Position numbers and translations under genes: made by a program | Shown: positions 1 through 64,000 of the stretch, piece after piece | How the letters are laid out: every line of letters begins with the position of its first letter | How positions within the stretch are numbered: the first letter of the stretch is position 1 | The notes under the pieces: generated by a model | What the model saw: only the letters and a program-made list of their open reading frames with translations | Databases searched by the model: none | Told to the model about the DNA's origin: nothing | Assembly: GCA_023511295.1 (NCBI GenBank) | Contig: JAIMBT010000002.1 | Location: 62,001-126,000 of the forward strand | DNA length: 64,000 nt | Origin: Alicyclobacillus sp. | GTDB lineage: Bacteria; Bacillota; Bacilli; Alicyclobacillales; Alicyclobacillaceae | Direction of reading: 5' to 3'

Positions 1-821
1 TACATCGCGTCCGCTTTGTCGAGCAGCCGCTGGAAATCCCCGTCGCTGCCAAGCGGGCGCACGTACAGCCGCGTCTCGGCATCCGTTCCGTGGGTCACGT
101 GCAGGAACAGGTAGCGCCCGTCCTCACTGACCTCGGGATGGAACCCGAGAGCGGGCGCATCGGGGCGATGGTACACCAAGGCATCATCCGACTGCGGCGC
201 ACCGAGCCGGTGGAAATGGACCCTTGCGCCCTGCGACTGGTCCGCGACGCGAGATGTGTCCGGTTCCGGAAACCGCGTGTAGAAAAAGCCGGACCCGTCA
301 GGCAACCACGCGGCGTTGGTGAACTTGCACCAGGAGATTTCGTCCGGTTCCGTTGCCCCCGTTTCCACGTCCACGACGTGGATGGTCTGCCAGTCGCTTC
401 CGCTTTGCGCGATGGCGTATGCGACCTTTGTCCCGTCGTCGTTCGGCGAGAACGCGGTCAGTGCGGCCGTCCCGTCCGCTCGGAGGCGGTTCGGGTCGAC
501 CAGCGTGCGCACTTCGCCACTCGGCGCCTCCACATACAGGCAGGGTTGGTTTTGCAGGCCGTCTTTGCGCAGGAAGAACAGCCGGTCACCGCGACGGACG
601 TGCGCGCCAAGTTGCGTGTGATTCCACAATTGTTTGAGCCGCGCCTCGATGGCGGCCCGGGCAGGGATGGCGTCGAGCACCGCGCGCGCCGCCGTGTTCT
701 GCTCGTCGGTCCAAGCCCGCGTCCGCTCGGAGAGCGGGTCTTCCAACCAGCGAAACGGATCTGCGACCCATACGCCGTGGTAGTTTTCGACGACCACCTC
801 GGCTTGCGATGGTTGAGTCAA
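1..821 (-). CDS. Prolyl oligopeptidase (S9 family), N-terminal part
   Basis: The gene runs off the left edge of the window, so only about the first 273 codons are present. The start is a TTG at 819-821, preceded by an AAGGAGAG ribosome site. The N-terminus reads DPFRWLEDPLSERTRAW, the hallmark opening of S9A prolyl oligopeptidases, and the rest looks like the beta-propeller that gates the catalytic chamber. The catalytic Ser-Asp-His domain lies outside the window. The family cleaves short peptides after proline in the cytoplasm. It is the last gene of a leftward group of peptidoglycan and peptide scavenging genes, so digestion of imported peptides is a reasonable role (inference). Confidence 0.85.
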   Translation of the reverse strand, partial: MTQPSQAEVVVENYHGVWVADPFRWLEDPLSERTRAWTDEQNTAARAVLDAIPARAAIEARLKQLWNHTQLGAHVRRGDRLFFLRKDGLQNQPCLYVEAPSGEVRTLVDPNRLRADGTAALTAFSPNDDGTKVAYAIAQSGSDWQTIHVVDVETGATEPDEISWCKFTNAAWLPDGSGFFYTRFPEPDTSRVADQSQGARVHFHRLGAPQSDDALVYHRPDAPALGFHPEVSEDGRYLFLHVTHGTDAETRLYVRPLGSDGDFQRLLDKADAM

Positions 822-954
822 TGTCTTCTCTCCTTGTCAAGAGCAGCCGCACTCCGGGAAACGCCATCCGGGCGGCGGCTGCTGATTCTGAGAATCATCT
901 CGTAATTCTATCAGAACGATGAACCGGGCTCAATGCGTGTCCCGGCACGGAAAC

Positions 955-2520
955 TCACAGCGTGACCGGCAGCCGCCCTGTGCCGCCGCGGCCGAACAAG
1001 GCCTCGACCCCGGCCCGCACCATCCACGGCGTGTACTCGTAGACCGCGACCTGCGTGGGGACGTCCGCTACCGCCCGCAGATCGTATGGATTTTGCAAGC
1101 CGAAGGCGACCACGGGCCGCCCTTGCCGGGCGAGATCGCGCACCAGTTGCAGGTACGCGGCGTTGCGCAGGCCGCTGATACCGGCTACGGTCAACGCGTC
1201 GTGGGAGCGCCCGACCAGCAGGGCAGCATCCAGTCGGTCTCCCACGGTATGCACCCGCACATCGGCGCCCGGCAGAGCGGCGGTGACAGCGTCAATCAGA
1301 AACTGCGTCGAGGCGGTGTTGTCGGACGCGGAGGAGCGTGGAATGGAGTCGTCGACGAGAAGGTCCACCGCTTCTACGCGCGCCGGGTCCAGCGGAAGCA
1401 GTCCGGCCCGGTTCGCGACCACCGTCGCGGCCGCCGCACAGAGCTGCTGCTGGCATACGGCGGTACGCTCCATCCAGTCATCGAAGACGACCGCAGCCGG
1501 ATTAGCCGCTGCCCGTTCCGCGCGGAGCTTGCGGACGCGACCCGCTGCTTCGACCAGCCGCGCCTCCGGTATGCGGCCCTCCAAGACGGCGCGGACGACC
1601 GCTTCAATGGCCGCCTCCTGGCGGTCGAGGCGGTGTGAGACCATCAGCAGGTCCGCGCCGGCAAGCAAGGCCAACACAGCCCCTTCCGCAACGCCGACCG
1701 TTTCCGAAATCGCATTCATCTCGAGGCAATCGGTGGTCACGACGCCCTGGTACCCCAGTTCCCCGCGTAGGAAGTCGGTCAAAACCGCCTTCGACAGGGT
1801 CGCGGGAATTCGCCGCGGTTCCATGGACGGAAATACCACATGGGCCGTCATCAGCACGTCGACGCCCGCCTCCATCGCCCGCAGGAACGGCTTGAGCTCC
1901 ACCGCTTGCAGGCGAGCTCGGTCGTGCGGGATTTCGGGCAGTGCCAGGTGCGAATCGACCGAGGTGTCGCCGTGGCCTGGGAAATGCTTCCCGCAAGCCG
2001 CCACGCCGTGTTCCTGTAATCCGCGCACCATCGCTGCGCCGAACGCGGCCACGCGGTCCGGGTCCTCCCCGTACGAGCGCACGCCAATCACCGGGTTATC
2101 TGGGTTGTTGTTCACGTCGAGGACCGGAGCGAGGTCCATGTTGACGCCCATCGCGCGCAGTTGGAGCGCTGTGAGGCGCCCGACGGTGTAGGCGTTGTCC
2201 ACGTCACCCGTCGCGCCGATGGCCATGTTGCCCGGCAGCCCAGGAACGCCTGGGGCCACCCGGCGCACAATTCCATTCTCCTGATCTGTGCAAATGATGA
2301 GTGGCAGGGTGTGCCCGGCGTCCCGCGCCAGTGCTTGCAAGGACGCGTTCAGTTCCGTCAACTGCGCGACGCTCGCCACATTGCGCTTGAACAGGATGAT
2401 GTTCTTCACCCGGTGGTGGGCCACCAGTCGGCGGGCGTGGTCCCCAACCGCGGTTCCGTCAAAGCCCGCCACCATCAACTCGCCGACCAGGTCCCGAATT
2501 TCCGCCTCGGTCACCGTCAT
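955..2520 (-). CDS. nagZ: NagZ-type beta-N-acetylhexosaminidase (GH3)
   Basis: The protein is 521 aa and is expected to remove non-reducing GlcNAc from muropeptides. It carries the NagZ signature KHFPGHGDTSVDSH at about residues 178-191, which supplies the Asp-His acid/base dyad. The GH3 nucleophile is expected at Asp264 in TTDCLEM. A C-terminal extension follows the barrel, as in the two-domain Bacillus-type enzymes. There is no signal peptide, which suggests cytoplasmic action on imported fragments, unlike the secreted B. subtilis enzyme. I chose the ATG at 2518-2520, directly after a TAGGAGGG ribosome site; a longer reading frame upstream overlaps the next gene and lacks a ribosome site. 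The next gene upstream ends 5 bases away, so the two are co-transcribed. Confidence 0.93.
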   Translation of the reverse strand: MTVTEAEIRDLVGELMVAGFDGTAVGDHARRLVAHHRVKNIILFKRNVASVAQLTELNASLQALARDAGHTLPLIICTDQENGIVRRVAPGVPGLPGNMAIGATGDVDNAYTVGRLTALQLRAMGVNMDLAPVLDVNNNPDNPVIGVRSYGEDPDRVAAFGAAMVRGLQEHGVAACGKHFPGHGDTSVDSHLALPEIPHDRARLQAVELKPFLRAMEAGVDVLMTAHVVFPSMEPRRIPATLSKAVLTDFLRGELGYQGVVTTDCLEMNAISETVGVAEGAVLALLAGADLLMVSHRLDRQEAAIEAVVRAVLEGRIPEARLVEAAGRVRKLRAERAAANPAAVVFDDWMERTAVCQQQLCAAAATVVANRAGLLPLDPARVEAVDLLVDDSIPRSSASDNTASTQFLIDAVTAALPGADVRVHTVGDRLDAALLVGRSHDALTVAGISGLRNAAYLQLVRDLARQGRPVVAFGLQNPYDLRAVADVPTQVAVYEYTPWMVRAGVEALFGRGGTGRLPVTL

Positions 2521-2525
2521 CCCTC

Positions 2526-3626
2526 CTAGATGTAGTTCAGGTCGTCCGTGTGCGGAAACTCGAGGTCGAGGCCACCGCCCGCGTCGAAGACCCACGCCGT
2601 CAGTTCACCGACGTCCTCCGTCGTCACGCGGAGATCTCCGACCTGTACCGTCCAGACGTCGCCGTGGCGGGCAACCGCGGCTCGTTCGCCGAATCGCTCC
2701 TCAAGGAGGGGCTGTACCTGCGCGAAGAACGCCTCGACGTCGAGCAGCCGCACCGTTCCCTGTACGTGCGCCGACCGCAACGCTACACCGAGCTGCCGCA
2801 GTCGGTCTTGCATCGTCGTGTCGCAGCGATGCACCCGTAATCGCACGCGCGCCGCACCGAAGGCGCGCTGGATGTTGGGGAGAGCATCCGCCACCGCCAA
2901 CCGGCTGCCCGCCCATTCCATCACGTCGACTACCTCAGGCATCCGGTTCTCCCGGTACGCCACGACGTAGCCCACCAGATGACCGCCTTCCCAACAGGTG
3001 AACAACCGCTGGTCGTACCCCTTACGCTGTGTCCACAGGGCGTTGAGGCGGACGGCCATCTCCGCGTCCGTTCGGCGAAAGCGGTACGGTTCGCGTCGGT
3101 AGAGTTCGGCCAGGCGCGCAGCGAACGCGAATCGTTCGTCCTCGGGCACTTCCTCGACTTTAATAGGAACTCGGTCGGCTGCGTCGAATGGGGTCCATTC
3201 GGCCTCCCACATCTGGCCTACAGCGACGCACTGCAGGCGGCGGTACAGACCGCGCTCCCCGGACACCAGGAGCAAGGGAAAACCGGCCGCCACCGCGTCC
3301 GATATCACGCGCTGCAGGATGGCAGAGGATATCCCGCGCCGCTCATAAGCCGGCAACGTCGCGACGGATCCAATCGAAGCCACGTCCAGCGTCACGCCGG
3401 GCAGCACCATTTGTTGGGGCAGCACCCCGACCATGCTGACGGGGGTACCGGCGCTTTCTACGTAGTACAGGTTGGTCGCGTTCTCGGCCGAGAAGAGGTG
3501 CGGAAACTCCCGCGGCATCCCCTGACCAGGCGGTTGATGCGGCCGGAACACGGCATCGGCCATCTCCCCAAGGGCTGCGACGCGGTCGGGTGTGGCACGG
3601 TGAACCGGGATGTTCGGGCTTGTCAT
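2526..3626 (-). CDS. GNAT acetyltransferase, Eis-like
   Basis: The protein is 366 aa. The first ~160 residues form a GNAT fold; the acetyl-CoA loop region includes YERRGISSAIL. A second GNAT-like half and a C-terminal SCP2-like segment follow, the layout of the Eis/enhanced-intracellular-survival family. The start ATG at 3624-3626 follows a GAGGCATCGCCG leader; upstream in-frame codons overlap murQ. Its stop lies 5 bases before the nagZ start and its start lies 13 bases after the murQ stop, so it belongs to the recycling operon. The substrate cannot be read from sequence. An amino sugar or peptide amine from cell-wall fragments would suit the neighbourhood (inference). Confidence 0.8.
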   Translation of the reverse strand: MTSPNIPVHRATPDRVAALGEMADAVFRPHQPPGQGMPREFPHLFSAENATNLYYVESAGTPVSMVGVLPQQMVLPGVTLDVASIGSVATLPAYERRGISSAILQRVISDAVAAGFPLLLVSGERGLYRRLQCVAVGQMWEAEWTPFDAADRVPIKVEEVPEDERFAFAARLAELYRREPYRFRRTDAEMAVRLNALWTQRKGYDQRLFTCWEGGHLVGYVVAYRENRMPEVVDVMEWAGSRLAVADALPNIQRAFGAARVRLRVHRCDTTMQDRLRQLGVALRSAHVQGTVRLLDVEAFFAQVQPLLEERFGERAAVARHGDVWTVQVGDLRVTTEDVGELTAWVFDAGGGLDLEFPHTDDLNYI

Positions 3627-3639
3627 CGGCGATGCCTCC

Positions 3640-4575
3640 TCACGCCTTCCGCGTACCGCTCTCGGGTGCCGTATCTGTCGTCTCCCCGAGCGCGATGCGC
3701 AGGAAGCCGCCCGCTGCCGCCAACCGGGCCTCCGCGGTGGCTCTATCCACACCGGTCTTGGCCATCAAGATGGCAGCCTTGACGTAGCCGTTGGCATCCG
3801 CCAGCACCTGCTCGGCCGTCTGGTAGTCCACGGCCGCTGTGACCATGACAATGCGTTTCGCCCGTTCCGATAGCTTCTCGTTGGTCACCCGCATATCCAC
3901 CATCAGGTTGTGGTACACCTTGCCGAGGCGGAACATGCTCGCCGTGCTGAGCATGTTGAGGACGAGTTTTTCGGCCGTTCCAGCCTTTAACCGGGTCGAT
4001 CCGCTAAGTACCTCCGGCCCAGTCGCGACCTCAATCGGGACGTCCGCATGCCGGCTCGCCTCCGCTTGGACGTTGCAACTGACAGCGACCGTCGCACTAC
4101 CCACGGTGCGCGCGTACTCCAGCCCGCCAATGACGTAAGGGGTACGGCCGCTGGCCGTGATGCCTACGACGACATCCGAAGCGGCCAGTTTTAAGGTCTC
4201 AAGGTCCGCCCGCGCCGAGGCGTGACTATCTTCCGCCTCCTCAACGGCCTCGAACATCGCGTCGCGTCCGCCGGCAATCAGGCCCAAGACCTGGCCCGGT
4301 GGTGTGCTGAACGTCGGTGGACATTCCGCGGCATCGAGCACCCCGAGCCGTCCGCTCGTCCCTGCGCCGATGTAGATCAGTCGCCCACCTTGCTGCAACC
4401 GGCCGACAATCAGGTCGACCGCGCGCTCCACCACCGGCAGCACCTTCGCCACAGCCGTCGGAACGGTCTGGTCTGCTTCATTCATCGCTTGCAACAGGTC
4501 GTGGGTCGATCCCACGTCCAGGTCGGCGTGTTTGGGATTGGCTTGCTCCGTCTGTAGCTTCCAGATGGACTGCAC
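3640..4575 (-). CDS. murQ: N-acetylmuramic acid 6-phosphate etherase MurQ
   Basis: MurQ splits MurNAc-6-phosphate into GlcNAc-6-phosphate and D-lactate, the committed step of muramic acid recovery. The 311-aa protein has the SIS-fold signature GAGTSGRLGVLDAAECPPT at about residues 70-90, essentially that of characterised MurQ enzymes, and the length matches the family. Two in-frame GTG codons compete. The one at 4573-4575 has an AAGGAG site 8 bases upstream and gives an N-terminus close to known MurQs. The one at 4582-4584 overlaps the ribosome site, so I rejected it. Its substrate would come from the BadF-type kinase (10,268-11,239) and from AnmK (15,201-16,415) in the same island. No PTS transporter (MurP) is adjacent, which fits ABC import of larger fragments. 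Confidence 0.96.
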   Translation of the reverse strand: MQSIWKLQTEQANPKHADLDVGSTHDLLQAMNEADQTVPTAVAKVLPVVERAVDLIVGRLQQGGRLIYIGAGTSGRLGVLDAAECPPTFSTPPGQVLGLIAGGRDAMFEAVEEAEDSHASARADLETLKLAASDVVVGITASGRTPYVIGGLEYARTVGSATVAVSCNVQAEASRHADVPIEVATGPEVLSGSTRLKAGTAEKLVLNMLSTASMFRLGKVYHNLMVDMRVTNEKLSERAKRIVMVTAAVDYQTAEQVLADANGYVKAAILMAKTGVDRATAEARLAAAGGFLRIALGETTDTAPESGTRKA

Positions 4576-4590
4576 ACGACTCACTCCTTG

Positions 4591-6273
4591 TCAGCCTTCG
4601 TCAGCCGGAATCACCGGCAACACCACCGCCGACGGGTGATCGGCGTCGTGGTAGATGACCTGCCTCGCGGTCTCCATCCGGGTGCTTCGCCCGAGCGGGT
4701 CCGCCGTGTTCAGGTTGCGGTCGTACTTCGGAAAGGCGCTGGAGGCGATGTGCACGCAGATCCGGTGCCCCGGCAGGAAGACGTGGGACGTGTTCCAGCA
4801 GTCAATCTCGTAGCGCTCGACGGCACCGGGCGTCACCAGTTCCTGGCGGTCCATCCCGTTGCGGAAGCGGGCCCGCACCATCCCGTCGCACAGCCGTTGC
4901 GCGTAGCCGTTCGGCCACACGTCGTGCAGCTGCACCATAAAGTCCGTGTCAGGTGCCGAGGTGGAAGCGTAGAGCACCGCCTTCACAGGCCCCGTCACCT
5001 CGAGCTCCTGCTCCAGCGGGGCACTGGTGTACACGAGCACATCGTCCCTCCGGTGCACGGCCCGGTAGTCGTCCGGACCGCCAATCTGCGACGAGGTCGG
5101 CTCGGTCAGAAACGGGACCGGATTTGCCGGGTCGTAGGTGTACCCGTCCGGCGTTTCCACTCCGGGCGCTTCCGTGGACAAGGCGCCGTCCCCAAACCGG
5201 CTGTTGGCCCGGCCACTGCTGTGCAGGTACATCGGGGTGTATACCGTCCGCGCGAGCGGCCACTCTGCTTCTTCGCGCCAGACATTGCGTCCCATCACAA
5301 AAATGGACACGGGCCGCTCTTCGTCCACTCCGTTGTCGATGCCCTTTAACCAGCGATCAAAGAACCGCAGTTGCCGCGCCCGCAGGTCCAACACCGCGGC
5401 AGGCCCGAAGTCCAAATCTCCGACGCGGCTGCCCGCGTTCACGTTGTGGCCCCACGGCCCCATGATGAGCCGTTGCGCTCGCCGCGCCGCTTCACTGGGG
5501 GCGCGCCGAGTCATGCCCGCGAAGTTGAGTGGCGTGCCAATCTGTTCGTCGTCGTACCAGCCGGAAATGTGCAAAACGGGCAAATCGATTTCTTCAAAGC
5601 GGTTCTGGTAACAGATCTCCTGCCACCACGCGTCCATCTGGCAGTGGTCGAACAGTTCTCGCCACTGCGGCATCACCCGGCCCGCCGCCTCGTCCATGCT
5701 GAGCAGCGGCAGATGCTGATACACCCGCTCCCAATCCACCTGCCCGATGTTCTGCGGCACGCGGTCGGCGGTGAGAAAGTTCCAGCACACGTGCATCGGG
5801 TCCGGTGTGCCCGTGGGCCATTCGACGAACGGATCGGACGGTGACACGATGGGCACCATCGCCTTGAGATGAGGCGGGTGTGTCAGCGCCGTCAGCCACT
5901 GAATCCGGCCGAGGTAACTCCCGCCGAGCGTCCCCACGTTGCCATCGCACCACGGCTGTCGAGCCGCCCACTCCACCGTGTCGTAGCCGTCGATGCCCTC
6001 GCCTCGATACGGGACAAATGAACCTTCGCTATCCCCCCGCCCGCGGACATCTGCAATCACGACCGCGTACCCGCGCCTGGCGAACCAGCGTCCCAAGTCG
6101 ACATTCCCGTCGCTGCTCCGCCCGTACGGTGTGCGCACCACCACTGCCGGCACCGGCCCGTGCCCGTGCGGCCGGTACACGTCGGCCGCCAGGTTGACCC
6201 CGTCGCGCATCGGAATTCGGACGCCCCAGCGCGTGTCGACGGAACCCAATTCCTCCGAACGACCGTTCCCCAT
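4591..6273 (-). CDS. CocE/NonD family hydrolase (S15 X-Pro dipeptidyl peptidase-like)
   Basis: The protein is 560 aa. An alpha/beta-hydrolase domain carries the nucleophile elbow GGSYLG, a cap region, the Asp region SGWYDDEQ and the catalytic His in GPWGHN. A C-terminal jelly-roll domain typical of the S15/CocE group follows. Family members are X-prolyl dipeptidyl aminopeptidases or acyl-ester/amide hydrolases, and sequence alone does not separate these. The ATG at 6271-6273 follows a GGGAGGGG ribosome site. It lies 15 bases upstream of murQ and 29 bases downstream of a serine hydrolase gene, inside the same leftward operon. Peptide trimming is therefore the more likely role here (inference). 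Confidence 0.85.
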   Translation of the reverse strand: MGNGRSEELGSVDTRWGVRIPMRDGVNLAADVYRPHGHGPVPAVVVRTPYGRSSDGNVDLGRWFARRGYAVVIADVRGRGDSEGSFVPYRGEGIDGYDTVEWAARQPWCDGNVGTLGGSYLGRIQWLTALTHPPHLKAMVPIVSPSDPFVEWPTGTPDPMHVCWNFLTADRVPQNIGQVDWERVYQHLPLLSMDEAAGRVMPQWRELFDHCQMDAWWQEICYQNRFEEIDLPVLHISGWYDDEQIGTPLNFAGMTRRAPSEAARRAQRLIMGPWGHNVNAGSRVGDLDFGPAAVLDLRARQLRFFDRWLKGIDNGVDEERPVSIFVMGRNVWREEAEWPLARTVYTPMYLHSSGRANSRFGDGALSTEAPGVETPDGYTYDPANPVPFLTEPTSSQIGGPDDYRAVHRRDDVLVYTSAPLEQELEVTGPVKAVLYASTSAPDTDFMVQLHDVWPNGYAQRLCDGMVRARFRNGMDRQELVTPGAVERYEIDCWNTSHVFLPGHRICVHIASSAFPKYDRNLNTADPLGRSTRMETARQVIYHDADHPSAVVLPVIPADEG

Positions 6274-6302
6274 CGTTGACCCCTCCCTTGCCATGCGGTC
6301 GC

Positions 6303-7367
6303 TCACTCGACGACGGCGGCGGCCACGATGTTGTGGACGCGCCCGCGCAGTCGGACAATCGTCTTGTTCGCTCGTCCGTAGTGCACGTCGTTCGTCAAGA
6401 GTACCATCCAGAGCTCTGAAACCGGGTCGAACGCGAGGCTCGTCCCCGTGAACCCCGTGTGCCCGACCGTCGTCTCCGGCCACAGGTCGCCCGTGTGGTC
6501 GTAGGCGTCGCGCCGGCAGGTGAAGCCCAGCCCGCGCCGCCCGTCCAGGCCCTCGGTCCAACACCGAACCGCCGCTTTACGAGCGGCCTGGGACAGCACC
6601 GGATTGTCGCGTGACAGCCACATCTGGACGTAGCGAACGAGATCGGAAAGCGGTGCGAACAGGCCCGCATGCCCAGACACGCCACCCATGGCATACGTGT
6701 TTTCGTCGTGGACCACCCCGACTTTCACGCCGAGTTCTGCAAACTCTTCCGTCGCTGCGATGCGACTGCGCTGGTCCGCCGGCGGACAGTAGCGCGTCTC
6801 TGTCATCCCGAGCGGGCGAAACACCGCTTGCTCTGCGAACTGGTCGATCCGCTGCCCCGTCACGGCCTCTATGATCTCCGCGAGCAAGATGAATCCGAGG
6901 TCGCTGTACACGACGGTCGTGCCCGGCTCCGCACCGAGCGGTTCCGTGCGCACCATCTGGAGCAACTCGTCGCGGGAGGCGGCCAGATCGTAGTAGTTTC
7001 GGTGCGAGATGAGGCCGGCGCTGTGGGTGAGGAGGTGGCGGACGGTGACGGACGCCTTGCGGCCGTCGGAGAACTCCGGGAGGAAGAGCGCCACCGGATC
7101 GTTCAATCGGAGCTCCCCAGCGTCCACCAGGCGCAGGATACTCGGCAGGGTCGCGGTGACCTTGGTCAGCGACGCAAGGTCGAACACGGTGTCCCTGCGC
7201 ATCGGCCGAACGACGCCGTTGCGGTTTTCAGCGAAACCGACGGCGTGTTCGTGCACGACCTCGGACCCGATGCCCACGGCGTACACGGCACCAGGCAACC
7301 GCCCGGCGTCGACCTCCTGCTGCAAAAAGGCATCTAGGTACTGTAGACCTCTCGCTTTCAGGTGCAT
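6303..7367 (-). CDS. Beta-lactamase-fold serine hydrolase (class C/AmpH-like)
   Basis: The protein is 354 aa. It has the penicillin-binding/class C motif SLTK (nucleophile Ser and Lys), a second motif YSD in place of the usual YxN, and HTG in place of KTG. These support a DD-peptidase/esterase-type serine hydrolase more than a true beta-lactamase. No signal peptide is visible, so cytoplasmic action on stem peptides or D-amino-acid bonds is possible (inference). The start at 7365-7367 has GGAGG 10 bases upstream. It is the first gene of a leftward run of six genes and is divergent from the NlpC/P60 gene. Confidence 0.85.
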   Translation of the reverse strand: MHLKARGLQYLDAFLQQEVDAGRLPGAVYAVGIGSEVVHEHAVGFAENRNGVVRPMRRDTVFDLASLTKVTATLPSILRLVDAGELRLNDPVALFLPEFSDGRKASVTVRHLLTHSAGLISHRNYYDLAASRDELLQMVRTEPLGAEPGTTVVYSDLGFILLAEIIEAVTGQRIDQFAEQAVFRPLGMTETRYCPPADQRSRIAATEEFAELGVKVGVVHDENTYAMGGVSGHAGLFAPLSDLVRYVQMWLSRDNPVLSQAARKAAVRCWTEGLDGRRGLGFTCRRDAYDHTGDLWPETTVGHTGFTGTSLAFDPVSELWMVLLTNDVHYGRANKTIVRLRGRVHNIVAAAVVE

Positions 7368-7434
7368 CCAAATCTGACCTCCACTCGGCCTGTGACCGCG
7401 CTGTATCAGCGCAGACCACGTCGTTCCAAATTAT

Positions 7435-7463
7435 TTTTTCAACTTCCGCAAAATCCGTATAAA
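7435..7463 (+). promoter_or_regulatory. Weak candidate promoter for the NlpC/P60 gene
   Basis: A clear -10 like element TATAAAAT starts at 7458, about 72 bases before the GTG start of the NlpC/P60 gene. The region 17 bases upstream (TTTTTC) is a poor -35. The surrounding stretch is markedly AT-rich in a GC-rich region. The call rests almost entirely on the -10. Confidence 0.3.
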
Positions 7464-7534
7464 ATCGAGTCTAGACGATGTCTCCGGCAAACGAAGGAAG
7501 CTGTCGCCCCCGGAGACCAAGAGGAGTGACGCCT

Positions 7535-8836
7535 GTGACCCACCTGCCGCCCCACGTGACCCCCGAGATGCTGACGCCCGATTTTTGGGTTGCCATGAGC
7601 CCAGGGAGCGCGGAACAGCCACGCCAACGCGCCGACGTGCAAGCGCAAATCCTCGCAGCGTGTCCGCCCTTGCAGCCGTTGATGGAGACCTGGCCTGGCG
7701 GCGGCACGCGCGTCGAGCCGGCGCTGCCCCCGAGCCCGCCGCCCACGCTTTACGACGGCAGCGGCCAACCCCTGTCGGACGCGTTTTGGACCACCCTCGG
7801 CGAAACCATCCGCAGCGCGCGGGCGGTCCGGGAACCAGCGGCCATCGGGACCGCATCCGGAACGGCTGGACATCCGGCATTCGCCGTGTGCCGAGCTGAC
7901 GTGCGCCGCTACCCAATCGCCGAAGGAGGCTTTCGCGAGGCAGGGGACCGCGCGCTGGACCGGTTCCAGGACACCGCCCTGCACACGTTTGAACCGGTCT
8001 TGGTCCTGTACGAGACGCTGGACAGAGGATGGTACTTCGTCCGCTCCCGGACGTACGTCGGCTGGGTCGAACAGCGGCACATCGCGCTGGCGACGCCGGA
8101 ACAGTTCCATCACTGGGGCAGGTTCACAGAGAACCCCACGGGCGACTTCGTCATTCCGCTCTCCAACGCGGTGTCCACGCAAGCAAACCCGTTCAACCCC
8201 CGCGTGTCGCGGCGGCCTCTCGAGTTTGCGGCGTACATCCCGGCTTGCCCGCACAACGGTCCAGTGGGCCAGCAGAGCCCAGCCGGACAAGAGCGCGTCT
8301 GGATGCCGGTCCGAAACGCGGACGGCTGGCTGGAGGTCGACGAAGCGTTCGTCTCCGCCACCCTGCCGTTGTCCAAGGGGTTTCGCCCCTACACCCGCGC
8401 GTCGGTGATCACTTCTGCCTTCGCACTCCTCGGCGAGCGCTACGGCTGGGGCGACGCGTTCGGTTGCCACGACTGTTCGAGCTTGGTGATGGACAGCTAC
8501 CGCACCGTCGGTGTCCAGTTGCCCCGCGACGCCGACGAACAGGAGGCTTGCTTGCCGAACCCCGTCACGTTCCCGCCCCAGCTGTCGTTCGCGGAGCGCG
8601 CCGAACGCTTCTTCGGCCTCGGCCTGGGAGATCCGCTGTACATGCCTGGCCACACCATGCTCTACCTTGGCTTTGTCGACGGGCACCACTATGTCCTGCA
8701 CGATTTCGCCGGATACGCAGACGGAGCGACCAGCGTCCCCGTCTACGCCGTGATGGTCTCTACGCTCGACATCCGGACGCGTCAGAACCACACCTATCTC
8801 GAAGCCCTTACGACGGCGGGTCGACTGTTTGCGTGA
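7535..8836 (+). CDS. SH3-domain NlpC/P60 (C40) endopeptidase
   Basis: The protein is 433 aa. The N-terminal half contains tandem SH3b-like wall-binding domains. The C-terminal domain is NlpC/P60, with the catalytic Cys in FGCHDCSSLVM (about residue 312) and the His in PGHTMLYLG (about residue 371). Relatives of this architecture cut the gamma-D-Glu-diamino acid bond of murein stem peptides. There is no signal peptide, which favours digestion of imported muropeptides (inference). I chose the GTG at 7535 because GAGGAG lies 8 bases upstream; an ATG at 7478 sits almost on the predicted transcription start. The 3' end overlaps the convergent serine hydrolase gene by 29 bases. Confidence 0.88.
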   Translation: MTHLPPHVTPEMLTPDFWVAMSPGSAEQPRQRADVQAQILAACPPLQPLMETWPGGGTRVEPALPPSPPPTLYDGSGQPLSDAFWTTLGETIRSARAVREPAAIGTASGTAGHPAFAVCRADVRRYPIAEGGFREAGDRALDRFQDTALHTFEPVLVLYETLDRGWYFVRSRTYVGWVEQRHIALATPEQFHHWGRFTENPTGDFVIPLSNAVSTQANPFNPRVSRRPLEFAAYIPACPHNGPVGQQSPAGQERVWMPVRNADGWLEVDEAFVSATLPLSKGFRPYTRASVITSAFALLGERYGWGDAFGCHDCSSLVMDSYRTVGVQLPRDADEQEACLPNPVTFPPQLSFAERAERFFGLGLGDPLYMPGHTMLYLGFVDGHHYVLHDFAGYADGATSVPVYAVMVSTLDIRTRQNHTYLEALTTAGRLFA

Positions 8837-10274
8837 CCTGTCGTCGCCCGGTCAAGTCGCACAATACCGGGCGGCTGCCAGGAACCAGTCGGCGCAGAGC
8901 CGTGACGGCGACCTCGTCGCCGGTAAAGCGGCAAGTGACTGTGTCCGAATGGGGAGTCTCCACATACTGCCATTTCATCTCAAACGTCGTCGGGTCTCGC
9001 CAAGCTCCGCACGCTGCGATGCGCAGGGGCTCCGCGAGCGTCGCCTCGAGCGGACCCACGCGCGTGCGGTCGGCGGCGAGCGTCGTCTGTTGCACCTTCC
9101 AGCTGCCGATGCCGCACGCCACTGCGTGTTCCCCCGTCGCGGTTCGGAGTTCCATCATCGCCTCATCCCGTCGAAACGCCACACGCACATGGGTGATGCC
9201 CAGTTCATTCGGGTCCACCCGATACACCCCGTCCCAACGGGACGGCTCGGCCGGTGCGGTGCCGCTCGACACCGTCGGCAGCGCCGAGACGGGGTCCGGC
9301 CGGTCGACCGGTGGGCCGACCGTCGGATGGCGCTCGAGCAGAGGCAGGAGGTGTGTCCAGATACCGTCCAGGACCTGCTGCATCTGGACGGTGCAGCCGG
9401 TCACCACCACGACCGACTCGTGCTCGGGCATCACCACAAAGAACTGCCCGAACGCACCGTCGCCGCGGTAGGCGCCGTAGCGACACCGCCAGAACTGGTA
9501 GCCGTACCCCTGCCGCCAGTCGACGCCGCCGCCTTCGCTCGGCGTCTGCCAGGCCGTCGCTTCGTCCAGCCAGTCGGCGGGCAGCAGTTGCCGTTCCCGC
9601 CAGGAACCGCGCTGTAAGCACAGCTGTGCGAACTGCGCCACGTCTTCCGTGCGCAGGCGAAGCCCCCATCCACCCGTGTTCACCCCGCGCGGACAGGTTT
9701 CCCAAACCGGGTTGGGGATACCGAGCGGATCGAACAAACGCGGACGCAGGTAGTCCAGCAACCGCTCTCCGGTCACCCGCTGCAGGATGGCGGACAGCAT
9801 GTACGTCGCCCCGCTGTTGTAGACGAAGCGCGTCCCTGGCGCAAACACGACCGGCGCATCCAAAAACGCCTGCACCCAGTCGCCATCCGGGTCATTCCAG
9901 AGCGCGGGGAGGGTGTCGCTCGCGTGACCGGTCGTCATCGTCAACAGGTGGCGGACCTGTATCTCGGGCCCGGTCGACGGTGCCGAGCACTCCGGAAAGA
10001 AGGATTGGACGGGCTGGTGCAGCGTCAAACGCCCCTCTGAAATCGCCAGGCCGACGGCCGCGGACGTGAAACTTTTGCTGAGCGAGTTCAGGGTGTGCGG
10101 GCACTCCGGGTGGTACGGGTGCCAGAATGTCTCCGCGACCACTTTGCCGCGGTGCAGCCAAAGGAGGCTGTGCAGTTCCACCCCGGCCTCCACGGCTTCG
10201 CGGGCCAGCGCTGCTGCGGCGCGGGCATACGGTTTTTGCTCGGAGGCGGGCAGCCGCGGCAACGGGTCTAACAC
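8808..10274 (-). CDS. Beta-lactamase-fold serine hydrolase
   Basis: The protein is 488 aa. The SxxK motif is SLSK (nucleophile Ser-Lys) and the second motif is YNSG, both typical of class C/penicillin-binding-protein-like serine hydrolases. A C-terminal beta-rich extension of about 150 residues follows. No signal peptide is present. The GTG start at 10,272-10,274 overlaps the stop of the upstream kinase gene by 7 bases and has AAGGGGGA upstream, so translation is probably coupled. It is the second such hydrolase in the island and may act on a different D-amino-acid or ester bond. The substrate is unknown. Confidence 0.85.
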   Translation of the reverse strand: MLDPLPRLPASEQKPYARAAAALAREAVEAGVELHSLLWLHRGKVVAETFWHPYHPECPHTLNSLSKSFTSAAVGLAISEGRLTLHQPVQSFFPECSAPSTGPEIQVRHLLTMTTGHASDTLPALWNDPDGDWVQAFLDAPVVFAPGTRFVYNSGATYMLSAILQRVTGERLLDYLRPRLFDPLGIPNPVWETCPRGVNTGGWGLRLRTEDVAQFAQLCLQRGSWRERQLLPADWLDEATAWQTPSEGGGVDWRQGYGYQFWRCRYGAYRGDGAFGQFFVVMPEHESVVVVTGCTVQMQQVLDGIWTHLLPLLERHPTVGPPVDRPDPVSALPTVSSGTAPAEPSRWDGVYRVDPNELGITHVRVAFRRDEAMMELRTATGEHAVACGIGSWKVQQTTLAADRTRVGPLEATLAEPLRIAACGAWRDPTTFEMKWQYVETPHSDTVTCRFTGDEVAVTALRRLVPGSRPVLCDLTGRRQVTQTVDPPS

Positions 10275-11239
10275 GACGGCTCCCCCTTGACAGCGGAGAC
10301 CAGCCGGCGCGCGCGCCACACCGCACCGACCGCAGGTCGCTCGCTGAGTGGAACGAGCGCAACGTCTGGAAGGTCGCGCTCCAGGTGGGCAGCAATCTCG
10401 TTCCTTAACACGTCGGTCTGTTGCAGCAGGCCGCCCGCCAGCACGACGGTGGGCCCGACCTCCCCCTTCAACTGCGACCACACCGACGCCACCATCTGCG
10501 CCAACTGTCGGCCGCTGTCCGCCACAATGCGCTGCGCGACGGCGTCGCCGCCATGGGCGGCTGCAAGCACATGGCGGGCAAACGACGCCACAGTTCCAAC
10601 CGGATGGGGCGAGCCGTACACAGCCGGAATCAGTTCACCTGGTTCGCGCAAACGAAAGACCTCTGCCGCGTTCTGCCACAGACTGGTCGCCGGCCCGCGG
10701 CCCTCCGCTGCCTGGATGGCGGCCATCAGCCCTTGGCGGCCGATGTCGTAGCCCCCGCCTTCGTCGCCAATCAAGCTCCCGTATCCTCCGGCTCGAGCGG
10801 TGTGACCGTGCCAGTCTTCGCCGACCGCGATGCTCCCCGTCCCGGCTATCACGACAATTCCCGATTCGCCCGCGGTCCCAGCACTGAGTGCCGCCATCGC
10901 GTCGTTGGTCACTTCGATGCGGGCTGCCGGGAACCGCTCGCGCATGGAGCTGAGAACGGCGGAAACCTGAGCTTGGCGGTCGACGCCGGAGAGGCACAGG
11001 GACATCGCGACGACCGCGTCGCGCGCGGCCCCCACCTCCGCTAAGCCGGTCTCGACCAACGCGGTGATGGTGTCCATGGCCTGGTTGTGGCCCACGGTGT
11101 TCGGATTGCTCGCGCCGCCGACCGCCGAGGCAGAGCGACCGCTGCCAAGGTCGCACAGCACAATCTCCGTCTTACTTCCCCCGCCATCCACGCCGACGAG
11201 CCACGTCTCTTCATTCATGCGTGTGGTCTGGTTGACCAT
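10268..11239 (-). CDS. murK: BadF/BadG-family amino-sugar kinase, probable MurNAc/GlcNAc kinase
   Basis: The protein is 323 aa and belongs to the actin-like ATPase family: GVDGGGSKTE (phosphate-1 loop, residues 16-25), AGTGSIAVG (adenosine/phosphate-2 region) and a C-terminal LAGGLL loop. In Clostridium acetobutylicum a BadF/BadG-family enzyme, MurK, phosphorylates MurNAc and GlcNAc. Together with murQ, nagZ and namZ this makes MurNAc-6-phosphate formation the best guess (inference; the family also includes plain GlcNAc kinases). The ATG at 11,239 follows TGAGG; an internal ATG at 11,218 is an alternative. The gene lies 9 bases after the PIG-L gene and overlaps the next gene by 7 bases. Confidence 0.85.
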   Translation of the reverse strand: MVNQTTRMNEETWLVGVDGGGSKTEIVLCDLGSGRSASAVGGASNPNTVGHNQAMDTITALVETGLAEVGAARDAVVAMSLCLSGVDRQAQVSAVLSSMRERFPAARIEVTNDAMAALSAGTAGESGIVVIAGTGSIAVGEDWHGHTARAGGYGSLIGDEGGGYDIGRQGLMAAIQAAEGRGPATSLWQNAAEVFRLREPGELIPAVYGSPHPVGTVASFARHVLAAAHGGDAVAQRIVADSGRQLAQMVASVWSQLKGEVGPTVVLAGGLLQQTDVLRNEIAAHLERDLPDVALVPLSERPAVGAVWRARRLVSAVKGEPSC

Positions 11240-11248
11240 GTCGTTGCC

Positions 11249-11956
11249 TCAGTCGAAGTACTGCACGCGCTTCGTCAATGCCCCGCGCGGCACGGCAAAC
11301 GCCTGGGCGCGTTTGAACCCAGCCGGCGCGCCGCGAACGATGGTCAGCGCTTTGTAGTACTCGATGAACGGGAATCCGGAGGTCTCGCCGCGCGCGTATG
11401 CGTACACGTTCATCGCCTTCACCCACGTTTCGTACGCATCCTCCGGAATGTCGACGAACACTTCGGGCTGGAAGTCGTACGGGTCTTCCCAGTTGTCAGC
11501 GTAAAACAGACGGCGCGCATAGTGAGCAGGCAGTGCCCGCTCGATGGTGGGGAGTGCGGCGTAGAAGTGCGCGTCCTGGACAATCCAGTGCGTGTTCTCG
11601 TGGTCTTTGTGGATGCTGCCCTTCCAGTGCGTGATGATGATGTCGGGTTTCACCTCGCGGATGACGTCTGCAACCTCGTACTTAATCTCTTCGTTCAGCG
11701 GCAGCTCTGCGTCCTTGTAGGCGAGGAAGCGCACATCCGCACCGATGATGTCGGCAAACCGGTGGGCCTCTTCAATCTTTTGCTTGGCGTAGTCGTCAGG
11801 GGAGAGCCGAGGATGCCCTTTCTCTCCCGGCGTCAGGTGCAGGAATGTCGCCTTGTGGCCCGCCTGCGTGTACTTGGCCATCACAGCCCCAGCGGTCAGG
11901 TCCATATCGCCCGCATGGCCGCCGATGGCGAGGATGTGGTGTTTGGTTTCCGCCAT
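11249..11956 (-). CDS. PIG-L family amino-sugar deacetylase-like protein
   Basis: The protein is 235 aa and has the LmbE/PIG-L fold. The family hydrolyses N-acetyl groups from GlcNAc-containing substrates with a zinc set built on HPDD. Here the first motif reads GGHAGDMD (His14, Asp17): the metal ligands His and Asp remain, but the residue usually serving as general base is Gly16. The second metal region HKDHENT is intact. Either the family branch uses another base or the protein has a different activity. The ATG follows GGAGGAG. It sits between a tandem GNAT gene and the BadF kinase, so an amino-sugar substrate is likely (inference). Confidence 0.82.
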   Translation of the reverse strand: MAETKHHILAIGGHAGDMDLTAGAVMAKYTQAGHKATFLHLTPGEKGHPRLSPDDYAKQKIEEAHRFADIIGADVRFLAYKDAELPLNEEIKYEVADVIREVKPDIIITHWKGSIHKDHENTHWIVQDAHFYAALPTIERALPAHYARRLFYADNWEDPYDFQPEVFVDIPEDAYETWVKAMNVYAYARGETSGFPFIEYYKALTIVRGAPAGFKRAQAFAVPRGALTKRVQYFD

Positions 11957-11978
11957 GCCAATCTCCTCCTCTCAGTGG

Positions 11979-12923
11979 TTACTGCAGCTCTTTGCGCATC
12001 ACGTCAAACCGCCGCGTGATATGGAAACCCGCGCGGTCGTAGAGCCGTCCGGCCGGGCTCGTCTCGCCAGTCCACAGGAACCAGGCGTTGTGCAGCCCTC
12101 GGGCTTTCATCTCCTGCAGACACTGGTAGAGCAGGATTTTTCCGAGGCCGGTACCGCGGAGGTCCTCGTCGACTCCGAACGGCCCGAAGCGCTCGCCGAC
12201 ACCGTCGTAGGCCCCGTACATGCAAAAGCCGACCACCCGGTCATCGCGGTGCGCGACCAAGACGTGGTCGAGTGAGACGCCCCCGGCAATCGCTTCGCGG
12301 ACGGCTCGTGCCCAATCTGGATTGAACTTGCGGTCGTTGAACTCAACGACCTGCGTGATGAACTTCGGCGTCAGCGTTTCGAACACATAGCCCTCCTGCT
12401 GACGCTGCTCCATGAGTTGCAGGACGTCGTCCGGTATCCGGTAGTCGACGAGGTTCTTGTCCATCGCCACACACGGGTACAGGCGCGTGAACCCCTGCTG
12501 CTCCAGAAAAGCCCGTCCGGCGGGATAACGCGCGCTGTCCATACCCGGAACAAAGTAGTTCGGCGCATAGGACGAAAAGAACACGTAGCGGCGCCCCTTC
12601 TGCCGGAAGAACGCCTCCGCCGCAGCGAACAACCCTTTCGCAATCCCTTTGCGGCGCCGGGCCGGGTCGACGAAGAACGCCGTGATCCAGCCGTTGTCCG
12701 GTTCTAAATCTGCCCCGGAGAGCGGGAGCTTGCGGACGATACAGAGGGCAAACCCGACCACACGTCCCGCTTCCTCGTCCAACAACAGCCCGTCCGCGTC
12801 GAAATTCGGGTCGACCAACACGCGCTTGACGAACAGGTCCATCGAGATGGGCTCTTCTGGGCACGCTCGGTTCCACAGGTCCACAATCTGGCGTTCATCG
12901 CCGCTGCGGTAGCATCGAATCAC
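11979..12923 (-). CDS. Tandem GNAT acetyltransferase
   Basis: The protein is 314 aa with two GNAT domains: residues ~1-150, whose acetyl-CoA loop is RRRKGIAKGLF, and ~160-314, with the loop LRGTGLGKILL. C. acetobutylicum has a GNAT (GlmA) next to its MurK kinase that acetylates glucosamine of de-N-acetylated peptidoglycan. The pairing with a BadF kinase and a PIG-L protein makes a similar role plausible (inference). It is the first gene of the leftward operon; the stop lies 22 bases before the PIG-L start. The ATG at 12,921-12,923 has a GGGGGGAT-type site upstream. Confidence 0.82.
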   Translation of the reverse strand: MIRCYRSGDERQIVDLWNRACPEEPISMDLFVKRVLVDPNFDADGLLLDEEAGRVVGFALCIVRKLPLSGADLEPDNGWITAFFVDPARRRKGIAKGLFAAAEAFFRQKGRRYVFFSSYAPNYFVPGMDSARYPAGRAFLEQQGFTRLYPCVAMDKNLVDYRIPDDVLQLMEQRQQEGYVFETLTPKFITQVVEFNDRKFNPDWARAVREAIAGGVSLDHVLVAHRDDRVVGFCMYGAYDGVGERFGPFGVDEDLRGTGLGKILLYQCLQEMKARGLHNAWFLWTGETSPAGRLYDRAGFHITRRFDVMRKELQ

Positions 12924-13041
12924 TGGCTATCCCCCCAAGCCTTTCCCACATCGTGAATCCGTTTACACTGGTTGACAGGCACAACCGCTGGAGACGGAAT
13001 TCTACTCTCACGGTACCTGTACACCGGACGATAGTCAACAT

Positions 13042-13068
13042 ATTATATCAATCATACGGTGAAATTTT
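13042..13068 (-). promoter_or_regulatory. Candidate promoter and operator of the leftward recycling operon
   Basis: In an AT-rich gap, a perfect TATAAT lies on the minus strand at 13,042-13,047, about 120 bases upstream of the tandem GNAT start. The expected -35 position (13,065-13,070, TCAAAA) is weak. It overlaps the element GTGAAATTTT at 13,059-13,068, which also occurs in front of oppA and, in the form CGAAATTTCG, beside the RpiR regulator gene. This is a candidate binding site for that regulator; the binding is inference. Confidence 0.45.
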
Positions 13069-13125
13069 GATTTATTTTTACAGACCGTGCGCTGACGCTG
13101 GCCTTCTCCCCGACCGAACCTCGCT

Positions 13126-13154
13126 TTGACAGCGTTTGCGCGGTCCTCTATGGT
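13126..13154 (+). promoter_or_regulatory. Sigma-A promoter of the GH20-like gene
   Basis: TTGACA at 13,126-13,131 and TATGGT at 13,149-13,154 are separated by exactly 17 bases. The start codon of the GH20-like gene lies about 41 bases further on. This is the best sigma-A match in the first half of the window. Confidence 0.75.
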
Positions 13155-13195
13155 GATGGGCAGGACGGCGTCTTCACACGAGGGGAGGATGTGAC

Positions 13196-15157
13196 ATGAG
13201 AATCTGTTTTACAGGCGATGTCGATCCGCTGCTTCCTGGCATCGTCGAACTGCTGCCAGAGCTTGGGTGCTCGATGGACGACGGCGGCATCCGCGTGCGC
13301 GTGGAGCGTGCACCGGGTGACCTGGTGGTCGCCTACGAGGAGGGGGCAGCGTTCATCCGCTTTGACCAGCGGCACCACTTCTTCCGCGGCCTCGGCATCC
13401 TGGTGGAGCGTATCCGGGGAGGTCGCGAGGGCCGCACCGTGGAGACCCCACAGTTTGACACCGTGGGCCCGATGTTCGACGTCTCCCGCAACGCTGTCCT
13501 CACGGTGGACACCTGCCGGGCGCTGTTCCGGAAGCTTGCCTTGATGGGCCTGAATGCGGCGATGCTGTACATGGAGGACGTGTACGAGATTCCGAGCCAA
13601 CCGTACTTCGGCTACCTGCGCGGCCGCTACACCGCCCAGGAACTGCGTGAGATAGACGATTATGGCTGGCAGTTCGGCATCGAAGTGATTCCGAGCATTC
13701 AGACGCTCGCACACCTCGACGAGTTTCTCAAGTGGCAGGCGGCCAAGCCGTACCGCGACACGCGCGGCGTGTTGCTCACCGACGCACCGGTGACGTACGA
13801 ACTGATTGAACAGATGATCTCCACCATCGCAGGCACCTTCCGCTCGCGCCGCATCCACATCGGCATGGACGAGTCGGAAGATCTCGGCCGCGGCCGCCAC
13901 CTCGACCGCTTCGGGTTCGAGCCTCGTTTCGACATCTTCTCGCGGCACTTGCACCGCGTTCTCGAGATGGTCCGGCAGCACAGGCTCCAGCCGATGATGT
14001 GGAGCGACATGTTGCTCAAGCTCGCGTCGCAGTCCGGTGAAGACTACTACGCGGGAGCTGACCGCCTCCCGCAGCACATCGTGGAGCAGACGCCGAAAGA
14101 CGTCCAGATGGTCTATTGGGACTACTACCACCTCGAGGAGGACCACTACCGCCGCCTCATTCAAATCCACCAACAGTTCGGCACCACTCCTGCATTTGCC
14201 GGCGGCATCTGGGTCTGGAATACGTTTGGGGCCAACTACGCGTTTTCGATGGCGGCGTCGGAATCCGCGTTGCGGGCCTGCAAACAGACGGGCGTCCGCG
14301 ACGTGTACATCACACTCTGGGGTGACGACGGGAACGAGAGCAACGTGTGGTACAGCCTCGCTGGACTCGTCGCCATTGCCGAGCACGCCTACGCTTCGGC
14401 CCCAGACCGCGACGTCATCCGGGCGCGCGTGCAATTCCTGACGGGACTGGCCTGGGAGGATTACTTCCGGCTCACCCGCCTGGACGAAGTGCCCGGTACT
14501 CTGCCTGGGAATCCGCACTGGGACAACCCGTCGAAGTTCCTACTGTGGCAAGACCTGCTGCTCGGCCTGCTGGATGGCCATGTCGCCGGCCTCCCCCTCA
14601 AAGCCCACTACGAATCGCTGGCCGTCGCGTTTCGCACCGCCCGCCAGACATCGCCCGAGCCTGACACCGGCTGGGTGTTCGAGGTGCCCCAGCGGCTGTC
14701 GGAAGTGCTCGCTGTGAAGGCCGAACTGGGTAACGAGATCCGCCGCGCCTACCGCAGCGTTCAGGGCGGTCCAGGTTCAGCCGAGGATGCCCGTGACGCG
14801 AACACAGCCAAGGCCGCTCTGGACCGCATCGCGTCGATGGTCCTGCCGGACTTGGAGGAACGCGTTCGCAGGCTTCGCGACGCGCACCAACGCCAGTGGA
14901 TGCGGACGTACAAGCCTTTCGGCTGGGAAGTGATAGACATCCGTTACGGCGGTCTGCTCGCGCGCATCGACTCCGCGAAACAACGGCTCACCCAGTTCAT
15001 CGCAGGCGAGGTGGCGCACCTCGAAGAACTCGAGGCCGACCGGCTGCCGTTTGCCGGCGAACCGCACACTTCGGGCGGCGTCGGTCGCGTCGGCTACTAC
15101 TACCGGGCCGCAACGCCGAACGCGTTCTTCCACGTCCTGCCGACGGCTGGCTGGTAA
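13196..15157 (+). CDS. GH20-like beta-N-acetylhexosaminidase
   Basis: The protein is 653 aa. A short N-terminal domain precedes a TIM-barrel in which HIGMDES carries the Asp-Glu pair used by GH20 enzymes for substrate-assisted catalysis. Upstream strands such as EVIPSIQTLAHL fit the same fold. A helical C-terminal region of about 200 residues follows. There is no signal peptide, so it should act on imported GlcNAc- or GalNAc-containing fragments. The ATG has GAGGGGAGGA upstream and a good sigma-A promoter. It is transcribed away from the leftward operon and meets the anmK-namZ pair tail to tail. Its specificity relative to NagZ cannot be told from sequence. Confidence 0.82.
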   Translation: MRICFTGDVDPLLPGIVELLPELGCSMDDGGIRVRVERAPGDLVVAYEEGAAFIRFDQRHHFFRGLGILVERIRGGREGRTVETPQFDTVGPMFDVSRNAVLTVDTCRALFRKLALMGLNAAMLYMEDVYEIPSQPYFGYLRGRYTAQELREIDDYGWQFGIEVIPSIQTLAHLDEFLKWQAAKPYRDTRGVLLTDAPVTYELIEQMISTIAGTFRSRRIHIGMDESEDLGRGRHLDRFGFEPRFDIFSRHLHRVLEMVRQHRLQPMMWSDMLLKLASQSGEDYYAGADRLPQHIVEQTPKDVQMVYWDYYHLEEDHYRRLIQIHQQFGTTPAFAGGIWVWNTFGANYAFSMAASESALRACKQTGVRDVYITLWGDDGNESNVWYSLAGLVAIAEHAYASAPDRDVIRARVQFLTGLAWEDYFRLTRLDEVPGTLPGNPHWDNPSKFLLWQDLLLGLLDGHVAGLPLKAHYESLAVAFRTARQTSPEPDTGWVFEVPQRLSEVLAVKAELGNEIRRAYRSVQGGPGSAEDARDANTAKAALDRIASMVLPDLEERVRRLRDAHQRQWMRTYKPFGWEVIDIRYGGLLARIDSAKQRLTQFIAGEVAHLEELEADRLPFAGEPHTSGGVGRVGYYYRAATPNAFFHVLPTAGW

Positions 15158-15196
15158 GAGACGGCACGCCTCAGGCTGCGGCGAACGGCGCGGGGG

Positions 15197-15216
15197 CCGC
15201 TCACGACCGTGAGCGG
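15197..15216. terminator. Hairpin between convergent GH20-like and anmK genes
   Basis: CCGCTCAC and GTGAGCGG form a perfect 8-base stem with a 4-base loop. It overlaps the last codons of anmK and lies 40 bases after the GH20-like stop. There is no T-run on either side, so intrinsic termination is uncertain. Confidence 0.3.
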
Positions 15217-16415
15217 TCCTCACAGGGCCGCGGCGTCCAGCGACCCAACACCACGGGGGCACGGGCGCCCGTCGCGCTCGGCAGATTGGTCGGGCGGCCG
15301 TGCACAAACTGCCACGCAAGCAGTGCGAACGCCATCGCCTCCTTCATGTCCGTGGGAATGCCGAATGTCTCCGGGGCGAGGACACGGCTCGGCTCAGCGA
15401 ACGCTTCAATCCAGTCGACGAGCGTGCGGTTGTGACGGCCGCCGCCACTCACGATGAGTTCAAACGGGCCGTTCACCACGCTGCGAATCCCCATCGCCAC
15501 GGTTCGCGCGACGAACTGCGTCAGCGTCGCCACTTGGTCCGCCGCCGACAACCCGCGCATGGCCTCACGGTACGCTGGCAGAAAGGGCACGCCGTAGCGC
15601 TCGCGCCCGGTGGACTTCGGCGGTGGTCGATGCAGGTACGCGTCGGCCCGAATCCACGCCTCCACCCGCTCGGTATCCGGTTTCCCCGAAGCAGCCCATC
15701 GGCCTTCCTCGTCAAAGGCCGACGCCCCGTCCGTCAGCTCCTGGACGAGCGCGTCCACGAGCATGTTGCCCGGCCCGGTGTCGAAGGCCGTGACCTGTGC
15801 CTTATCGGTGGCAGGGGGCAGGACCGTGATGTTCGAGATGCCGCCGATGTTGAGCACCACGCGGGTGTGCGACGGAGATGCGAGGTATCCGAAATCGAAA
15901 TAGGGAACCAGAGGCGCACCTTGTCCGCCCGCGGCGATGTCGGCCCGGCGGAAGTCCGCGACCACCGGGCACTCGGTGACACGGGCAATCACCGCGGGAT
16001 CTCCCACTTGCAACGAAGTCCCCCGTTCCGGTGCGTGGTAGACTGTCTGCCCATGTGAACCAATCACCGCGACCTCCCGAGGCGCCACATTCGCCGATGC
16101 CATCAGGGCAGCGGCTGCTTCACCGAACCAGTGACCAAGCTGGACGTCCCACTCCGCGACCGTGCGCATGGGCACGAGCGGATCGAACAGCGAAAAGACC
16201 TGCGCCCGTTGCTCCGGCGTGAACGGGAAGAACCGAGCCGCGACCAACTCCATTCCCGGGAATCCAGGCCGCACCGGCAGCACGCGCGGACCGTCCGCCG
16301 CCCCTTCCCATGGCTGGCCTGGCTCCGAAAGCTCGGTGAACCGGACCACCACGGCGTCGATCCCGTCCGCGGACGTCCCCGACATCAGGCCGACCGCCAA
16401 GCCCGAGTCCGTCAA
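15201..16415 (-). CDS. anmK: Anhydro-N-acetylmuramic acid kinase AnmK
   Basis: AnmK opens the 1,6-anhydro ring of anhydroMurNAc and phosphorylates it to MurNAc-6-phosphate, feeding MurQ. The 404-aa protein starts with the family signature GLMSGTSADGID (residues 9-20) and continues with GSHGQT, NIGGISN, FDTGPGNM and SGGGRHN, all typical. The start is TTG at 16,413-16,415, overlapping the namZ stop as TTGA, so translation is coupled to namZ. A later start was not needed because the signature begins within ten residues. Its presence implies that anhydro-ended muropeptides, products of lytic transglycosylases, are among the substrates of the island. Confidence 0.96.
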   Translation of the reverse strand: MTDSGLAVGLMSGTSADGIDAVVVRFTELSEPGQPWEGAADGPRVLPVRPGFPGMELVAARFFPFTPEQRAQVFSLFDPLVPMRTVAEWDVQLGHWFGEAAAALMASANVAPREVAVIGSHGQTVYHAPERGTSLQVGDPAVIARVTECPVVADFRRADIAAGGQGAPLVPYFDFGYLASPSHTRVVLNIGGISNITVLPPATDKAQVTAFDTGPGNMLVDALVQELTDGASAFDEEGRWAASGKPDTERVEAWIRADAYLHRPPPKSTGRERYGVPFLPAYREAMRGLSAADQVATLTQFVARTVAMGIRSVVNGPFELIVSGGGRHNRTLVDWIEAFAEPSRVLAPETFGIPTDMKEAMAFALLAWQFVHGRPTNLPSATGARAPVVLGRWTPRPCEDRSRS

Positions 16416-17590
16416 TGGTCGCGACTCCTCCCGTAGAGTTCATACGCTTCCATCTCGCGGTTGAACGCCTCGAGGTCTGCGCGTGCCTCGTCCAGGTAGT
16501 CGCTGGCACGCCCCGCTTCCACCAGCCGCCGCAGCCGATCTGTACCTGCCAACAGGTCGATGAACGGATGTCCCGGGCGGTCGAGCCCGAGAAACTGGAA
16601 TGCGTTCGGGTACAGTGCGGCGACGCCTTGCAGCAGCGTGATGCCGGTTCGGACCGGCTCGAGCGCCCGGGCGTCCGTCACGTGCAACGCGACGCCCTCG
16701 CACAACTCGCCCGTGTACTGCGAGTAGGTTGGAACGAAGTACACAGGCCGTCCCGTAACGCCTGGCAGGCCCTGCGCGTTGAACCACTTTGTCAACTCAT
16801 GCGCTTTCACAAACGGCGCACCGACCATCTCGAAGGGATGGGTCGTCCCCCGACCGAGACTGAGGTTGACACCTTCGAAGAAGCAGGTGCCTGGGTAAAG
16901 CAGGCACATATCGAGGCTGGTCGTGTTCGGCGACGACGGAACAAACGGCAACCCCGTCTCGCACAGCAGCATCGACGGCTCCCAGCCGCTCACCGGGATG
17001 ACGGTCAAGTCGCAGCGCTTCTCGAGGCGATTGTTGATGAACAACGCCAGCTCGCCCATGGTGAGGCCGTGCCGGTTGGGGATGGGGTGCATGCCGACAA
17101 ACGAGGCGAAGGCCATATCGAGGATGTTGCCTTCCCGCGTCACCCCATCAATTGGGTTCGGCCGGTCTGGCACAACGCACGGCAGCCCCAGCTCTGCACA
17201 CGCCTCGAGACAGTAGGCCAGGGTGTTCATGTTCGTATAGTAGCGGGACCCGATGTCGTGGAGGTCCACCACCAACACGTCGAGGTCAGCCAGCATCTCG
17301 GCAGTCGGCCGACGAGTGTCGCCGTACAAACTGTACGCCGGCAATCCGGTCGCCTCGTCGACCGTAGACGCGACGTGCTCCCCTTCCTTCGCGCTGTTTT
17401 TCACTCCGTGTTCCGGGCCAAACAACTTCGCGAGTTGCCACTCGCCTTCTTCGTCGCCTTCCATCATCAGCCAGATGACTGGGCGCAGCGCGGAGTCAGT
17501 CACGGTGTAATTGGACACCAGGCCGACGCGTTTGCCTCTCAGCAACGCTCGATGACGCTCCAGCAGAATCTCGATGCCTAACCGAACCAC
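16412..17590 (-). CDS. namZ: NamZ-type exo-beta-N-acetylmuramidase (GH171, DUF1343)
   Basis: The protein is 392 aa and matches the DUF1343/YbbC family, whose B. subtilis member removes terminal MurNAc from peptidoglycan fragments. Visible family segments are RVGLVSN, LFGPEHGV, VDLHDIGSRYYT, VPDRPNP and YPGTCFFEG. B. subtilis NamZ is exported; here no signal peptide is seen. I chose the GTG at 17,588-17,590, with GAGAGGAG upstream. An ATG 99 bases further upstream falls inside the predicted -10 element, so it should not be on the transcript. The stop overlaps the anmK start, linking release of MurNAc to its phosphorylation. Confidence 0.9.
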   Translation of the reverse strand: MVRLGIEILLERHRALLRGKRVGLVSNYTVTDSALRPVIWLMMEGDEEGEWQLAKLFGPEHGVKNSAKEGEHVASTVDEATGLPAYSLYGDTRRPTAEMLADLDVLVVDLHDIGSRYYTNMNTLAYCLEACAELGLPCVVPDRPNPIDGVTREGNILDMAFASFVGMHPIPNRHGLTMGELALFINNRLEKRCDLTVIPVSGWEPSMLLCETGLPFVPSSPNTTSLDMCLLYPGTCFFEGVNLSLGRGTTHPFEMVGAPFVKAHELTKWFNAQGLPGVTGRPVYFVPTYSQYTGELCEGVALHVTDARALEPVRTGITLLQGVAALYPNAFQFLGLDRPGHPFIDLLAGTDRLRRLVEAGRASDYLDEARADLEAFNREMEAYELYGRSRDH

Positions 17591-17687
17591 TTGGCAGGAC
17601 TCCTCTCCTCCGCCGCACGCCAGGTCAACGACCGGCGGTCCGGCCGTGCCGACCGCCAGACCGGAGGGCGCGGACGATTCTGAATTC

Positions 17688-17717
17688 ATCGTAGGCCAAC
17701 CAGGACCGCCTGGTCAA
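17688..17717 (-). promoter_or_regulatory. Promoter of the namZ-anmK unit
   Basis: On the minus strand TTGACC (17,712-17,717) and TACGAT (17,688-17,693) are 18 bases apart. Transcription would begin near 17,681, about 90 bases before the namZ GTG. This placement argues against the in-frame ATG at 17,689. Confidence 0.55.
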
Positions 17718-17747
17718 TATTTTATTTCAGATATATAATAGAATCAT

Positions 17748-17757
17748 CGAAATTTCG
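17748..17757. promoter_or_regulatory. CGAAATTTCG palindrome, candidate RpiR/MurR operator
   Basis: A perfect 10-base palindrome lies in the AT-rich gap between namZ and the divergent RpiR regulator gene. Its core GAAATTT recurs upstream of oppA (25,882-25,891) and of the leftward recycling operon (13,059-13,068). RpiR-family regulators commonly bind short AT-rich inverted repeats; assignment to this regulator is inference. Confidence 0.4.
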
Positions 17758-17916
17758 TTCTAGAAAAATTGCGTGTCTATATTTTGAGGATTTTGTAGAA
17801 TAGGCAATGATGTCCTCGCCCAAAAGACGACCATCCCGTGGTCGCGGTCGTCCGCCCGAGATGCCGCCAGGCGACTGCGGGGCGATGTTTGACCCTCGAG
17901 AAAGCAGGTGAAGCAG

Positions 17917-18774
17917 ATGCTGTACATGCCGGGCGGAGGCCTGGTCCGATTGGAAGAGTCCCTGCACGACCTCCCCGAGTCCGAAGCGAAGGTTGCGCGG
18001 TACATTCTCGAGCATCCCGCGGAGTTCGTGGACATGACGGTCCAGGACCTGTCGAGGGAGAGCCATGGCAGTCCAGCCGCGGTTGTGCGGCTGTGGAAGT
18101 CGCTCGGCTTCAAAGGTTACCACGACTTCAAACTGCGCGTCGCGAGCGACCTGCAGAACAAGTCACAGACCCGTTATGTAGAACTCTCGAGCGCGAGCTC
18201 CTTCGGCAGCATCCTGCACTCCGTCGAGGAGAGCAACCTGCACTCGATTCAGAACACGCTGCGGTTGCTCCAGGAGTCGGACGTGAAAGCGGCAGCCCAT
18301 GCGCTCAGCCAGGCCGCGCGAACGGTGACGATGGGCGTCGGGGCGTCGGCGGTCGTCGCGGACGACATCGCCCAGAAGCTGATGCGCATTGGTCACACGG
18401 TGAGCTCCGCCCACGACTTCCACCAGGGCGCGATGCTGGCCGCGCAGCTTGAGGCGGATGACGTGCTGATTGCTGTGTCGTACTCCGGCACCACCTCGGA
18501 CGTCGTCGAGGTCGCGGAAGTTGCGCAGTCGCGCGGCGCGACCGTCATCGCCCTGACTCGCTTCGGCGATACCCCACTCAGCCGCCTGTGCGACATCGCT
18601 CTGCACATCAGCGCCGTGGAACCGAAGGTTCGCGTCGCTGCAACCGCTTCCCGCATCTCTGCGCTCGTGATTGTCGATACCGTGTTCATCTACCTCGCCA
18701 ATCAGGAGAAGGACCGCGTGTACGCGGCCCTCGAAGCGACGCGCCAGGTGATTTCGAAGCACAAAATGGAATAG
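17917..18774 (+). CDS. RpiR/MurR family transcriptional regulator
   Basis: The protein is 285 aa. An N-terminal RpiR helix-turn-helix (about residues 20-75, with LSRESHGSPAAVVRLWKSLGFKGY) is followed by a SIS sugar-phosphate-binding domain containing GVGASAVVADD and SYSGTTSDVVE. Regulators of this family in cell-wall recycling clusters respond to MurNAc-6-phosphate or GlcNAc-6-phosphate. I used the ATG at 17,917 because AGCAGGTG precedes it with normal spacing; a GTG at 17,908 is possible. It is divergent from namZ, and its stop codon directly abuts the stop of the convergent lactonase gene. It is the likely local regulator of the island (inference). Confidence 0.9.
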   Translation: MLYMPGGGLVRLEESLHDLPESEAKVARYILEHPAEFVDMTVQDLSRESHGSPAAVVRLWKSLGFKGYHDFKLRVASDLQNKSQTRYVELSSASSFGSILHSVEESNLHSIQNTLRLLQESDVKAAAHALSQAARTVTMGVGASAVVADDIAQKLMRIGHTVSSAHDFHQGAMLAAQLEADDVLIAVSYSGTTSDVVEVAEVAQSRGATVIALTRFGDTPLSRLCDIALHISAVEPKVRVAATASRISALVIVDTVFIYLANQEKDRVYAALEATRQVISKHKME

Positions 18775-19836
18775 CTAAGCCAACACCCACAGACTGGTCG
18801 GGCGCGACATCCGGTAGGTGTATCCGGTGAACGTCGGTTCGCCGGACGGCCCAATCCGGAGGACAGCCACCTCGTCAGAGCCCTGGTTCGCACACACCAG
18901 GAAGTCCCCGGACGGCAATACGGCGAAATTGCGCGGCGTGCGTCCACCGCATTCGGTGCGCCCGAGCCAGGTCACCGTCCCGTCCGCTTCCATTCGAAAG
19001 GTCGCGATACTGTCGTCGCCGCGGTTCGAGACGTACAGGAAGCGACCGTTTGGGTGCAGGTGGATGTCGGCCGCCGTGTTGTCCAGGGCGGGCATGGATG
19101 GCCCGTCCACGTCGGGTCCGAGCGTCGACAGATCCTGCTGTCGGGGGCTGCCACTGGTCGCATCCAGAGTAAACACCGACAGCGACGACGTCAGTTCACC
19201 GACGACGTACATCCACCGGCCGGACGGATGAAACGCCACGTGCCTCGGTCCAGAGCCTGGTGGACACGGCCACGCCGCCATCCGCTCGAAGCGCGCGTCG
19301 TCGCTGCGGTACCAGACGAGCGCATCCATCCCCAGGTCTGCGGCGACCACCACGGACGGCTGACCTGCCGACGGCCGCATCCACACGCTGTGCGGATGCG
19401 CGGACGCCTGCCGGCGGGGGTTGGGACCACGCCCGATGTGGCGGACGACGTCTGTCAACTCGAGGCGGCCCGTGTGGAGCTCCACCCGGAACCGCGAGAT
19501 GTGCCCGCTTCCGTAGTTCGCCGCATACAGCCACGACCCCGCTTCATCCAGGCAGAGGTGGCACGGGGCTGACCCGCCCGTCTCTTGCATCGCCACCTGT
19601 CGCAGCTCCTGCCGCTGCACATCCACCTGCAGCGCCACCACGCTGCCGGCGTCCGTCTCACTCACGGCAAAGGCCAGGTTCCCGGGTGCGTTGGAGATGA
19701 CGTAGGAGGGATTTTCAATCCCTCTGTGTCCGCAGACCCTGTTCAGCCGCCCCGTCCGATGATCCAGCGCCAACATCTGAACGCCCTCGTCGGCGGCGAG
19801 CGCGTAGCTCCCCGCGAGAAGGTACGTCACCGCCAT
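18775..19836 (-). CDS. Lactonase-family seven-bladed beta-propeller (YbhE-like)
   Basis: The protein is 353 aa of repeated beta-propeller blades, with family motifs such as LYAANYGSGHISRF, GPNPRRQASAHPHS, GPRHVAFHPSG and LYVSNRGDDSI. Characterised relatives include the propeller-type 6-phosphogluconolactonase YbhE; other members are carboxy-muconate cyclases, so the substrate is open. The ATG follows GAGAGGAG. The gene is 32 bases downstream of oppF in the same direction and is probably the last gene of the importer operon. A sugar-acid lactone as substrate fits the context only loosely. Confidence 0.82.
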   Translation of the reverse strand: MAVTYLLAGSYALAADEGVQMLALDHRTGRLNRVCGHRGIENPSYVISNAPGNLAFAVSETDAGSVVALQVDVQRQELRQVAMQETGGSAPCHLCLDEAGSWLYAANYGSGHISRFRVELHTGRLELTDVVRHIGRGPNPRRQASAHPHSVWMRPSAGQPSVVVAADLGMDALVWYRSDDARFERMAAWPCPPGSGPRHVAFHPSGRWMYVVGELTSSLSVFTLDATSGSPRQQDLSTLGPDVDGPSMPALDNTAADIHLHPNGRFLYVSNRGDDSIATFRMEADGTVTWLGRTECGGRTPRNFAVLPSGDFLVCANQGSDEVAVLRIGPSGEPTFTGYTYRMSRPTSLWVLA

Positions 19837-19868
19837 CCTGCTCGCTCCTCTCCGCTTGCATACGCAGC

Positions 19869-20879
19869 TCAGCTCGGCGACGTTTCGACCACCGGTGTGT
19901 GAACCGACGCTCCCGTCACCGCGTGACACGCGACCTGGTGACCCTTATCGACCGCCGTCAGCGGTGGGCGCACATCGCGGCAGACATCCATGACGAGCGG
20001 ACAGCGATGCGCGAACGGGCAACCCTTCCGACCTTCAAAGAGGTTCGGCGCGTCGATGTTCAGCACGTCGCCCTTCCGCGTGAAGCCATGCCCGGCCGTC
20101 GCGCTGAGCAACAGTTGCGTATACGGGTGTTTCGGCGCACCGACGACCGCGTCGGCGTCGCCCGTCTCCATCACCTGTCCTCCGTAGAGGACCATCAGCC
20201 GGTCGCCGAAGTAGCGAGCGGACGCAAGGTCGTGCGTGATGTACAAATAGCCCAGGTGGAACGCGTCTTTCAACCGGTTCAACAACTTCAAGATATCCGC
20301 GCGGATGGAGACGTCGAGCATGGAGATGGGCTCGTCCGCGACGATGAACGTCGGATTGACGGCGAGTGCCCGCGCAATCGCCACGCGCTGCCGCTGGCCG
20401 CCGGACATCTCGTGCGGGTACTTGACCGCCGCTTCGACACCCGGCTGCAGACCCACGATTTCCAGCAACTCGGCCACCTTGTCCTCCAGCGCCTGGCCGG
20501 TGAACCCCTGGTGCTTGCGGACCAAGGGGCGCAAGTGTTGCCCGATGCTCCGGACCGGGTTCAGAGAGCCGAACGGATCTTGGAACACCATCTGCACCTG
20601 CCGGCGCAGTTCCTTCAAATCACGGCTGCGCCGCGTGTGGGTGACGTCGCGACCCCCGATTTGGAGCGATCCGCTGGTCGGTTCATTCAATCGAACCAGT
20701 GTGCGGCCGAGCGTCGACTTGCCGCTCCCCGACTCTCCGACCAGGGCCAGCACCTCACCGGCGGAGACGTCGAAGCTCACGCCATCGACCGGCGTGATCC
20801 AGCGGCTCCCGTGGTCGGTCTTCACGCGGAACCGGATCACCAGGTCGCGGGCCCGGACAAACGGCTGCTCAGTGGACAT
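19869..20879 (-). CDS. oppF: Oligopeptide ABC transporter ATPase OppF
   Basis: The protein is 336 aa. Walker A is GESGSGKST, the ABC signature is MSGGQRQRVAIARAL and Walker B is FIVADEP. The C-terminal Cys-rich segment CPFAHRCPL is typical of the OppD/DppD group. It pairs with OppD to drive import. The start overlaps the oppD stop by 11 bases, indicating coupled translation. Confidence 0.95.
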   Translation of the reverse strand: MSTEQPFVRARDLVIRFRVKTDHGSRWITPVDGVSFDVSAGEVLALVGESGSGKSTLGRTLVRLNEPTSGSLQIGGRDVTHTRRSRDLKELRRQVQMVFQDPFGSLNPVRSIGQHLRPLVRKHQGFTGQALEDKVAELLEIVGLQPGVEAAVKYPHEMSGGQRQRVAIARALAVNPTFIVADEPISMLDVSIRADILKLLNRLKDAFHLGYLYITHDLASARYFGDRLMVLYGGQVMETGDADAVVGAPKHPYTQLLLSATAGHGFTRKGDVLNIDAPNLFEGRKGCPFAHRCPLVMDVCRDVRPPLTAVDKGHQVACHAVTGASVHTPVVETSPS

Positions 20880-21864
20880 GCAGTTCCCCCCTTCGTTCTG
20901 CCGGTGTCAAATGGCACTCGACCTGATAGTTTTCGGCGACCACGAGCGGCGGTTTACGCATCGAACACTCGGGCTTTCGATACGGGCAGCGGGGGTGAAA
21001 CGAGCATCCGGACGGCATGTCAAACGGACTCGGGGGGGAACCGGGAATCCCTTCAATCTCGTCCTCTCCGACCGCTAGCTTCGGAATCGCCCGAAGCAGT
21101 CCTTGCGTGTACGGGTGGTGAAATCCGCCGCTCGCGTCGAACGCCGCCTCCGACAGTTCGACCAGGCGGCCGGCGTACATGACGCCGACACGGTTCGAAA
21201 TTGCCGTCACGAGGTTGATGTCGTGGCTGATGAACAGCACCGAGAAGCCAATCTGGCCCTGCAGCTCCATGATGCTCTCGAGAATAGACCGCTGCACCAC
21301 CACGTCCAGCGCGGTGGTCGGCTCGTCCATGATAACGAAGCGCGGTGACAGCGCGATGGCGATGGCGATGACCACGCGCTGCCGCATGCCCCCTGAGAGC
21401 TCGTGCGGATAGCTGCGCAGCCGGGACGGGTCAATCCGGACGAGCCGCAGCAACTCCGCGGCGCGGTCGGCAATCTCGCGCTTGCTCATGTTCGGTACGT
21501 GCGCGAGGAACGTGTCCTCGAAGTGGCTCGCGACCGTCTTGACCGGGTTCAAGACGTTCATCGCACTCTGGAACACCATCGACATGGTGGTCCAGCGGAA
21601 CTGTCGCAGCGCCTCGGGCTGCATCCGGTAGACGTCCTGTCCGTCTACCCGGATGCGCCCACCCGTCACGTACGCGCCGGGTCCGAGCAGGCGCATGACG
21701 GCGTTCGCCAAAGTCGACTTCCCACAACCGGACTCGCCGACCACCCCGACAATCTCGTTCTCATAAATGGTGAAGCTCACGTCGTCCACAGCGGTTGCGA
21801 GGCCGCGCGGCGTCATATAACCGACGGAGAGGTGTTCCACTTCCACCACAGGTCGCCGTGCCAT
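20869..21864 (-). CDS. oppD: Oligopeptide ABC transporter ATPase OppD
   Basis: The protein is 331 aa. Walker A is GESGCGKST, the signature LSGGMRQRVVIAIA and Walker B FVIMDEP; the C-terminal CSFHPRCPYRKPEC oligopeptide-transporter motif is present. I chose the ATG at 21,862-21,864, which overlaps the oppC stop (TGATG) and has GGAGGGGAT upstream. The longer open frame upstream runs through oppC and is not coding. It sits in the cytoplasm, bound to OppB and OppC. Confidence 0.95.
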   Translation of the reverse strand: MARRPVVEVEHLSVGYMTPRGLATAVDDVSFTIYENEIVGVVGESGCGKSTLANAVMRLLGPGAYVTGGRIRVDGQDVYRMQPEALRQFRWTTMSMVFQSAMNVLNPVKTVASHFEDTFLAHVPNMSKREIADRAAELLRLVRIDPSRLRSYPHELSGGMRQRVVIAIAIALSPRFVIMDEPTTALDVVVQRSILESIMELQGQIGFSVLFISHDINLVTAISNRVGVMYAGRLVELSEAAFDASGGFHHPYTQGLLRAIPKLAVGEDEIEGIPGSPPSPFDMPSGCSFHPRCPYRKPECSMRKPPLVVAENYQVECHLTPAERRGELHVH

Positions 21865-22850
21865 CACATCCCCTCCTCCCCTGCGGCAGCCTGCAACTTG
21901 CGCCGCAACGCCTTGGGCAGCTTGAGCGGCTTTTGCAGGCGCGGGTTGCTCACTTCGTCGATCCCGTAGTTGATGAGGGTCAAGCTCAAGATCACCAGGG
22001 TGATGGACAAACCGGGAGGGATGAACCACCACCAGGCCCCCTGCATCAAGGCGTTGCCGTTCTGAGCCTGGTTCAGCATATTGCCCCAGCTCGGGGTGTG
22101 GGTGCTGCCGATACCGAGGAAGCGCAGAAACGCCTCGCCGAAGATACCCCACGAGATCATCGAGATGAACGTGTTGAACACCAGCGACATCATGTTCGGG
22201 AACACTTCCGCGAGCATGTTCCGGAAGTCGGAGAAACCGCCGAGCTTCGCCGCGAGCACGAAGTCCCGGGTTCGGTAGGTCATCGCCTGAGCCCGCTTCA
22301 TCCGAGCCGCGCCGGGCCAACTGGTTAAGCCCAGCACCCACACGATGGCCTCCGACCCTGCGTTCGGGATGTACGAAGAAATCATGATGATGAGCGGGTA
22401 GCCCGGCAAAACCAGCATCACCTGGGTCACCCAGTTGACCACGGCATCCACCTTACCGCCTTTAAAACCGCTGTATACGCCGAGGATGACCGACAGCGCG
22501 GTGGCAATCACCGCGACCTGGAAACCAATGCTGAGACTCGTGCGGGTCGCGTAGACCCACTGAGTGAACACGTCGTCCCCGTAACCCGTCGTGCCAAAGA
22601 GAAACTGTTTGCTCGGCGGCTGCAAGGGCGGCAGGGCGCCCTCCTGCATCGGGTCGTGCGTCGCAAGCAGCGGCGCGAAGATGGCAATCAAGATGAAGAG
22701 CGCGAGAATGATGAAGCCGATGAGTGCCTTCGGCTCGCGGAAAACACGCGCCAGCGTCTGCAGCCACTGCGGCCGCGGCCGCCGGATCTTTTGCGGCAAC
22801 GCTGGCTGGGACGCCGCGGGTTGCACCGGGGCTTGTGGTTGGTCGCTCAT
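21864..22850 (-). CDS. oppC: Oligopeptide ABC transporter permease OppC
   Basis: The protein is 328 aa. A proline-rich cytoplasmic tail of about 45 residues precedes the first membrane helix, then five more helices follow. The EAA loop region is near MKRAQAMTYRTRDFVLAAK. The start overlaps the oppB stop by 4 bases (ATGA). With OppB it forms the membrane channel of the importer. The chromosomal context predicts muropeptide or peptide cargo (inference). Confidence 0.93.
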   Translation of the reverse strand: MSDQPQAPVQPAASQPALPQKIRRPRPQWLQTLARVFREPKALIGFIILALFILIAIFAPLLATHDPMQEGALPPLQPPSKQFLFGTTGYGDDVFTQWVYATRTSLSIGFQVAVIATALSVILGVYSGFKGGKVDAVVNWVTQVMLVLPGYPLIIMISSYIPNAGSEAIVWVLGLTSWPGAARMKRAQAMTYRTRDFVLAAKLGGFSDFRNMLAEVFPNMMSLVFNTFISMISWGIFGEAFLRFLGIGSTHTPSWGNMLNQAQNGNALMQGAWWWFIPPGLSITLVILSLTLINYGIDEVSNPRLQKPLKLPKALRRKLQAAAGEEGM

Positions 22851-23833
22851 GCGCTCGCCTCCTCCGTGCCGACGCGCGGGTCCATCCGAGCGTACAGGAT
22901 GTCGACGGCAAAGTTCACAAACAGCATGACCACGGCGATGATGAGGAAGATCCCCTGCATCAGCGGGTAGTCCTGGCTGATGACGGCTTGCGAGAGCTGA
23001 TACCCAATACCAGGATACGAGAAAATCTCTTCAATCAAGATCTGTCCACCGACCGCGTAGCCGAGCGCGATGGCGAACTGGGTCACGCTGGGGAGCACGG
23101 CGTTGCGCGCGGCGTACGACATCATGACCGTCCACGGACGCAGACCCCGCGCCTTTGCAAAGGCCACAAAGTCGTCGCTGACAACCTGAATCATGTTGTT
23201 CCGCATCGCCAGCATCCAACCGCCGATGGTCGTGATGAGGAGCGCAAAGCCCGGCAGAATGGAGTGCCAAACGGCGTCACCGAGGAAGCGCCACGTGAAG
23301 GATGGTGCGTCTCCCGCGCTGTAGGAATGCATCTGGGGGAACCAACCCAGTTGAAAGCCGAAGTAGTAGAGCAGAAGGAGCGCCAACCAGAACTGTGGAA
23401 CCGAGCCCATGAACATCCACAGAGGGCCCATCAAGCTGTCGAACAACTTGTTGCGGCGCCAGGCTGCGACGATGCCAATCAGCGTTCCAATCAAAAATGC
23501 GAGGACCGTCGTCACGCCGACGAGGATGATGGTCCACGGAAGGGATTGGCCGATGATGGTGCTGACATGGACCGGGTAATACGTTATGGAGACGCCAAGG
23601 TTGCCGTGCAACAACTGCGTCATGTAGTCGATGTACTTCTGCCAGAGCGGCTTATTGTTGATGCCGAACTGCAGCGCCAGGGCGTGCATCACAACGGGAT
23701 CTATCTTCCCCTGGGACTTCGCGACCAACGCCTCCATTGGGTTGCCCGGCATCAGATGCGGGAGCAGAAAGTTCAACGTGATGGCGACCCACACCAAGAG
23801 GATGAAATTGCCCAGTTTCTTGATGTAATACAT
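22847..23833 (-). CDS. oppB: Oligopeptide ABC transporter permease OppB
   Basis: The protein is 328 aa with about six membrane helices and the DppB/OppB-type N-terminus ending in HLMPGNPMEAL. The EAA-type loop lies near NNMIQVVSDDFVAFAKARG. It is preceded by a GAGGGTTG ribosome site and lies 69 bases downstream of oppA. It is the first permease gene of the operon. Confidence 0.93.
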   Translation of the reverse strand: MYYIKKLGNFILLVWVAITLNFLLPHLMPGNPMEALVAKSQGKIDPVVMHALALQFGINNKPLWQKYIDYMTQLLHGNLGVSITYYPVHVSTIIGQSLPWTIILVGVTTVLAFLIGTLIGIVAAWRRNKLFDSLMGPLWMFMGSVPQFWLALLLLYYFGFQLGWFPQMHSYSAGDAPSFTWRFLGDAVWHSILPGFALLITTIGGWMLAMRNNMIQVVSDDFVAFAKARGLRPWTVMMSYAARNAVLPSVTQFAIALGYAVGGQILIEEIFSYPGIGYQLSQAVISQDYPLMQGIFLIIAVVMLFVNFAVDILYARMDPRVGTEEASA

Positions 23834-23902
23834 CCTATCAACCCTCTCTGCAGAACCGTCCGGGGGGCCGCGTGCACCGCCCCCCGCCGCTCTGCCCTAC
23901 CC

Positions 23903-25597
23903 TCAGTGTGCAGGCTTCAGGTTCATCAGCACGATGGCGTCGGCAAACGCGGTGGCCGGCGACGGGTCGACATACGGGTTCGAGGCGTCCGGCCAGCCCG
24001 TGTAGTCCTTCGTCGAGTACTGGCTCCACTCGGCCGCGTACACCAGCGGAATCACCGGCAGATCTTTCTCAAACTGTGCCTCCACCGTGTACATGGCCTG
24101 CTTCTGGGTCGACGGGTCGGTCGTCGAGGCGAACTGGTCGAGTGCCTTCGCGACCACGCTGTTGTCATACTGCTCGTAGTTCTGTTGCATGCCGGGGTAG
24201 AGCGTGTTGCGGAACCCTTGGTACGGCGTGTTTCCGGCGAACAACCCAGACTCCAGCGCCAGGTCGAACTGGTGGTTCAACAGCGCGTTCGACCAGTCGG
24301 TCTGCTGCGGTTCTTGGACGTTGATTTGAATGCCAATCTGCTTCAAGTCCTGTGCAATCAACGTTTCGTCCTCGTTCCAGTCCGTCCAGCCATTCGGCGC
24401 AATCAGATTGAACGACAGTTTTTGCCCCGATGGGCTGACGCGGATACCGTCGGCGCCTTTCTTGAAACCCGCCTGATCGAGCAGCGCGTTCGCTTTCGCG
24501 ATGTCGACGGTGAACGTCGTAGACAGACCAGGTTTCAACCAGTCCTGCTCGTTCGGGAGAACGAGACCACTCGGATTCGATGGTTTCTCGTAACCGAACT
24601 CGCCGACGTTGTCAATCTGTTGACGGTCGATGGCGAGGCTCATCGCCTGGCGGACCGCAGTGTTCGCGAGCAGCGGGTTCTTCAGGTTCGGAACGAGATT
24701 GAGGTCTGCGACCGGCGGGAAGAAATAGTGGCGGTTGGTCGGGTCCTTCGACACGTAGAGCTTGTCGATATTCTGAAGGAACTCGTCCGCCCAGTCGAGC
24801 TTCCCGCTGGTCAACTGGAGGTTCGCCGCTTGCGCGCTGGAGATGGCCGGGTAGATGAGTTCCGGTACGGCAGGCGTGCCACCCCAGTAGTTCGGGTTCG
24901 CCTTCAGGGTGTACGTCTGGGCGTTGAACTTGTCCAACATGTACGGGCCTGTTCCGACGGGGTTCGGGTCGGTCCACTTCGACGGGTCTCCCTGGATCTT
25001 GCTCCAGATATGTTCCGGCACGATGGGAACCGCCCCGACGACAATCTGCGAGAACGGAACCTGAACCGACTTGAAGTCGAACTCGACCTGATTGCTGCCC
25101 ACCTGCTTCACGTCGGACAGCGCTTTCCACACCGCCTGCGTGTCGAGGGAGGGGTACTGCTTCAACAAGTTGTACGTAAACACGACGTCTTTGGCGGAGA
25201 AGGGTTGTCCGTCGTTCCACTTGACGCCATCCCGCACGGTCACCGTCAACGTCTTGTTGTCGTTGCTCCACTGCATCGCGGTGCCGAGCAAGTTGTAGAC
25301 CTTCGAACTGGTTGTGCTGAAGTAGAACAGCGGCTCGTAGATGGTCCCGTTCGGCGTCTGCAGGTTCGCGACAGCGTACGGGTTGAAGTTGTCGGTCCAC
25401 GACGACGACTCTTCCGCGAGGATGGTCAGCGGCGGATTGGACGAGCTGCTGGTCTGCACCGCGTTGTTCGAAGCGCCGTTGCCGGTGCCGCCCGCCGCGT
25501 TTGACGACGATGTCTGTCCACCGCATCCCGCCAGCAGTGCCACGGCCGCCGTACTAACCACAGCGGTCGCTGCGAGCTTTTTGAGTGTACCTTCCAC
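23903..25597 (-). CDS. oppA: Oligopeptide-binding lipoprotein OppA
   Basis: The protein is 564 aa. It has a lipoprotein signal with lipobox LAGC around residue 25, then a Ser/Gly/Asn-rich linker and a large SBP_bac_5 solute-binding domain. Visible family segments include ITIL-type strand starts, VKWNDGQPFSAKDVVFTY and RQAMSLAIDRQ. It would be anchored outside the membrane and deliver peptides or muropeptides to OppBC. I chose the GTG at 25,595-25,597, since AAGGGGG lies at normal distance and this start gives a proper signal peptide. Upstream in-frame ATGs would place a long non-signal sequence in front. As first gene of the importer operon it has its own promoter about 250 bases upstream. 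Confidence 0.93.
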   Translation of the reverse strand: MEGTLKKLAATAVVSTAAVALLAGCGGQTSSSNAAGGTGNGASNNAVQTSSSSNPPLTILAEESSSWTDNFNPYAVANLQTPNGTIYEPLFYFSTTSSKVYNLLGTAMQWSNDNKTLTVTVRDGVKWNDGQPFSAKDVVFTYNLLKQYPSLDTQAVWKALSDVKQVGSNQVEFDFKSVQVPFSQIVVGAVPIVPEHIWSKIQGDPSKWTDPNPVGTGPYMLDKFNAQTYTLKANPNYWGGTPAVPELIYPAISSAQAANLQLTSGKLDWADEFLQNIDKLYVSKDPTNRHYFFPPVADLNLVPNLKNPLLANTAVRQAMSLAIDRQQIDNVGEFGYEKPSNPSGLVLPNEQDWLKPGLSTTFTVDIAKANALLDQAGFKKGADGIRVSPSGQKLSFNLIAPNGWTDWNEDETLIAQDLKQIGIQINVQEPQQTDWSNALLNHQFDLALESGLFAGNTPYQGFRNTLYPGMQQNYEQYDNSVVAKALDQFASTTDPSTQKQAMYTVEAQFEKDLPVIPLVYAAEWSQYSTKDYTGWPDASNPYVDPSPATAFADAIVLMNLKPAH

Positions 25598-25845
25598 TTT
25601 GAGTCCCCCTTTGATGGTGTGGTGCCTGCGCGTCGACAGGCAGAAGAGACGGATGCAAGGCGTTCCCGATGCGCCCGCGAAGCGAGCGCGTAAGCGGTGG
25701 TTCGACGGCCGCACTCCGGTTGTCGGCTTGCCCGCACAGCGGAGAAAAACGATAGAAAACGCATACATTGTGGGTCAGGCTGCGCCTTTTGCGGAGAAAC
25801 ATCGGCGCGTCTGTCTCTACCCGGGTGCGCCGTGAAGTTAGCCTC

Positions 25846-25874
25846 ATTATTTCAAAATGCTGCGCCCTGTGCAA
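25846..25874 (-). promoter_or_regulatory. Candidate promoter of the opp operon
   Basis: On the minus strand TTGCAC (25,869-25,874) and AATAAT (25,846-25,851) are separated by exactly 17 bases. The operator-like GTGAAATTTT (25,882-25,891) lies directly upstream of the -35. Confidence 0.5.
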
Positions 25875-25881
25875 CAGATTT

Positions 25882-25891
25882 GTGAAATTTT
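25882..25891. promoter_or_regulatory. GTGAAATTTT element upstream of opp promoter
   Basis: The same ten bases occur at 13,059-13,068 before the leftward recycling operon, and a palindromic variant at 17,748-17,757 beside the RpiR regulator gene. It is a candidate shared operator. Confidence 0.4.
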
Positions 25892-26004
25892 ATTCCGACT
25901 TCACCATCCATCATTTGGCATATCAACCCGCTGCATCTGCGGGTCCGAAGCCGGCCGTTCGCCTGGAGCAACTCGTTCGCGGCACGGCGAAACGCCCCCG
26001 CCCG

Positions 26005-26032
26005 CACACTTTCGCCGCGCCCCACATAGTGT
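26005..26032 (+). promoter_or_regulatory. Candidate sporulation (SigE/SigK-type) promoter of sigK
   Basis: CACA at 26,005-26,008 and CATAGTGT at 26,025-26,032 are 16 bases apart. This resembles the mother-cell consensus (AC at -35, CATAnnnT at -10), and the start codon lies 38 bases further on. No sigma-A promoter of quality is seen nearby. Confidence 0.35.
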
Positions 26033-26070
26033 GGAAGCATCCTGTCATCAACCGCGTGGAGGTGCAGGCT

Positions 26071-26805
26071 TTGATCTCTTTGGCGCTCGCCGTGACGTCC
26101 CTTGTCCGAGACATCGCGCTGGTCACCGGTTACGTCCACCAGTCCTTTCCCCAACCCCTCAGCAAGGAAGAGGAACGGATGTACTTTGAGCGCTGGCTGG
26201 CCGGCGACCGAGAAGCGTATCAAATCTTAATCCAGCACAACCTGCGGCTCGTGGCCCACGTCGCCAAAAAGTTCGATTCCTCGAACATTGATCACGATGA
26301 CCTGATCTCCATCGGCACCGTCGGATTGATTAAGGCGGTGGAAACCTTCCAGCCCGCCAAAGGCACGAAGTTCGCCACCTACGCGGCGCGCTGCATCCAG
26401 AACGAAATCCTCATGCAACTCCGTGCCTTGAAGAAGACGCGCAAAGACATCTCGCTGAACAGTCCCATCGGGACGGACAAGGAGGGCAACGAGATCACCA
26501 TCGGGGATATCCTCGGGTCCGACGCCGATGAGACCGAAGAAGAAGTCAGTAAGCGGCTAGAAATTCGCAATATGATGAACCTGATGAACATCTTGGATGA
26601 GCGTGAACGAAAGGTGATTGAACTGCGGTTTGGGCTGCGAGATGGACGGGAGTGGACACAGAACGAGGTTGCGGACGCGCTCGGCATCTCGCGGTCGTAC
26701 GTGTCCCGGCTCGAGAAGCGGGCACTGCTGAAGATGTTTCACCAGTCGCACGCAGGGCAGCGCAAACGGAAGCCGTTCGTGTACCGCCCACCGGCCGACG
26801 GCTGA
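26071..26805 (+). CDS. sigK: Mother-cell sporulation sigma factor SigK
   Basis: The protein is 244 aa. It begins with a hydrophobic pro-sequence of about 25 residues followed by FPQPLS, as in pro-sigma-K. Region 2 contains HNLRLVAHVAKKF and YAARCIQNEILMQLRALKKT; region 4 ends in ISRSYVSRLEKRALLKMFH. It directs late mother-cell genes after removal of the pro-sequence by the SpoIVFB protease. I chose the TTG at 26,071 because GGAGGTG lies 6 bases upstream and the pro-sequence then matches Bacillus in length. The gene is uninterrupted, with no skin-like element. A strong terminator follows. Confidence 0.95.
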   Translation: MISLALAVTSLVRDIALVTGYVHQSFPQPLSKEEERMYFERWLAGDREAYQILIQHNLRLVAHVAKKFDSSNIDHDDLISIGTVGLIKAVETFQPAKGTKFATYAARCIQNEILMQLRALKKTRKDISLNSPIGTDKEGNEITIGDILGSDADETEEEVSKRLEIRNMMNLMNILDERERKVIELRFGLRDGREWTQNEVADALGISRSYVSRLEKRALLKMFHQSHAGQRKRKPFVYRPPADG

Positions 26806-26830
26806 GGCGCAGGAAGCGCAAGCAGCAACG

Positions 26831-26858
26831 AGGGGGACGTCCAGATGGACGTCCCCCT
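26831..26858. terminator. Bidirectional intrinsic terminator after sigK
   Basis: A perfect 12-base stem (AGGGGGACGTCC with GGACGTCCCCCT) and a 4-base loop AGAT lie between the sigK stop and the convergent oxidase stop. Only a short TT follows, but stem stability and position support termination for both genes. Confidence 0.75.
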
Positions 26859-26878
26859 TCCGTCGCCAGGGTGCAACT

Positions 26879-28282
26879 TCAGCGGATGTTGACGTTGAAC
26901 CGGAACCGGTTTTCGGGGTCGTACGTCGCTTTCATCCGGCGCAAGGTTTCGTAGTTGTCGCCGTAGGTTTGCTTCACGACCGCTGTCACATCCGCTTCCA
27001 ACCCCGCAAGGTTCAGGTACGTGCCACCATTGTACTGGTGCGGCTGCAGCGATTGGTGCGCCGCGCCGACCCAGTCCAAGTACGGCACCAGGTCAATCAC
27101 GCTGTCCGCCGTCGCATCGAAGGTGACGACGCAGGACGCGCCGCGGTCCCCAAAGGCCGTAGCTCCGGATTCGACCCGTGCCATCGCCCCGCCGAGCGGC
27201 CACACCATCGCCATCGCGCTGGGACCGGCGGAATCCACCGCCGCCTGCACCGCCGCTTCGACCGCGTCGGTCCACGCGCCCACGTAGAGCGACCTTGCGA
27301 ATGCGGGACGGCCGGGCTGAATCATCGCATCCAGCATGTGGTGCAGGGTCACGTAATTCATCGGTCCGGATAGGTCCAGTATGGGGCGCGCGAGCTGACG
27401 GAGCGGTTCAATTTCAGCCGCCGCAACGGCGAAATCGGTACCTGCGTGAATCCCGGTCATCATGACCACCTTGCGGCCGTGGAGTTGAGGCGGCACCATC
27501 GGCGCGTGCGGCATCGTGATGCACTCCATGTTGACGCTGATGTCATCCGTCGCCGTGGCCAAGAATTCCACGCACCCCCGCGCCACCCGGGCCATGTCCG
27601 CAGCGTCGAACACGAGGTGAATGGCGAACACCTCGGGCCCGATGGGGTGCAGTTGAAACTCCATCGAGACGGCCACTCCGAAGTTGCCACCACCGCCGCG
27701 AATCGCCCAGAACAGGTCGCTGTTCTCGGTTGCGCTCACGTGCACGAGCCGGCCGTCGGCGAGAACGAGGTCCGCACCGAGGAGGTTGTCGCACGTGAGG
27801 CCATACTTTCGGCGAAGGTACCCCAGTCCGCCGCCGAGCGCCAAACCACCCATGCCGACCGCCGCGGCGTTGCCCGTCGGAACCGCTAAGCCAAAGGCTT
27901 GGGTCTCGCGGATGACGTCCCCTGCCGTGGCACCCCCCTGCACGATGGCGGTCTTGCGTACCGGGTTTACGGACACCGCACGCATCCGGGAGAGGTCCAA
28001 CATGACCCCGCCATCGCAGGAGCCGTGGCCAGCCAGCGAATGTCCACCGCAGCGCACGGCCACGGGGAGCTGATGCGCGGCCGCGAATCGCACACTGGCA
28101 ACCACATCCGCGGCGCCTTCACAGACGACAATGAGCCGCGGTTTCCGGTTGAACAGACCGTTCCACACTTGCCGGGTCGCATCGTACGATGCCTCCCCAG
28201 GCGTTATCACCGTCCCATCCACCGCATTTCGCAGGGATGCGATGGCGTCTTCCAACCCTTCTACCAGGTTCCCAATGGACAT
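26879..28282 (-). CDS. FAD-linked oxidase, berberine-bridge-like
   Basis: The protein is 467 aa. An FAD-binding PCMH domain carries CGGHSLAGHGSCDGG, whose first His is the usual 8-alpha FAD attachment site, followed by TGNAAAVGMGGLALGGGLG and RGGGGNFGV. The BBE C-terminal strand YDPENRFRFNVNI closes the protein. The Cys that makes a second FAD bond in bicovalent members is replaced (VGMGG). The family oxidises sugars, alkaloids or other alcohols with oxygen; the substrate here is unknown. No signal peptide is seen. It lies downstream of the cupredoxin gene in the same direction, with a 74-base gap. Confidence 0.85.
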   Translation of the reverse strand: MSIGNLVEGLEDAIASLRNAVDGTVITPGEASYDATRQVWNGLFNRKPRLIVVCEGAADVVASVRFAAAHQLPVAVRCGGHSLAGHGSCDGGVMLDLSRMRAVSVNPVRKTAIVQGGATAGDVIRETQAFGLAVPTGNAAAVGMGGLALGGGLGYLRRKYGLTCDNLLGADLVLADGRLVHVSATENSDLFWAIRGGGGNFGVAVSMEFQLHPIGPEVFAIHLVFDAADMARVARGCVEFLATATDDISVNMECITMPHAPMVPPQLHGRKVVMMTGIHAGTDFAVAAAEIEPLRQLARPILDLSGPMNYVTLHHMLDAMIQPGRPAFARSLYVGAWTDAVEAAVQAAVDSAGPSAMAMVWPLGGAMARVESGATAFGDRGASCVVTFDATADSVIDLVPYLDWVGAAHQSLQPHQYNGGTYLNLAGLEADVTAVVKQTYGDNYETLRRMKATYDPENRFRFNVNIR

Positions 28283-28356
28283 CCGATTGACCCCCTACCG
28301 TGTATGTCAGGCACCGATTGCCCGAGCGTTCGGCCATCTCACCCGCCGAGTGCACA

Positions 28357-30183
28357 TCACATTCCGGGCATTCCAGACATATCCGAACCCGTGGAAGCGC
28401 TCCCGTTCGACGCTGAACCCGTCGTGGACGAAGATCCCGCTCCCGCAGGGACGCTCGGCACGCTGCCGGCGTGGGCTTGCGGCGTCGCATCCCACGTGCT
28501 GCCGTTCCAAGATCCGCTCAGCCCGATGGCGGACAGCGCTGCCCGGACCGCGTCGATCGAGACGAACGTGGTGGCGATGTGCGTGCCCGGCCACGCCTTG
28601 ACAATCCCCGCCGTGCGGCCCACCAGGTGGCCGTCGATGTAGAGGTTGTCATTCCCGCTTCCCTTCGTCCATCCAGCCGTGTGGACGCCGTGTGGTGCGG
28701 TCACCTTCCAGTCGCGGCCATTCCAGGAGCTGTGAATCCCGTTTGCCTTCAGCAACTGTTCTACCGACCACAGCGGGACGTAGGTGGTGCCACCGCGCAC
28801 GAAAGAGGGTACGTCCAGCACAGTGTTGTCCAGCGCGAAGGTCGACACACCCGGCTGCGGCACGACGTCGACTTCGCCGTACATGCCCATCACATCGTGC
28901 AACAGGCAGCGGTACGCGAAGTCACCGCTTTGCAAGAATGTCAGCGTGTAGGTGGAGCCCGGAACCATGAAGCCAGAGTTGAAGTAGCCAGTCCCCGCGT
29001 AGATATGGCCGCCGTACGGAACGGGCATCAGGCTCTCGTTGGGAATATCGCTCCAGCCCTTCGGAAGAAAGGTCACCGTGTGGACTTCATTCACGCCGGT
29101 CTGGGTCCAGACCACCTGGTCTCCGGGATGGATGGTGAGGGTCTTCGGAAGAAAGCGCTCGTACGCGAACGATGGATTGTCAATCAAACCGGTCGCCACG
29201 ACCTGGTGGCTCGCGTCCTCGATGTCGAGGTTCCAGATCCCCTGCGGCAAGCCGCTCGCCTGGACAGATCCCGTCACGGTCGCCGTCCCGTCGCTGTTCA
29301 CCGTGATCTTCTGGAAGGATGAACCGGGCACCGCTGTTCCGCTACCGCTCTCACCCTCCGAGAGCACGGCGCTGTACGACTGTCCCGGCGTCAAGCCCGT
29401 CAACTTCGCGGTGATACGGTAGGTGATGTTGGGGTCCGAACTGGAAGGCGGTAGCGCGAAGGCAATCAGGGCGTTACCGGTTGCCGAGCTGCCCCCCGCC
29501 GCCTTCAATTGGAACGACACAGCCTGTGGCTCCGGCGCGTCCGTTTGTGCGTAATACGTCGTCGTGCCGTTCGCGTTGTGTTTCGTCTTCAAGTGGAACG
29601 AGGCGACGGCTTTTTCACCAGCGCTAAAATCGGCCTGTTCCTGTTGCTGCGACTGTGCGTCGTACTGCGCCTGTGTCATGGGATACGCGGTACCTGCTGG
29701 GTTGACAATCACAACCCCCATCATGCCAGGATGCAGGAGGCAATAGTAGGGGTAGACGCCCGGCTTCGTGAACTGAAGGGTGTAAGGCTTGCCCGTCAAC
29801 AGGCCCGAGGACGTAAACGTTGATCCATCGTAGGTCGACCCACCGGCGGGCATCTGTGCCGCAGGAGAGGTCGATGCTGGCAGCTTGCCGTCTGCTCCGG
29901 GAAACGTCACGGTATGTCCAGTCCCGGTAAACGTCACAGAATCTCCCGCGTCAATCGTGAGGACGTTCGGGAAGAACGCCATCGCCATGATTCCGTCTTG
30001 GGACATGGGGCCGACCGTGACGTGCCACGTGGTGCCGGATGTGCTGCTGGTCCCTGTCGCACTGGTGGTGCCGGATGCACCTGTCGATCCGGTGTCCGCC
30101 ATCGCCATCGGCCCAACGCTCGCCATCACGGCAAACGCCACGAGGCCAATCCCTGCGAGTTTCACGCCCTGCATTCGTTTCAC
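28357..30183 (-). CDS. Exported two-cupredoxin protein with stalk domain
   Basis: The protein is 608 aa with an N-terminal signal peptide (about residues 1-29). The first cupredoxin domain has GHTVTF and YYCLLHPGMMG (His, Cys, His, Met copper set). A middle beta-sandwich follows, then a second cupredoxin with VHTVTF and YRCLLHDVMGM. The C-terminal part resembles the copper amine oxidase N-terminal 'stalk' repeats (VPLWSVEQLLKANG; SWNGSTWDAT) and ends in a Ser/Met-rich tail. It is likely a surface electron-transfer or copper-binding protein (inference). The GTG start follows AGGGGGAAT. The upstream region carries a four-repeat promoter element and a hairpin in the leader. Confidence 0.85.
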   Translation of the reverse strand: MKRMQGVKLAGIGLVAFAVMASVGPMAMADTGSTGASGTTSATGTSSTSGTTWHVTVGPMSQDGIMAMAFFPNVLTIDAGDSVTFTGTGHTVTFPGADGKLPASTSPAAQMPAGGSTYDGSTFTSSGLLTGKPYTLQFTKPGVYPYYCLLHPGMMGVVIVNPAGTAYPMTQAQYDAQSQQQEQADFSAGEKAVASFHLKTKHNANGTTTYYAQTDAPEPQAVSFQLKAAGGSSATGNALIAFALPPSSSDPNITYRITAKLTGLTPGQSYSAVLSEGESGSGTAVPGSSFQKITVNSDGTATVTGSVQASGLPQGIWNLDIEDASHQVVATGLIDNPSFAYERFLPKTLTIHPGDQVVWTQTGVNEVHTVTFLPKGWSDIPNESLMPVPYGGHIYAGTGYFNSGFMVPGSTYTLTFLQSGDFAYRCLLHDVMGMYGEVDVVPQPGVSTFALDNTVLDVPSFVRGGTTYVPLWSVEQLLKANGIHSSWNGRDWKVTAPHGVHTAGWTKGSGNDNLYIDGHLVGRTAGIVKAWPGTHIATTFVSIDAVRAALSAIGLSGSWNGSTWDATPQAHAGSVPSVPAGAGSSSTTGSASNGSASTGSDMSGMPGM

Positions 30184-30566
30184 TGCAAATTCCCCCTAGT
30201 TATGGTTGGCTCCCGCCAGCAGGGCCGGTGGGCCGTGACAACCGGGCCCTGCGTCGCGGTTCCAAAACTGCGCGCACTGTGCGTACAACTCCCTATTTCA
30301 AGCTTCCAACCCGACCCGATCTCCTTACCCTCAAGCTCTCTGTCGGCCCGCCAATGGCGCACGGCCCAGCGCCGCACAGGCAAATCATCGCTGCCTGTCG
30401 AATTTGATTGTAAAGTGGAGAAGTGTCCCAACCGTCCCGAGATTGTTCCAGATGTTCCAACCTGGAGGCCGATGAAGGGGTGTTGCGGAAGGACGTTTCG
30501 TGGGGAAAATCGCAGATGAAGCGATGGCGGGCGTCGAGGGTGCAGCCGTGCAGAAGCAACCCGCCC
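30184..30566. other. Leader and promoter region of the cupredoxin gene
   Basis: This 383-base gap has no supported gene. It contains the four-repeat element (30,425-30,458) with TACAAT at 30,407-30,412 on the minus strand. Transcription from there would give a leader of about 215 bases. Within the leader, 30,221-30,250 can form a stem of AGGGCC-GGT with ACC-GGGCCCT and one bulged base, close to the ribosome site. The leader may be regulatory. Confidence 0.5.
30407..30458 (-). promoter_or_regulatory. Four-repeat promoter element upstream of the cupredoxin gene
   Basis: Read on the minus strand, GGAAC, GGAAC, GGGAC and GGGAC occur at 30,454, 30,445, 30,434 and 30,425, with steps of 9, 11 and 9 bases. 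The -10 like TACAAT (30,407-30,412) follows 12 bases after the last repeat. An almost identical layout precedes the cyclic-nucleotide-binding gene at 39,059-39,111. Confidence 0.6.
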
Positions 30567-31664
30567 CTAGGGGTCCCGCCGGCCTACGACCTGATACACG
30601 GCCATCGGACTTGCCTTGCCCCGAATCTCGAGCGGTCCGCAGTCCGCAGTGAGCACCTGGTCCGCCACAGCTTGGTACGTGCGCTCGCTGATGAAGATGG
30701 CGTTGTCGTGCCCTTTGGTGAGGCGTTCTAACCGAGACGCCACGTTGACCGTGTCTCCAATGGCCGTGTACTCCACTCGGTCTGCAGAGCCGATGTTGCC
30801 AACGACGACCTCGCCCGTGTTGATGCCAATCCCGACCGTCAGCGAACCCGCCAACGGGCGGTCTGGCGTATCGTTCCAGGCATTCACCTGCTCCACCATG
30901 TCAAGTGCGCACAGGACGGCGTTGAGGTGGTTGCCGAGGTGCGAAACCGGGGCCCCAAACATCGCCATCAGGCCGTCTCCGATGAACTTGTTGACGGTTC
31001 CGTGATGGCGTCGGACGCACGCCGTCATCACAGAGAAGTAGTCGTTCAGGAAGCGGACGACATCTTTTGGGTCCATCGCCGCGGAGAGCCGGGTGAAATC
31101 GCGGATGTCGGACATGAGTACGGAGACGATGCGGGACTCGCCCTTAAACAGGTCGTGTTCGCCCTCACCCTCCAAAACCCCGCGGAGGACATGCTCGGGA
31201 ACGTACTTCTGGAACAGCTTCATGACACGCTCCTGGTAGGCCACCTTCTGCTGGAGTTCGTCCAACAACCGTTGATTCTGCCGTTGGAGGCGCACCAGGT
31301 CGGCGGCGCGATGCAGCGTGACCCGCAGCTCCTGTTCGTCCCACGGTTTGGTGATATATCGGTACACGTGGCCGTTGTTGATGGCGTGGACCACACTTTC
31401 CACGTCGCTGAAGCCTGTGACAATCATGCGCACGGTATCAGGAAACTCTGGAAGGATGGCCTCGAGGAACTGGACACCTGTCATGTCTGGCATGCGCTGA
31501 TCTGTGAGAACAATCGGGATGTCGTGCGCGCGCAGCAGTTGCACCGCCTCGTGTGCGGAGGAGGCGGTGTAGATCTGGAAGGTCCTGCGGAACATCGCCC
31601 GGAACGAAACCAGGTTGTGGGATTCGTCGTCGAGATAGAGAATGGAGATATCGGATGGTTTCAT
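30567..31664 (-). CDS. Response regulator fused to class III adenylate/guanylate cyclase
   Basis: The protein is 365 aa. A receiver domain (residues 1-125) has the acidic pair Asp12-Asp13, phospho-acceptor Asp55 in VLTDQRMPD and Lys in ITKPWDE. A linker leads to a class III cyclase domain (about 165-360). That domain has SDIRDFTRLS and GDGLMAMFGAP (metal Asp residues), Lys in NKFIGDG and NVASRLE (Asn/Arg for catalysis). All expected catalytic residues are visible, so it should make a cyclic nucleotide, most simply cAMP. It lies 63 bases downstream of the large histidine kinase, its evident partner. It has no DNA-binding domain, so output passes through the second messenger. Confidence 0.92.
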   Translation of the reverse strand: MKPSDISILYLDDESHNLVSFRAMFRRTFQIYTASSAHEAVQLLRAHDIPIVLTDQRMPDMTGVQFLEAILPEFPDTVRMIVTGFSDVESVVHAINNGHVYRYITKPWDEQELRVTLHRAADLVRLQRQNQRLLDELQQKVAYQERVMKLFQKYVPEHVLRGVLEGEGEHDLFKGESRIVSVLMSDIRDFTRLSAAMDPKDVVRFLNDYFSVMTACVRRHHGTVNKFIGDGLMAMFGAPVSHLGNHLNAVLCALDMVEQVNAWNDTPDRPLAGSLTVGIGINTGEVVVGNIGSADRVEYTAIGDTVNVASRLERLTKGHDNAIFISERTYQAVADQVLTADCGPLEIRGKASPMAVYQVVGRRDP

Positions 31665-31727
31665 GGCGGATGCCTCCTCTCGCGGATACCGTGTTCGCCG
31701 AGTGCCCCTGATTCGACGGCTTCGGCG

Positions 31728-34700
31728 TCATTCGTTTCGGCGAATGGGCAAGGTCACGGTGAACGTCGTACCGCGGCCGGGTTCACTGGCTACTTCAATC
31801 GTCCCGTTGTGTCGCTCGACGATGCCGTAGCTGATGGACAGACCAAGTCCCGTTCCGACGCCCAGCCGTTTCGTGGTGTAAAACGGCTCGAAAATGCGCC
31901 GCATCACCTCGGGGCTCATCCCCGTCCCCGTGTCGGAAATCCGAATCTCCACGCGGTCCAGGCGCTGACGCACGGAGATTCGAATTTCGCCGCTACCCTC
32001 GATTGCGTCGACGGCATTGGTCAACAAGTTCATGTACACCTGGTTCAGCTTGCCGGGAAAGCACTCGATATCGGGAACCGGGTGGTAGTCCCGAATCACC
32101 CGGATGCGGGGTTCCAGCCGTTTGCGCAACAGCGTCAGCGTCGACTCCAACCCCTCCGTCACGCTCGCCACCGTCGCTTCGTCGTCGTCAATCCGGGAAA
32201 ACGTGCGAAGGCCCTTGACAATCTCTGACGTCCGGCGCGCACCCTCCGCAATCCCTTCCAACAGCTGTCGAATTTCGGAAGTCAGATCGTCGAGGTCAGC
32301 GGCGGTGCGGATGCGGTCCAACTCGTCACCGAGCTGATGTCCTTCCAGCGCCGCCTCATACGCGCGGAGCACGGCGAGTAATTCCTCAATGTCACGCGCC
32401 AATGGCCCGGCACTGGACACCATGAAGTTCACCGGGTTGTTGATCTCGTGCGCGATCCCGGCCGTCAGTTGCCCGAGCGACGCCAATTTCTCCGACTCCA
32501 GCATCTGTTGCTGGGTCCGCCGTAACTGCTCTGTCCGCTCTTGCACCAAGCGGTCGAGATGGGCGTACACCTTGGCGTTGTCAATCGAGATGGCGGCCTG
32601 TCCCGACAACATGCGAAGCAGTTCCACCCGAGCGGGTGTGAAAACGTGCGTCGCCAGGCGGTTTTCCAGGTACAACACGGCAATCACGCGCCCCTGCTTG
32701 ACAATCGGCTGGCAGAGCAGGGACTTCGCTTGCGTCCGGGCGATGTAGGGGTCGCGGGTAAAGCGGTCGGCGTTGGCCGCGTCGTGCAACACGACGAGTT
32801 CCTGCGTGTGGATGCAATAGCGGACGACGCGCGCAGCCAGGTTGGACGCGGTGTGCAGCGGCTGCGGCTGCGAAAGATCTTCGCCGACGGCGGCCAAAAT
32901 GGACCACTCGCCATCGTGTTCCAGAATCCAGTACCCCCGCTGCGCACCTGCATTCTCGACCGCCAAGGCAAGCATGGTCCGGAGCAGTTTGTCCAGCTGG
33001 ATCTCGCTCGAGATGGCCTGAGAGGCGCGTAGGATGGTGGAGAGATCAAGCACCTGCAGCGCACGCGACCGGCTCGACGCCGTATGGCGCTCCAATTTCG
33101 GCCGCAGGCTGTTGTCCAAGTCCCCGTCAGCGGAGAGGAATGGATGGGCCGCTTCCATCTGTTCCACTTTGCGCCGGGCGCCCCACTGTGCGTAGAGGTC
33201 GCGGGCGTCGACGAGGTACCCGCGCGCCAACTTCGACTTGCGGCGAGCCAGGTAGAAGCGGCCGGCGCACTCGTTGATGATGGCCTCGTGGTGCGTATAC
33301 CGGCCGGCCCGCGCTGCGTCGATGGCGGCGTCATACAGGTCGCCTGCGCGCGCGCTGGAGCCGAACAGCGATGCGCACTCCGCTTCCACCGCGAGGTGCA
33401 TGTGACGATAATTGTCCGGGCACTGCGCTGCCCACACCCGGAACACGCGCCGCAGCGTGCGCAACTGCTTACGCCACCGCACCCGCCCATCGGCATCCGC
33501 CGACCGGCACGCGGCGGTGGCCGTCAGCGCCCGAAAAAACGCGTACTCCGGAACGAGGAAACCCGTGCAGTCCAAACTCGCGGTGAACCAGTCGGCAAAC
33601 GAGTCGTCCGCAGTGAAAGCCGGCGTCTGCGCGTCAAGGAGGTACGCCTCTGCACACGCAAGCAGATTGTGAACCAGGTGAAGGTCGGAGGTGAAGCCCG
33701 ACGGTTCCGGCAACTCCGATTCGCCGGTGGTCGGGACAAGAGGTTCGACCCCCAGCGCGGTGGCGCCGACCCGCGTGCAAAACGCAGACAGGCGCGCGCA
33801 CACCTCGCTCGGAAACGACAGGCGGAACTCTGCCGCCATCCGCGACACGTCCCGGGACCGGTCGGCGACGGTTGCCAGCGGATCGCCGCAGCAGAACAGC
33901 AGCAACGGCTTGCAACCCGCGTGCAACACCGCAAAGTTATTGGCCCCGATGGACCGCATCCCTTCGTCGTAGGCATCCAGGGCGGTGACCGCCGCACGCA
34001 GCGGATGGCGCCAGTGATGGACCGCGGTAGCGTAGGTGACCAGCACGTTGAGGCGAGCGCGCCCGTAGTGGTCGTCGTTGCCGTGCTGAAACTGCTCAAT
34101 CACCTGCAAGGCGACATCCCCCAGGCGGCACACCTCCGCGAGGTCGTCGGCCACATCGATGCGCGCCAGGTGGACCGTGCCCAGAAAGCCAATCGCCGAA
34201 TCGGGACAGAATCCGCGCACCATGGACAGCTCCGCCACCTTGAGCCAGAGGTAGGCCATCCAATTCGGGTCGCTGGTCACAGCGTTGGACGTCACCTGCA
34301 GGATGCGAAGGACAATCGCCAGCGCCGCGTCTGCCCGCCGATGGGCGATAGACGCCCCGTCCACTTCAATTTCGCTGAGCATCTGCACGACGCGAGCGTA
34401 CTCTGCTCTCGCTGTGCGCTTGCCGACGTGCCGCGGCAACTCGATGCCGTACAGGTGGAGCGCGTCCCTTGCCGCTTGCATCAACGCGGGGTACTGAACG
34501 CGCATGGTGAAGACGTTGATCTGGCACATGTACGCCTCGAGCTGGTCTCGTACGGTCCGAGCGCGCGCCAGCAGGATGTCGGCCATCGCCAGGGTCTCGT
34601 CGTACTCGTTGCACAAAAATGCGTGGCGCATGCGCTCCACGACCAGCGCGGCCGCGAGGCCGTCCGGTTCCTCCCAGTCGGCGTCCCGAAGCCACTGCGT

Positions 34701-37076
34701 GCCCTCGCGAAAGTACCGCAACGCCTCGGCGAACATCCCGGCTCGGCGAGCCTGCCGGCCCGCCTCCAGGTTGGCCGTCGCCGCCTCCAGGCGCAGTTCG
34801 CCCGCTGCAAGCAGGGGCCGGGCTCGGTTGTAGTGGTCGGCGAGCGCGGAGCCCCGCTCCGTCTCGCGAAGCGTCCGAACGACCTTCTCATGCGTCGCCG
34901 CTTTGTCCTCTTCCGAGAGGTCCTCGTAAGCGGCCGTTCGCACCTTCGCATGTACAAACTGGAAGTGAAAGGGCGCGCTGTGCTGGGCAGCTTCCCGCGC
35001 GTTCCACCCCTGCAGGTCCGAAGTCGATGCGACGTCGGCGCGCTCCACCCATCCATCCGCCAGCAGTTCAGAGAGTGCCGCCAATGTCGACTCCATCGGC
35101 TCGTCGCGAACGGCGGCCAGCAAGCGCGCGCTGAACTGCACCCCAATGGCTGCCGCTTGCCCCAGAAACCGGCGCTGCGCCGGGGACAACCGCTGCAGAC
35201 GCCGCATCAAAGAATCAACCACATTCGCCGCGCGGTCGAGGCGGCGGATGGCGTCGAGTTTGACGTGCCAGGCGCTGGTCCCTGCGTCAAACCACAGCAG
35301 CGATTGGCGCTCCATGACCTCGAGCAACTGCCGCACCGCGAACGGAACCCCCTGCGTCTTGTCCAGGACGACATCCGCGAGTTGATGGACTTCCTCTGCG
35401 GTCAAGCCGGTTGTGTCGGTCAGCCACGCCTGAAGGGCCGCCGCATCGAGCGGCGCCAGCGCCACCCTCTCCGAACCCAGTTCGTCCTCCGCCCACAGGG
35501 CCGGGGCACGGTCCATTTGGGCCGCGATGACCAGCAGGGGGCGATCTTGCGCACGTCGGGTCAACTGCCGCAGCCAGGCCAGCGAGCTCTCATCCGCCCA
35601 CTGGACGTCGTCGAGCAGCACAGCCGCCGTCTGGTCCATGTCGCCACAGACGTTGACCAGCCGCTGCAGTGCGGTGTCGACCGCGGTCTTGAATGCGGTT
35701 TCGTTCTGAACCGGCAACTCCGGCACCATCTCGGTCACTGCGGCAAAGTACGGCACGACGCTGGCGAGCAGCGCGCCGTACGGTGCGACCGCCTCCGTCA
35801 GTCGCGCGCGCCAGCGCCTCAACTCGTTCTCCGGCAACTCTAGCAGGCGTGCGAAAACCTGTCCAAACGCCTCCAGCAGTCCGGCGAATGGGACGGACCG
35901 GGTATCGGGTGTAAACGAGCCGAACGCGACCCACAACGTCCGTTCTTGCAGATGGCGCACCGCCTCGCGCAACAGGGCGGTCTTGCCGATACCTTCCGGT
36001 CCACGGACCTCGAGCAAGGCCGTTCTTCCCTGGTCCGCCTCCTGAATCGCGTGCGCCACGGCCCCCCATGCTCGCTCCCTCCCGTACAGGCGCGTGTGGC
36101 CGCGCAACGACGGTACCGTGTCCAGCCGACCGACGCGAAAGGCCGGAATGTCGCCGGATTTCAGCCAGGCGTCGAGGCAAATCTGGAGGTCTGCGAGGAG
36201 ACCGCTCGCGCTCTGGTAGCGGTCAGCGGGGTTCTTCGCGAGGCATTTGAGGACAACGTCGGAGAGCGCAGGCGGAATCGCGGCATCGGAGTGGTTCAGA
36301 GGTTCCGGAATCTTGGCCAAATGGGCGTGCACGAGCTCGACCACACGGTGTTCAGCAAATGGTGGAGAACCTGTAAACAACTCGTACAAGCTCGCGCCAA
36401 AAGCGTACAGGTCGGTGCGTTGGTCGACGGGTTGTTCCATACGTCCAATCTGCTCCGGCGACATGTACGGAAGCGTGCCCACCGGGCTTTCGCCGCCGAA
36501 GGGCACCATGTCCGATGTGTCCCACGCATCCGATGGCGGGCCCGCCAGAGGCGCTGCCATCCCGTCCGGAAGGGCCGTATCGCCTCCGCTTCCCCGCACC
36601 GCTGCGAGTCGGACCGCGTTCTCAAAGTCGATGAGTTTGACCTGTTGGATATCCGCTGTCACGAGGATGTTCGACGGGTTGACGTCCCGGTGCACGATGC
36701 CCTGCTGGTGCAGTTGCTCTAGGCATGCCGCCATTCGAACGGCCAGCTCCAGCTTTTCGGTCAAGCCGAGGCTGCAATCCCGAAGCATGTCCGCCAACGA
36801 CGACGCCCCATTGTCCTCCAGCACCAAGACCGGGGTCTGTTCGGAGGTCAGGAGGCCGTATGTGCGCACCGCTGCGCGAGTCCGAAGACCTCTCAAGATG
36901 TCGTACTCGCGGCGATAACCGGCCCAGACATCCGGCGAGGCGTAATTCCCATTCGGCGCCTTCAGGACGACCGGGATGCCCGTTCCGCTCTGCACCGCCC
37001 GGAAGATCTGTGTGTTGCGAGATGTGTACACTGCCTGAACGATCCGGTACTCACGAATTTCCAGCAAACTGTTCAC
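31728..37076 (-). CDS. Giant sensor: protein-kinase-like, STAND ATPase, GAF and histidine kinase
   Basis: The protein is 1,782 aa. Residues ~1-290 form a Ser/Thr-kinase-like domain with HRDVNPSNI and IDFE where canonical kinases have HRDxKPxN and DFG. A P-loop STAND-type ATPase follows (GPEGIGKTALL at about 364). A long helical, TPR-like region extends to about 1,330. A GAF domain (~1,345-1,500), the HisKA phospho-acceptor in GIAHEINNPVNF (His about 1,543) and an HATPase domain with NAVDAIEG, SDTGTGM and GTGLGLSI finish the protein. No membrane segments are seen, so it is a cytoplasmic sensor. The response regulator-cyclase follows in the same operon. This architecture is known in cyanobacteria and some other bacteria; the signal is unknown. 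Confidence 0.93.
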   Translation of the reverse strand: MNSLLEIREYRIVQAVYTSRNTQIFRAVQSGTGIPVVLKAPNGNYASPDVWAGYRREYDILRGLRTRAAVRTYGLLTSEQTPVLVLEDNGASSLADMLRDCSLGLTEKLELAVRMAACLEQLHQQGIVHRDVNPSNILVTADIQQVKLIDFENAVRLAAVRGSGGDTALPDGMAAPLAGPPSDAWDTSDMVPFGGESPVGTLPYMSPEQIGRMEQPVDQRTDLYAFGASLYELFTGSPPFAEHRVVELVHAHLAKIPEPLNHSDAAIPPALSDVVLKCLAKNPADRYQSASGLLADLQICLDAWLKSGDIPAFRVGRLDTVPSLRGHTRLYGRERAWGAVAHAIQEADQGRTALLEVRGPEGIGKTALLREAVRHLQERTLWVAFGSFTPDTRSVPFAGLLEAFGQVFARLLELPENELRRWRARLTEAVAPYGALLASVVPYFAAVTEMVPELPVQNETAFKTAVDTALQRLVNVCGDMDQTAAVLLDDVQWADESSLAWLRQLTRRAQDRPLLVIAAQMDRAPALWAEDELGSERVALAPLDAAALQAWLTDTTGLTAEEVHQLADVVLDKTQGVPFAVRQLLEVMERQSLLWFDAGTSAWHVKLDAIRRLDRAANVVDSLMRRLQRLSPAQRRFLGQAAAIGVQFSARLLAAVRDEPMESTLAALSELLADGWVERADVASTSDLQGWNAREAAQHSAPFHFQFVHAKVRTAAYEDLSEEDKAATHEKVVRTLRETERGSALADHYNRARPLLAAGELRLEAATANLEAGRQARRAGMFAEALRYFREGTQWLRDADWEEPDGLAAALVVERMRHAFLCNEYDETLAMADILLARARTVRDQLEAYMCQINVFTMRVQYPALMQAARDALHLYGIELPRHVGKRTARAEYARVVQMLSEIEVDGASIAHRRADAALAIVLRILQVTSNAVTSDPNWMAYLWLKVAELSMVRGFCPDSAIGFLGTVHLARIDVADDLAEVCRLGDVALQVIEQFQHGNDDHYGRARLNVLVTYATAVHHWRHPLRAAVTALDAYDEGMRSIGANNFAVLHAGCKPLLLFCCGDPLATVADRSRDVSRMAAEFRLSFPSEVCARLSAFCTRVGATALGVEPLVPTTGESELPEPSGFTSDLHLVHNLLACAEAYLLDAQTPAFTADDSFADWFTASLDCTGFLVPEYAFFRALTATAACRSADADGRVRWRKQLRTLRRVFRVWAAQCPDNYRHMHLAVEAECASLFGSSARAGDLYDAAIDAARAGRYTHHEAIINECAGRFYLARRKSKLARGYLVDARDLYAQWGARRKVEQMEAAHPFLSADGDLDNSLRPKLERHTASSRSRALQVLDLSTILRASQAISSEIQLDKLLRTMLALAVENAGAQRGYWILEHDGEWSILAAVGEDLSQPQPLHTASNLAARVVRYCIHTQELVVLHDAANADRFTRDPYIARTQAKSLLCQPIVKQGRVIAVLYLENRLATHVFTPARVELLRMLSGQAAISIDNAKVYAHLDRLVQERTEQLRRTQQQMLESEKLASLGQLTAGIAHEINNPVNFMVSSAGPLARDIEELLAVLRAYEAALEGHQLGDELDRIRTAADLDDLTSEIRQLLEGIAEGARRTSEIVKGLRTFSRIDDDEATVASVTEGLESTLTLLRKRLEPRIRVIRDYHPVPDIECFPGKLNQVYMNLLTNAVDAIEGSGEIRISVRQRLDRVEIRISDTGTGMSPEVMRRIFEPFYTTKRLGVGTGLGLSISYGIVERHNGTIEVASEPGRGTTFTVTLPIRRNE

Positions 37077-37112
37077 CCATCCGTCGTTTCGATGTCCTGT
37101 CGGCCGTAGCCG

Positions 37113-38429
37113 TCAATCGTCCGTAACCGCAGCGGCGCCCTCCACAACCGGAGCAGATGTCGCACGCCGACGCTGGAGCTCCCGCAGCGCTTGGCGGAAG
37201 CTGAAGATGGAGAAGAGGGCCAGTGCAAACGCGCACGCGTAGAGCACATCGGCGCGTAGCGCGGAAAACAACGGTGCGCCGAAGGTGTAACCGACAAACA
37301 TGCCGAGAAACAACGACGTGTTGATGGCCGCAAACGACAGCGCAGGCTTTTCGCGCCCGGCCGCGCCCGCCATGACCTCGCTGATCTTGGGCATCGCAAC
37401 CACCTCGCCGAGGCCGTACATCCCAATGCCGATGAACCATCCCACGGCATGAGTGGAAAAACCCGCCACCACCAAGCCGATACCGAGGACGGTCACCCCA
37501 CTGCCGATGACGCCGATGGCGGAGCGCCGTTTCGTCAGCCGAGCCGCCGCTGGCGTGAGGGCCAGCGCCAGCGCAGCGACCTCTGTATTCATGAAACCGT
37601 AGTATTGGGGACCATGCGTGAACTGGGCCGTCATGTACAGTGGTACCGTCGACGTCAGTTGGGCTTCCAGTACAATGTAACAGAGAAGTGCGAGAAACGT
37701 CCAGAATATGATCCGATTCGCGCCCACCCACCTCATCGCGTCGAGAAACGACGGATGAACGGCCTTCGGCGGTTTCGAATCGCTTCCCGGCGCGCTCGCC
37801 TCGCCGTCCGCCTTGCCGTTCGTTGCACCTTCCGCGTCGCGGAGGAAGAAGAGAATCAGGAGGGACATCGCGAGCAGGAGGCAACCAGCGACCAGAAAGG
37901 CGGTCGGCCGGGTGCCGGCGCGAAGGACCAGGGCCGCCGTGGGCGGGCCGATGACGATGGCGAGGTTGTTCAGCCAGTAGACCGTGGTCTGGATGGCCCC
38001 GGCATGTTCCTCGGCGACGCGGACGTTCAGAAGGGCTTGTGCGCCGCTTCGGGTGGTGGACATCGCAAGGCCGAGCAAGATGGCAATCGCAAGGAGCGCA
38101 CCGTAGCTGTGCAGGAACCGAAACGCCCCGAGGCACAGCCCGTTCAACAACAGCGCTGCACAGTACGCCCGGCGGATGCCGACGCGGTCCGACAGGTAAC
38201 CGCCGACAACCCCGAACAACGCGCCACACAGTGGCGTGATGCCGATGAGCACACCCGCCCTTGCGGCACTGAACCCGAGCGCATTGTGGTAATAGATGAC
38301 AAAATACGGTTGAGCCATGTACGTCGAGAAGGACGTGAAAAACGCCGTACCGAGCACCAGCAGGACCGCAGGTGTCCACCTCGGCGCGGACCCCTGGCCG
38401 GAGACTGCGACCGCCTTCACAGAAGACAT
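37113..38429 (-). CDS. MFS transporter
   Basis: The protein is 438 aa with about twelve membrane helices and the MFS loop 2-3 motif GGYLSDRVGIRRAY. A charged cytoplasmic loop around residues 200-220 separates the two halves. The substrate is not predictable. It lies 36 bases upstream of the giant sensor gene in the same direction and may be co-transcribed, which could tie transport to signalling (inference). The ribosome site is weak (GAGGCG). Confidence 0.88.
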   Translation of the reverse strand: MSSVKAVAVSGQGSAPRWTPAVLLVLGTAFFTSFSTYMAQPYFVIYYHNALGFSAARAGVLIGITPLCGALFGVVGGYLSDRVGIRRAYCAALLLNGLCLGAFRFLHSYGALLAIAILLGLAMSTTRSGAQALLNVRVAEEHAGAIQTTVYWLNNLAIVIGPPTAALVLRAGTRPTAFLVAGCLLLAMSLLILFFLRDAEGATNGKADGEASAPGSDSKPPKAVHPSFLDAMRWVGANRIIFWTFLALLCYIVLEAQLTSTVPLYMTAQFTHGPQYYGFMNTEVAALALALTPAAARLTKRRSAIGVIGSGVTVLGIGLVVAGFSTHAVGWFIGIGMYGLGEVVAMPKISEVMAGAAGREKPALSFAAINTSLFLGMFVGYTFGAPLFSALRADVLYACAFALALFSIFSFRQALRELQRRRATSAPVVEGAAAVTDD

Positions 38430-38521
38430 TGGACGTCGCCTCGCATTCGCGCGTAGCCGGAATCCGGGTCATCCGGGCACGGAACGCGGCGCGAACAACC
38501 ATCTCAGCCGGAGCGACGGGC

Positions 38522-38998
38522 CTATGGGAACAGCGCGTTCATACGCCGAAGACGCTCCGACAGGATGCAGCCGATGTCGAACAGAATCCCGTGTGCGAGC
38601 GACGGGCGCTCTTCAGCCAGCCGCGTGAAAGCGGTCCAGTGCAAGGACCGGAGTTCGCCGTCTGTCAGCGCTCGGACGGTCGCTGAACGCGGGCGGCCAT
38701 CCAAAAACGCCTGCTCCCCGAACACGGAACCGGCTTGGATACGCGCCGCCAGGCGGGCATCCCCCGTGGCCCCTGGCACCCACACCTCCAACTGTCCGCC
38801 AAGCACGATGTGCAGCGTCCGGTCCGTGTCTCCGTACTCCAGAATCGTTTGACCGGCTTGAAACAGGGTGCTCCGCGTAAAGGCGAGCAACGCCGCCCAG
38901 TCGTCCGCACTGCGGTGCTTCATGAACGGGACCGACGGCTCGTGTACGCGCTCGTCGTCCCTGGCGTCGTTCTGAAAGGCGGATAGGTTCACCAACAT
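38522..38998 (-). CDS. Stand-alone cyclic nucleotide-binding domain protein
   Basis: The protein is 158 aa and consists of one cyclic-nucleotide-binding fold. GSVFGEQAFLDGRPRSATVRAL is the phosphate-binding cassette, with the Glu and Arg that hold cAMP in CRP-type domains. Unlike CRP/FNR proteins it lacks a C-terminal helix-turn-helix. It is therefore likely an adaptor or effector that reads the cyclic nucleotide made by the nearby response regulator-cyclase (inference). The start is ambiguous: ATG at 38,998, or GTG at 38,992, which is better spaced from GAGGTG. A four-repeat promoter lies just upstream. Confidence 0.85.
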   Translation of the reverse strand: MLVNLSAFQNDARDDERVHEPSVPFMKHRSADDWAALLAFTRSTLFQAGQTILEYGDTDRTLHIVLGGQLEVWVPGATGDARLAARIQAGSVFGEQAFLDGRPRSATVRALTDGELRSLHWTAFTRLAEERPSLAHGILFDIGCILSERLRRMNALFP

Positions 38999-39058
38999 TC
39001 ACCTCTGTCTTCGAGGGAGCGGCTGGAGCCACCGCAACCCGGATGACCCGTCATCGTC

Positions 39059-39111
39059 AGTGTAGCGCCGTCTGCTATCCCAAACGTCCCAAGTTTTGTC
39101 TCATCCGTCCC
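39059..39111 (-). promoter_or_regulatory. Four-repeat promoter element upstream of the cNMP-binding gene
   Basis: On the minus strand GGGAC, GAGAC, GGGAC and GGGAT occur with steps of 9, 12 and 9 bases. TACACT (39,059-39,064) follows 12 bases after the last repeat. A 20-base stretch is nearly identical to the element at 30,425-30,458. It is probably a binding array for an activator that contacts the -35 region. Confidence 0.6.
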
Positions 39112-39147
39112 AGACCGGAGCTCTCTGAATGCGGTGGATGGCACCCG

Positions 39148-41262
39148 CTAGGTCCACCGGCGCAGATAGACCTCGGCAAAGTGGCGGTGAGCGTCTGCGA
39201 GCACGCGGTAGTACGTCGTGCGACTCATCGCCATGCGCTGCGCGATGGAGATGGCTGTACCGGAGCGATCTAGATACGTGAGGCGGAGCAGGCGCTGCTG
39301 CTCGGCCGTGAGCGGAGGTTCCACCTGATCTGTGATGAGCAGGCCCACGAGTTGGTCGCGCACCGCCTGGACGCTGCCCGGTACACCTCGCTCCTTGACG
39401 AACTCCTCGAGAAATCCGAAGTGGTTGAGGTGCTTGAGGAGCTCTCGAACATCCGCTTCGGTCGGCTGGAACCCGCCAGCGTCCAACCGCGGCAGGGCCA
39501 TTTCATCCGGCGGCGCATCGGCACGTGAAGGGTCAAGCGCGCGTTCTTCCGTCGAAATCCGGTTGCTTTCGTCCGGCGCTGTACCCAAAACCGCGCGTAG
39601 CCAAGACGACAGGTCGATGCATCCGTCGAACCGGTACGCCGTCGTCTCCCCGTCGGGGCCTTCGACACCCGGCCCGAGCAGCGTGCTCGCCCAGGTCGGC
39701 CACGCCTCCGTCGGCCGGAAGTACAAGGTCTGCCCAGACTGCAGGGCCTCGACGAGCGCATCCGCAATCCAAGTGACCTCGAGGTCGCCTTCCGGTTCCC
39801 CTGCGTTTTCCGTCGCAACGGGGAGAGGAATCACCATCGTCTCCCCGTCCCTATCCGCTCGGTCGGAAAGTGCGGCGCGGCTGACTCCCTGTCGCCCGGC
39901 GAACGTCGAGACTTGCCCCATCGGCGCCCACAGCGAAGCCGCGGCAAGACGCCGCTCCGAGTCTCGCCACACCCGTACCCCGGAGCCGGGGGAAGCGAGG
40001 ATCTCGTTCGCCCAGGCGAGTTCGGTTGCCGAGAGAAGCCTGTTCAGTTCCATGGGCAACTCCCCAGCTGCCCAGTGCTCCTTCGTGAATCCCTGCAGCG
40101 GCTCCGTCCAGACCGTCGAGGTCGTTTCGTCGTCCAGTCCCCAAAATTCCATCAGGAGCGTCAGCGCGTGGGCCAACCAGCGCACGGCTGCCGCCGGCGA
40201 CACCGGCGCGGCCGACGTCCCCGTGCGTCCCGGGTTCGGACGGGGAACGAGATGGGCCGGACTCGCTCGTCGTGCAGCAGTGAGGACAGCGTGCTGTAGC
40301 AGGCGGCGCGCCTGGATAGGCGCGCACCAATGCAAGTCTTGCCGCAGGAGGCGCGCCACAGCCGGGTGCAGGTGCGCGCCATCCGGCCCAGCGGTGACGG
40401 TCGACAGACGGGTCAGTGCATCGAAGTCCTGCCACGACAGAGGCTCGCCGACGGCCTCCGACAGTTCGTCTTGGTGTGCTGTGTCGAGAAAGGCGAGCGC
40501 GAACAACGCCGACACAGCGGTCGGTTCATGAGACGGCCCGCCACGCGCCTCACCGGTTCGCACAGCCACCAGTTCCTCGACAAACCCGCGAACCACGGGG
40601 CGAAACGTCGCAGCGACCGAACGTTGCGGAACCAGCGGGCTGCCGAGCGCGCAGACGAACGCCCCGGGGTGTCCACCGGTCCAGCGATGCAGAAGACGGA
40701 CGCGAACGGGATCGAGCGAGGGGGATAGGTGCCGTGCGGCAGTCTCGGCCTCCGCCGCCGTCCAAACGCCAAGCTGGCACGTCAGCCAACGTTGGGACGC
40801 GGCGTGCGGGCCGTGCGCGGGCCCCGGGTGCCAGGTCCGATGCGCAACGACCAGCACGCGACGGGGTGACGCAATGGACGGGCCGGGCCCGGAGGTCACG
40901 CGCGCCGGGTGACCCGGCAGAGCGTCGAGTCCATCGTCCAACAGCCGAGCAAGCTGGAGTGCCCACTCGGCACAGGCGTCTGCGTGATCAACGAACAGGA
41001 CCGCGTGCGACCGCTCCCCAGTTCCCGGTGTCAGAAACGAGCGGATGTCCGCAAAAGGTGGCCGTTCCGCCCGGCAATCCAACCACTGCGCCTGCACGCC
41101 ATGGGCGACTGCGTACTGAAACAGATCCCGCAGGAAGCAGGTTTTACCAGTCCCGGGCATCCCGGTCACCGAGATCACCGTCACGGGACGCTCTGGCATG
41201 CGCAGAACCGGTACCACCTGCGCGCGCTGTTCTCGCCACACCGCACCCTCTATCGCGCTCAC
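39148..41262 (-). CDS. AAA/STAND ATPase with C-terminal helix-turn-helix
   Basis: The protein is 704 aa. Near the N-terminus VTGMPGTGKTCF is a Walker A loop and AVLFVDHAD a Walker B strand. The middle looks like the helical and sensor parts of a STAND-type ATPase. The last ~60 residues form a sigma-region-4/LuxR-like HTH (LTAEQQRLLRLTYLDRSG, then MAMSRTTYYRVL). No named family is recognised with confidence. I chose the GTG at 41,260-41,262, which has GGGGTGA upstream; the longer open frame overlaps the TetR gene. It lies just upstream of the four-repeat promoter and is a candidate for the protein that binds it (inference). Confidence 0.72.
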   Translation of the reverse strand: MSAIEGAVWREQRAQVVPVLRMPERPVTVISVTGMPGTGKTCFLRDLFQYAVAHGVQAQWLDCRAERPPFADIRSFLTPGTGERSHAVLFVDHADACAEWALQLARLLDDGLDALPGHPARVTSGPGPSIASPRRVLVVAHRTWHPGPAHGPHAASQRWLTCQLGVWTAAEAETAARHLSPSLDPVRVRLLHRWTGGHPGAFVCALGSPLVPQRSVAATFRPVVRGFVEELVAVRTGEARGGPSHEPTAVSALFALAFLDTAHQDELSEAVGEPLSWQDFDALTRLSTVTAGPDGAHLHPAVARLLRQDLHWCAPIQARRLLQHAVLTAARRASPAHLVPRPNPGRTGTSAAPVSPAAAVRWLAHALTLLMEFWGLDDETTSTVWTEPLQGFTKEHWAAGELPMELNRLLSATELAWANEILASPGSGVRVWRDSERRLAAASLWAPMGQVSTFAGRQGVSRAALSDRADRDGETMVIPLPVATENAGEPEGDLEVTWIADALVEALQSGQTLYFRPTEAWPTWASTLLGPGVEGPDGETTAYRFDGCIDLSSWLRAVLGTAPDESNRISTEERALDPSRADAPPDEMALPRLDAGGFQPTEADVRELLKHLNHFGFLEEFVKERGVPGSVQAVRDQLVGLLITDQVEPPLTAEQQRLLRLTYLDRSGTAISIAQRMAMSRTTYYRVLADAHRHFAEVYLRRWT

Positions 41263-41406
41263 GAACTCACCCCGCAAAAAGCGCGCGGGGAATGAACGGT
41301 GCCGCCCCGCTGCGCTGCAACCTGTCACAACTAGATTCGCCGTGCAGCGGCGATTCCCCTGCGCATGCCCCGTCCGGGACAGATCTGCCCCGCAATCGAT
41401 TCTTAT

Positions 41407-41424
41407 ATATACCGTTTGGTTTAT
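41407..41424. promoter_or_regulatory. TetR-type operator palindrome
   Basis: ATATACC and GGTTTAT flank a 4-base centre; as inverted halves they differ at one position. The site lies about 55 bases upstream of the TetR gene, in the divergent gap towards the AAA-HTH gene. It resembles TetR-family operators and could control both directions. Confidence 0.5.
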
Positions 41425-41478
41425 TTTTGTCCAAAGACCGCCAGATCGTGGTACACTGTCGTTCTGAGGTGACAAGCG

Positions 41479-42102
41479 ATGGTCAAGGGTCCCGAGCGGC
41501 GGCGGCCCGGACGCCCGCCGGCCTCCAGCACGGACATTCCGACGCAAAGCAGGATTCTCCAGGCAGCCGCACGGTTGTTCATGGAGTTTGGCGTGGACGG
41601 CGTGAGTATGGGCCAGATTGCGGAAGCGAGCGGGCTGACCAAAGCCGTACTGTACTACTATTTCCGGTCCAAGACGGACCTGTTTGTCGAGGCCGTGGTT
41701 CGCGTTCTCGAGATCTCCCGAGAGAAAACGCAGGCCATCCTGGATGCGCCGGAACCATTGTATAGCAGGCTCTTGCGGTTGATGCGCACACGCCTCGGCA
41801 TTGCGGCACCTTTGGAGTGGGGCGCCGCGCTGCACGGCAGCCGGAACGTGCTCACGGCGGACCAAATCCACGCGATAGAGCGCGCGGAACAGGCGCTCTT
41901 CGACACCGTTGCGGCTGCCCTCGGCACCGCGGCCGAGCGGGGCGAGATTCGCTGCATTGCCCCAGACCGGGCGGCGCGCGTCTTCATGTCCCTCGTCTCC
42001 ATCGGCCATGCGGAACTGGAACGAATCGGAACACGTGCAGACGTGGCCGCGGTCGCGAAATCCTTCATGGACATCTTTTGGTCAGGGATTGGCCCAGCGT
42101 GA
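41479..42102 (+). CDS. TetR/AcrR family transcriptional regulator
   Basis: The protein is 207 aa. The N-terminal HTH spans about residues 25-70 and has the family pattern ILQAAARLFMEFGVDGVSMGQIAEASGL (abbreviated here by its ends), then TKAVLYYYFRSKTDLF. The C-terminal helical domain is the ligand and dimer part and is not recognisable to subfamily. A GAGGTGA ribosome site precedes the ATG. It is divergent from the AAA-HTH gene with a palindrome between them, so autoregulation and control of that gene are likely (inference). Confidence 0.92.
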   Translation: MVKGPERRRPGRPPASSTDIPTQSRILQAAARLFMEFGVDGVSMGQIAEASGLTKAVLYYYFRSKTDLFVEAVVRVLEISREKTQAILDAPEPLYSRLLRLMRTRLGIAAPLEWGAALHGSRNVLTADQIHAIERAEQALFDTVAAALGTAAERGEIRCIAPDRAARVFMSLVSIGHAELERIGTRADVAAVAKSFMDIFWSGIGPA

Positions 42103-42166
42103 GGGACGCGCCGAACCATTCGCTCACCGTGCGTAGGCAGAGCGAATGGTTCCAGGTACCCAGCAT

Positions 42167-42295
42167 CTACAGCCCTCGCCGCTGCGACTTGCGCGCCTCG
42201 GCAGCCCGATGTACATAGGAGCGAACGGCAAAGCGACACCCTACGAGGACAATCAATACGCCGGCACCGAGCAGTGCGCTGCCAACCGGTATCAC
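42167..42295 (-). CDS. Small single-pass membrane protein (42 aa)
   Basis: A GTG at 42,293-42,295 has the strong ribosome site AGGGAGGGG 5 bases upstream and opens a 42-codon frame. The product has a hydrophobic stretch (about residues 3-20, ALLGAGVLIVLVG) followed by a very basic tail ending in RKSQRRGL. This is the layout of a small inner-membrane protein with its C-terminus in the cytoplasm. It lies 182 bases downstream of the anti-sigma gene in the same direction. Function is unknown. The rest of the 375-base gap holds nothing I can support. Confidence 0.5.
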   Translation of the reverse strand: MIPVGSALLGAGVLIVLVGCRFAVRSYVHRAAEARKSQRRGL

Positions 42296-42477
42296 CGTGA
42301 CCCCTCCCTGTTCACCGCCGTGCGGTTCGAGTCGGTGCTACCGATTACCGTACGCAGGGCCCCTGACCCGTGGGTGGGTGATGGCCCATGCCGACCGTCG
42401 GCAGCGCCCGGCTGGGCTCGTCGACGAATCGAACGTCGGCCGGCAACCGACGGCAGCCCGGCCCGACGCGGAGCAGG

Positions 42478-43920
42478 TTAGGACTGCGACTGCGCCCACT
42501 GGACAAATCGGGCCGCATCTTCCGGCGAAGGCAGACGCGTGCCGGCGATGTCGCTCGCAGCGCCCAGGTTGTTGTCCCACCCGTGGGATTGACGCCAGCG
42601 AATGGGCTCGAGCTGAACGGTGAGGGTCCTTGTGCCGCCTGCGCGCACCGGTTCGTCGTATCCGACCGCGGGCGCATACCCGTCCTTCCAGACGATAACG
42701 GTCGCGACCTCCGGAGGTCCCGCCACGTTCCACGGCCCGCTGAAGCGCCAATCGCCGATGCCCGGCGTTTGGATGGTCGCGGTGTTCCCATTGGCGTCCG
42801 TGGTCTGCAGTTGACTCACGTGCACGCCGGCAAGAATCCGGACGGAAGCACCGGACACCGGCCGTCCCGATGGGTCTTGCACGTGGATGGAGAGGCCTCC
42901 CTGTGTATCCGAAGCCGGACGGCGGGACTGCACGGACGTCCCGCTGCCCGGCGCGAGCGACGCAGCCCAAGCCGCGAGTGCCTGCCCCGCCAAAACGTGG
43001 TACGAGCTGTAAGGGCCGGTGTCGAACCCGTACCCCACGCGTTCCGGTGTCTCCCCCGGCGCGCCGACTTGCATGGTAAAGGTCTGCGTAAACGTCCCAT
43101 CCCCGTTCCCGAACACCCCGACATCGTAGGCGACAATGGGCCGGTAACCCGTTCTCCACACCACCACCACCAGATCTCCCTGGGGTGAAAGCGACGCCTC
43201 GGCACCGCTCAAGATAGGGGCCAGTGCAGGGTCGACCGCCAATTGCAGGTTGGTGCGCGGCGTCTGACCCGCTGCATTGGTCACAAGGGTGTGCAGGATG
43301 CGTCCGCCCGCAATGAGGACGACGTGGACACCGGCGAGCGGGGCGCCGGACGCCGTGTCGACGGTGACCTCAGCGCTCCCTGCGACCACGGCACTGGCCG
43401 CCTTGGCGAGCAGAGGAAGCTGGGTGGCGCGGCTCGACAGTGGTTGGTTGACCAAGTTTTGCACCGTCACGCCCGACGAGGTGCCGGTGCCGGCACCGAC
43501 CTCGACCAGGTTGTCCGCAGAAGGCGCGTTTCGAACCGCCACCGACTGATCCCCTTGTCGGCTCCCCGCGCCGCCGCCGGGCACCCATCCGCGCTCCGCC
43601 AGGGTCCAACCGGCCCCTGCGGCGACAACCACTGCGGCAGCCGCCGCTCCCGTCGCCTTCCAGCGCCAGCGCCGCTCCGGCGCGTGCTCGCGGGGACCGC
43701 GGTGCAGCGCGCCCACCACGTCGTCGTGAAACGTGGCCCGCGGCGCTGGAACCGCTGCCCGAAGCGCGGTTTCGAGCCGCGCCGCCAATTGCCGCGTGTG
43801 CTCCAGTCGTTCGGCGCACATCGGGCAGCGCATGGTGTGCGTCTGCACTTCCGCCGCCTCGGTCACCGTCAACTCACCGTCCAGATATCGCCACAGGTCC
43901 TCGACACGGAGGTGGCTCAC
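42478..43920 (-). CDS. Transmembrane anti-sigma factor with zinc-finger domain
   Basis: The protein is 480 aa. The N-terminus has the ZAS pattern His28-x3-Cys32-x2-Cys35 (HTMRCPMC). A single membrane helix lies at about 86-106. The large extracytoplasmic part contains repeated beta-sandwich segments resembling carboxypeptidase regulatory-like domains (GVHVVLIAGG; GASVRILAGV). It should hold the ECF sigma factor inactive until an envelope signal arrives. The start overlaps the sigma gene stop by 4 bases (ATGA), so both are made together. The unusually large outer region suggests it senses the wall or a ligand directly (inference). Confidence 0.88.
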   Translation of the reverse strand: MSHLRVEDLWRYLDGELTVTEAAEVQTHTMRCPMCAERLEHTRQLAARLETALRAAVPAPRATFHDDVVGALHRGPREHAPERRWRWKATGAAAAAVVVAAGAGWTLAERGWVPGGGAGSRQGDQSVAVRNAPSADNLVEVGAGTGTSSGVTVQNLVNQPLSSRATQLPLLAKAASAVVAGSAEVTVDTASGAPLAGVHVVLIAGGRILHTLVTNAAGQTPRTNLQLAVDPALAPILSGAEASLSPQGDLVVVVWRTGYRPIVAYDVGVFGNGDGTFTQTFTMQVGAPGETPERVGYGFDTGPYSSYHVLAGQALAAWAASLAPGSGTSVQSRRPASDTQGGLSIHVQDPSGRPVSGASVRILAGVHVSQLQTTDANGNTATIQTPGIGDWRFSGPWNVAGPPEVATVIVWKDGYAPAVGYDEPVRAGGTRTLTVQLEPIRWRQSHGWDNNLGAASDIAGTRLPSPEDAARFVQWAQSQS

Positions 43921-44450
43921 CGGGCAGCCCTCCTTTCCAGAAGTTCTTGCACTTTCTGCCGCGCCCGGGACACGCGCGTGCGCACCGCGCCGGCCTGCAT
44001 GCCCATCACCTCGGCAATCTCTTGGTACGACATATCGTTCAGGTGCCGCATCACGAGAATCTCCCGATCTGTCTCCCCCAACTCCGTCAGCAGCGCGTAC
44101 ACCTCGCGCGTCGACTCATCGGCGAGCGCGACCGTCTCTGGGGTTTCCGCGCTCACTGCCCACTGTTCCACCGCGGCGTCCTCCAACGTGACCTCACTGC
44201 GCAGCCGCCTCTTGCGCAGTGCGTCGTAGCAGTGGTTCCGAGCGATTCGACAGAGGTACGCCCGAAAGTTGCCGCCGCGGAACGCGTTGCGTGACTGGTA
44301 GGCCTTTACCAAAATCTCTTGGGTCAAGTCGTCCACATCGTTGGGATTGTGCGTGATGTGGTAGACTAAGTTGCGGACGAGTCCCTCGTATTCCCGCAGG
44401 CAACCAAATTCACAAAACCGTTCCTGACACATACCGGCCGGACAACGCAT
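43917..44450 (-). CDS. ECF sigma factor
   Basis: The protein is 177 aa. Region 2 contains DVDDLTQEILVKAYQ and FRAYLCRIARNHCYDALRK; region 4 contains MSYQEIAEVMGMQAGAVRTRVSRA. The N-terminal 20 residues include several Cys (MRCPAGMCQERFCEFGC), which is unusual for ECF factors and might bind a metal. I chose the ATG at 44,448-44,450 because AAAGGAG lies 8 bases upstream. It is co-transcribed with the anti-sigma factor. An ECF-type promoter upstream suggests autoregulation. Confidence 0.92.
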   Translation of the reverse strand: MRCPAGMCQERFCEFGCLREYEGLVRNLVYHITHNPNDVDDLTQEILVKAYQSRNAFRGGNFRAYLCRIARNHCYDALRKRRLRSEVTLEDAAVEQWAVSAETPETVALADESTREVYALLTELGETDREILVMRHLNDMSYQEIAEVMGMQAGAVRTRVSRARQKVQELLERRAAR

Positions 44451-44565
44451 GCCAAACGCTCCTTTGGCGGCTTCACTCGTTCGCTCAGGCAGAGACGGAC
44501 CTGTCTTGCCGGGCCGGTCCCAGCTGAGCTCCGTAAGGCGTGCGTGGCCTGAGTTCAATACTCCA

Positions 44566-44591
44566 GACGAACGGGTGGTCAAAATGTTACA
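44566..44591 (-). promoter_or_regulatory. ECF-type promoter of the sigma/anti-sigma operon
   Basis: On the minus strand TGTAAC (44,586-44,591) and CGTC (44,566-44,569) are 16 bases apart, close to the SigW/SigX class consensus (TGtAAC, CGTC). The start codon is about 115 bases downstream. A sigma-A-like TTGACC (44,577-44,582) with TATTGA 16 bases later overlaps it, so dual control is possible. Confidence 0.55.
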
Positions 44592-44748
44592 CGCTTTGCC
44601 TGGCCAGCCTACATGACGGGCGGGGCGCCGCCCTGTGGACGTCGCCTGTCTACCATCCGGCATGGCCGGGCAACGTCGCAAGATGCCTGGAAAACCTTGT
44701 ATCACACGCACGTCAAGATGTGTCTATTCTACCTTGTAGGGGACCTCG

Positions 44749-47349
44749 ATGGACAACTACGCAGAACATCCAGATGAAACAAGACCGACGCGTCCAGCCG
44801 CTGAACGCGGGTCGATGCCTGCTTGGCGCGAGCGCCTGCGCGTGCACGGCCCCGCTCTGCTACTGCTCAGTGTGTTGACCGCTGCAGCGTTTCCGTGGTG
44901 GTTTTTACCTGGCGGACCGGTGTACGACGACCTGACGCGGCTCAACGCCCCGCAGCGCATGCTGCTCGCCTGGTCCCTGCGGCACTTACAGATACCGCTG
45001 TGGAACCCGTTCAGCTTCGGCGGGCAACCGTTCTTGGCGGCAGGCCAATCGGGGCCGCTCTATCCGCCCAACTGGTTGTATGCACTCCTGCCGATTGTGA
45101 CGGCACTCAAGTGGTCCTATGCCCTGCACACGTTGTTCGCCGCGGTGGGCTGCTACCTGGTCAGCTGGCACGTGACACGACGGCGTCTGGCCGGTGTCAT
45201 CAGCGGCGTTTGCTTCCCGGCGAGCGGCTTCATGCTCGGGCACCAAGTGCACACGCAGATGTTCGATGCCATCAGTTGGCTGCCGCTGCTCTTGTACCTC
45301 CTGCTGCGCGTCTTCGACGACGGTCGCTGGCGGTTTGCCCTCGGCCTGGCGCTGTGCGGCGCCCTCGAGGTCTACGCCGGACACCCGCAGATGAGCTTTT
45401 TTGCCTGTCTCTTCCTGGGGTTGACAGCCCTCGGACTCTTGCTGCTGGGACGTTGGCCGCACCGCCTCCGCGCACTGGGGCGGACACTGGTCGCCGCCGC
45501 GCTGGCGGCTTGCCTCTCCGCCGCGCAGTGGTTGCCGACCGTGGCGCTGGTCCTGTACTCCGACCGCGAGCAGGTCCCTTCCTGGTTCCTCCTGAGCTTG
45601 TCCATGCCGCTGAAGGGCTTGCTCCAGCTCCTGACGCCGTTCTCGGCTGGCGGCGGCTACGCCGGGCCCTTCACGGTCCAACAATTCGCGTCTGAGTACG
45701 GCTTTCAGACCTTCTGGGAGTTGACATCGTACGCTGGCATCACGGCGCTCGTCCTCGCGGCGACCGCTGCCCTGTGCCAGCTGCGACGGCACCCGCTCGT
45801 CCCGATTCTAACGGTTGCCGGAATCCTCTTCGGCGCGTTTTCCGTCGGCTACCACGGCATCTTCCCGACGCTTCTGACCAACCTGCCCGGATTTGACCTG
45901 TTCCGGGTCCCGGCTCGCTACATTGGACTGACGGACCTGTCGATCTCGCTCCTCGCCGGCATCGGGATGGCCGCCTTGGCCGACGCAGCCGCGAGGGGTT
46001 CGCGGCGCCCGGTCGTGACAGCGGCAGTCTGTGCGCTCGTCTGCGTCATCCTCCTCAGCGTGGATTGGGCCTTCGGAGTCCTGCACCGGCATCCCTGGTC
46101 GGCGACCCTGATGCCAGCTGTGTTGGTCTGTCTCGTGCCCGCGGCGGCCTGGATGGTCCGCCGAAGCCGGCAGACGTGGACGAGCGCCGCCCTCGCGGCC
46201 GCCGTGGTGTTCGACGTGACCACACAGGCGGCCTGGTGGTCCCCCTTCATCGCTGGGGCCGACCCGTCTTACACATCGACCGACCCGGTCACGTCCTACG
46301 TGGCATCTCATATCCACAATCCGGCAGCGCCGCTGCAGCGGATCGCCTCCTTTCCGGACGCGCCACTCGCCTTCGACGAGGCCGCCGGTTTCCAGATTCC
46401 GTCGCTCGACGGGTACGATTCTCTGGTGCCGCAGTGGTACGTGAACACCGTGAACTTAACGTGGCGGACCAACACACTCTTGAGCGAGCCACGCTCCTTG
46501 CTCGACGCGTACGACGTGAAGTACATCCTCACCGAGGACGACGACACCCCTGACTGGGCGACCTTCCCCGGCGGCATCACGAGCTACCGCCACACGTTTG
46601 CGAAGGTCCCAGCGGGTACGTACGCACTGCGACTGACGCTGACGCCGAACGGCGCCTTCGCCGAGGGGACGCAACCGCTGCTCACGGTCACCCTGACGAG
46701 CGGTGCGCATCACTGGACCGAGCTCTTGCAAGGAGCGCCGAACGACACGTTCCTCATCCCGCTGCCAGCCGATTGGCCGACCGGCCAGTCGACGACGGTC
46801 ACCGCGCGGTGTGAGAGTTGGTCGACCCCGGTCTGGCTCGGCAGTTTGACGTGGGTCTCCGCAGCGAGCGGCATGAGTCGGCCGTACCACGTCGACGCCC
46901 TGCTGTCTCCGGAACCGCTCCAACAGGTGTTCAGCGACGGCACCACAACCGTGTGGGAGAACCCGGACGCGACGCAGAGTGCCTGGGTGACGCAGAACAC
47001 GGACGATCCGCTCGCTGCCCCGGACGGCTCGGCGTCCCCCGTTTCGAACCGTGAGAATGGACAGATTTGGCTGACCCGCGCACCCAGAGCGGGGACGCTG
47101 GTACTCAGCCAGACGTATGATCCTGGCTGGCGAGCCTACGTCGACGGGAAGCCTGTCCCAGTCACGCGTGTCGGCAGTCTCTACGGGAACGTCTTGACGG
47201 GGGTCTCCGTGCCAGCGGGTACACACCGCGTGGTGCTGGTGTATCGACCTCGGTCGTTTGAGGTGGGCGCCGCGCTCTCCGGGGGCACTGCACTGCTGCT
47301 GCTGGGGCTGTGGGTCATCCGCTCGCGCCGTAGAGTCGGCCGGGCATGA
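44749..47349 (+). CDS. yfhO: YfhO family multi-pass membrane protein
   Basis: The protein is 866 aa. A GT-C-like membrane region of about a dozen helices contains the family hallmarks YDDLTRLNAPQRM near the first outer loop, IPLWNPFSFGGQPF and GHQVHTQM. A periplasmic-type beta domain precedes the last helix, with the typical SQTYDPGWRAYVDGKPV and VSVPAGTHRVVLVYRPRSF segments. YfhO proteins act in glycosylation of surface polymers such as lipoteichoic acid in Bacillus and Listeria. The ATG follows TAGGGGACC. It is divergent from the ECF sigma gene, but no ECF promoter is seen on this side. Confidence 0.9.
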   Translation: MDNYAEHPDETRPTRPAAERGSMPAWRERLRVHGPALLLLSVLTAAAFPWWFLPGGPVYDDLTRLNAPQRMLLAWSLRHLQIPLWNPFSFGGQPFLAAGQSGPLYPPNWLYALLPIVTALKWSYALHTLFAAVGCYLVSWHVTRRRLAGVISGVCFPASGFMLGHQVHTQMFDAISWLPLLLYLLLRVFDDGRWRFALGLALCGALEVYAGHPQMSFFACLFLGLTALGLLLLGRWPHRLRALGRTLVAAALAACLSAAQWLPTVALVLYSDREQVPSWFLLSLSMPLKGLLQLLTPFSAGGGYAGPFTVQQFASEYGFQTFWELTSYAGITALVLAATAALCQLRRHPLVPILTVAGILFGAFSVGYHGIFPTLLTNLPGFDLFRVPARYIGLTDLSISLLAGIGMAALADAAARGSRRPVVTAAVCALVCVILLSVDWAFGVLHRHPWSATLMPAVLVCLVPAAAWMVRRSRQTWTSAALAAAVVFDVTTQAAWWSPFIAGADPSYTSTDPVTSYVASHIHNPAAPLQRIASFPDAPLAFDEAAGFQIPSLDGYDSLVPQWYVNTVNLTWRTNTLLSEPRSLLDAYDVKYILTEDDDTPDWATFPGGITSYRHTFAKVPAGTYALRLTLTPNGAFAEGTQPLLTVTLTSGAHHWTELLQGAPNDTFLIPLPADWPTGQSTTVTARCESWSTPVWLGSLTWVSAASGMSRPYHVDALLSPEPLQQVFSDGTTTVWENPDATQSAWVTQNTDDPLAAPDGSASPVSNRENGQIWLTRAPRAGTLVLSQTYDPGWRAYVDGKPVPVTRVGSLYGNVLTGVSVPAGTHRVVLVYRPRSFEVGAALSGGTALLLLGLWVIRSRRRVGRA

Positions 47350-47352
47350 CAA

Positions 47353-47380
47353 CCCCTGGTCGGCGTGGAGCCGCCAGGGG
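47353..47380. terminator. Hairpin after the YfhO gene
   Basis: CCCCTGG-T-CGGC pairs with GCCG-CCAGGGG around a 5-base loop with one bulged T. It lies 3 bases after the YfhO stop, between convergent genes. No T-run follows, so it is a probable rather than certain terminator. Confidence 0.5.
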
Positions 47381-47462
47381 GGAAACCGTTTGGTTGCATG
47401 TCGTCGCAGGGGAGTCTGACTTCTCCGGGCCGCCTGTGACCCGCTCATCCGCCTTCCTATCG

Positions 47463-48680
47463 TCAGGGACCCGACGACTTCGGCCATGCCTGGAGCGTCA
47501 CCGTCACGTTCATCCGCTTTCCGCCCCGCAGGATGGTCAGGGTGACCTGAGAACCGACGGGGTCCTGCGAGATGGCGGCCGTGAGACTGGCGACGTCCAC
47601 AACCGCCTGACCGTCCACCGCCACGATGATGTCGCCGTCGTACTTGGGGCTGTTGGCGCTGCCGGTATCGCCTTTCAACCCCGCCTTGGCGGCGGGCCCG
47701 CCCTTCACGGTCGACAGGATGAGCACGCCCTGAGTCGTCGGCAGGTGCGCCTGCTCAGCGAGCGCGGGCGTGATGTCGTAGGCTTCGATGCCGAGCCACG
47801 GGTGGTCAATCGGCTGGCCGGACAGCAGCTTCGGCAACAACGCCTTCAACCGGTCAATCGGGATGGCGAACCCAATGCCGACGGACCCTTCCACTGGGCT
47901 CTCAATCGCCGTGTTGATGCCAATCACCTGACCTGCCTGGTCAATCAGGGGTCCGCCCGAATTTCCGGGGTTGAGCGCCGCATCGGTCTGAACGAGTCCG
48001 TTCATGACGCGGCCGCTCGCCATCGGCATGGACCGGTTGAGGCCGCTGACAATCCCGGCGGAGACGCTGGCTGTCAGTTCAAACGGGTTGCCGATAGCCA
48101 CCACCAAGTCCCCGGGCTGCAAGTTCTTCGCGCTCCCGAGTGGGAGCGGCTTCACGCCGGGCGGGGGGGCGACGCGGACGACCGCGAGATCATCGATGGT
48201 GTCGGACCCGACCACGGTCCCCTTCACGTCCTTCCCACCGACGGTGACGGTCACGGTTTTCTGCCCCGCCACCACGTGTGCGTTCGTCGCAATGTCGCCC
48301 TGACCATCGATGAAGAAACCCGTCCCGATGTCCTCCGAGCTGTTGCTCTTCGCCTGTTGCACCGCGGTGATGACGACGACACTCGGCAGTGCCTGCTGGT
48401 AGATACGCGTGACGACGTTCTGGTCGAGGGACGGAGGCAGTGCGCTGCCCACGGTGGGAGGTGTTGTGTTGCCGGCGGCGGTGTTTGCCTGCACAGACGG
48501 AGCGGTGGGCTGTGGGCGAGCCGCGGAGACACTGGCCCCGTCGTGACCGCGAACGAGCGCGCCCGTACCAACTCCCAACCCGTACAACAACACCGCAGCG
48601 CCCACCCAGTTCACGAAACGTCCTCCGACCGCTTTGGGACGGGATTCCCAGCCATCGCGTCCGCGCCAACGGTTCGCCAT
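47463..48680 (-). CDS. HtrA/DegP-type serine protease with PDZ domain
   Basis: The protein is 405 aa. An N-terminal membrane anchor (about 22-42) and a Pro/Thr-rich linker precede a trypsin-fold protease with catalytic His135 (NAHVV), Asp164 (DDLAVV) and Ser241 (GNSGGPL). A C-terminal PDZ domain follows. It would degrade or refold damaged proteins outside the membrane. I chose the ATG at 48,678-48,680, well spaced from GAGAGG; a GTG 6 bases upstream is too close. The gene faces the YfhO gene tail to tail. Confidence 0.93.
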   Translation of the reverse strand: MANRWRGRDGWESRPKAVGGRFVNWVGAAVLLYGLGVGTGALVRGHDGASVSAARPQPTAPSVQANTAAGNTTPPTVGSALPPSLDQNVVTRIYQQALPSVVVITAVQQAKSNSSEDIGTGFFIDGQGDIATNAHVVAGQKTVTVTVGGKDVKGTVVGSDTIDDLAVVRVAPPPGVKPLPLGSAKNLQPGDLVVAIGNPFELTASVSAGIVSGLNRSMPMASGRVMNGLVQTDAALNPGNSGGPLIDQAGQVIGINTAIESPVEGSVGIGFAIPIDRLKALLPKLLSGQPIDHPWLGIEAYDITPALAEQAHLPTTQGVLILSTVKGGPAAKAGLKGDTGSANSPKYDGDIIVAVDGQAVVDVASLTAAISQDPVGSQVTLTILRGGKRMNVTVTLQAWPKSSGP

Positions 48681-48748
48681 CTGCACCCCACCTCTCGCTG
48701 TCCTGGCTACCCCCGCCCGGTTCGATCATGGACGGCGGCCTAGAGAAC

Positions 48749-48777
48749 GCGGGGTGAGCCGCCTGAACTCACCCCGC
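48749..48777. terminator. Terminator-like hairpin after the dynamin pair
   Basis: GCGGGGTGAG and CTCACCCCGC form a perfect 10-base stem with a 9-base loop, 30 bases beyond the stop of the second dynamin gene on the minus strand. No strong T-run is present. Confidence 0.5.
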
Positions 48778-48806
48778 ACAACTTCCGTTCGTCTGCGCCA
48801 AGTCGT

Positions 48807-50765
48807 TTAGGACACGCGCTGCGCAAACCAGTCGAATACTTGCTCGTATTGTACCACGGTTTCCGGATTCAGTGCCGATTCGTCTTCCGCCTCGCGGACC
48901 GCCTGGGCCGCGCCGCGGAGCGCGGACTGCAGGTGCGTTCGCCCGGCACGCTGCCACGCTGCTGCGACTGGCTGGGCCATGGACTGCAGCGCCTCTCGCA
49001 CCGCTGCCAGGACCGGTTCCTCCAACGCAGCCAACATCGCGCGCGAACCGCCGCCTTCAAAGAACTGCTGCGGCGATGAGAAATGTCGGAAATGCGGCTG
49101 AACCAGGGTCCAGGTGAGGTTCGCGCGGTGCGGGAGCGGATCGACAACGGGCAGCGGGAAGCGCTCCTCAAACGGAATCTCCGGAAGTCCCCACGCCGCC
49201 AGCTGCGCGTTCAACTGCGCCCACTGACGCGCCAATCCAGTTCGGAGCTGGGCTTCGGCGCGCAGCGCAAACGTTCGCACCTCGGCTTCCAGCTGCCGAT
49301 TGAGGCCCTCCACGAACTCCTCCGCGGCTGCCTGTAGGAGCGTCCGCGGGTTCATCCGCACGCGGAACAAACCCGGCTGAAAGGCGGCGCGAAAACTGCC
49401 GCCAAGACCGATGCGCACGCGCTCGCCGGCGTGGAACAACAGCTCCTGCCACTCACTCTGCAGCGCGTCGCCCAGTTCCCAATCGGCGTCCAGGGCATCC
49501 GCCGCTGCCTCCCACGCAACGACTTGGTTCGCCTGCGCTTCCCGGCGCTTTGCCCGGGCCGCTGCGTCCTCCGCTTCCGCCCTCCGAAATCGATCCAACC
49601 GCCCGCGCAGCGTCTGAGCCACGAAGCGGAATTGACTGCGCACCGTGCTTTCGGCGAGAGCCTCCGACTGTTCCCGCAAGAACGTCAACAGGTCCGTGCG
49701 CAACCGCGGCACGCCGGATGTCTCGAGAATCGATTCCGGATGAGGCAACGGGGCATCATCCGCGAGGTGCAACCGCTGGCGAACCAAGGCCGCATACGGC
49801 GCCGCCTGCCCGTCCGAGCGTTGCAGCTGTGCCGCCGCGAAGCCCAACTGACTGGAGACCTCGTAGATCCGCGGCTCTGCGATGCCGGCGGCGCGCAACT
49901 CCCGCCGCACGCGTTCGACCACGTCCCTCCGTTCGGTTTCGTCCGTGGCGAGGTCAACCGCGTTCAACACGACGAACAGTTTGTTCACGCCGGAAAGCTC
50001 CTGAACCGCAGCCAGTTGCGTGAGGAACGCCTGGTCGGCGCGGGCGAACGCGTGCGTGTAGTAGAGCACAAACAGGACTGCTTCCGCCCGCCGCATGTAG
50101 TCGAACGCCACGTCCGTATGCCGGCGGTGGATGGAGTCGACACCGGGCGTGTCCACCAGCACGAGGCCGTCGCGGAGGATGGGCGCCGTGTGGTGAAGAT
50201 CCACCCGCTGGACGTAACAGGCGGACTGCTCCTCCGCCGTCATCTGCTCCAACTCGGCCCGAGAACAGGTCCAGGTTGTGTCGAGCCGGTCCTTCATCGT
50301 CGGGTAGCCTTTGGCGACCGCCTTCAGAAAGCCGATGTGTCGGCGAGCGGATGGCGGAAAGTCTGCCGTGCGCAGGCCATCGGCAACCGCCACGGCGGCC
50401 TCGAGGGTGTCCGCCCGCAGGTGCAGGTGCGCCAGCGCGCGCTGGACATCGTCCCACATCTCGTCCCGCGACTTCCCGTGCACCACCACCGCCTGCTCGC
50501 CCGCGTCCGCGGCCTCGACCTGGGTGATGGCGGCCGTCGTCGGGTGCGGAGAGACCACCAGCGGGTTGTCTTCCAACAGAGCGTTGATGAGCGACGACTT
50601 GCCCGCGGAAAACGCGCCGAAGACAGCGACAAAGCGGCGCGGGTCAGCCAGCCGCTCCGACAATCCCGCGAGTGCCTCATCCAGTGCCGCGTCACCGAGG
50701 GGGCGAACGCGTTCCTTCGCCTCCGCCACCGTCTGGCGCAACTGCTCAAGCTTCGCTTCCGTCAC
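48807..50765 (-). CDS. Dynamin-like GTPase, second subunit
   Basis: The protein is 652 aa. The GTPase domain has G1 GAFSAGKSS (residues 50-58), a G3 LVDTPGVDS and a degenerate G4 VLNAVDL. Helical stalk segments with strong coiled-coil character follow (for example RFRRAEAEDAAARAKRREAQ). B. subtilis DynA is one protein with two such modules fused; here they are two genes. The GTG start with AAGGAGGGG overlaps the upstream dynamin gene by 20 bases. The pair probably tethers and fuses membranes (inference from DynA). Confidence 0.85.
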   Translation of the reverse strand: MTEAKLEQLRQTVAEAKERVRPLGDAALDEALAGLSERLADPRRFVAVFGAFSAGKSSLINALLEDNPLVVSPHPTTAAITQVEAADAGEQAVVVHGKSRDEMWDDVQRALAHLHLRADTLEAAVAVADGLRTADFPPSARRHIGFLKAVAKGYPTMKDRLDTTWTCSRAELEQMTAEEQSACYVQRVDLHHTAPILRDGLVLVDTPGVDSIHRRHTDVAFDYMRRAEAVLFVLYYTHAFARADQAFLTQLAAVQELSGVNKLFVVLNAVDLATDETERRDVVERVRRELRAAGIAEPRIYEVSSQLGFAAAQLQRSDGQAAPYAALVRQRLHLADDAPLPHPESILETSGVPRLRTDLLTFLREQSEALAESTVRSQFRFVAQTLRGRLDRFRRAEAEDAAARAKRREAQANQVVAWEAAADALDADWELGDALQSEWQELLFHAGERVRIGLGGSFRAAFQPGLFRVRMNPRTLLQAAAEEFVEGLNRQLEAEVRTFALRAEAQLRTGLARQWAQLNAQLAAWGLPEIPFEERFPLPVVDPLPHRANLTWTLVQPHFRHFSSPQQFFEGGGSRAMLAALEEPVLAAVREALQSMAQPVAAAWQRAGRTHLQSALRGAAQAVREAEDESALNPETVVQYEQVFDWFAQRVS

Positions 50766-52293
50766 GGTCCACCCCTCCTTGCAAGCACGCCAACCACGCA
50801 CTTCGCTGCTGGCGTTGTTCCGCCCGTACCCGCAGCCACTCCCTGAGCGCCTCCGCCTCCGCAGCGACGGCGGCCAGCTCCGGCGAAGGCGCTTGCGCCG
50901 TTTGTTCCATCCGCTGGAGCGCGTCCGCCTGCCAGCTGTCCACCAAGCGATGCAGTTCCCGCCGGACGTCGCCCTTCAACCGGCCCACGACGTCCTTCAC
51001 GTACTGGTACGGATACTGGTTCGACTCGATGGCGCCTCGGTTGACTGCGCCGGTGAGTTCGGTTTCGGGCACCGGGACGTCCAGCTTCTCCAGTTCCGCG
51101 ACCCAGCGCTCGTCCGCCCCTTCCGTATCGTAGACGAAAGCCCGGAGTTCCCGCTGCAGCGGCCAGATGAGGTTGTGCCGCAGGGTTTTTGCGAGGTCTT
51201 CCTGGAACGCGTGCAACCGACGCGTCCGCTCTTCCGCCGTCTTGCGCTCAGCGCCGAGCCAGCCGACCTTGAAGTCCTTTCGCAGACTCTGCACGTAGGC
51301 CCGGCCGAGCTCGGTCGTCGCGTACGGGGCAATCTGCGCGAGTTCGACCGTCCGGTCAAACCCTTCGACTGCGGCGAGCCACGATGCGAGCCACGATGCC
51401 CGCGCCTGCTCCTTTTCGGCACGGTCGTCGGCGAGGCGCGCATCCGCCCTGCGCAGCCAACTCTCGGCCTCCGCCTCGTCGAGCGGCGTGCGTCCGCAGA
51501 CATCGAGCAGGTGGTTGTCCGCCTCCCACTGTCGTCCGCTGTACAGTTCCGCAATCGCGTCGTCGACCAGCCCGCAGGCGGTCGACAGGATGCTCGCCAG
51601 CACGCCGCGCTCGCCGGCCTGTGCCTCCGCCGCCAAAAACGCCCGCAATGCGTCCAGCTCGTTGTACGGACTCGACCTCGAGGTCGTGTAGAACAGGCGC
51701 TCGCACGCAATCCCTTCCTCTTCGAGCGCCGCTTCGACGCGAGCGCGGTAGGTGTCGAAGCGCAACTCGAAGTCGAGGTGCTTGTCAATCTGGTTCACCA
51801 CGACACACACCCGCTTCCCGCGGGCCGCCAAACGCCGGGCGAACTCCAGGTTCTCTTCCGCCTCCACGTGTTGGTAGTCCATCACGAGCAGAACCAGGTC
51901 TGCGAGGTGCATCGCGGCGTCCGTCGCCGCCTGATGGGCGTCGTCCGTCGAGTCGATGCCGGGCGTATCCATCAGGATGATCTCCCCGCCCGGCGACGGC
52001 CACGTCACCGGCTGCACCTCCGCGGTGGTGGGAACCGCTCCCGTCGCCAGTCCGGCATCGCCCGTCAGCGCGTTGATGAGACTCGACTTCCCAGCGGAAA
52101 ACAGACCGCAGAGCGCGACGCGCAGGCGCAGGTCGCCCTGCCGTAGTCGGTCTGCCAGGTCCCCCAAACGCCGAGCGGACGACTCGGCTCCCGCCTCGCC
52201 GACCTGTGCGCGGAGGTTCTCCAGCGCCGCAGCGTACTCCAGTCGCCCCCGGGTGGGGGACAGTACCGCTTCAACATGAAAGGATGTCATCAC
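50746..52293 (-). CDS. Dynamin-like GTPase, first subunit
   Basis: The protein is 515 aa. G1 is GLFSAGKSS (residues 62-70), G3 LMDTPGIDS and G4 NQID, so its GTPase motifs are more canonical than those of its partner. The C-terminal half is helical and matches the dynamin stalk; a predicted membrane paddle is not obvious. The start is GTG at 52,291-52,293 (GAGAGG 7 bases upstream) or the next codon, ATG. It corresponds to the first half of DynA. Translation of the two genes is coupled by a 20-base overlap. Confidence 0.85.
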   Translation of the reverse strand: MMTSFHVEAVLSPTRGRLEYAAALENLRAQVGEAGAESSARRLGDLADRLRQGDLRLRVALCGLFSAGKSSLINALTGDAGLATGAVPTTAEVQPVTWPSPGGEIILMDTPGIDSTDDAHQAATDAAMHLADLVLLVMDYQHVEAEENLEFARRLAARGKRVCVVVNQIDKHLDFELRFDTYRARVEAALEEEGIACERLFYTTSRSSPYNELDALRAFLAAEAQAGERGVLASILSTACGLVDDAIAELYSGRQWEADNHLLDVCGRTPLDEAEAESWLRRADARLADDRAEKEQARASWLASWLAAVEGFDRTVELAQIAPYATTELGRAYVQSLRKDFKVGWLGAERKTAEERTRRLHAFQEDLAKTLRHNLIWPLQRELRAFVYDTEGADERWVAELEKLDVPVPETELTGAVNRGAIESNQYPYQYVKDVVGRLKGDVRRELHRLVDSWQADALQRMEQTAQAPSPELAAVAAEAEALREWLRVRAEQRQQRSAWLACLQGGVDRDGSEA

Positions 52294-52535
52294 CAGTCGA
52301 CCTCTCCACTATCTCATTCCGAAATCAAACCGTCTCTACGTTATCACACCCCGCCGCGTCCGTCACGGTCCCTTCTCCTGGGAAACACCGCAACTGGGCG
52401 CCGTGGATTGCGCGCTGCGGGTGGTAGAATGGGTTTGTCAACGGAGCGAATCAACGGCACCGCCGTGTCGATGCGGGTCATCTGCCGGTGTACAGGCGCC
52501 GTCGCTCGTCTGCCACTGTGAAGGGAGTGCTCGTC

Positions 52536-53636
52536 ATGTTGTCAGGAAATGCGGCCGGAACGGCAAGTGTGCCTCCGTCCCAGCCCCAGCTGTCGCCGCT
52601 GGATTACATCGAGGCCCTGCTGCTGAAGCTACTATCTATCCCGAGTCCGACCGGCGATACGGAGGAGATCATCGGCTGGCTGGCGGGTGAGGCGGAGCGG
52701 CTCGGGTTCCAGGCGCGCAGAAACCACAAAGGCGGACTGCTGATAGACATTCCAGGTGTGGACAGGGCGCATGGGCGGCTCATCACCGCCCACGTCGACA
52801 CACTCGGTGCGATGGTCAAAGAGATTCTCCCAACCGGCCGCCTGCGACTGCACCGAATCGGCGGGTTTGCCTGGAACAGCATCGAAGGGTCGTACTGCGG
52901 GGTGAAGACGGCGGGTGGGCGCGTCGTCACGGGCACCATCCTGCTGCACAATCCGTCCACCCACGTCAACCGAGAGATGGGCACCACCGAGCGGGCGATG
53001 GACAATATGGAAGTGGTGCTGGACGCGCGCGTGGACTCGGCGGACGATGCCCGGGCCCTCGGCATTTCGGTCGGCGACTTCGTGTTCTTTGATCCCAAGA
53101 CGGAGCGCACGGAGACGGGCTACATCAAGAGTCGGCACCTCGACGACAAGGCCAGCGTGGCCATCGTATTCGGGGTCCTGCGACAGCTGGCCGAGAGCAA
53201 GATCCAGATCCCCTACCGGACGACCGTCCTCCTCTCCAACAACGAGGAGATTGGCTACGGTGGCAACTCCAACATTCCGCCCGAAACGGTTGAGTATCTG
53301 GCGGTGGACATGGGGGCTATCGGCGACGGGCAGACAACCGACGAGTACTCGGTTTCCATCTGCGCGAAGGATGCGTCCGGCCCGTACCACCAGGGGCTTC
53401 GGCGGCATCTCGTACAGCTCGCAGAAGCGGCAGGACTGCACTACGCCGTCGACATCTACCCGTACTATACCTCCGACGCTTCCGCCGCCATCCTGGCCGG
53501 GGCGGACGTCGTACACGGGTTGATTGGGCCAGGCGTCGCGAACTCGCACGCGTGGGAGCGCACGCACCGCGAAGGGCTTCGCAACACCTACGAACTGCTC
53601 CTGCGGTACGTGACCTCGCCGACGCTGCAGCTGTAA
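52536..53636 (+). CDS. M42 family metallo-aminopeptidase
   Basis: The protein is 366 aa and resembles the glutamyl/endoglucanase-M group of M42 cobalt or zinc aminopeptidases. Metal-binding segments are TAHVDTLG (His, Asp), HLDDKAS (bridging Asp) and NNEEIGYGG (catalytic Glu pair). These enzymes form dodecameric cytoplasmic shells and trim peptides. I chose the ATG at 52,536, with AAGGGAG at normal distance; the longer frame has no ribosome site. TAGAAT at 52,425-52,430 may be its -10, without a convincing -35. Confidence 0.9.
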   Translation: MLSGNAAGTASVPPSQPQLSPLDYIEALLLKLLSIPSPTGDTEEIIGWLAGEAERLGFQARRNHKGGLLIDIPGVDRAHGRLITAHVDTLGAMVKEILPTGRLRLHRIGGFAWNSIEGSYCGVKTAGGRVVTGTILLHNPSTHVNREMGTTERAMDNMEVVLDARVDSADDARALGISVGDFVFFDPKTERTETGYIKSRHLDDKASVAIVFGVLRQLAESKIQIPYRTTVLLSNNEEIGYGGNSNIPPETVEYLAVDMGAIGDGQTTDEYSVSICAKDASGPYHQGLRRHLVQLAEAAGLHYAVDIYPYYTSDASAAILAGADVVHGLIGPGVANSHAWERTHREGLRNTYELLLRYVTSPTLQL

Positions 53637-53746
53637 GCGCCCGGCGGGCGGGTATCACGGGCCTTGTCTCACACCGGACCGCATGAGCGCATACCCTGTT
53701 GACAAAGACTCAACAGTGGCGACGCACCGCGCAGGAGGTGACGTCC

Positions 53747-54064
53747 GTGAAGCTGGACACGGTGCTCAAGGCCAGTTCCCTGGCGCTGCAGGTTGCGCAG
53801 GACGACAACGTGCGGCAGTTGTTCACCATGGTGCACCAGGGGGCCAAGCGGCGCGGATGGATTGGGCCCCCGCCTGGCTCCCTGCAGGCATCAAAGGCGT
53901 CTTCGGCAACCGCACCGCATCCGGTGCCCTTCGCGCCGAAGGCGGCCAGTTCCCCAGCGAGCAGTTCCCCAACCGGGCCGAGCCTCGGAAAGTGGCTCAA
54001 CGCGGGGAACGCCAAGAAGGCTCTCGGGATGGCGGGAGAACTGGCGCAGCTGTTCTTAAAGTGA
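53747..54064 (+). CDS. Hypothetical protein (105 aa)
   Basis: No family is recognised. A GTG start follows the excellent site GGAGGTGAC, and the frame keeps the base composition of its neighbours. The N-terminal third and the last ~25 residues look helical (KLDTVLKASSLALQVAQ; NAKKALGMAGELAQLFLK), joined by a disordered Ala/Ser/Pro linker. It lies between the aminopeptidase and terpene synthase genes in the same direction. Confidence 0.6.
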   Translation: MKLDTVLKASSLALQVAQDDNVRQLFTMVHQGAKRRGWIGPPPGSLQASKASSATAPHPVPFAPKAASSPASSSPTGPSLGKWLNAGNAKKALGMAGELAQLFLK

Positions 54065-54217
54065 CGTCGTGCAGGGCCGCGGCAGCGCATGAACGGCGAG
54101 ATCGGCCGACACACTACAACTGCGTCCGGCCGATTCGCCCCGCCTCGCTCCCCGACCGTCGGCATTCGGGGATGTGCATCGCCGGATGCCACACGCCCGA
54201 AACCGAGGAGTGAGGAT

Positions 54218-55276
54218 GTGAACACGTCCCAACCGCGCACGGCTGTGCAGTTCCTATACCGCCTGTTTCGCCGTGTGCTGCCGGTCGCGCGGGCGGAACT
54301 CCAATACTGGGCCGAACGCGCAGCCGACATCCCGGACGCAGAACTGCGCAAACAGGCACTCGCGAGCCTGAAGAGCAAGCGATTCCACGCGGACGGCGGA
54401 TGCGTGTACGCGGCCGTCAGCCTCCCCCACTGCCAGACACTGGTGCGGCTGATTGTCGCCCTTCAGACCATCAGCGACTACCTGGACAACCTGTGTGACC
54501 GAACCGGATCTTACGATGGCGCAGATTTTCACCAACTTCATCACGCGATGCGCGATGCTGTACAGCCGGGTGCGGCGCTTCACGACTACTACGCCCTGCG
54601 GCCAGGAGCAGATGACGGCGGGTACCTGCGGGAACTGGTGGAGACGTGCCGCAGCCAGTTGGCCGCCCTGCCCGGCTTTCCAGCCAGCCGACCGTACATC
54701 GTGTGGTTGGTGGATAGGTACTGCGAGTTGCAAGTCCACAAGCACGTCGACCCCGCCCTGCGGGAACGGCGGCTGACGCAGTGGTGGGCGCCGTACGCGG
54801 AGCGCTTCCCGGACCTGTTGTGGTGGGAGTTTGCTGCCGCGACGGGATCAACCCTTGGCGTGTTCGCGCTGTGCCTGTCCTCCGTCGAACCGCAGACGCC
54901 GGCCCAGGCTGAGCGGTTGTTTGAACTCTACTTTCCGTGGGTGGGAGGGCTGCACATCCTGCTCGACTACCTGATAGACCAAGGCGAGGACCTGCGGGAA
55001 GGGGATTTCAACTTCGTCCAGTGTTATCCGTCCGCGGGACGAGCCCACCGGCGGATTTCCTGGTTTGTGGAACAGAGTCTTCGCCGCATCGACGGCGCTT
55101 CGCTCGGCGGCCGCATCCACCGAGACGTCGTCAACGGACTCCTCGGAATGTACCTGTCCGACCAGAAGGTTAGGCAGCAGGCCGCCGTGCGGCCGGCCAA
55201 GCGCCTGCTGTGGCAATTCGGGCCCATCCCCATCGTGTACTACGGCGCCTGCCGCCTGTACCGCTTCGTCCGCTGA
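54218..55276 (+). CDS. ytpB: YtpB-like tetraprenyl-beta-curcumene synthase (DUF2600)
   Basis: The protein is 352 aa, close to B. subtilis YtpB (367 aa). That enzyme cyclises all-trans-heptaprenyl diphosphate to the C35 terpene tetraprenyl-beta-curcumene, a precursor of spore-associated sesquarterpenes. The metal-binding Asp clusters are visible as DYLDNLCD (about 87-94) and LIDQGED. The GTG start follows GAGGAGTGAGG. The partner cyclase SqhC is not in the window. The gene meets folB tail to tail. Confidence 0.88.
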   Translation: MNTSQPRTAVQFLYRLFRRVLPVARAELQYWAERAADIPDAELRKQALASLKSKRFHADGGCVYAAVSLPHCQTLVRLIVALQTISDYLDNLCDRTGSYDGADFHQLHHAMRDAVQPGAALHDYYALRPGADDGGYLRELVETCRSQLAALPGFPASRPYIVWLVDRYCELQVHKHVDPALRERRLTQWWAPYAERFPDLLWWEFAAATGSTLGVFALCLSSVEPQTPAQAERLFELYFPWVGGLHILLDYLIDQGEDLREGDFNFVQCYPSAGRAHRRISWFVEQSLRRIDGASLGGRIHRDVVNGLLGMYLSDQKVRQQAAVRPAKRLLWQFGPIPIVYYGACRLYRFVR

Positions 55277-55326
55277 CGCCCGCGCTGCTCCGCCCACGGA
55301 ATCGCCGCCGTCCACAAGCGGTTCCG

Positions 55327-55698
55327 TCACCCCGCCTGCCCCCGCTTGCGCTCGGTGCGGACGCTGGCATGCAACAAGACACCCGGAATCGGTGCCGACG
55401 GTTTTTGCACTTCGACAGCCACTTCCTGGACCGTTGGAAACGCAGCAAAGATGGACTGACTGACCTCTTCTGCGACGGCTTCGAGGAGCTGGCGCGGGGG
55501 GCCTTCCACAACGGTCCGGACTGTCTCGTACACGGCGCCGTAATCCACAGACAGCGTCAGGTCGTCGCGCTCGCCGGCGGGCTGCAGGTTCAATCGCAGC
55601 GTCACGTTGACGACGAACCGTTGCCCCAGGCGCTGCTCCTCTGGAAAGACCCCGTGTCGCCCATAAAACACCATCTCGGTCAAGCGAATCTCATCCAC
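55327..55698 (-). CDS. folB: Dihydroneopterin aldolase FolB
   Basis: FolB converts 7,8-dihydroneopterin to 6-hydroxymethyl-7,8-dihydropterin in folate synthesis. The 123-aa protein has FYGRHGVFPEEQRLGQRF near the start (catalytic Glu region) and VQKPSAPIPG with the catalytic Lys, closely matching Bacillus FolB. The GTG at 55,696-55,698 gives the usual length, although its ribosome site is poor; a GTG 9 bases upstream is possible. No other folate gene is near, so it is separated from the usual folP-folB-folK cluster. Confidence 0.93.
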   Translation of the reverse strand: MDEIRLTEMVFYGRHGVFPEEQRLGQRFVVNVTLRLNLQPAGERDDLTLSVDYGAVYETVRTVVEGPPRQLLEAVAEEVSQSIFAAFPTVQEVAVEVQKPSAPIPGVLLHASVRTERKRGQAG

Positions 55699-55801
55699 GC
55701 CACCCACCGTGCCCTTCTGCAAAAAGAACTGGATTTTCCATTCGGTGCAGGATACTATGGATTCAAATGTTCCGACTCTTCTAGAAGCAAGGAGGATCTC
55801 C

Positions 55802-56248
55802 ATGGCCGATGTCCGACCTGTCCAGGCGCGTGCATACTGGCACGCGTCGCACCCGGAAGGGTCGCTGTCCACCCAGACCCTGCAGATTGACCGCGTGGCG
55901 GCCTTCCCCGACGAGCCGGTCGACTGCACGAGTCCGGAGGAGTTGTTGACGGCAGCGGCGGCGTCCTGTTACCTGCTCACCTTGCGCACGCTGTTTGAGC
56001 ACCGGTCGTTGCCCGTCCAAAGGATTGAACTGACGACCGAAGCCCGCGTCGAAGTGGACGGCGGCCTGCGGATGGACGCCATCGTCCACCGGCCGGTCAT
56101 TGTCTTGGAGGAGCCTGCGGACGAAGCCCGTGTTCGTCTGCTCGCGGCGCACGCGGAACACGCCTGTATGGTCTCCAGCGCGCTGCGCGGAAATGTGGTG
56201 GTCACGGTGGAGCCGACCGTCTGCGTGGCTTCCGGGACGTCGGCGTAG
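55802..56248 (+). CDS. OsmC/Ohr family peroxidase
   Basis: The protein is 148 aa. The two redox cysteines are Cys56 in AAASCYLL and Cys122 in AEHACMVSSALRG. The family reduces organic hydroperoxides with thiol partners. The ATG follows AAGGAGGAT. A longer open frame upstream has no ribosome site. It is divergent from folB. Confidence 0.9.
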   Translation: MADVRPVQARAYWHASHPEGSLSTQTLQIDRVAAFPDEPVDCTSPEELLTAAAASCYLLTLRTLFEHRSLPVQRIELTTEARVEVDGGLRMDAIVHRPVIVLEEPADEARVRLLAAHAEHACMVSSALRGNVVVTVEPTVCVASGTSA

Positions 56249-56314
56249 GGCCCCGGCCCACGCAGGCGGGCCTGCCCTCCGCCGCCGCCCACCGGCAGGT
56301 TTCGACTCATCCCA

Positions 56315-57622
56315 TCATCCCATCGGCAGGGATGACGTCGTCGACCACGAAGGATCTCGGCGCGCGCGGATGCTCATCCACAGGAAAAGCGCGCCGGCGA
56401 CCAGGCGCAAGCCCGCAGAGGCCAGCATCCCGACATCCATACTCGCGTGCTGGAGCAGCCATACGCCCACTTCCGGCGCCACAAACCCGACCACGGACAA
56501 AGCCACGTTGTAGTAGGCGATGTACGTCGTACGCTCCTGTTCCGGGCACACATCCAGCAGGTAGTTGAATAAGAGCAGCGTCGTCCCCGCGTTCGGAATC
56601 CCCGTCACAAAGTTCACCACGAGCAGGTACGTCATGTTGGTGGAGCCAATCGTGAGTGCCGGTGCCAGTGCCATCCCCAGAGCGGCAATCGCCATCATAC
56701 GGCCGTTTCCGTATCGATCTGCCATCCGCCCCCACCAGCGAAAGGTCAAGATCTGCGTCAATTGGCTCGCCACGGTGAACAGCCCCAGCCAAAGGGCCGT
56801 CGCGTGTGCCGTGCCAATCTGGTAGATGTTGAACAGGGGCCAGCACAGTTGCCACGCGAAATTGAAAAAGAGCAGGCCCCCGGCAACGCGCAGGAACGGC
56901 TTCTGGCGCAGGACAGACCGGAACGTGTCCATCCTCACTCGGCGCAGCCCCTTAACCAAGAGGGGGACCTCCGCTGGGCCGCGGTCGGGTTCGCGGTGCA
57001 ACAGCAGAAACCAGACCTCGAGCGCGGCGAAGACCATCGTGGCGAGAAACGCCACCTGGTACGGCCAGCGGGCGTGTTTGTCGAACTGCTGCAGGACCAA
57101 ACCGGTCAGAAGCGTTGTCGCGAGCCCGACGATGGTCGTGACCCGGTTGCGTTCGCTGAAGAAGACGGAGCGGCGCCGAGCGGGAATCAGGTCGCTGATG
57201 AGCGCCTGCCAACTCAGGTCGCCGAACGACTGCGGCACGCGAATCAGTGCGACCAACCACACCACCCACGCAGCCGCACCGGGCAAGGGCAACCACGGGA
57301 CCAGACCAATCAGAAGATACACGCTCCGGGAGATGGAGGTGGACACCGCGCAGAAGACGCGCTTGCTCCGGGCTCGCCCGATGGTGGCCGCGGCCACGGC
57401 CATCGCGAACAGATTCACCAGGTTCGGCAACGAGTTGAGCTGAGCCATCTGGCTGTCGGTGGCGTGGAGCGCGTCCAGCAGGTACATCGCCACATACCCG
57501 CCGACAATGCTCTGGCTGACAATCGCGAAGCTGCCGTTCCAGATACTGAGGGATTCGTTGTTGCCGCGGATGCTGGACCAGTTCAACCAGCTGCGCATTG
57601 GATGCCGTAGATGTGTCCACAT
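56315..57622 (-). CDS. MFS transporter
   Basis: The protein is 435 aa with about twelve membrane helices. The cytoplasmic loop after helix 2 is short (ATIGRARSKRVF), and a second MFS-like loop WGRMADRYGNGR lies in the C-terminal half. The substrate is unknown. The ATG at 57,622 lacks a strong ribosome site, so the true start could be slightly inside. The gene stands alone, with no same-strand neighbour within 60 bases. Confidence 0.85.
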   Translation of the reverse strand: MWTHLRHPMRSWLNWSSIRGNNESLSIWNGSFAIVSQSIVGGYVAMYLLDALHATDSQMAQLNSLPNLVNLFAMAVAAATIGRARSKRVFCAVSTSISRSVYLLIGLVPWLPLPGAAAWVVWLVALIRVPQSFGDLSWQALISDLIPARRRSVFFSERNRVTTIVGLATTLLTGLVLQQFDKHARWPYQVAFLATMVFAALEVWFLLLHREPDRGPAEVPLLVKGLRRVRMDTFRSVLRQKPFLRVAGGLLFFNFAWQLCWPLFNIYQIGTAHATALWLGLFTVASQLTQILTFRWWGRMADRYGNGRMMAIAALGMALAPALTIGSTNMTYLLVVNFVTGIPNAGTTLLLFNYLLDVCPEQERTTYIAYYNVALSVVGFVAPEVGVWLLQHASMDVGMLASAGLRLVAGALFLWMSIRARRDPSWSTTSSLPMG

Positions 57623-57712
57623 GGCACCAGTTTACCGTTGCGCGGGTGTACCGCAAGGGGGAATTCGCTGGGGAAGGCGCCCCATCCGATGCCAAACCCG
57701 CCACAACAACAC

Positions 57713-58582
57713 TCAGACGTCCAGCGGTCGTTCCGGGGTTCTGTGGTCCAGACGCTCCAGCAGCACCGCCACTTCCGCGCCGAACAGCACAAGGATGCCC
57801 CCGATGTAGAACCAGAGAATGAGCAACATGACCGCCGTCAGGCCGCCGTAAATCATATGGTAGTGGCTGAGGTGCCCCACATACCAGACGAACACCTCCC
57901 GGCCGACGTCCAGGGCGACCGTCGCAACCAATGCGCCGGGCAGCAGGTACTGCCAGTCCATCCGGCGGGCCGGCAGGTAGCGAAAACAGGTGAGGAGGCC
58001 GAGGGCGAGCGAGATCGGAAACGCGAAATGGGAGACGCCCTGAATCGCCCCGACCCAGGCGAACGCGCGCGACTGAAACGGCGGCAAGGAGCGGACCATG
58101 GAGTACAGGGCCATCGCGAGGACGGAAGCGAGCGCCACACAGACGAGGGCGACCAACATCAGGAAGCCGAGGACGCGGCGGGCGACCACCGAACGCGGTT
58201 GTCCCGTCGTGATGATGGTGTCCAGCGCCTGCTGCAAGGCAATGAACCCGTTGGTCGCCGACCACACCAGCGTGACCAGGCTGAGCAACCCGACGTTGCC
58301 CGCGGACGCGAGCTGCCCGATGTTGGACGAAATGAACGCCCGAGCGTCGGATACAGCGGGAAAGAACGGGTTGAGCAGGTTGACAATCAACTGCGCCGTC
58401 GACTGGTGCGGCAGCGCGGCCGACAGCGTGTAGATGAGCAACAGGACCAGCGGAAACAGGGAGAAGAAAGCGTAGAAGGCAATCACCGCCGCGAGGCTGG
58501 CAATGTCGTGCTGCGCCACGGAGGTCGCCAACCACCACACGGCTTTGGCGGCTCGCTTGGGCCACGGAGCAGACGGATTCAT
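57713..58582 (-). CDS. YihY/BrkB family membrane protein
   Basis: The protein is 289 aa with about six membrane helices. Family features are the N-terminal amphipathic stretch, AAVIAFYAFFSLFPLVLLL in helix 1 and WFYIGGILVLFGAEV in the last helix. Historically annotated as ribonuclease BN, the family has no proven RNase role and is better called a membrane protein of unknown function. The ATG at 58,580-58,582 overlaps the rluA-type gene stop by 4 bases. The very long upstream frame is antisense shadow. Confidence 0.9.
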   Translation of the reverse strand: MNPSAPWPKRAAKAVWWLATSVAQHDIASLAAVIAFYAFFSLFPLVLLLIYTLSAALPHQSTAQLIVNLLNPFFPAVSDARAFISSNIGQLASAGNVGLLSLVTLVWSATNGFIALQQALDTIITTGQPRSVVARRVLGFLMLVALVCVALASVLAMALYSMVRSLPPFQSRAFAWVGAIQGVSHFAFPISLALGLLTCFRYLPARRMDWQYLLPGALVATVALDVGREVFVWYVGHLSHYHMIYGGLTAVMLLILWFYIGGILVLFGAEVAVLLERLDHRTPERPLDV

Positions 58583-59664
58583 CGCAGGTCTGCCACCTCC
58601 CGAGCGTCCGGCAACCGGAGACTGAGCCGGTGAATCGCGCGCTGAAACGCTGCTGGTAGCGGCGCTTGTACCCACAGCGCTTCGCGGGTGTAGGGATGGA
58701 CCCACGCGATGGACCAGGCGTGGAGTGCCTGCCCACGTCCCGTCCAGCCACCCTCTGTCGACGGCATACGCATGCCCGGGCCAGTCCTCCCCCCCGTGGT
58801 ACCGGTGTAGAGCGGATCTCCCACGAGGGGACAGCCGAGCGCTTGCAGATGGACGCGAATCTGGTGCCGGCGGCCGGTTTCGAGCTGGCACGCCACGGCA
58901 GACACCTGCCCGTCTCGGCTGGTGGCGAGCACGCGGTAGTGGGTCACCGCAGGGACGCCTGTTCGGCTGACGCGAAACCGTCCATTCACATGTCGATCCC
59001 GCCCGATGGCGCACTCCACGCTGCCACGCGCTTGCGGTGGGCGGCCATGCACCAAGGCCAGGTACATCCGGTGCACCTTGCGACGCTGCAACATCGCGTC
59101 GAGCGCCCGGGCGGCAAACGGATGCTTGGCGAACAGGACGCATCCCGTTGTATCGCGGTCCAATCGGTGGGCGTGAGTTGGGGTGACGGACGCGCCGGCT
59201 GCGGCGAGGTGGGCGCGAAGCCACGCCTGCAACACGGGCGTTTCCGTTGCCTGGTCGTCGTGAACCAGCCAACCGGCTGGCTTGTCCACGACGACCAGAT
59301 GCGGGTCCGCGAAGAGCACGGCCGGTTCCTCGTCCCCCTCGGGCGTTTCGCCATCGGCCGGCCGCCGCCGTGCGGCGCGGAGCCATGTCGACTCTCCGTT
59401 CAGAGCGCCCTCAGACACCCGGACCACGGGGTCTGCCGCATCGGTCCTGGCATCGCCGAGTAACCATATGCGCTTGCCCGCGGAGAGCCGTGCATCCGCG
59501 GGAAGCGGTCGTCCGCCGGCGCGGACGCGGCCTTCGCGGAACAGGCGCTGTACGTATGCGTGCGGCAGGAGGAGCTGCTGCTCAACCCACGTCGCAGCCG
59601 CCTCCGAGGCTTCGGTGCGGCCAACCGTGACCAACAGGTTCCCTTCCACGAACTGAACGTCCAT
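58579..59664 (-). CDS. RluA family pseudouridine synthase
   Basis: The protein is 361 aa. The catalytic Asp lies in HRLDRDTTG, and other family segments are VVVDKPAGWLVH, RRKVHRMYLALV, ETGRRHQIRVHL and GDPLY. It would isomerise uridine in rRNA or tRNA; the site is not predictable. An N-terminal S4-like region (residues ~30-70) is present. I chose the ATG at 59,662-59,664, 7 bases after GGAGGAGG; the GTG at 59,670 abuts that site. Confidence 0.92.
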   Translation of the reverse strand: MDVQFVEGNLLVTVGRTEASEAAATWVEQQLLLPHAYVQRLFREGRVRAGGRPLPADARLSAGKRIWLLGDARTDAADPVVRVSEGALNGESTWLRAARRRPADGETPEGDEEPAVLFADPHLVVVDKPAGWLVHDDQATETPVLQAWLRAHLAAAGASVTPTHAHRLDRDTTGCVLFAKHPFAARALDAMLQRRKVHRMYLALVHGRPPQARGSVECAIGRDRHVNGRFRVSRTGVPAVTHYRVLATSRDGQVSAVACQLETGRRHQIRVHLQALGCPLVGDPLYTGTTGGRTGPGMRMPSTEGGWTGRGQALHAWSIAWVHPYTREALWVQAPLPAAFQRAIHRLSLRLPDAREVADLR

Positions 59665-59708
59665 GTCCACCCCTCCTCCGGCGCGCCGACGGCCCTGCAG
59701 CAGGCATC

Positions 59709-59732
59709 AAAAAGGCGGTGCCTGCGCACCGC
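59709..59732 (-). terminator. Intrinsic terminator after the NifU-domain gene
   Basis: On the minus strand GCGGTGC and GCACCGC form a 7-base stem with a 4-base loop, followed by CTTTTT. It lies about 100 bases beyond the NifU-domain gene stop, before the RluA-type gene. Confidence 0.7.
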
Positions 59733-59833
59733 TCGCGACCCTCATCGACCGCGGACGCGCTGCTCAGGAACCGCCTGGTACGGATATGCAGCGGAGCACC
59801 TGGCCTCGTCCGCCCGAGCGTGTCCGCGTCCCC

Positions 59834-60076
59834 TCAGTACGCCTCGACCGCTTCCACTTCCGGAACGGCCGCCTTGATGGCCCGCTCCACGCCCATCTTG
59901 AGCGTCATGACACTGGCCGGGCACCCGACGCAGCTACCCGTCAGTGCGACAAAAACCGTCTTCGTCAGCGTGTCATACGACACAAACTCGACGTCCCCGC
60001 CGTCCATTTGAATTGCGTCTCGGATCTCGTTGAGCGCTTCCTGGATACGGGCTTCGACACTCACTTCTGTGGTCAT
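59834..60076 (-). CDS. NifU C-terminal domain protein (Fe-S carrier)
   Basis: The protein is 80 aa and consists of the NifU-type Fe-S scaffold domain, with the cluster cysteines in SCVGCPAS and the DGGDVEFV segment typical of the YutI/Nfu group. It would hold or transfer [4Fe-4S] clusters in the cytoplasm. AGAAGGGGTGAT precedes the ATG. It stands alone with its own promoter and terminator. Confidence 0.95.
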   Translation of the reverse strand: MTTEVSVEARIQEALNEIRDAIQMDGGDVEFVSYDTLTKTVFVALTGSCVGCPASVMTLKMGVERAIKAAVPEVEAVEAY

Positions 60077-60102
60077 GGTCGGATCACCCCTTCTATCCCT
60101 TC

Positions 60103-60131
60103 AGAATACGCCATGTGCGGCCTTGCCGCAA
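60103..60131 (-). promoter_or_regulatory. Candidate promoter of the NifU-domain gene
   Basis: On the minus strand TTGCGG (60,126-60,131) and TATTCT (60,103-60,108) are 17 bases apart, 27 bases before the start codon. The match to consensus is moderate. Confidence 0.45.
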
Positions 60132-60228
60132 GCGGCAGACGCAACGGTGGGCGAATGTCAGGACCAGGGACGCCCACCTGCCATACACTACAATATCCAG
60201 TATGGTCGGAAAGGGTGTGTCCCCAGTC

Positions 60229-60822
60229 ATGGCCCGGTTCGAAGGTCTCAAATACATTCCGATGTTCATGCGCGCCTACCAGGAAGCCCGACATCGGAGC
60301 GCCCTGGCGCGAAGTGGCACCGCCGACGCAGATCCCCCACTTCATCACGACCGGGAAGCGGGCCCCGCACCGTCGACGGACCCGCGCCCACGGCGCGCCC
60401 CGCGCAAGCCGCGAGGCGGGAAATCTGCCGTCCCGGTTCGCACGGTGCGCGTGCACGCGGGCGGTCTGCCCACCCGGCGTTCTGGGTCGGCCGCCGCCGG
60501 ACCCGGCGTGAACGCACGCAGTCACCGACTGGTCCGCGTTCAACCTCGCAGCAGCATGGCATCGCGTTCGCCCTACCCGCAGAGCGCGCTCGGCAGCACG
60601 GAACCGCTCGTCGCCAACCTCCTGCGCGAGCTGCGGTCAACCAAACAGCAGTTGAGCCAACTGCGGGAGCTTCAAGTCCAGTTGACGCAGTTGCAACACC
60701 GGTTGGACAAACAGCTTCGGGCGCTCGGTGGCGCCGAAGCTGACGACAGCGCGGGGCCGGTGGCGGCACCGCCCCCTGCCGAGGAGACACACGCGAAGGC
60801 CGCCGGCCCAGCGTCGACCTGA
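60229..60822 (+). CDS. Hypothetical protein with C-terminal coiled coil (197 aa)
   Basis: No family is recognised. The N-terminus (MARFEGLKYIPMFMRAYQEA) looks amphipathic. A basic, Pro/Ala-rich and probably disordered middle of ~90 residues follows. A coiled coil rich in Leu and Gln (LLRELRSTKQQLSQLRELQ) lies at about 125-165. The start is uncertain: the ATG at 60,229 has no perfect ribosome site, while a GTG at 60,217 is close to GGAAAGG. A hairpin surrounding the stop codon probably ends transcription. Confidence 0.6.
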   Translation: MARFEGLKYIPMFMRAYQEARHRSALARSGTADADPPLHHDREAGPAPSTDPRPRRAPRKPRGGKSAVPVRTVRVHAGGLPTRRSGSAAAGPGVNARSHRLVRVQPRSSMASRSPYPQSALGSTEPLVANLLRELRSTKQQLSQLRELQVQLTQLQHRLDKQLRALGGAEADDSAGPVAAPPPAEETHAKAAGPAST

Positions 60823-60841
60823 CGCCAGACCGGCGGCCTTC
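60795..60841 (+). terminator. Terminator overlapping the stop codon
   Basis: GAAGGCCGCCGG (60,795-60,806) pairs perfectly with CCGGCGGCCTTC (60,830-60,841). Inside the loop GCGTC also pairs with GACGC, with the TGA stop at the edge of the inner loop. A pyrimidine tract CTTCTTCC follows. Confidence 0.6.
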
Positions 60842-60877
60842 TTCCGCGCAGCAGGCCCCATAGAGAAGGGTGGCGGC

Positions 60878-61528
60878 TCAACTCCACGCGGCTGGATTCC
60901 AGACCACAGATCCGATGGCCGTCGCGGTGCCCGGGAGCGGTCGCAACAGCTTTTGAAAGCAGATGGTCCGGGGAGGAATGCGGTAGACTTCGACAAACCC
61001 GAGCTTGCGGGTAAACGCCAGGCTCTTCTCGTTCATGTCCTGTACAAACACCTCAAGGGTGTGGATGCCCTGGCCGCGCGCCTCGTCCTCCAGGTGCTTC
61101 ATCACCTCCGTGCCGACGCCGGAGGACTGGTGAGCCGGATCAATCACGAGCGCACTGACGTGCATCTTGCCGTCGGGACCGATGAGGTAGGAGTAGTAGC
61201 CGATGGGACGGTTGCCCCGCACCACCACGACCGTCGGTGCACCGGACTGCAGGTATTGCGCGAAGTCCTGGCGCGGGAACGGTTCCCCGAACGCCTCCTG
61301 GTGCACGCGGCCCAGTTGCCCTTCGGTGAGGTCGAGGATGAACGAGTCGTCCTCCGGCTGACGCGGGCGGAACGACAGCGGCTCGACCTTGGATGGTACA
61401 GCCACGCCCGCAGCCGCCGGTTTGCGCGCTGCGGCCTTCGACCGCACTCTGCGCTTCTTCGCCGCCGACGCACGCGCGACAGGCGTTGTCGACCCTCGTG
61501 CTGCCTTCTTACCGGACTGGGTTCGCAT
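60878..61528 (-). CDS. GNAT acetyltransferase with basic N-terminal tail
   Basis: The protein is 216 aa. The first ~45 residues are rich in Lys, Arg and Ala and probably disordered. The rest is a GNAT domain with the acetyl-CoA loop region HQSSGVGTEVMKHL and FTRKLGFVEVYRIPP near the end. A GAGGAGG site precedes the ATG at 61,526-61,528. The substrate is unknown. The basic tail could bind nucleic acid or ribosomes (inference). Confidence 0.82.
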   Translation of the reverse strand: MRTQSGKKAARGSTTPVARASAAKKRRVRSKAAARKPAAAGVAVPSKVEPLSFRPRQPEDDSFILDLTEGQLGRVHQEAFGEPFPRQDFAQYLQSGAPTVVVVRGNRPIGYYSYLIGPDGKMHVSALVIDPAHQSSGVGTEVMKHLEDEARGQGIHTLEVFVQDMNEKSLAFTRKLGFVEVYRIPPRTICFQKLLRPLPGTATAIGSVVWNPAAWS

Positions 61529-61643
61529 CGGGTGAAAGCCTCCTCTGGTGACGTGTTTCGTCACCCCACCATATGCGAACCCCCCGGCAAATGCCATGGC
61601 TCCTCGAGCGGCGAGGCGCCCTTCGGACGCCCTGCAACCGGTA

Positions 61644-62090
61644 TCAGGCCTTGCGGCTGAAGCGCGAGAACAACCCCTTGCCGCGGCCTGCGTTCGATTT
61701 GCTCGGGGCCGGGGCGACCACGAAGCCGATGTAGTTGCCGGCGATGTCCATCTTGTACTTGTGGTTCACTTGAATCTTGTCGTACTCCGATTTGGTCGTG
61801 TGAAAGGTCACGGTCTGCACGCGGCTCATCTGTACACCTTTGACCTTCTGGCCGATGCTGACCCGCCCCACGACTTGATACGTCTTGAAGCGGGCAAACC
61901 GCATCCAGCGATTCTGCGGCCGCTCCCGCGTGACCTTCTTGTTCAGCACGAACACTTCATGCCGTTCCTTCGCGGCGTTGTACTGTTCGTCGAACGCCTT
62001 CTGGCGCTTACGGGTGAACAGGAACATCCAGATGTAGAGACCGACGATGACGACCAGCACCGCGATGGTAATCCACCAGCTAGCGGACAA
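61644..62090 (-). CDS. Conserved-looking single-pass membrane protein (148 aa)
   Basis: One membrane helix lies at about residues 5-24 (WWITIAVLVVIVGLYIWMFL), followed by a basic cytoplasmic domain of 120 residues, beta-rich with many Lys/Arg. I do not recognise the family. The TTG at 62,088-62,090 is chosen because GGGAGGAAG lies 6-7 bases upstream and the helix then begins at once. The gene follows pcrA in the same direction with a gap of 180 bases that includes its own TACAAT -10. Confidence 0.7.
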   Translation of the reverse strand: MSASWWITIAVLVVIVGLYIWMFLFTRKRQKAFDEQYNAAKERHEVFVLNKKVTRERPQNRWMRFARFKTYQVVGRVSIGQKVKGVQMSRVQTVTFHTTKSEYDKIQVNHKYKMDIAGNYIGFVVAPAPSKSNAGRGKGLFSRFSRKA

Positions 62091-62206
62091 ACGTATCTTC
62101 CTCCCGACGGGCGTTTTCAGAGTCCGTCCAAACGGGGCGCAATGCGCACACCGCCTGTTGGCGGCGCGCTGTGGCGAAGACCGCACACGCCAACCATGTA
62201 GACCAC

Positions 62207-62212
62207 ATTGTA
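62207..62212 (-). promoter_or_regulatory. -10 element upstream of the small membrane protein gene
   Basis: TACAAT reads on the minus strand about 115 bases before the TTG start. The position 17 bases further upstream (TGGAGC) is a weak -35. Confidence 0.35.
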
Positions 62213-62270
62213 CCACCTTTTCCGCGGCTGCTCCACGTCCAGCTTCCGCCCACCCGGCCGGTCGTCTTCG

Positions 62271-64000
62271 TCAGTGCGCTGCGGGCCGGGCGTGTCGGCG
62301 CGGGATGGTCTTCATCCCCACGCGCGGGTGAAACATCACCTCAAGGTGCTGCTCCATCGTCGGCTCCGCACCGTCCCGGCCGACGGGAATCTCCTTCCAC
62401 CCCAGGACAATCCCCTCTCCGTACTGGGGGTGCAAAATCCGATCTCCGGTCTTCCACTCGTACACGGCGTCGTTCGTGAGCGTCAGGCGTTCCACGTGTT
62501 CAGGCGGGATCTCCGCCAAGAATCGCGAGGGTTCCCGCAGCAGGACCTGGCCGTACAGGGTGCGCTCTGTGCAGTAGGTCATGTACAGGTGGTCCTGCGC
62601 CCGCGTCATCCCGACGTAGCACAAATTGCGCTCCTCCTCAATCCCAGCGGGATCATCCATGGAACGGGCGTGCGGAAACACCGTCTCCTCCATCCCCACC
62701 ATGAACACGAGCGGAAACTCCAAACCTTTGCTGGCGTGCAACGTCATCAAACGGACGGCCTGACTGTCTTTCCCCCGCTCCTTGTCCACCTCGCTGAGGA
62801 GCGATACCTCGGCGAGAAACTCCAGCAGCGTCCCTTGCCGGCGCCGGTCGAACGACTGGGTCACGCTGAACAGTTCGTCGATGTTCTCCAGCCGCTGCAG
62901 ATCCTCCTTCTTCCCGCTCTCTTCATACATCCGGCGGTAACCGGTGGCGTGCAACACTTCGGCGAGAAACTCGCTGACCGGCGCGCCCTCCATCCAGAGC
63001 ATCAGTTCCTGCAGGGTCCCGTGAAACTGCTCTGCGGCGGTTCGGACCTTCTCGGAGAGGTCGATCTCGCTCGCCCGGCCCAACGCTTCCAGCAGCGTGA
63101 TGCCCTCGCTGTGTGCGAAGTCGAGCAGTTTCCCGACGGCCTGCGGTCCCAGTCCGCGTTTTGGCGTGTTGACCACGCGGAGCAGCGAGATCTCGTCCTG
63201 TGGGTTGGCGAGGACGCGCAAATACGCGAACACGTCTTTAATTTCACGCCTGTCATAGAACGTCAAACCGCCCACGATGGTGTACGGGATGGCCCGTTGC
63301 AGGAGGGCCTCTTCTATCGCCCGCGACTGCGCATTGGCCCGGTAGAGGACCGCGCAGTCGCCATAACCGCCGCCGTTCTGCACGTGGGCAGCGATGGTCT
63401 CTGCCACGTAACGCGCCTCGTCTTCACTGTCCGTCAACTCGCAGACGACAATCGGGTCCCCTAAGCCACGGACCGAGCGCAGGTTCTTCTCCTTGCGCCG
63501 TACGTTGTTCCGGATGACGCCGTTGGCCGCTTCGAGGATTCGTTCCGTCGAGCGGTAGTTGGTCTCCAGCGTGACCACCGAACAATTCGCGTAGTCGCGC
63601 TCGAAATCGAGGATGTTCTGGATATCCGCTCCGCGCCAGGCGTAGATGGCCTGGTCCGAGTCGCCGACCACACATACGTTTTGGTGGCGCAGGGCGAGCA
63701 AGCGCACCAGTTGGTACTGGGCGTGGTTCGTATCCTGGTACTCGTCGACGTGGATGTAGCGGAACTTGTCCTGATACTTCTCGCGGACGTCCGCGTGGGC
63801 CTGAAACAGGCGGACGGTGTTGCCGATGAGGTCGTCGAAGTCCATCGCGTTCGCGCCGAGCAGACGCTTCTCGTAGACCTCCATCACCTCTGCCGCGACC
63901 GCCTCAACGGGGCCAAGCCGCCGTCTGCCTCGTTTCGGACCGGCTTGGAGTTCGTTCTTCCAACGAGAAATGGCCGCGAGGACCTGGTAGGCGTCGAACT
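62271..64000 (-). CDS. pcrA: ATP-dependent DNA helicase PcrA (UvrD family), C-terminal part
   Basis: The 5' end lies beyond the window; about 576 codons are present. Superfamily 1 motifs in order are NAMDFDDLI, the Walker B region DEYQDTNHAQY (motif II), GDSDQAIYAWRGAD (III), ETNYRST (IV), TLHASKGLEF (V) and YVGMTRAQDHLY (VI). A C-terminal PcrA-type tail with GDRILHPQYGEGIV follows, which in relatives contacts RNA polymerase. PcrA unwinds DNA 3' to 5' in repair and plasmid replication and clears RecA or stalled polymerase. The Walker A loop is outside the window. Confidence 0.96.
   Translation of the reverse strand, partial: FDAYQVLAAISRWKNELQAGPKRGRRRLGPVEAVAAEVMEVYEKRLLGANAMDFDDLIGNTVRLFQAHADVREKYQDKFRYIHVDEYQDTNHAQYQLVRLLALRHQNVCVVGDSDQAIYAWRGADIQNILDFERDYANCSVVTLETNYRSTERILEAANGVIRNNVRRKEKNLRSVRGLGDPIVVCELTDSEDEARYVAETIAAHVQNGGGYGDCAVLYRANAQSRAIEEALLQRAIPYTIVGGLTFYDRREIKDVFAYLRVLANPQDEISLLRVVNTPKRGLGPQAVGKLLDFAHSEGITLLEALGRASEIDLSEKVRTAAEQFHGTLQELMLWMEGAPVSEFLAEVLHATGYRRMYEESGKKEDLQRLENIDELFSVTQSFDRRRQGTLLEFLAEVSLLSEVDKERGKDSQAVRLMTLHASKGLEFPLVFMVGMEETVFPHARSMDDPAGIEEERNLCYVGMTRAQDHLYMTYCTERTLYGQVLLREPSRFLAEIPPEHVERLTLTNDAVYEWKTGDRILHPQYGEGIVLGWKEIPVGRDGAEPTMEQHLEVMFHPRVGMKTIPRRHARPAAH

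Follow-up and report, generated by a model that had tools for sequence, protein, structure and literature searches.

The window analysed here, a stretch of 64,000 nucleotides from an Alicyclobacillus sp. genome, contains on its minus strand a series of genes which is interspersed with two arrays of short repeats, designated sites A and B (Table 1). In the direction of transcription, a gene for an nSTAND-ATPase/HTH protein, the proposed regulator, is followed by site B, the genes for a cyclic-nucleotide-binding (cNMP) protein, an MFS transporter, a kinase and a response regulator-cyclase, and then by site A, the cupredoxin gene and the FAD oxidase gene. The first repeat of site B lies 36 bases behind the stop codon of the regulator gene. 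The start of this gene was inferred to be the GTG at 41262, with the mechanical open reading frame extending to 42009. The cNMP-binding protein carries no HTH or other DNA-binding domain detectable with Pfam. The cupredoxin protein shows two matches of the plastocyanin/azurin type and, in our own reading, its C-terminus might be a repeat resembling copper-amine-oxidase-N1; its gene is preceded by site A with a leader of about 220 nt. Site A probably also drives the FAD oxidase gene located behind it, with start sites being inferred. Elsewhere in the window (42478-44711), an ECF-type sigma factor is encoded together with a zinc-finger (zf-HC2) anti-sigma-like protein with carboxypeptidase-regulatory domains. 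No matches were obtained when the window was scanned for Rfam families and tRNAs.

Table 1. Genes and promoter elements in the analysed window
Feature	Position	Strand	Remark
BBE-type FAD oxidase	26879..28282	minus	74 bases past the cupredoxin gene
Exported cupredoxin-domain protein	28357..30183	minus	Pfam Copper-bind, E=6e-16, 2 stretches
Site A, four-repeat array and -10	30458->30407	minus	predicted promoter of the cupredoxin gene
Site A, repeat units	GGAAC 30458-30454, GGAAC 30449-30445, GGGAC 30438-30434, GGGAC 30429-30425	minus	
Site A, spacer	30424-30413	minus	12 bases, acttctccactt
Site A, -10	30412-30407	minus	TACAAT
Response regulator - adenylate/guanylate cyclase	30567..31664	minus	
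Ser/Thr kinase - AAA_16 - GAF - histidine kinase protein	31728..37076	minus	1782 aa
MFS transporter	37113..38429	minus	neighbour of the cNMP gene
Cyclic-nucleotide-binding protein	38522..38998	minus	158 aa; first gene of the site B operon; Pfam PF00027, E=7e-18
Site B, array and -10	39111->39059	minus	predicted promoter of the cNMP/MFS/kinase/cyclase operon
Site B, repeat units	GGGAC 39111-39107, GAGAC 39102-39098, GGGAC 39090-39086, GGGAT 39081-39077	minus	
Site B, spacer	39076-39065	minus	12 bases, agcagacggcgc
Site B, -10	39064-39059	minus	TACACT
nSTAND/AAA ATPase with C-terminal sigma-region-4/ArpU-like HTH	39148..41262	minus	about 704 aa; proposed regulator
TetR gene	41479-42102		

Read along the minus strand, the sequence of site A is GGAAC atct GGAAC aatctc GGGAC ggtt GGGAC acttctccactt TACAAT and that of site B is GGGAC ggat GAGAC aaaactt GGGAC gttt GGGAT agcagacggcgc TACACT. 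An earlier note, made from the sequence alone, had reported pentamer steps of 9-11-9 (site A) and 9-12-9 (site B) as well as 12 bases between the last repeat and the -10 at both sites, and all of these values held exactly. The absence of an ordinary -35, also stated there, was confirmed, with hexamers located at 15-19 bases from the -10 of either site agreeing with TTGACA in at most 1/6 positions. The similarity of the two sites, given as about 17/20 bases in one block, was corrected to about 16/20 for the best 20-base block, and two of the eight pentamers described as GGRAC-like deviate from GGRAC (GAGAC and GGGAT, both in site B). For scoring, a pentamer matrix was built exclusively from sites of other genomes and TAnnnT was required at a distance of 12. 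Site A reached 26.7 and site B 23.1, compared with a maximum of 13.5 when the window was subjected to 300 dinucleotide shuffles. Without the -10 requirement, the best shuffle attained a repeats-only score of 23.4, and site B is therefore convincing through the combination of repeats, -10 and conservation but not through its repeats alone.

Searching the complete genome (3.43 Mb) revealed two further arrays. Site C (C27:42966-42999) was found by a pattern without a -10 and has TAGAAT exactly 12 bases on; site D (C14:35183-35235) was found by a pattern comprising half an array plus a -10 and likewise has 12 bases to a TAGAAT. The scan for the proximal half plus -10 yielded these four arrays and no others, and the full-array scan gave four at 0-1 mismatch together with one chance-like match at 2 mismatches; the genome-wide counts rest on such pattern searches. 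Sites C and D each head one of two paralogous operons, consisting of a gene for an MFS-like membrane protein and then a polyketide synthase (PKS) gene. The latter encodes a KS-AT-ACP protein of the PfaA type (TIGR02813, 935 bits, under the cut-off of 1010). The leaders following the two -10 elements are near-identical, which makes C and D probable duplicates, and roughly 24 bases at the start of the predicted transcripts are the same in both (AAACGACGGGAAGCGACAGGAAGG; L033:7921-8000, L034:8184-8260). This identity may reflect duplication or a conserved leader element, and both PKS promoters might go back to a single ancestral duplication. The earlier note had seen a pair of genes and would have been refuted by a lack of further copies near related genes; this lack was not observed, and the two genes belong to two of at least four operons. 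Two repeat clusters of other layout were noticed as well. Just upstream of site C (L033:8000-8050), units in the opposite orientation read GGAAC gcgt GGAAC gaat GGAAG with 9-base steps, and at another locus (L019, G000:C20:205515-205541) three GGGAC units with steps of 9 and 10 have no -10 at 12; ATCCCAACGTCCCA lies about 80 bases off these units on the other strand, and the cluster is outside the array rules.

For the detection of arrays in relatives, the neighbourhoods of ATPase/HTH homologues were fetched and then scanned. Five arrays were found in Alicyclobacillus montanus (G011), two in A. sacchari (G033), and one each in A. tengchongensis (G031), in another genus of the family (G002), and in a Bacillota MAG (locus L058). 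A. montanus has the whole operon, and one array is located between its regulator gene and its cNMP gene (L048:9901). It reads GAGAC aatgtt GGAAT gtat GAAAC-12-TACATT with a degenerate first repeat, and this weak site was recognised partly through its position. Further arrays of this species precede the FAD oxidase gene (L048:6264), the cupredoxin gene (L093:7428, minus strand) and a PPDK_N/PEP-utiliser/MFS operon (L093:17133). Its fifth array (L092:6382-6433) is a good one with TACAAT at 12, but the next 850 bases or so contain no clear gene; a small RNA or a lost gene is conceivable at this place. A. sacchari has one array between the regulator and MFS genes and a second before the FAD oxidase gene (L050:12096), and the single array of A. 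tengchongensis is also located between the regulator and MFS genes. At the MFS sites of these two species the fourth unit is degenerate (GTGAA and TTCAT, respectively). In G002, seven repeats in a row with steps of 9-9-9-9-12-9 lie behind the regulator gene, leaving 12 bases between the last of them and TACAAT; the four proximal units begin 67 bases after the gene. The adjacent regulator gene (L053:5511-7657) is split over two overlapping frames, which could be a frameshift or a sequencing error. In the Bacillota MAG, the array precedes a gene (L058:2686-4524) which encodes an MFS transporter fused to a cyclic-nucleotide-binding domain, domains which are encoded by separate neighbouring genes in the window. 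This fusion and the gene adjacency in the window together suggest gating of the transporter by cNMP.

The placement of the arrays is orthologous in several cases, namely after the regulator and before cNMP or MFS genes in our genome, A. montanus, A. sacchari and A. tengchongensis, before the cupredoxin gene in our genome and A. montanus, and before the BBE oxidase gene in A. montanus and A. sacchari. Arrays are kept at orthologous genes across genera although the surrounding sequence has diverged. Missing conservation in related species had also been named in advance as an argument against a regulatory array, and it was not encountered. A first pattern applied to 100 relatives returned matches outside our own genome (L003-L009) which were coding or random and were discarded.

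Throughout all 14 sites from six genomes, TAnnnT is found exactly 12 bases from the last repeat, and at none of them is it found at 4-11 or 13-16 bases. The -10 had not been used to find sites A, B and C and the sites from the neighbourhood scans of relatives, in sum at least eight; it had been used for three A. montanus sites and site D, and for the MAG site a -10 score was allowed at 11-13. All 14 lack a usable -35 in the range of 15-19 bases from the -10. With the -10 placed at -12 to -7, the proximal pair of repeats covers about -38 to -25. With a box located from about -40 to about -25, a -10 of the sigma-A type and the lack of a functional -35, the sites fit the promoter layout of sigma adaptation in the AfsR and PafBC mode, with start sites being inferred from the -10. 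The fixed phasing of 12 bp to the -10 at 14 sites points to contact with the polymerase. The claim that the array replaces the -35 is in agreement with the sequence; start sites, binding, and the choice between activation and repression are unproven.

The arrays are found in genomes encoding a relative of the window's regulator, usually beside the regulator gene. Seven of the 59 genomes of the order contain its HTH DNA-binding domain, and a full array at ≤1 mismatch was detected in 4/7 of these vs 0/52 of the others (35/455126, about 8e-5 if the genomes were independent). The genomes are not independent, and neither are the phylogenetic samples behind this co-occurrence. A scan of 400 genomes of the class at ≤1 mismatch gave seven matches in three HTH genomes, four elsewhere, three of which represent one conserved sequence, and three in the reversed control. 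The class-wide background amounts to about 3-4 matches per 400 genomes, with the few strict matches in non-carriers being chance-like. In the protein search, relatives of the ATPase/HTH protein appeared in few genomes of the order, the best being that of A. montanus, a homologue with a like motif that is 63% identical over the last 100 residues and about 29% over the full proteins. No array was found near some more distant relatives in Alicyclobacillaceae and among the relatives of the MAG (G022, G015, the second copy in G002, and most members in relatives of the MAG), which restricts the link between regulator and array to one subfamily. The STAND-HTH family as such is present in 30 of 61 genomes related to the MAG with 1-4 copies each (L096-L124). 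A search of these relatives for the same geometry with any word yielded one weak candidate not above other chance matches (L111:2895, GGGAA three times and then TATAAT at 12), and the GRRAM pattern in 28 MAG-related genomes recovered only the known MAG site and chance-like matches. Distant family members may possibly read other words. No other DNA-binding gene was noticed that the array loci share: TetR was seen in the window, ArsR in A. montanus and an ECF sigma factor at the MAG locus.

The regulator itself contains the P-loop GMPGTGKT and matches nSTAND_NTPase5 (E=5e-5) and AAA_16 (E=2e-4), with neither match reaching its curated Pfam cut-off; it meets the definition of the STAND class, a P-loop NTPase core together with a DNA-binding HTH. 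Its C-terminal domain matches DUF1492 with 22 bits, just above the cut-off, and remains below that of the ArpU model (16.6 vs 43.1). The last 100 residues are predicted to form two small helical bundles with a pLDDT of about 85-97 per block. Foldseek neighbours of this domain in the PDB with the best probability (0.96-0.99) are sigma region 4 of ECF/SigF (8jzt, 3hug), with a TM-score on the target of about 0.6-0.7 and weak E-values of 0.25-0.7, and a resemblance to viral sigma-70-like proteins was also found in the structure search. An HMM search of PDB sequences with the DNA-binding domain returned nothing significant. The predicted resemblance to sigma region 4 is hence of moderate strength and has to be regarded as a suggestion, not as proof. 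Sigma region 4 is the domain which binds the -35, and region 4 of ECF sigma factors reads GGAAC; the repeat word GGAAC/GGGAC is close to this ECF word. For this family of large regulators, no DNA target has been described in the literature searched.

Taken together, the arrays are likely to be binding sites of the regulator encoded at 39148-41262, and the copies in the window promoters of its regulon. The earlier note had already suggested the AAA-HTH protein as the binder, which now has strong comparative support from co-occurrence and adjacency; there are no binding or start-site data. In the mechanism we propose, one protomer of the regulator would occupy each GRRAC unit, and the protomers would be arranged head-to-tail in two pairs, with 9 bp within a pair and 20-21 bp, about two helical turns, between equivalent units. 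The proximal units would fall at roughly -38 to -34 and -29 to -25, where sigma region 4 normally reads the -35. Because these units cover the -35 region, we propose that the regulator takes over the -35 contact and would recruit or position the sigma-A RNA polymerase on a -35-less promoter with a fixed gap of 12 bp to the -10, in a sigma adaptation resembling that of SARP/AfsR or PafBC; activation, like binding, is inferred. The switch may be an oligomerisation of the STAND core driven by ATP or an inducer; both oligomer and inducer are inferred, and the full-length AlphaFold model of the regulator is too poor to be used (mean pLDDT 53.6). The output of the putative regulon would comprise the cNMP/MFS/kinase/cyclase operon, the cupredoxin-FAD oxidase unit and the two paralogous PKS operons. 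The link between a copper protein and second-messenger reading, as proposed earlier, is accordingly real in the sense of a shared promoter type, and it is part of a wider set including polyketide/fatty-acid-type synthases and the BBE-type FAD oxidase.

Among the alternatives, the one surviving best is that another direct-repeat regulator (OmpR/PhoB-type, SARP or BldC/MerR-like) binds the arrays and that the STAND-HTH protein is a co-regulated bystander. In its favour, SARP- and PhoB-like activators typically use tandem short repeats on the -35 at a fixed distance to the -10 (PMC10936776), and the operon itself encodes a histidine kinase and a receiver-cyclase. However, the receiver protein bears a cyclase and no DNA-binding domain, the step of the array is 9 and not 11, and the arrays occur in carriers of the HTH subfamily beside its gene, without any other shared DNA-binding gene having been noticed, so that we consider this explanation unlikely. 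The TetR protein of the window was rejected as the binder, since no such gene was noticed beside the arrays of relatives and the repeats lack palindromic symmetry. Still less probable is a role of the arrays as repressor operators blocking sigma-A at -35-poor promoters. The repeats do overlie the -35 region, but the constant phasing to the -10 argues for polymerase contact, and without a usable -35 under or near the repeats there is little to repress. Two further explanations can be practically ruled out. An alternative ECF sigma factor might read GGAAC as its -35 with the tandem copies being incidental, which would agree with the resemblance to the ECF consensus and with the ECF-type sigma factor and zf-HC2 protein encoded nearby (42478-44711); this reading was rejected on the basis of spacing, since the -10 lies 12 (repeat 4) or 21 bases (repeat 3) away instead of the usual 16-17, and moreover the -10 elements are sigma-A-like (TAnnnT) and four regularly spaced copies are left unexplained. 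An origin of the arrays by chance, or from a repeat family with no function in regulation, is favoured only by the shortness of the pentamers and is opposed by the shuffle scores, by the conservation at orthologous genes across genera and by the low class background.

With the STAND-HTH protein as the preferred reader, these results define a promoter class by exact spacing rules (9/11-12/9, then 12) and name its probable reader. The small regulon which they describe in acid-loving Alicyclobacillaceae brings together cyclic-nucleotide signalling, the exported copper protein, the FAD oxidase and both PKS operons. In a bolder reading, which is no more than a possibility, STAND ATPases captured a sigma-region-4-like reader of the ECF-type "-35 word" GGAAC/GGGAC, its tandem copies over the -35 zone act as a detached, switchable and oligomeric replacement of sigma region 4, and further members of the family would apply this geometry to different words.

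Several known systems resemble this proposal in part. MalT, the STAND ATPase of the maltose regulon, switches to multimers and activates transcription (PMC4381067, PMC6468293) and is, by analogy, similar to the proposed regulator as a multimerising STAND activator. MalT has a C-terminal HTH of the LuxR/GerE type, a TPR sensor and different boxes. The phage late regulators of the ArpU/DUF1492 type and sigma region 4 match the C-terminal domain (DUF1492 with its 22 bits, sigma-4 folds), but ArpU proteins are small and without an ATPase. In PafBC-dependent promoters, a box near -26 is combined with a poor -35, and the activator is inserted between sigma region 4 and the DNA (summarised in PMC10936776); the arrays share the box in the -26 region at poor -35 promoters, whereas PafBC, a WYL-domain protein, has no four-repeat array. 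The nearest described mode is that of AfsR, where a SARP dimer sits on the -35 and itself bears sigma region 4 (PMC10936776), and in PimR monomers bind adjacent repeats cooperatively (PMC5930380). These large SARPs are similar to our proposal as activators with a nucleotide-binding STAND module (STAND/NOD core), and their boxes are similar to the arrays as tandem direct repeats on the -35 at a fixed -10 distance; cooperative monomers bind these boxes side by side (PMC10936776, PMC5930380), as would, by inference, protomers of the regulator on the arrays. SARPs, however, have an N-terminal SARP domain and use 7-bp repeats at steps of 11 (or 22) bp with the 3′ repeat 8 bp from the -10. The 704-aa regulator, in contrast, lacks the SARP domain (Trans_reg_C plus BTAD) in the Pfam scan and has a C-terminal sigma-4/ArpU-like HTH, and all 14 sites consist of pentamer pairs with 9-bp steps, 11-12 apart, at 12 bp from the -10. 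Membership in the SARP family is therefore rejected on account of another domain, another step and another gap. If the proposal is true, a sigma-4-like domain independently came to be used for direct-repeat activation over the -35, a mode which SARPs and PafBC also employ.
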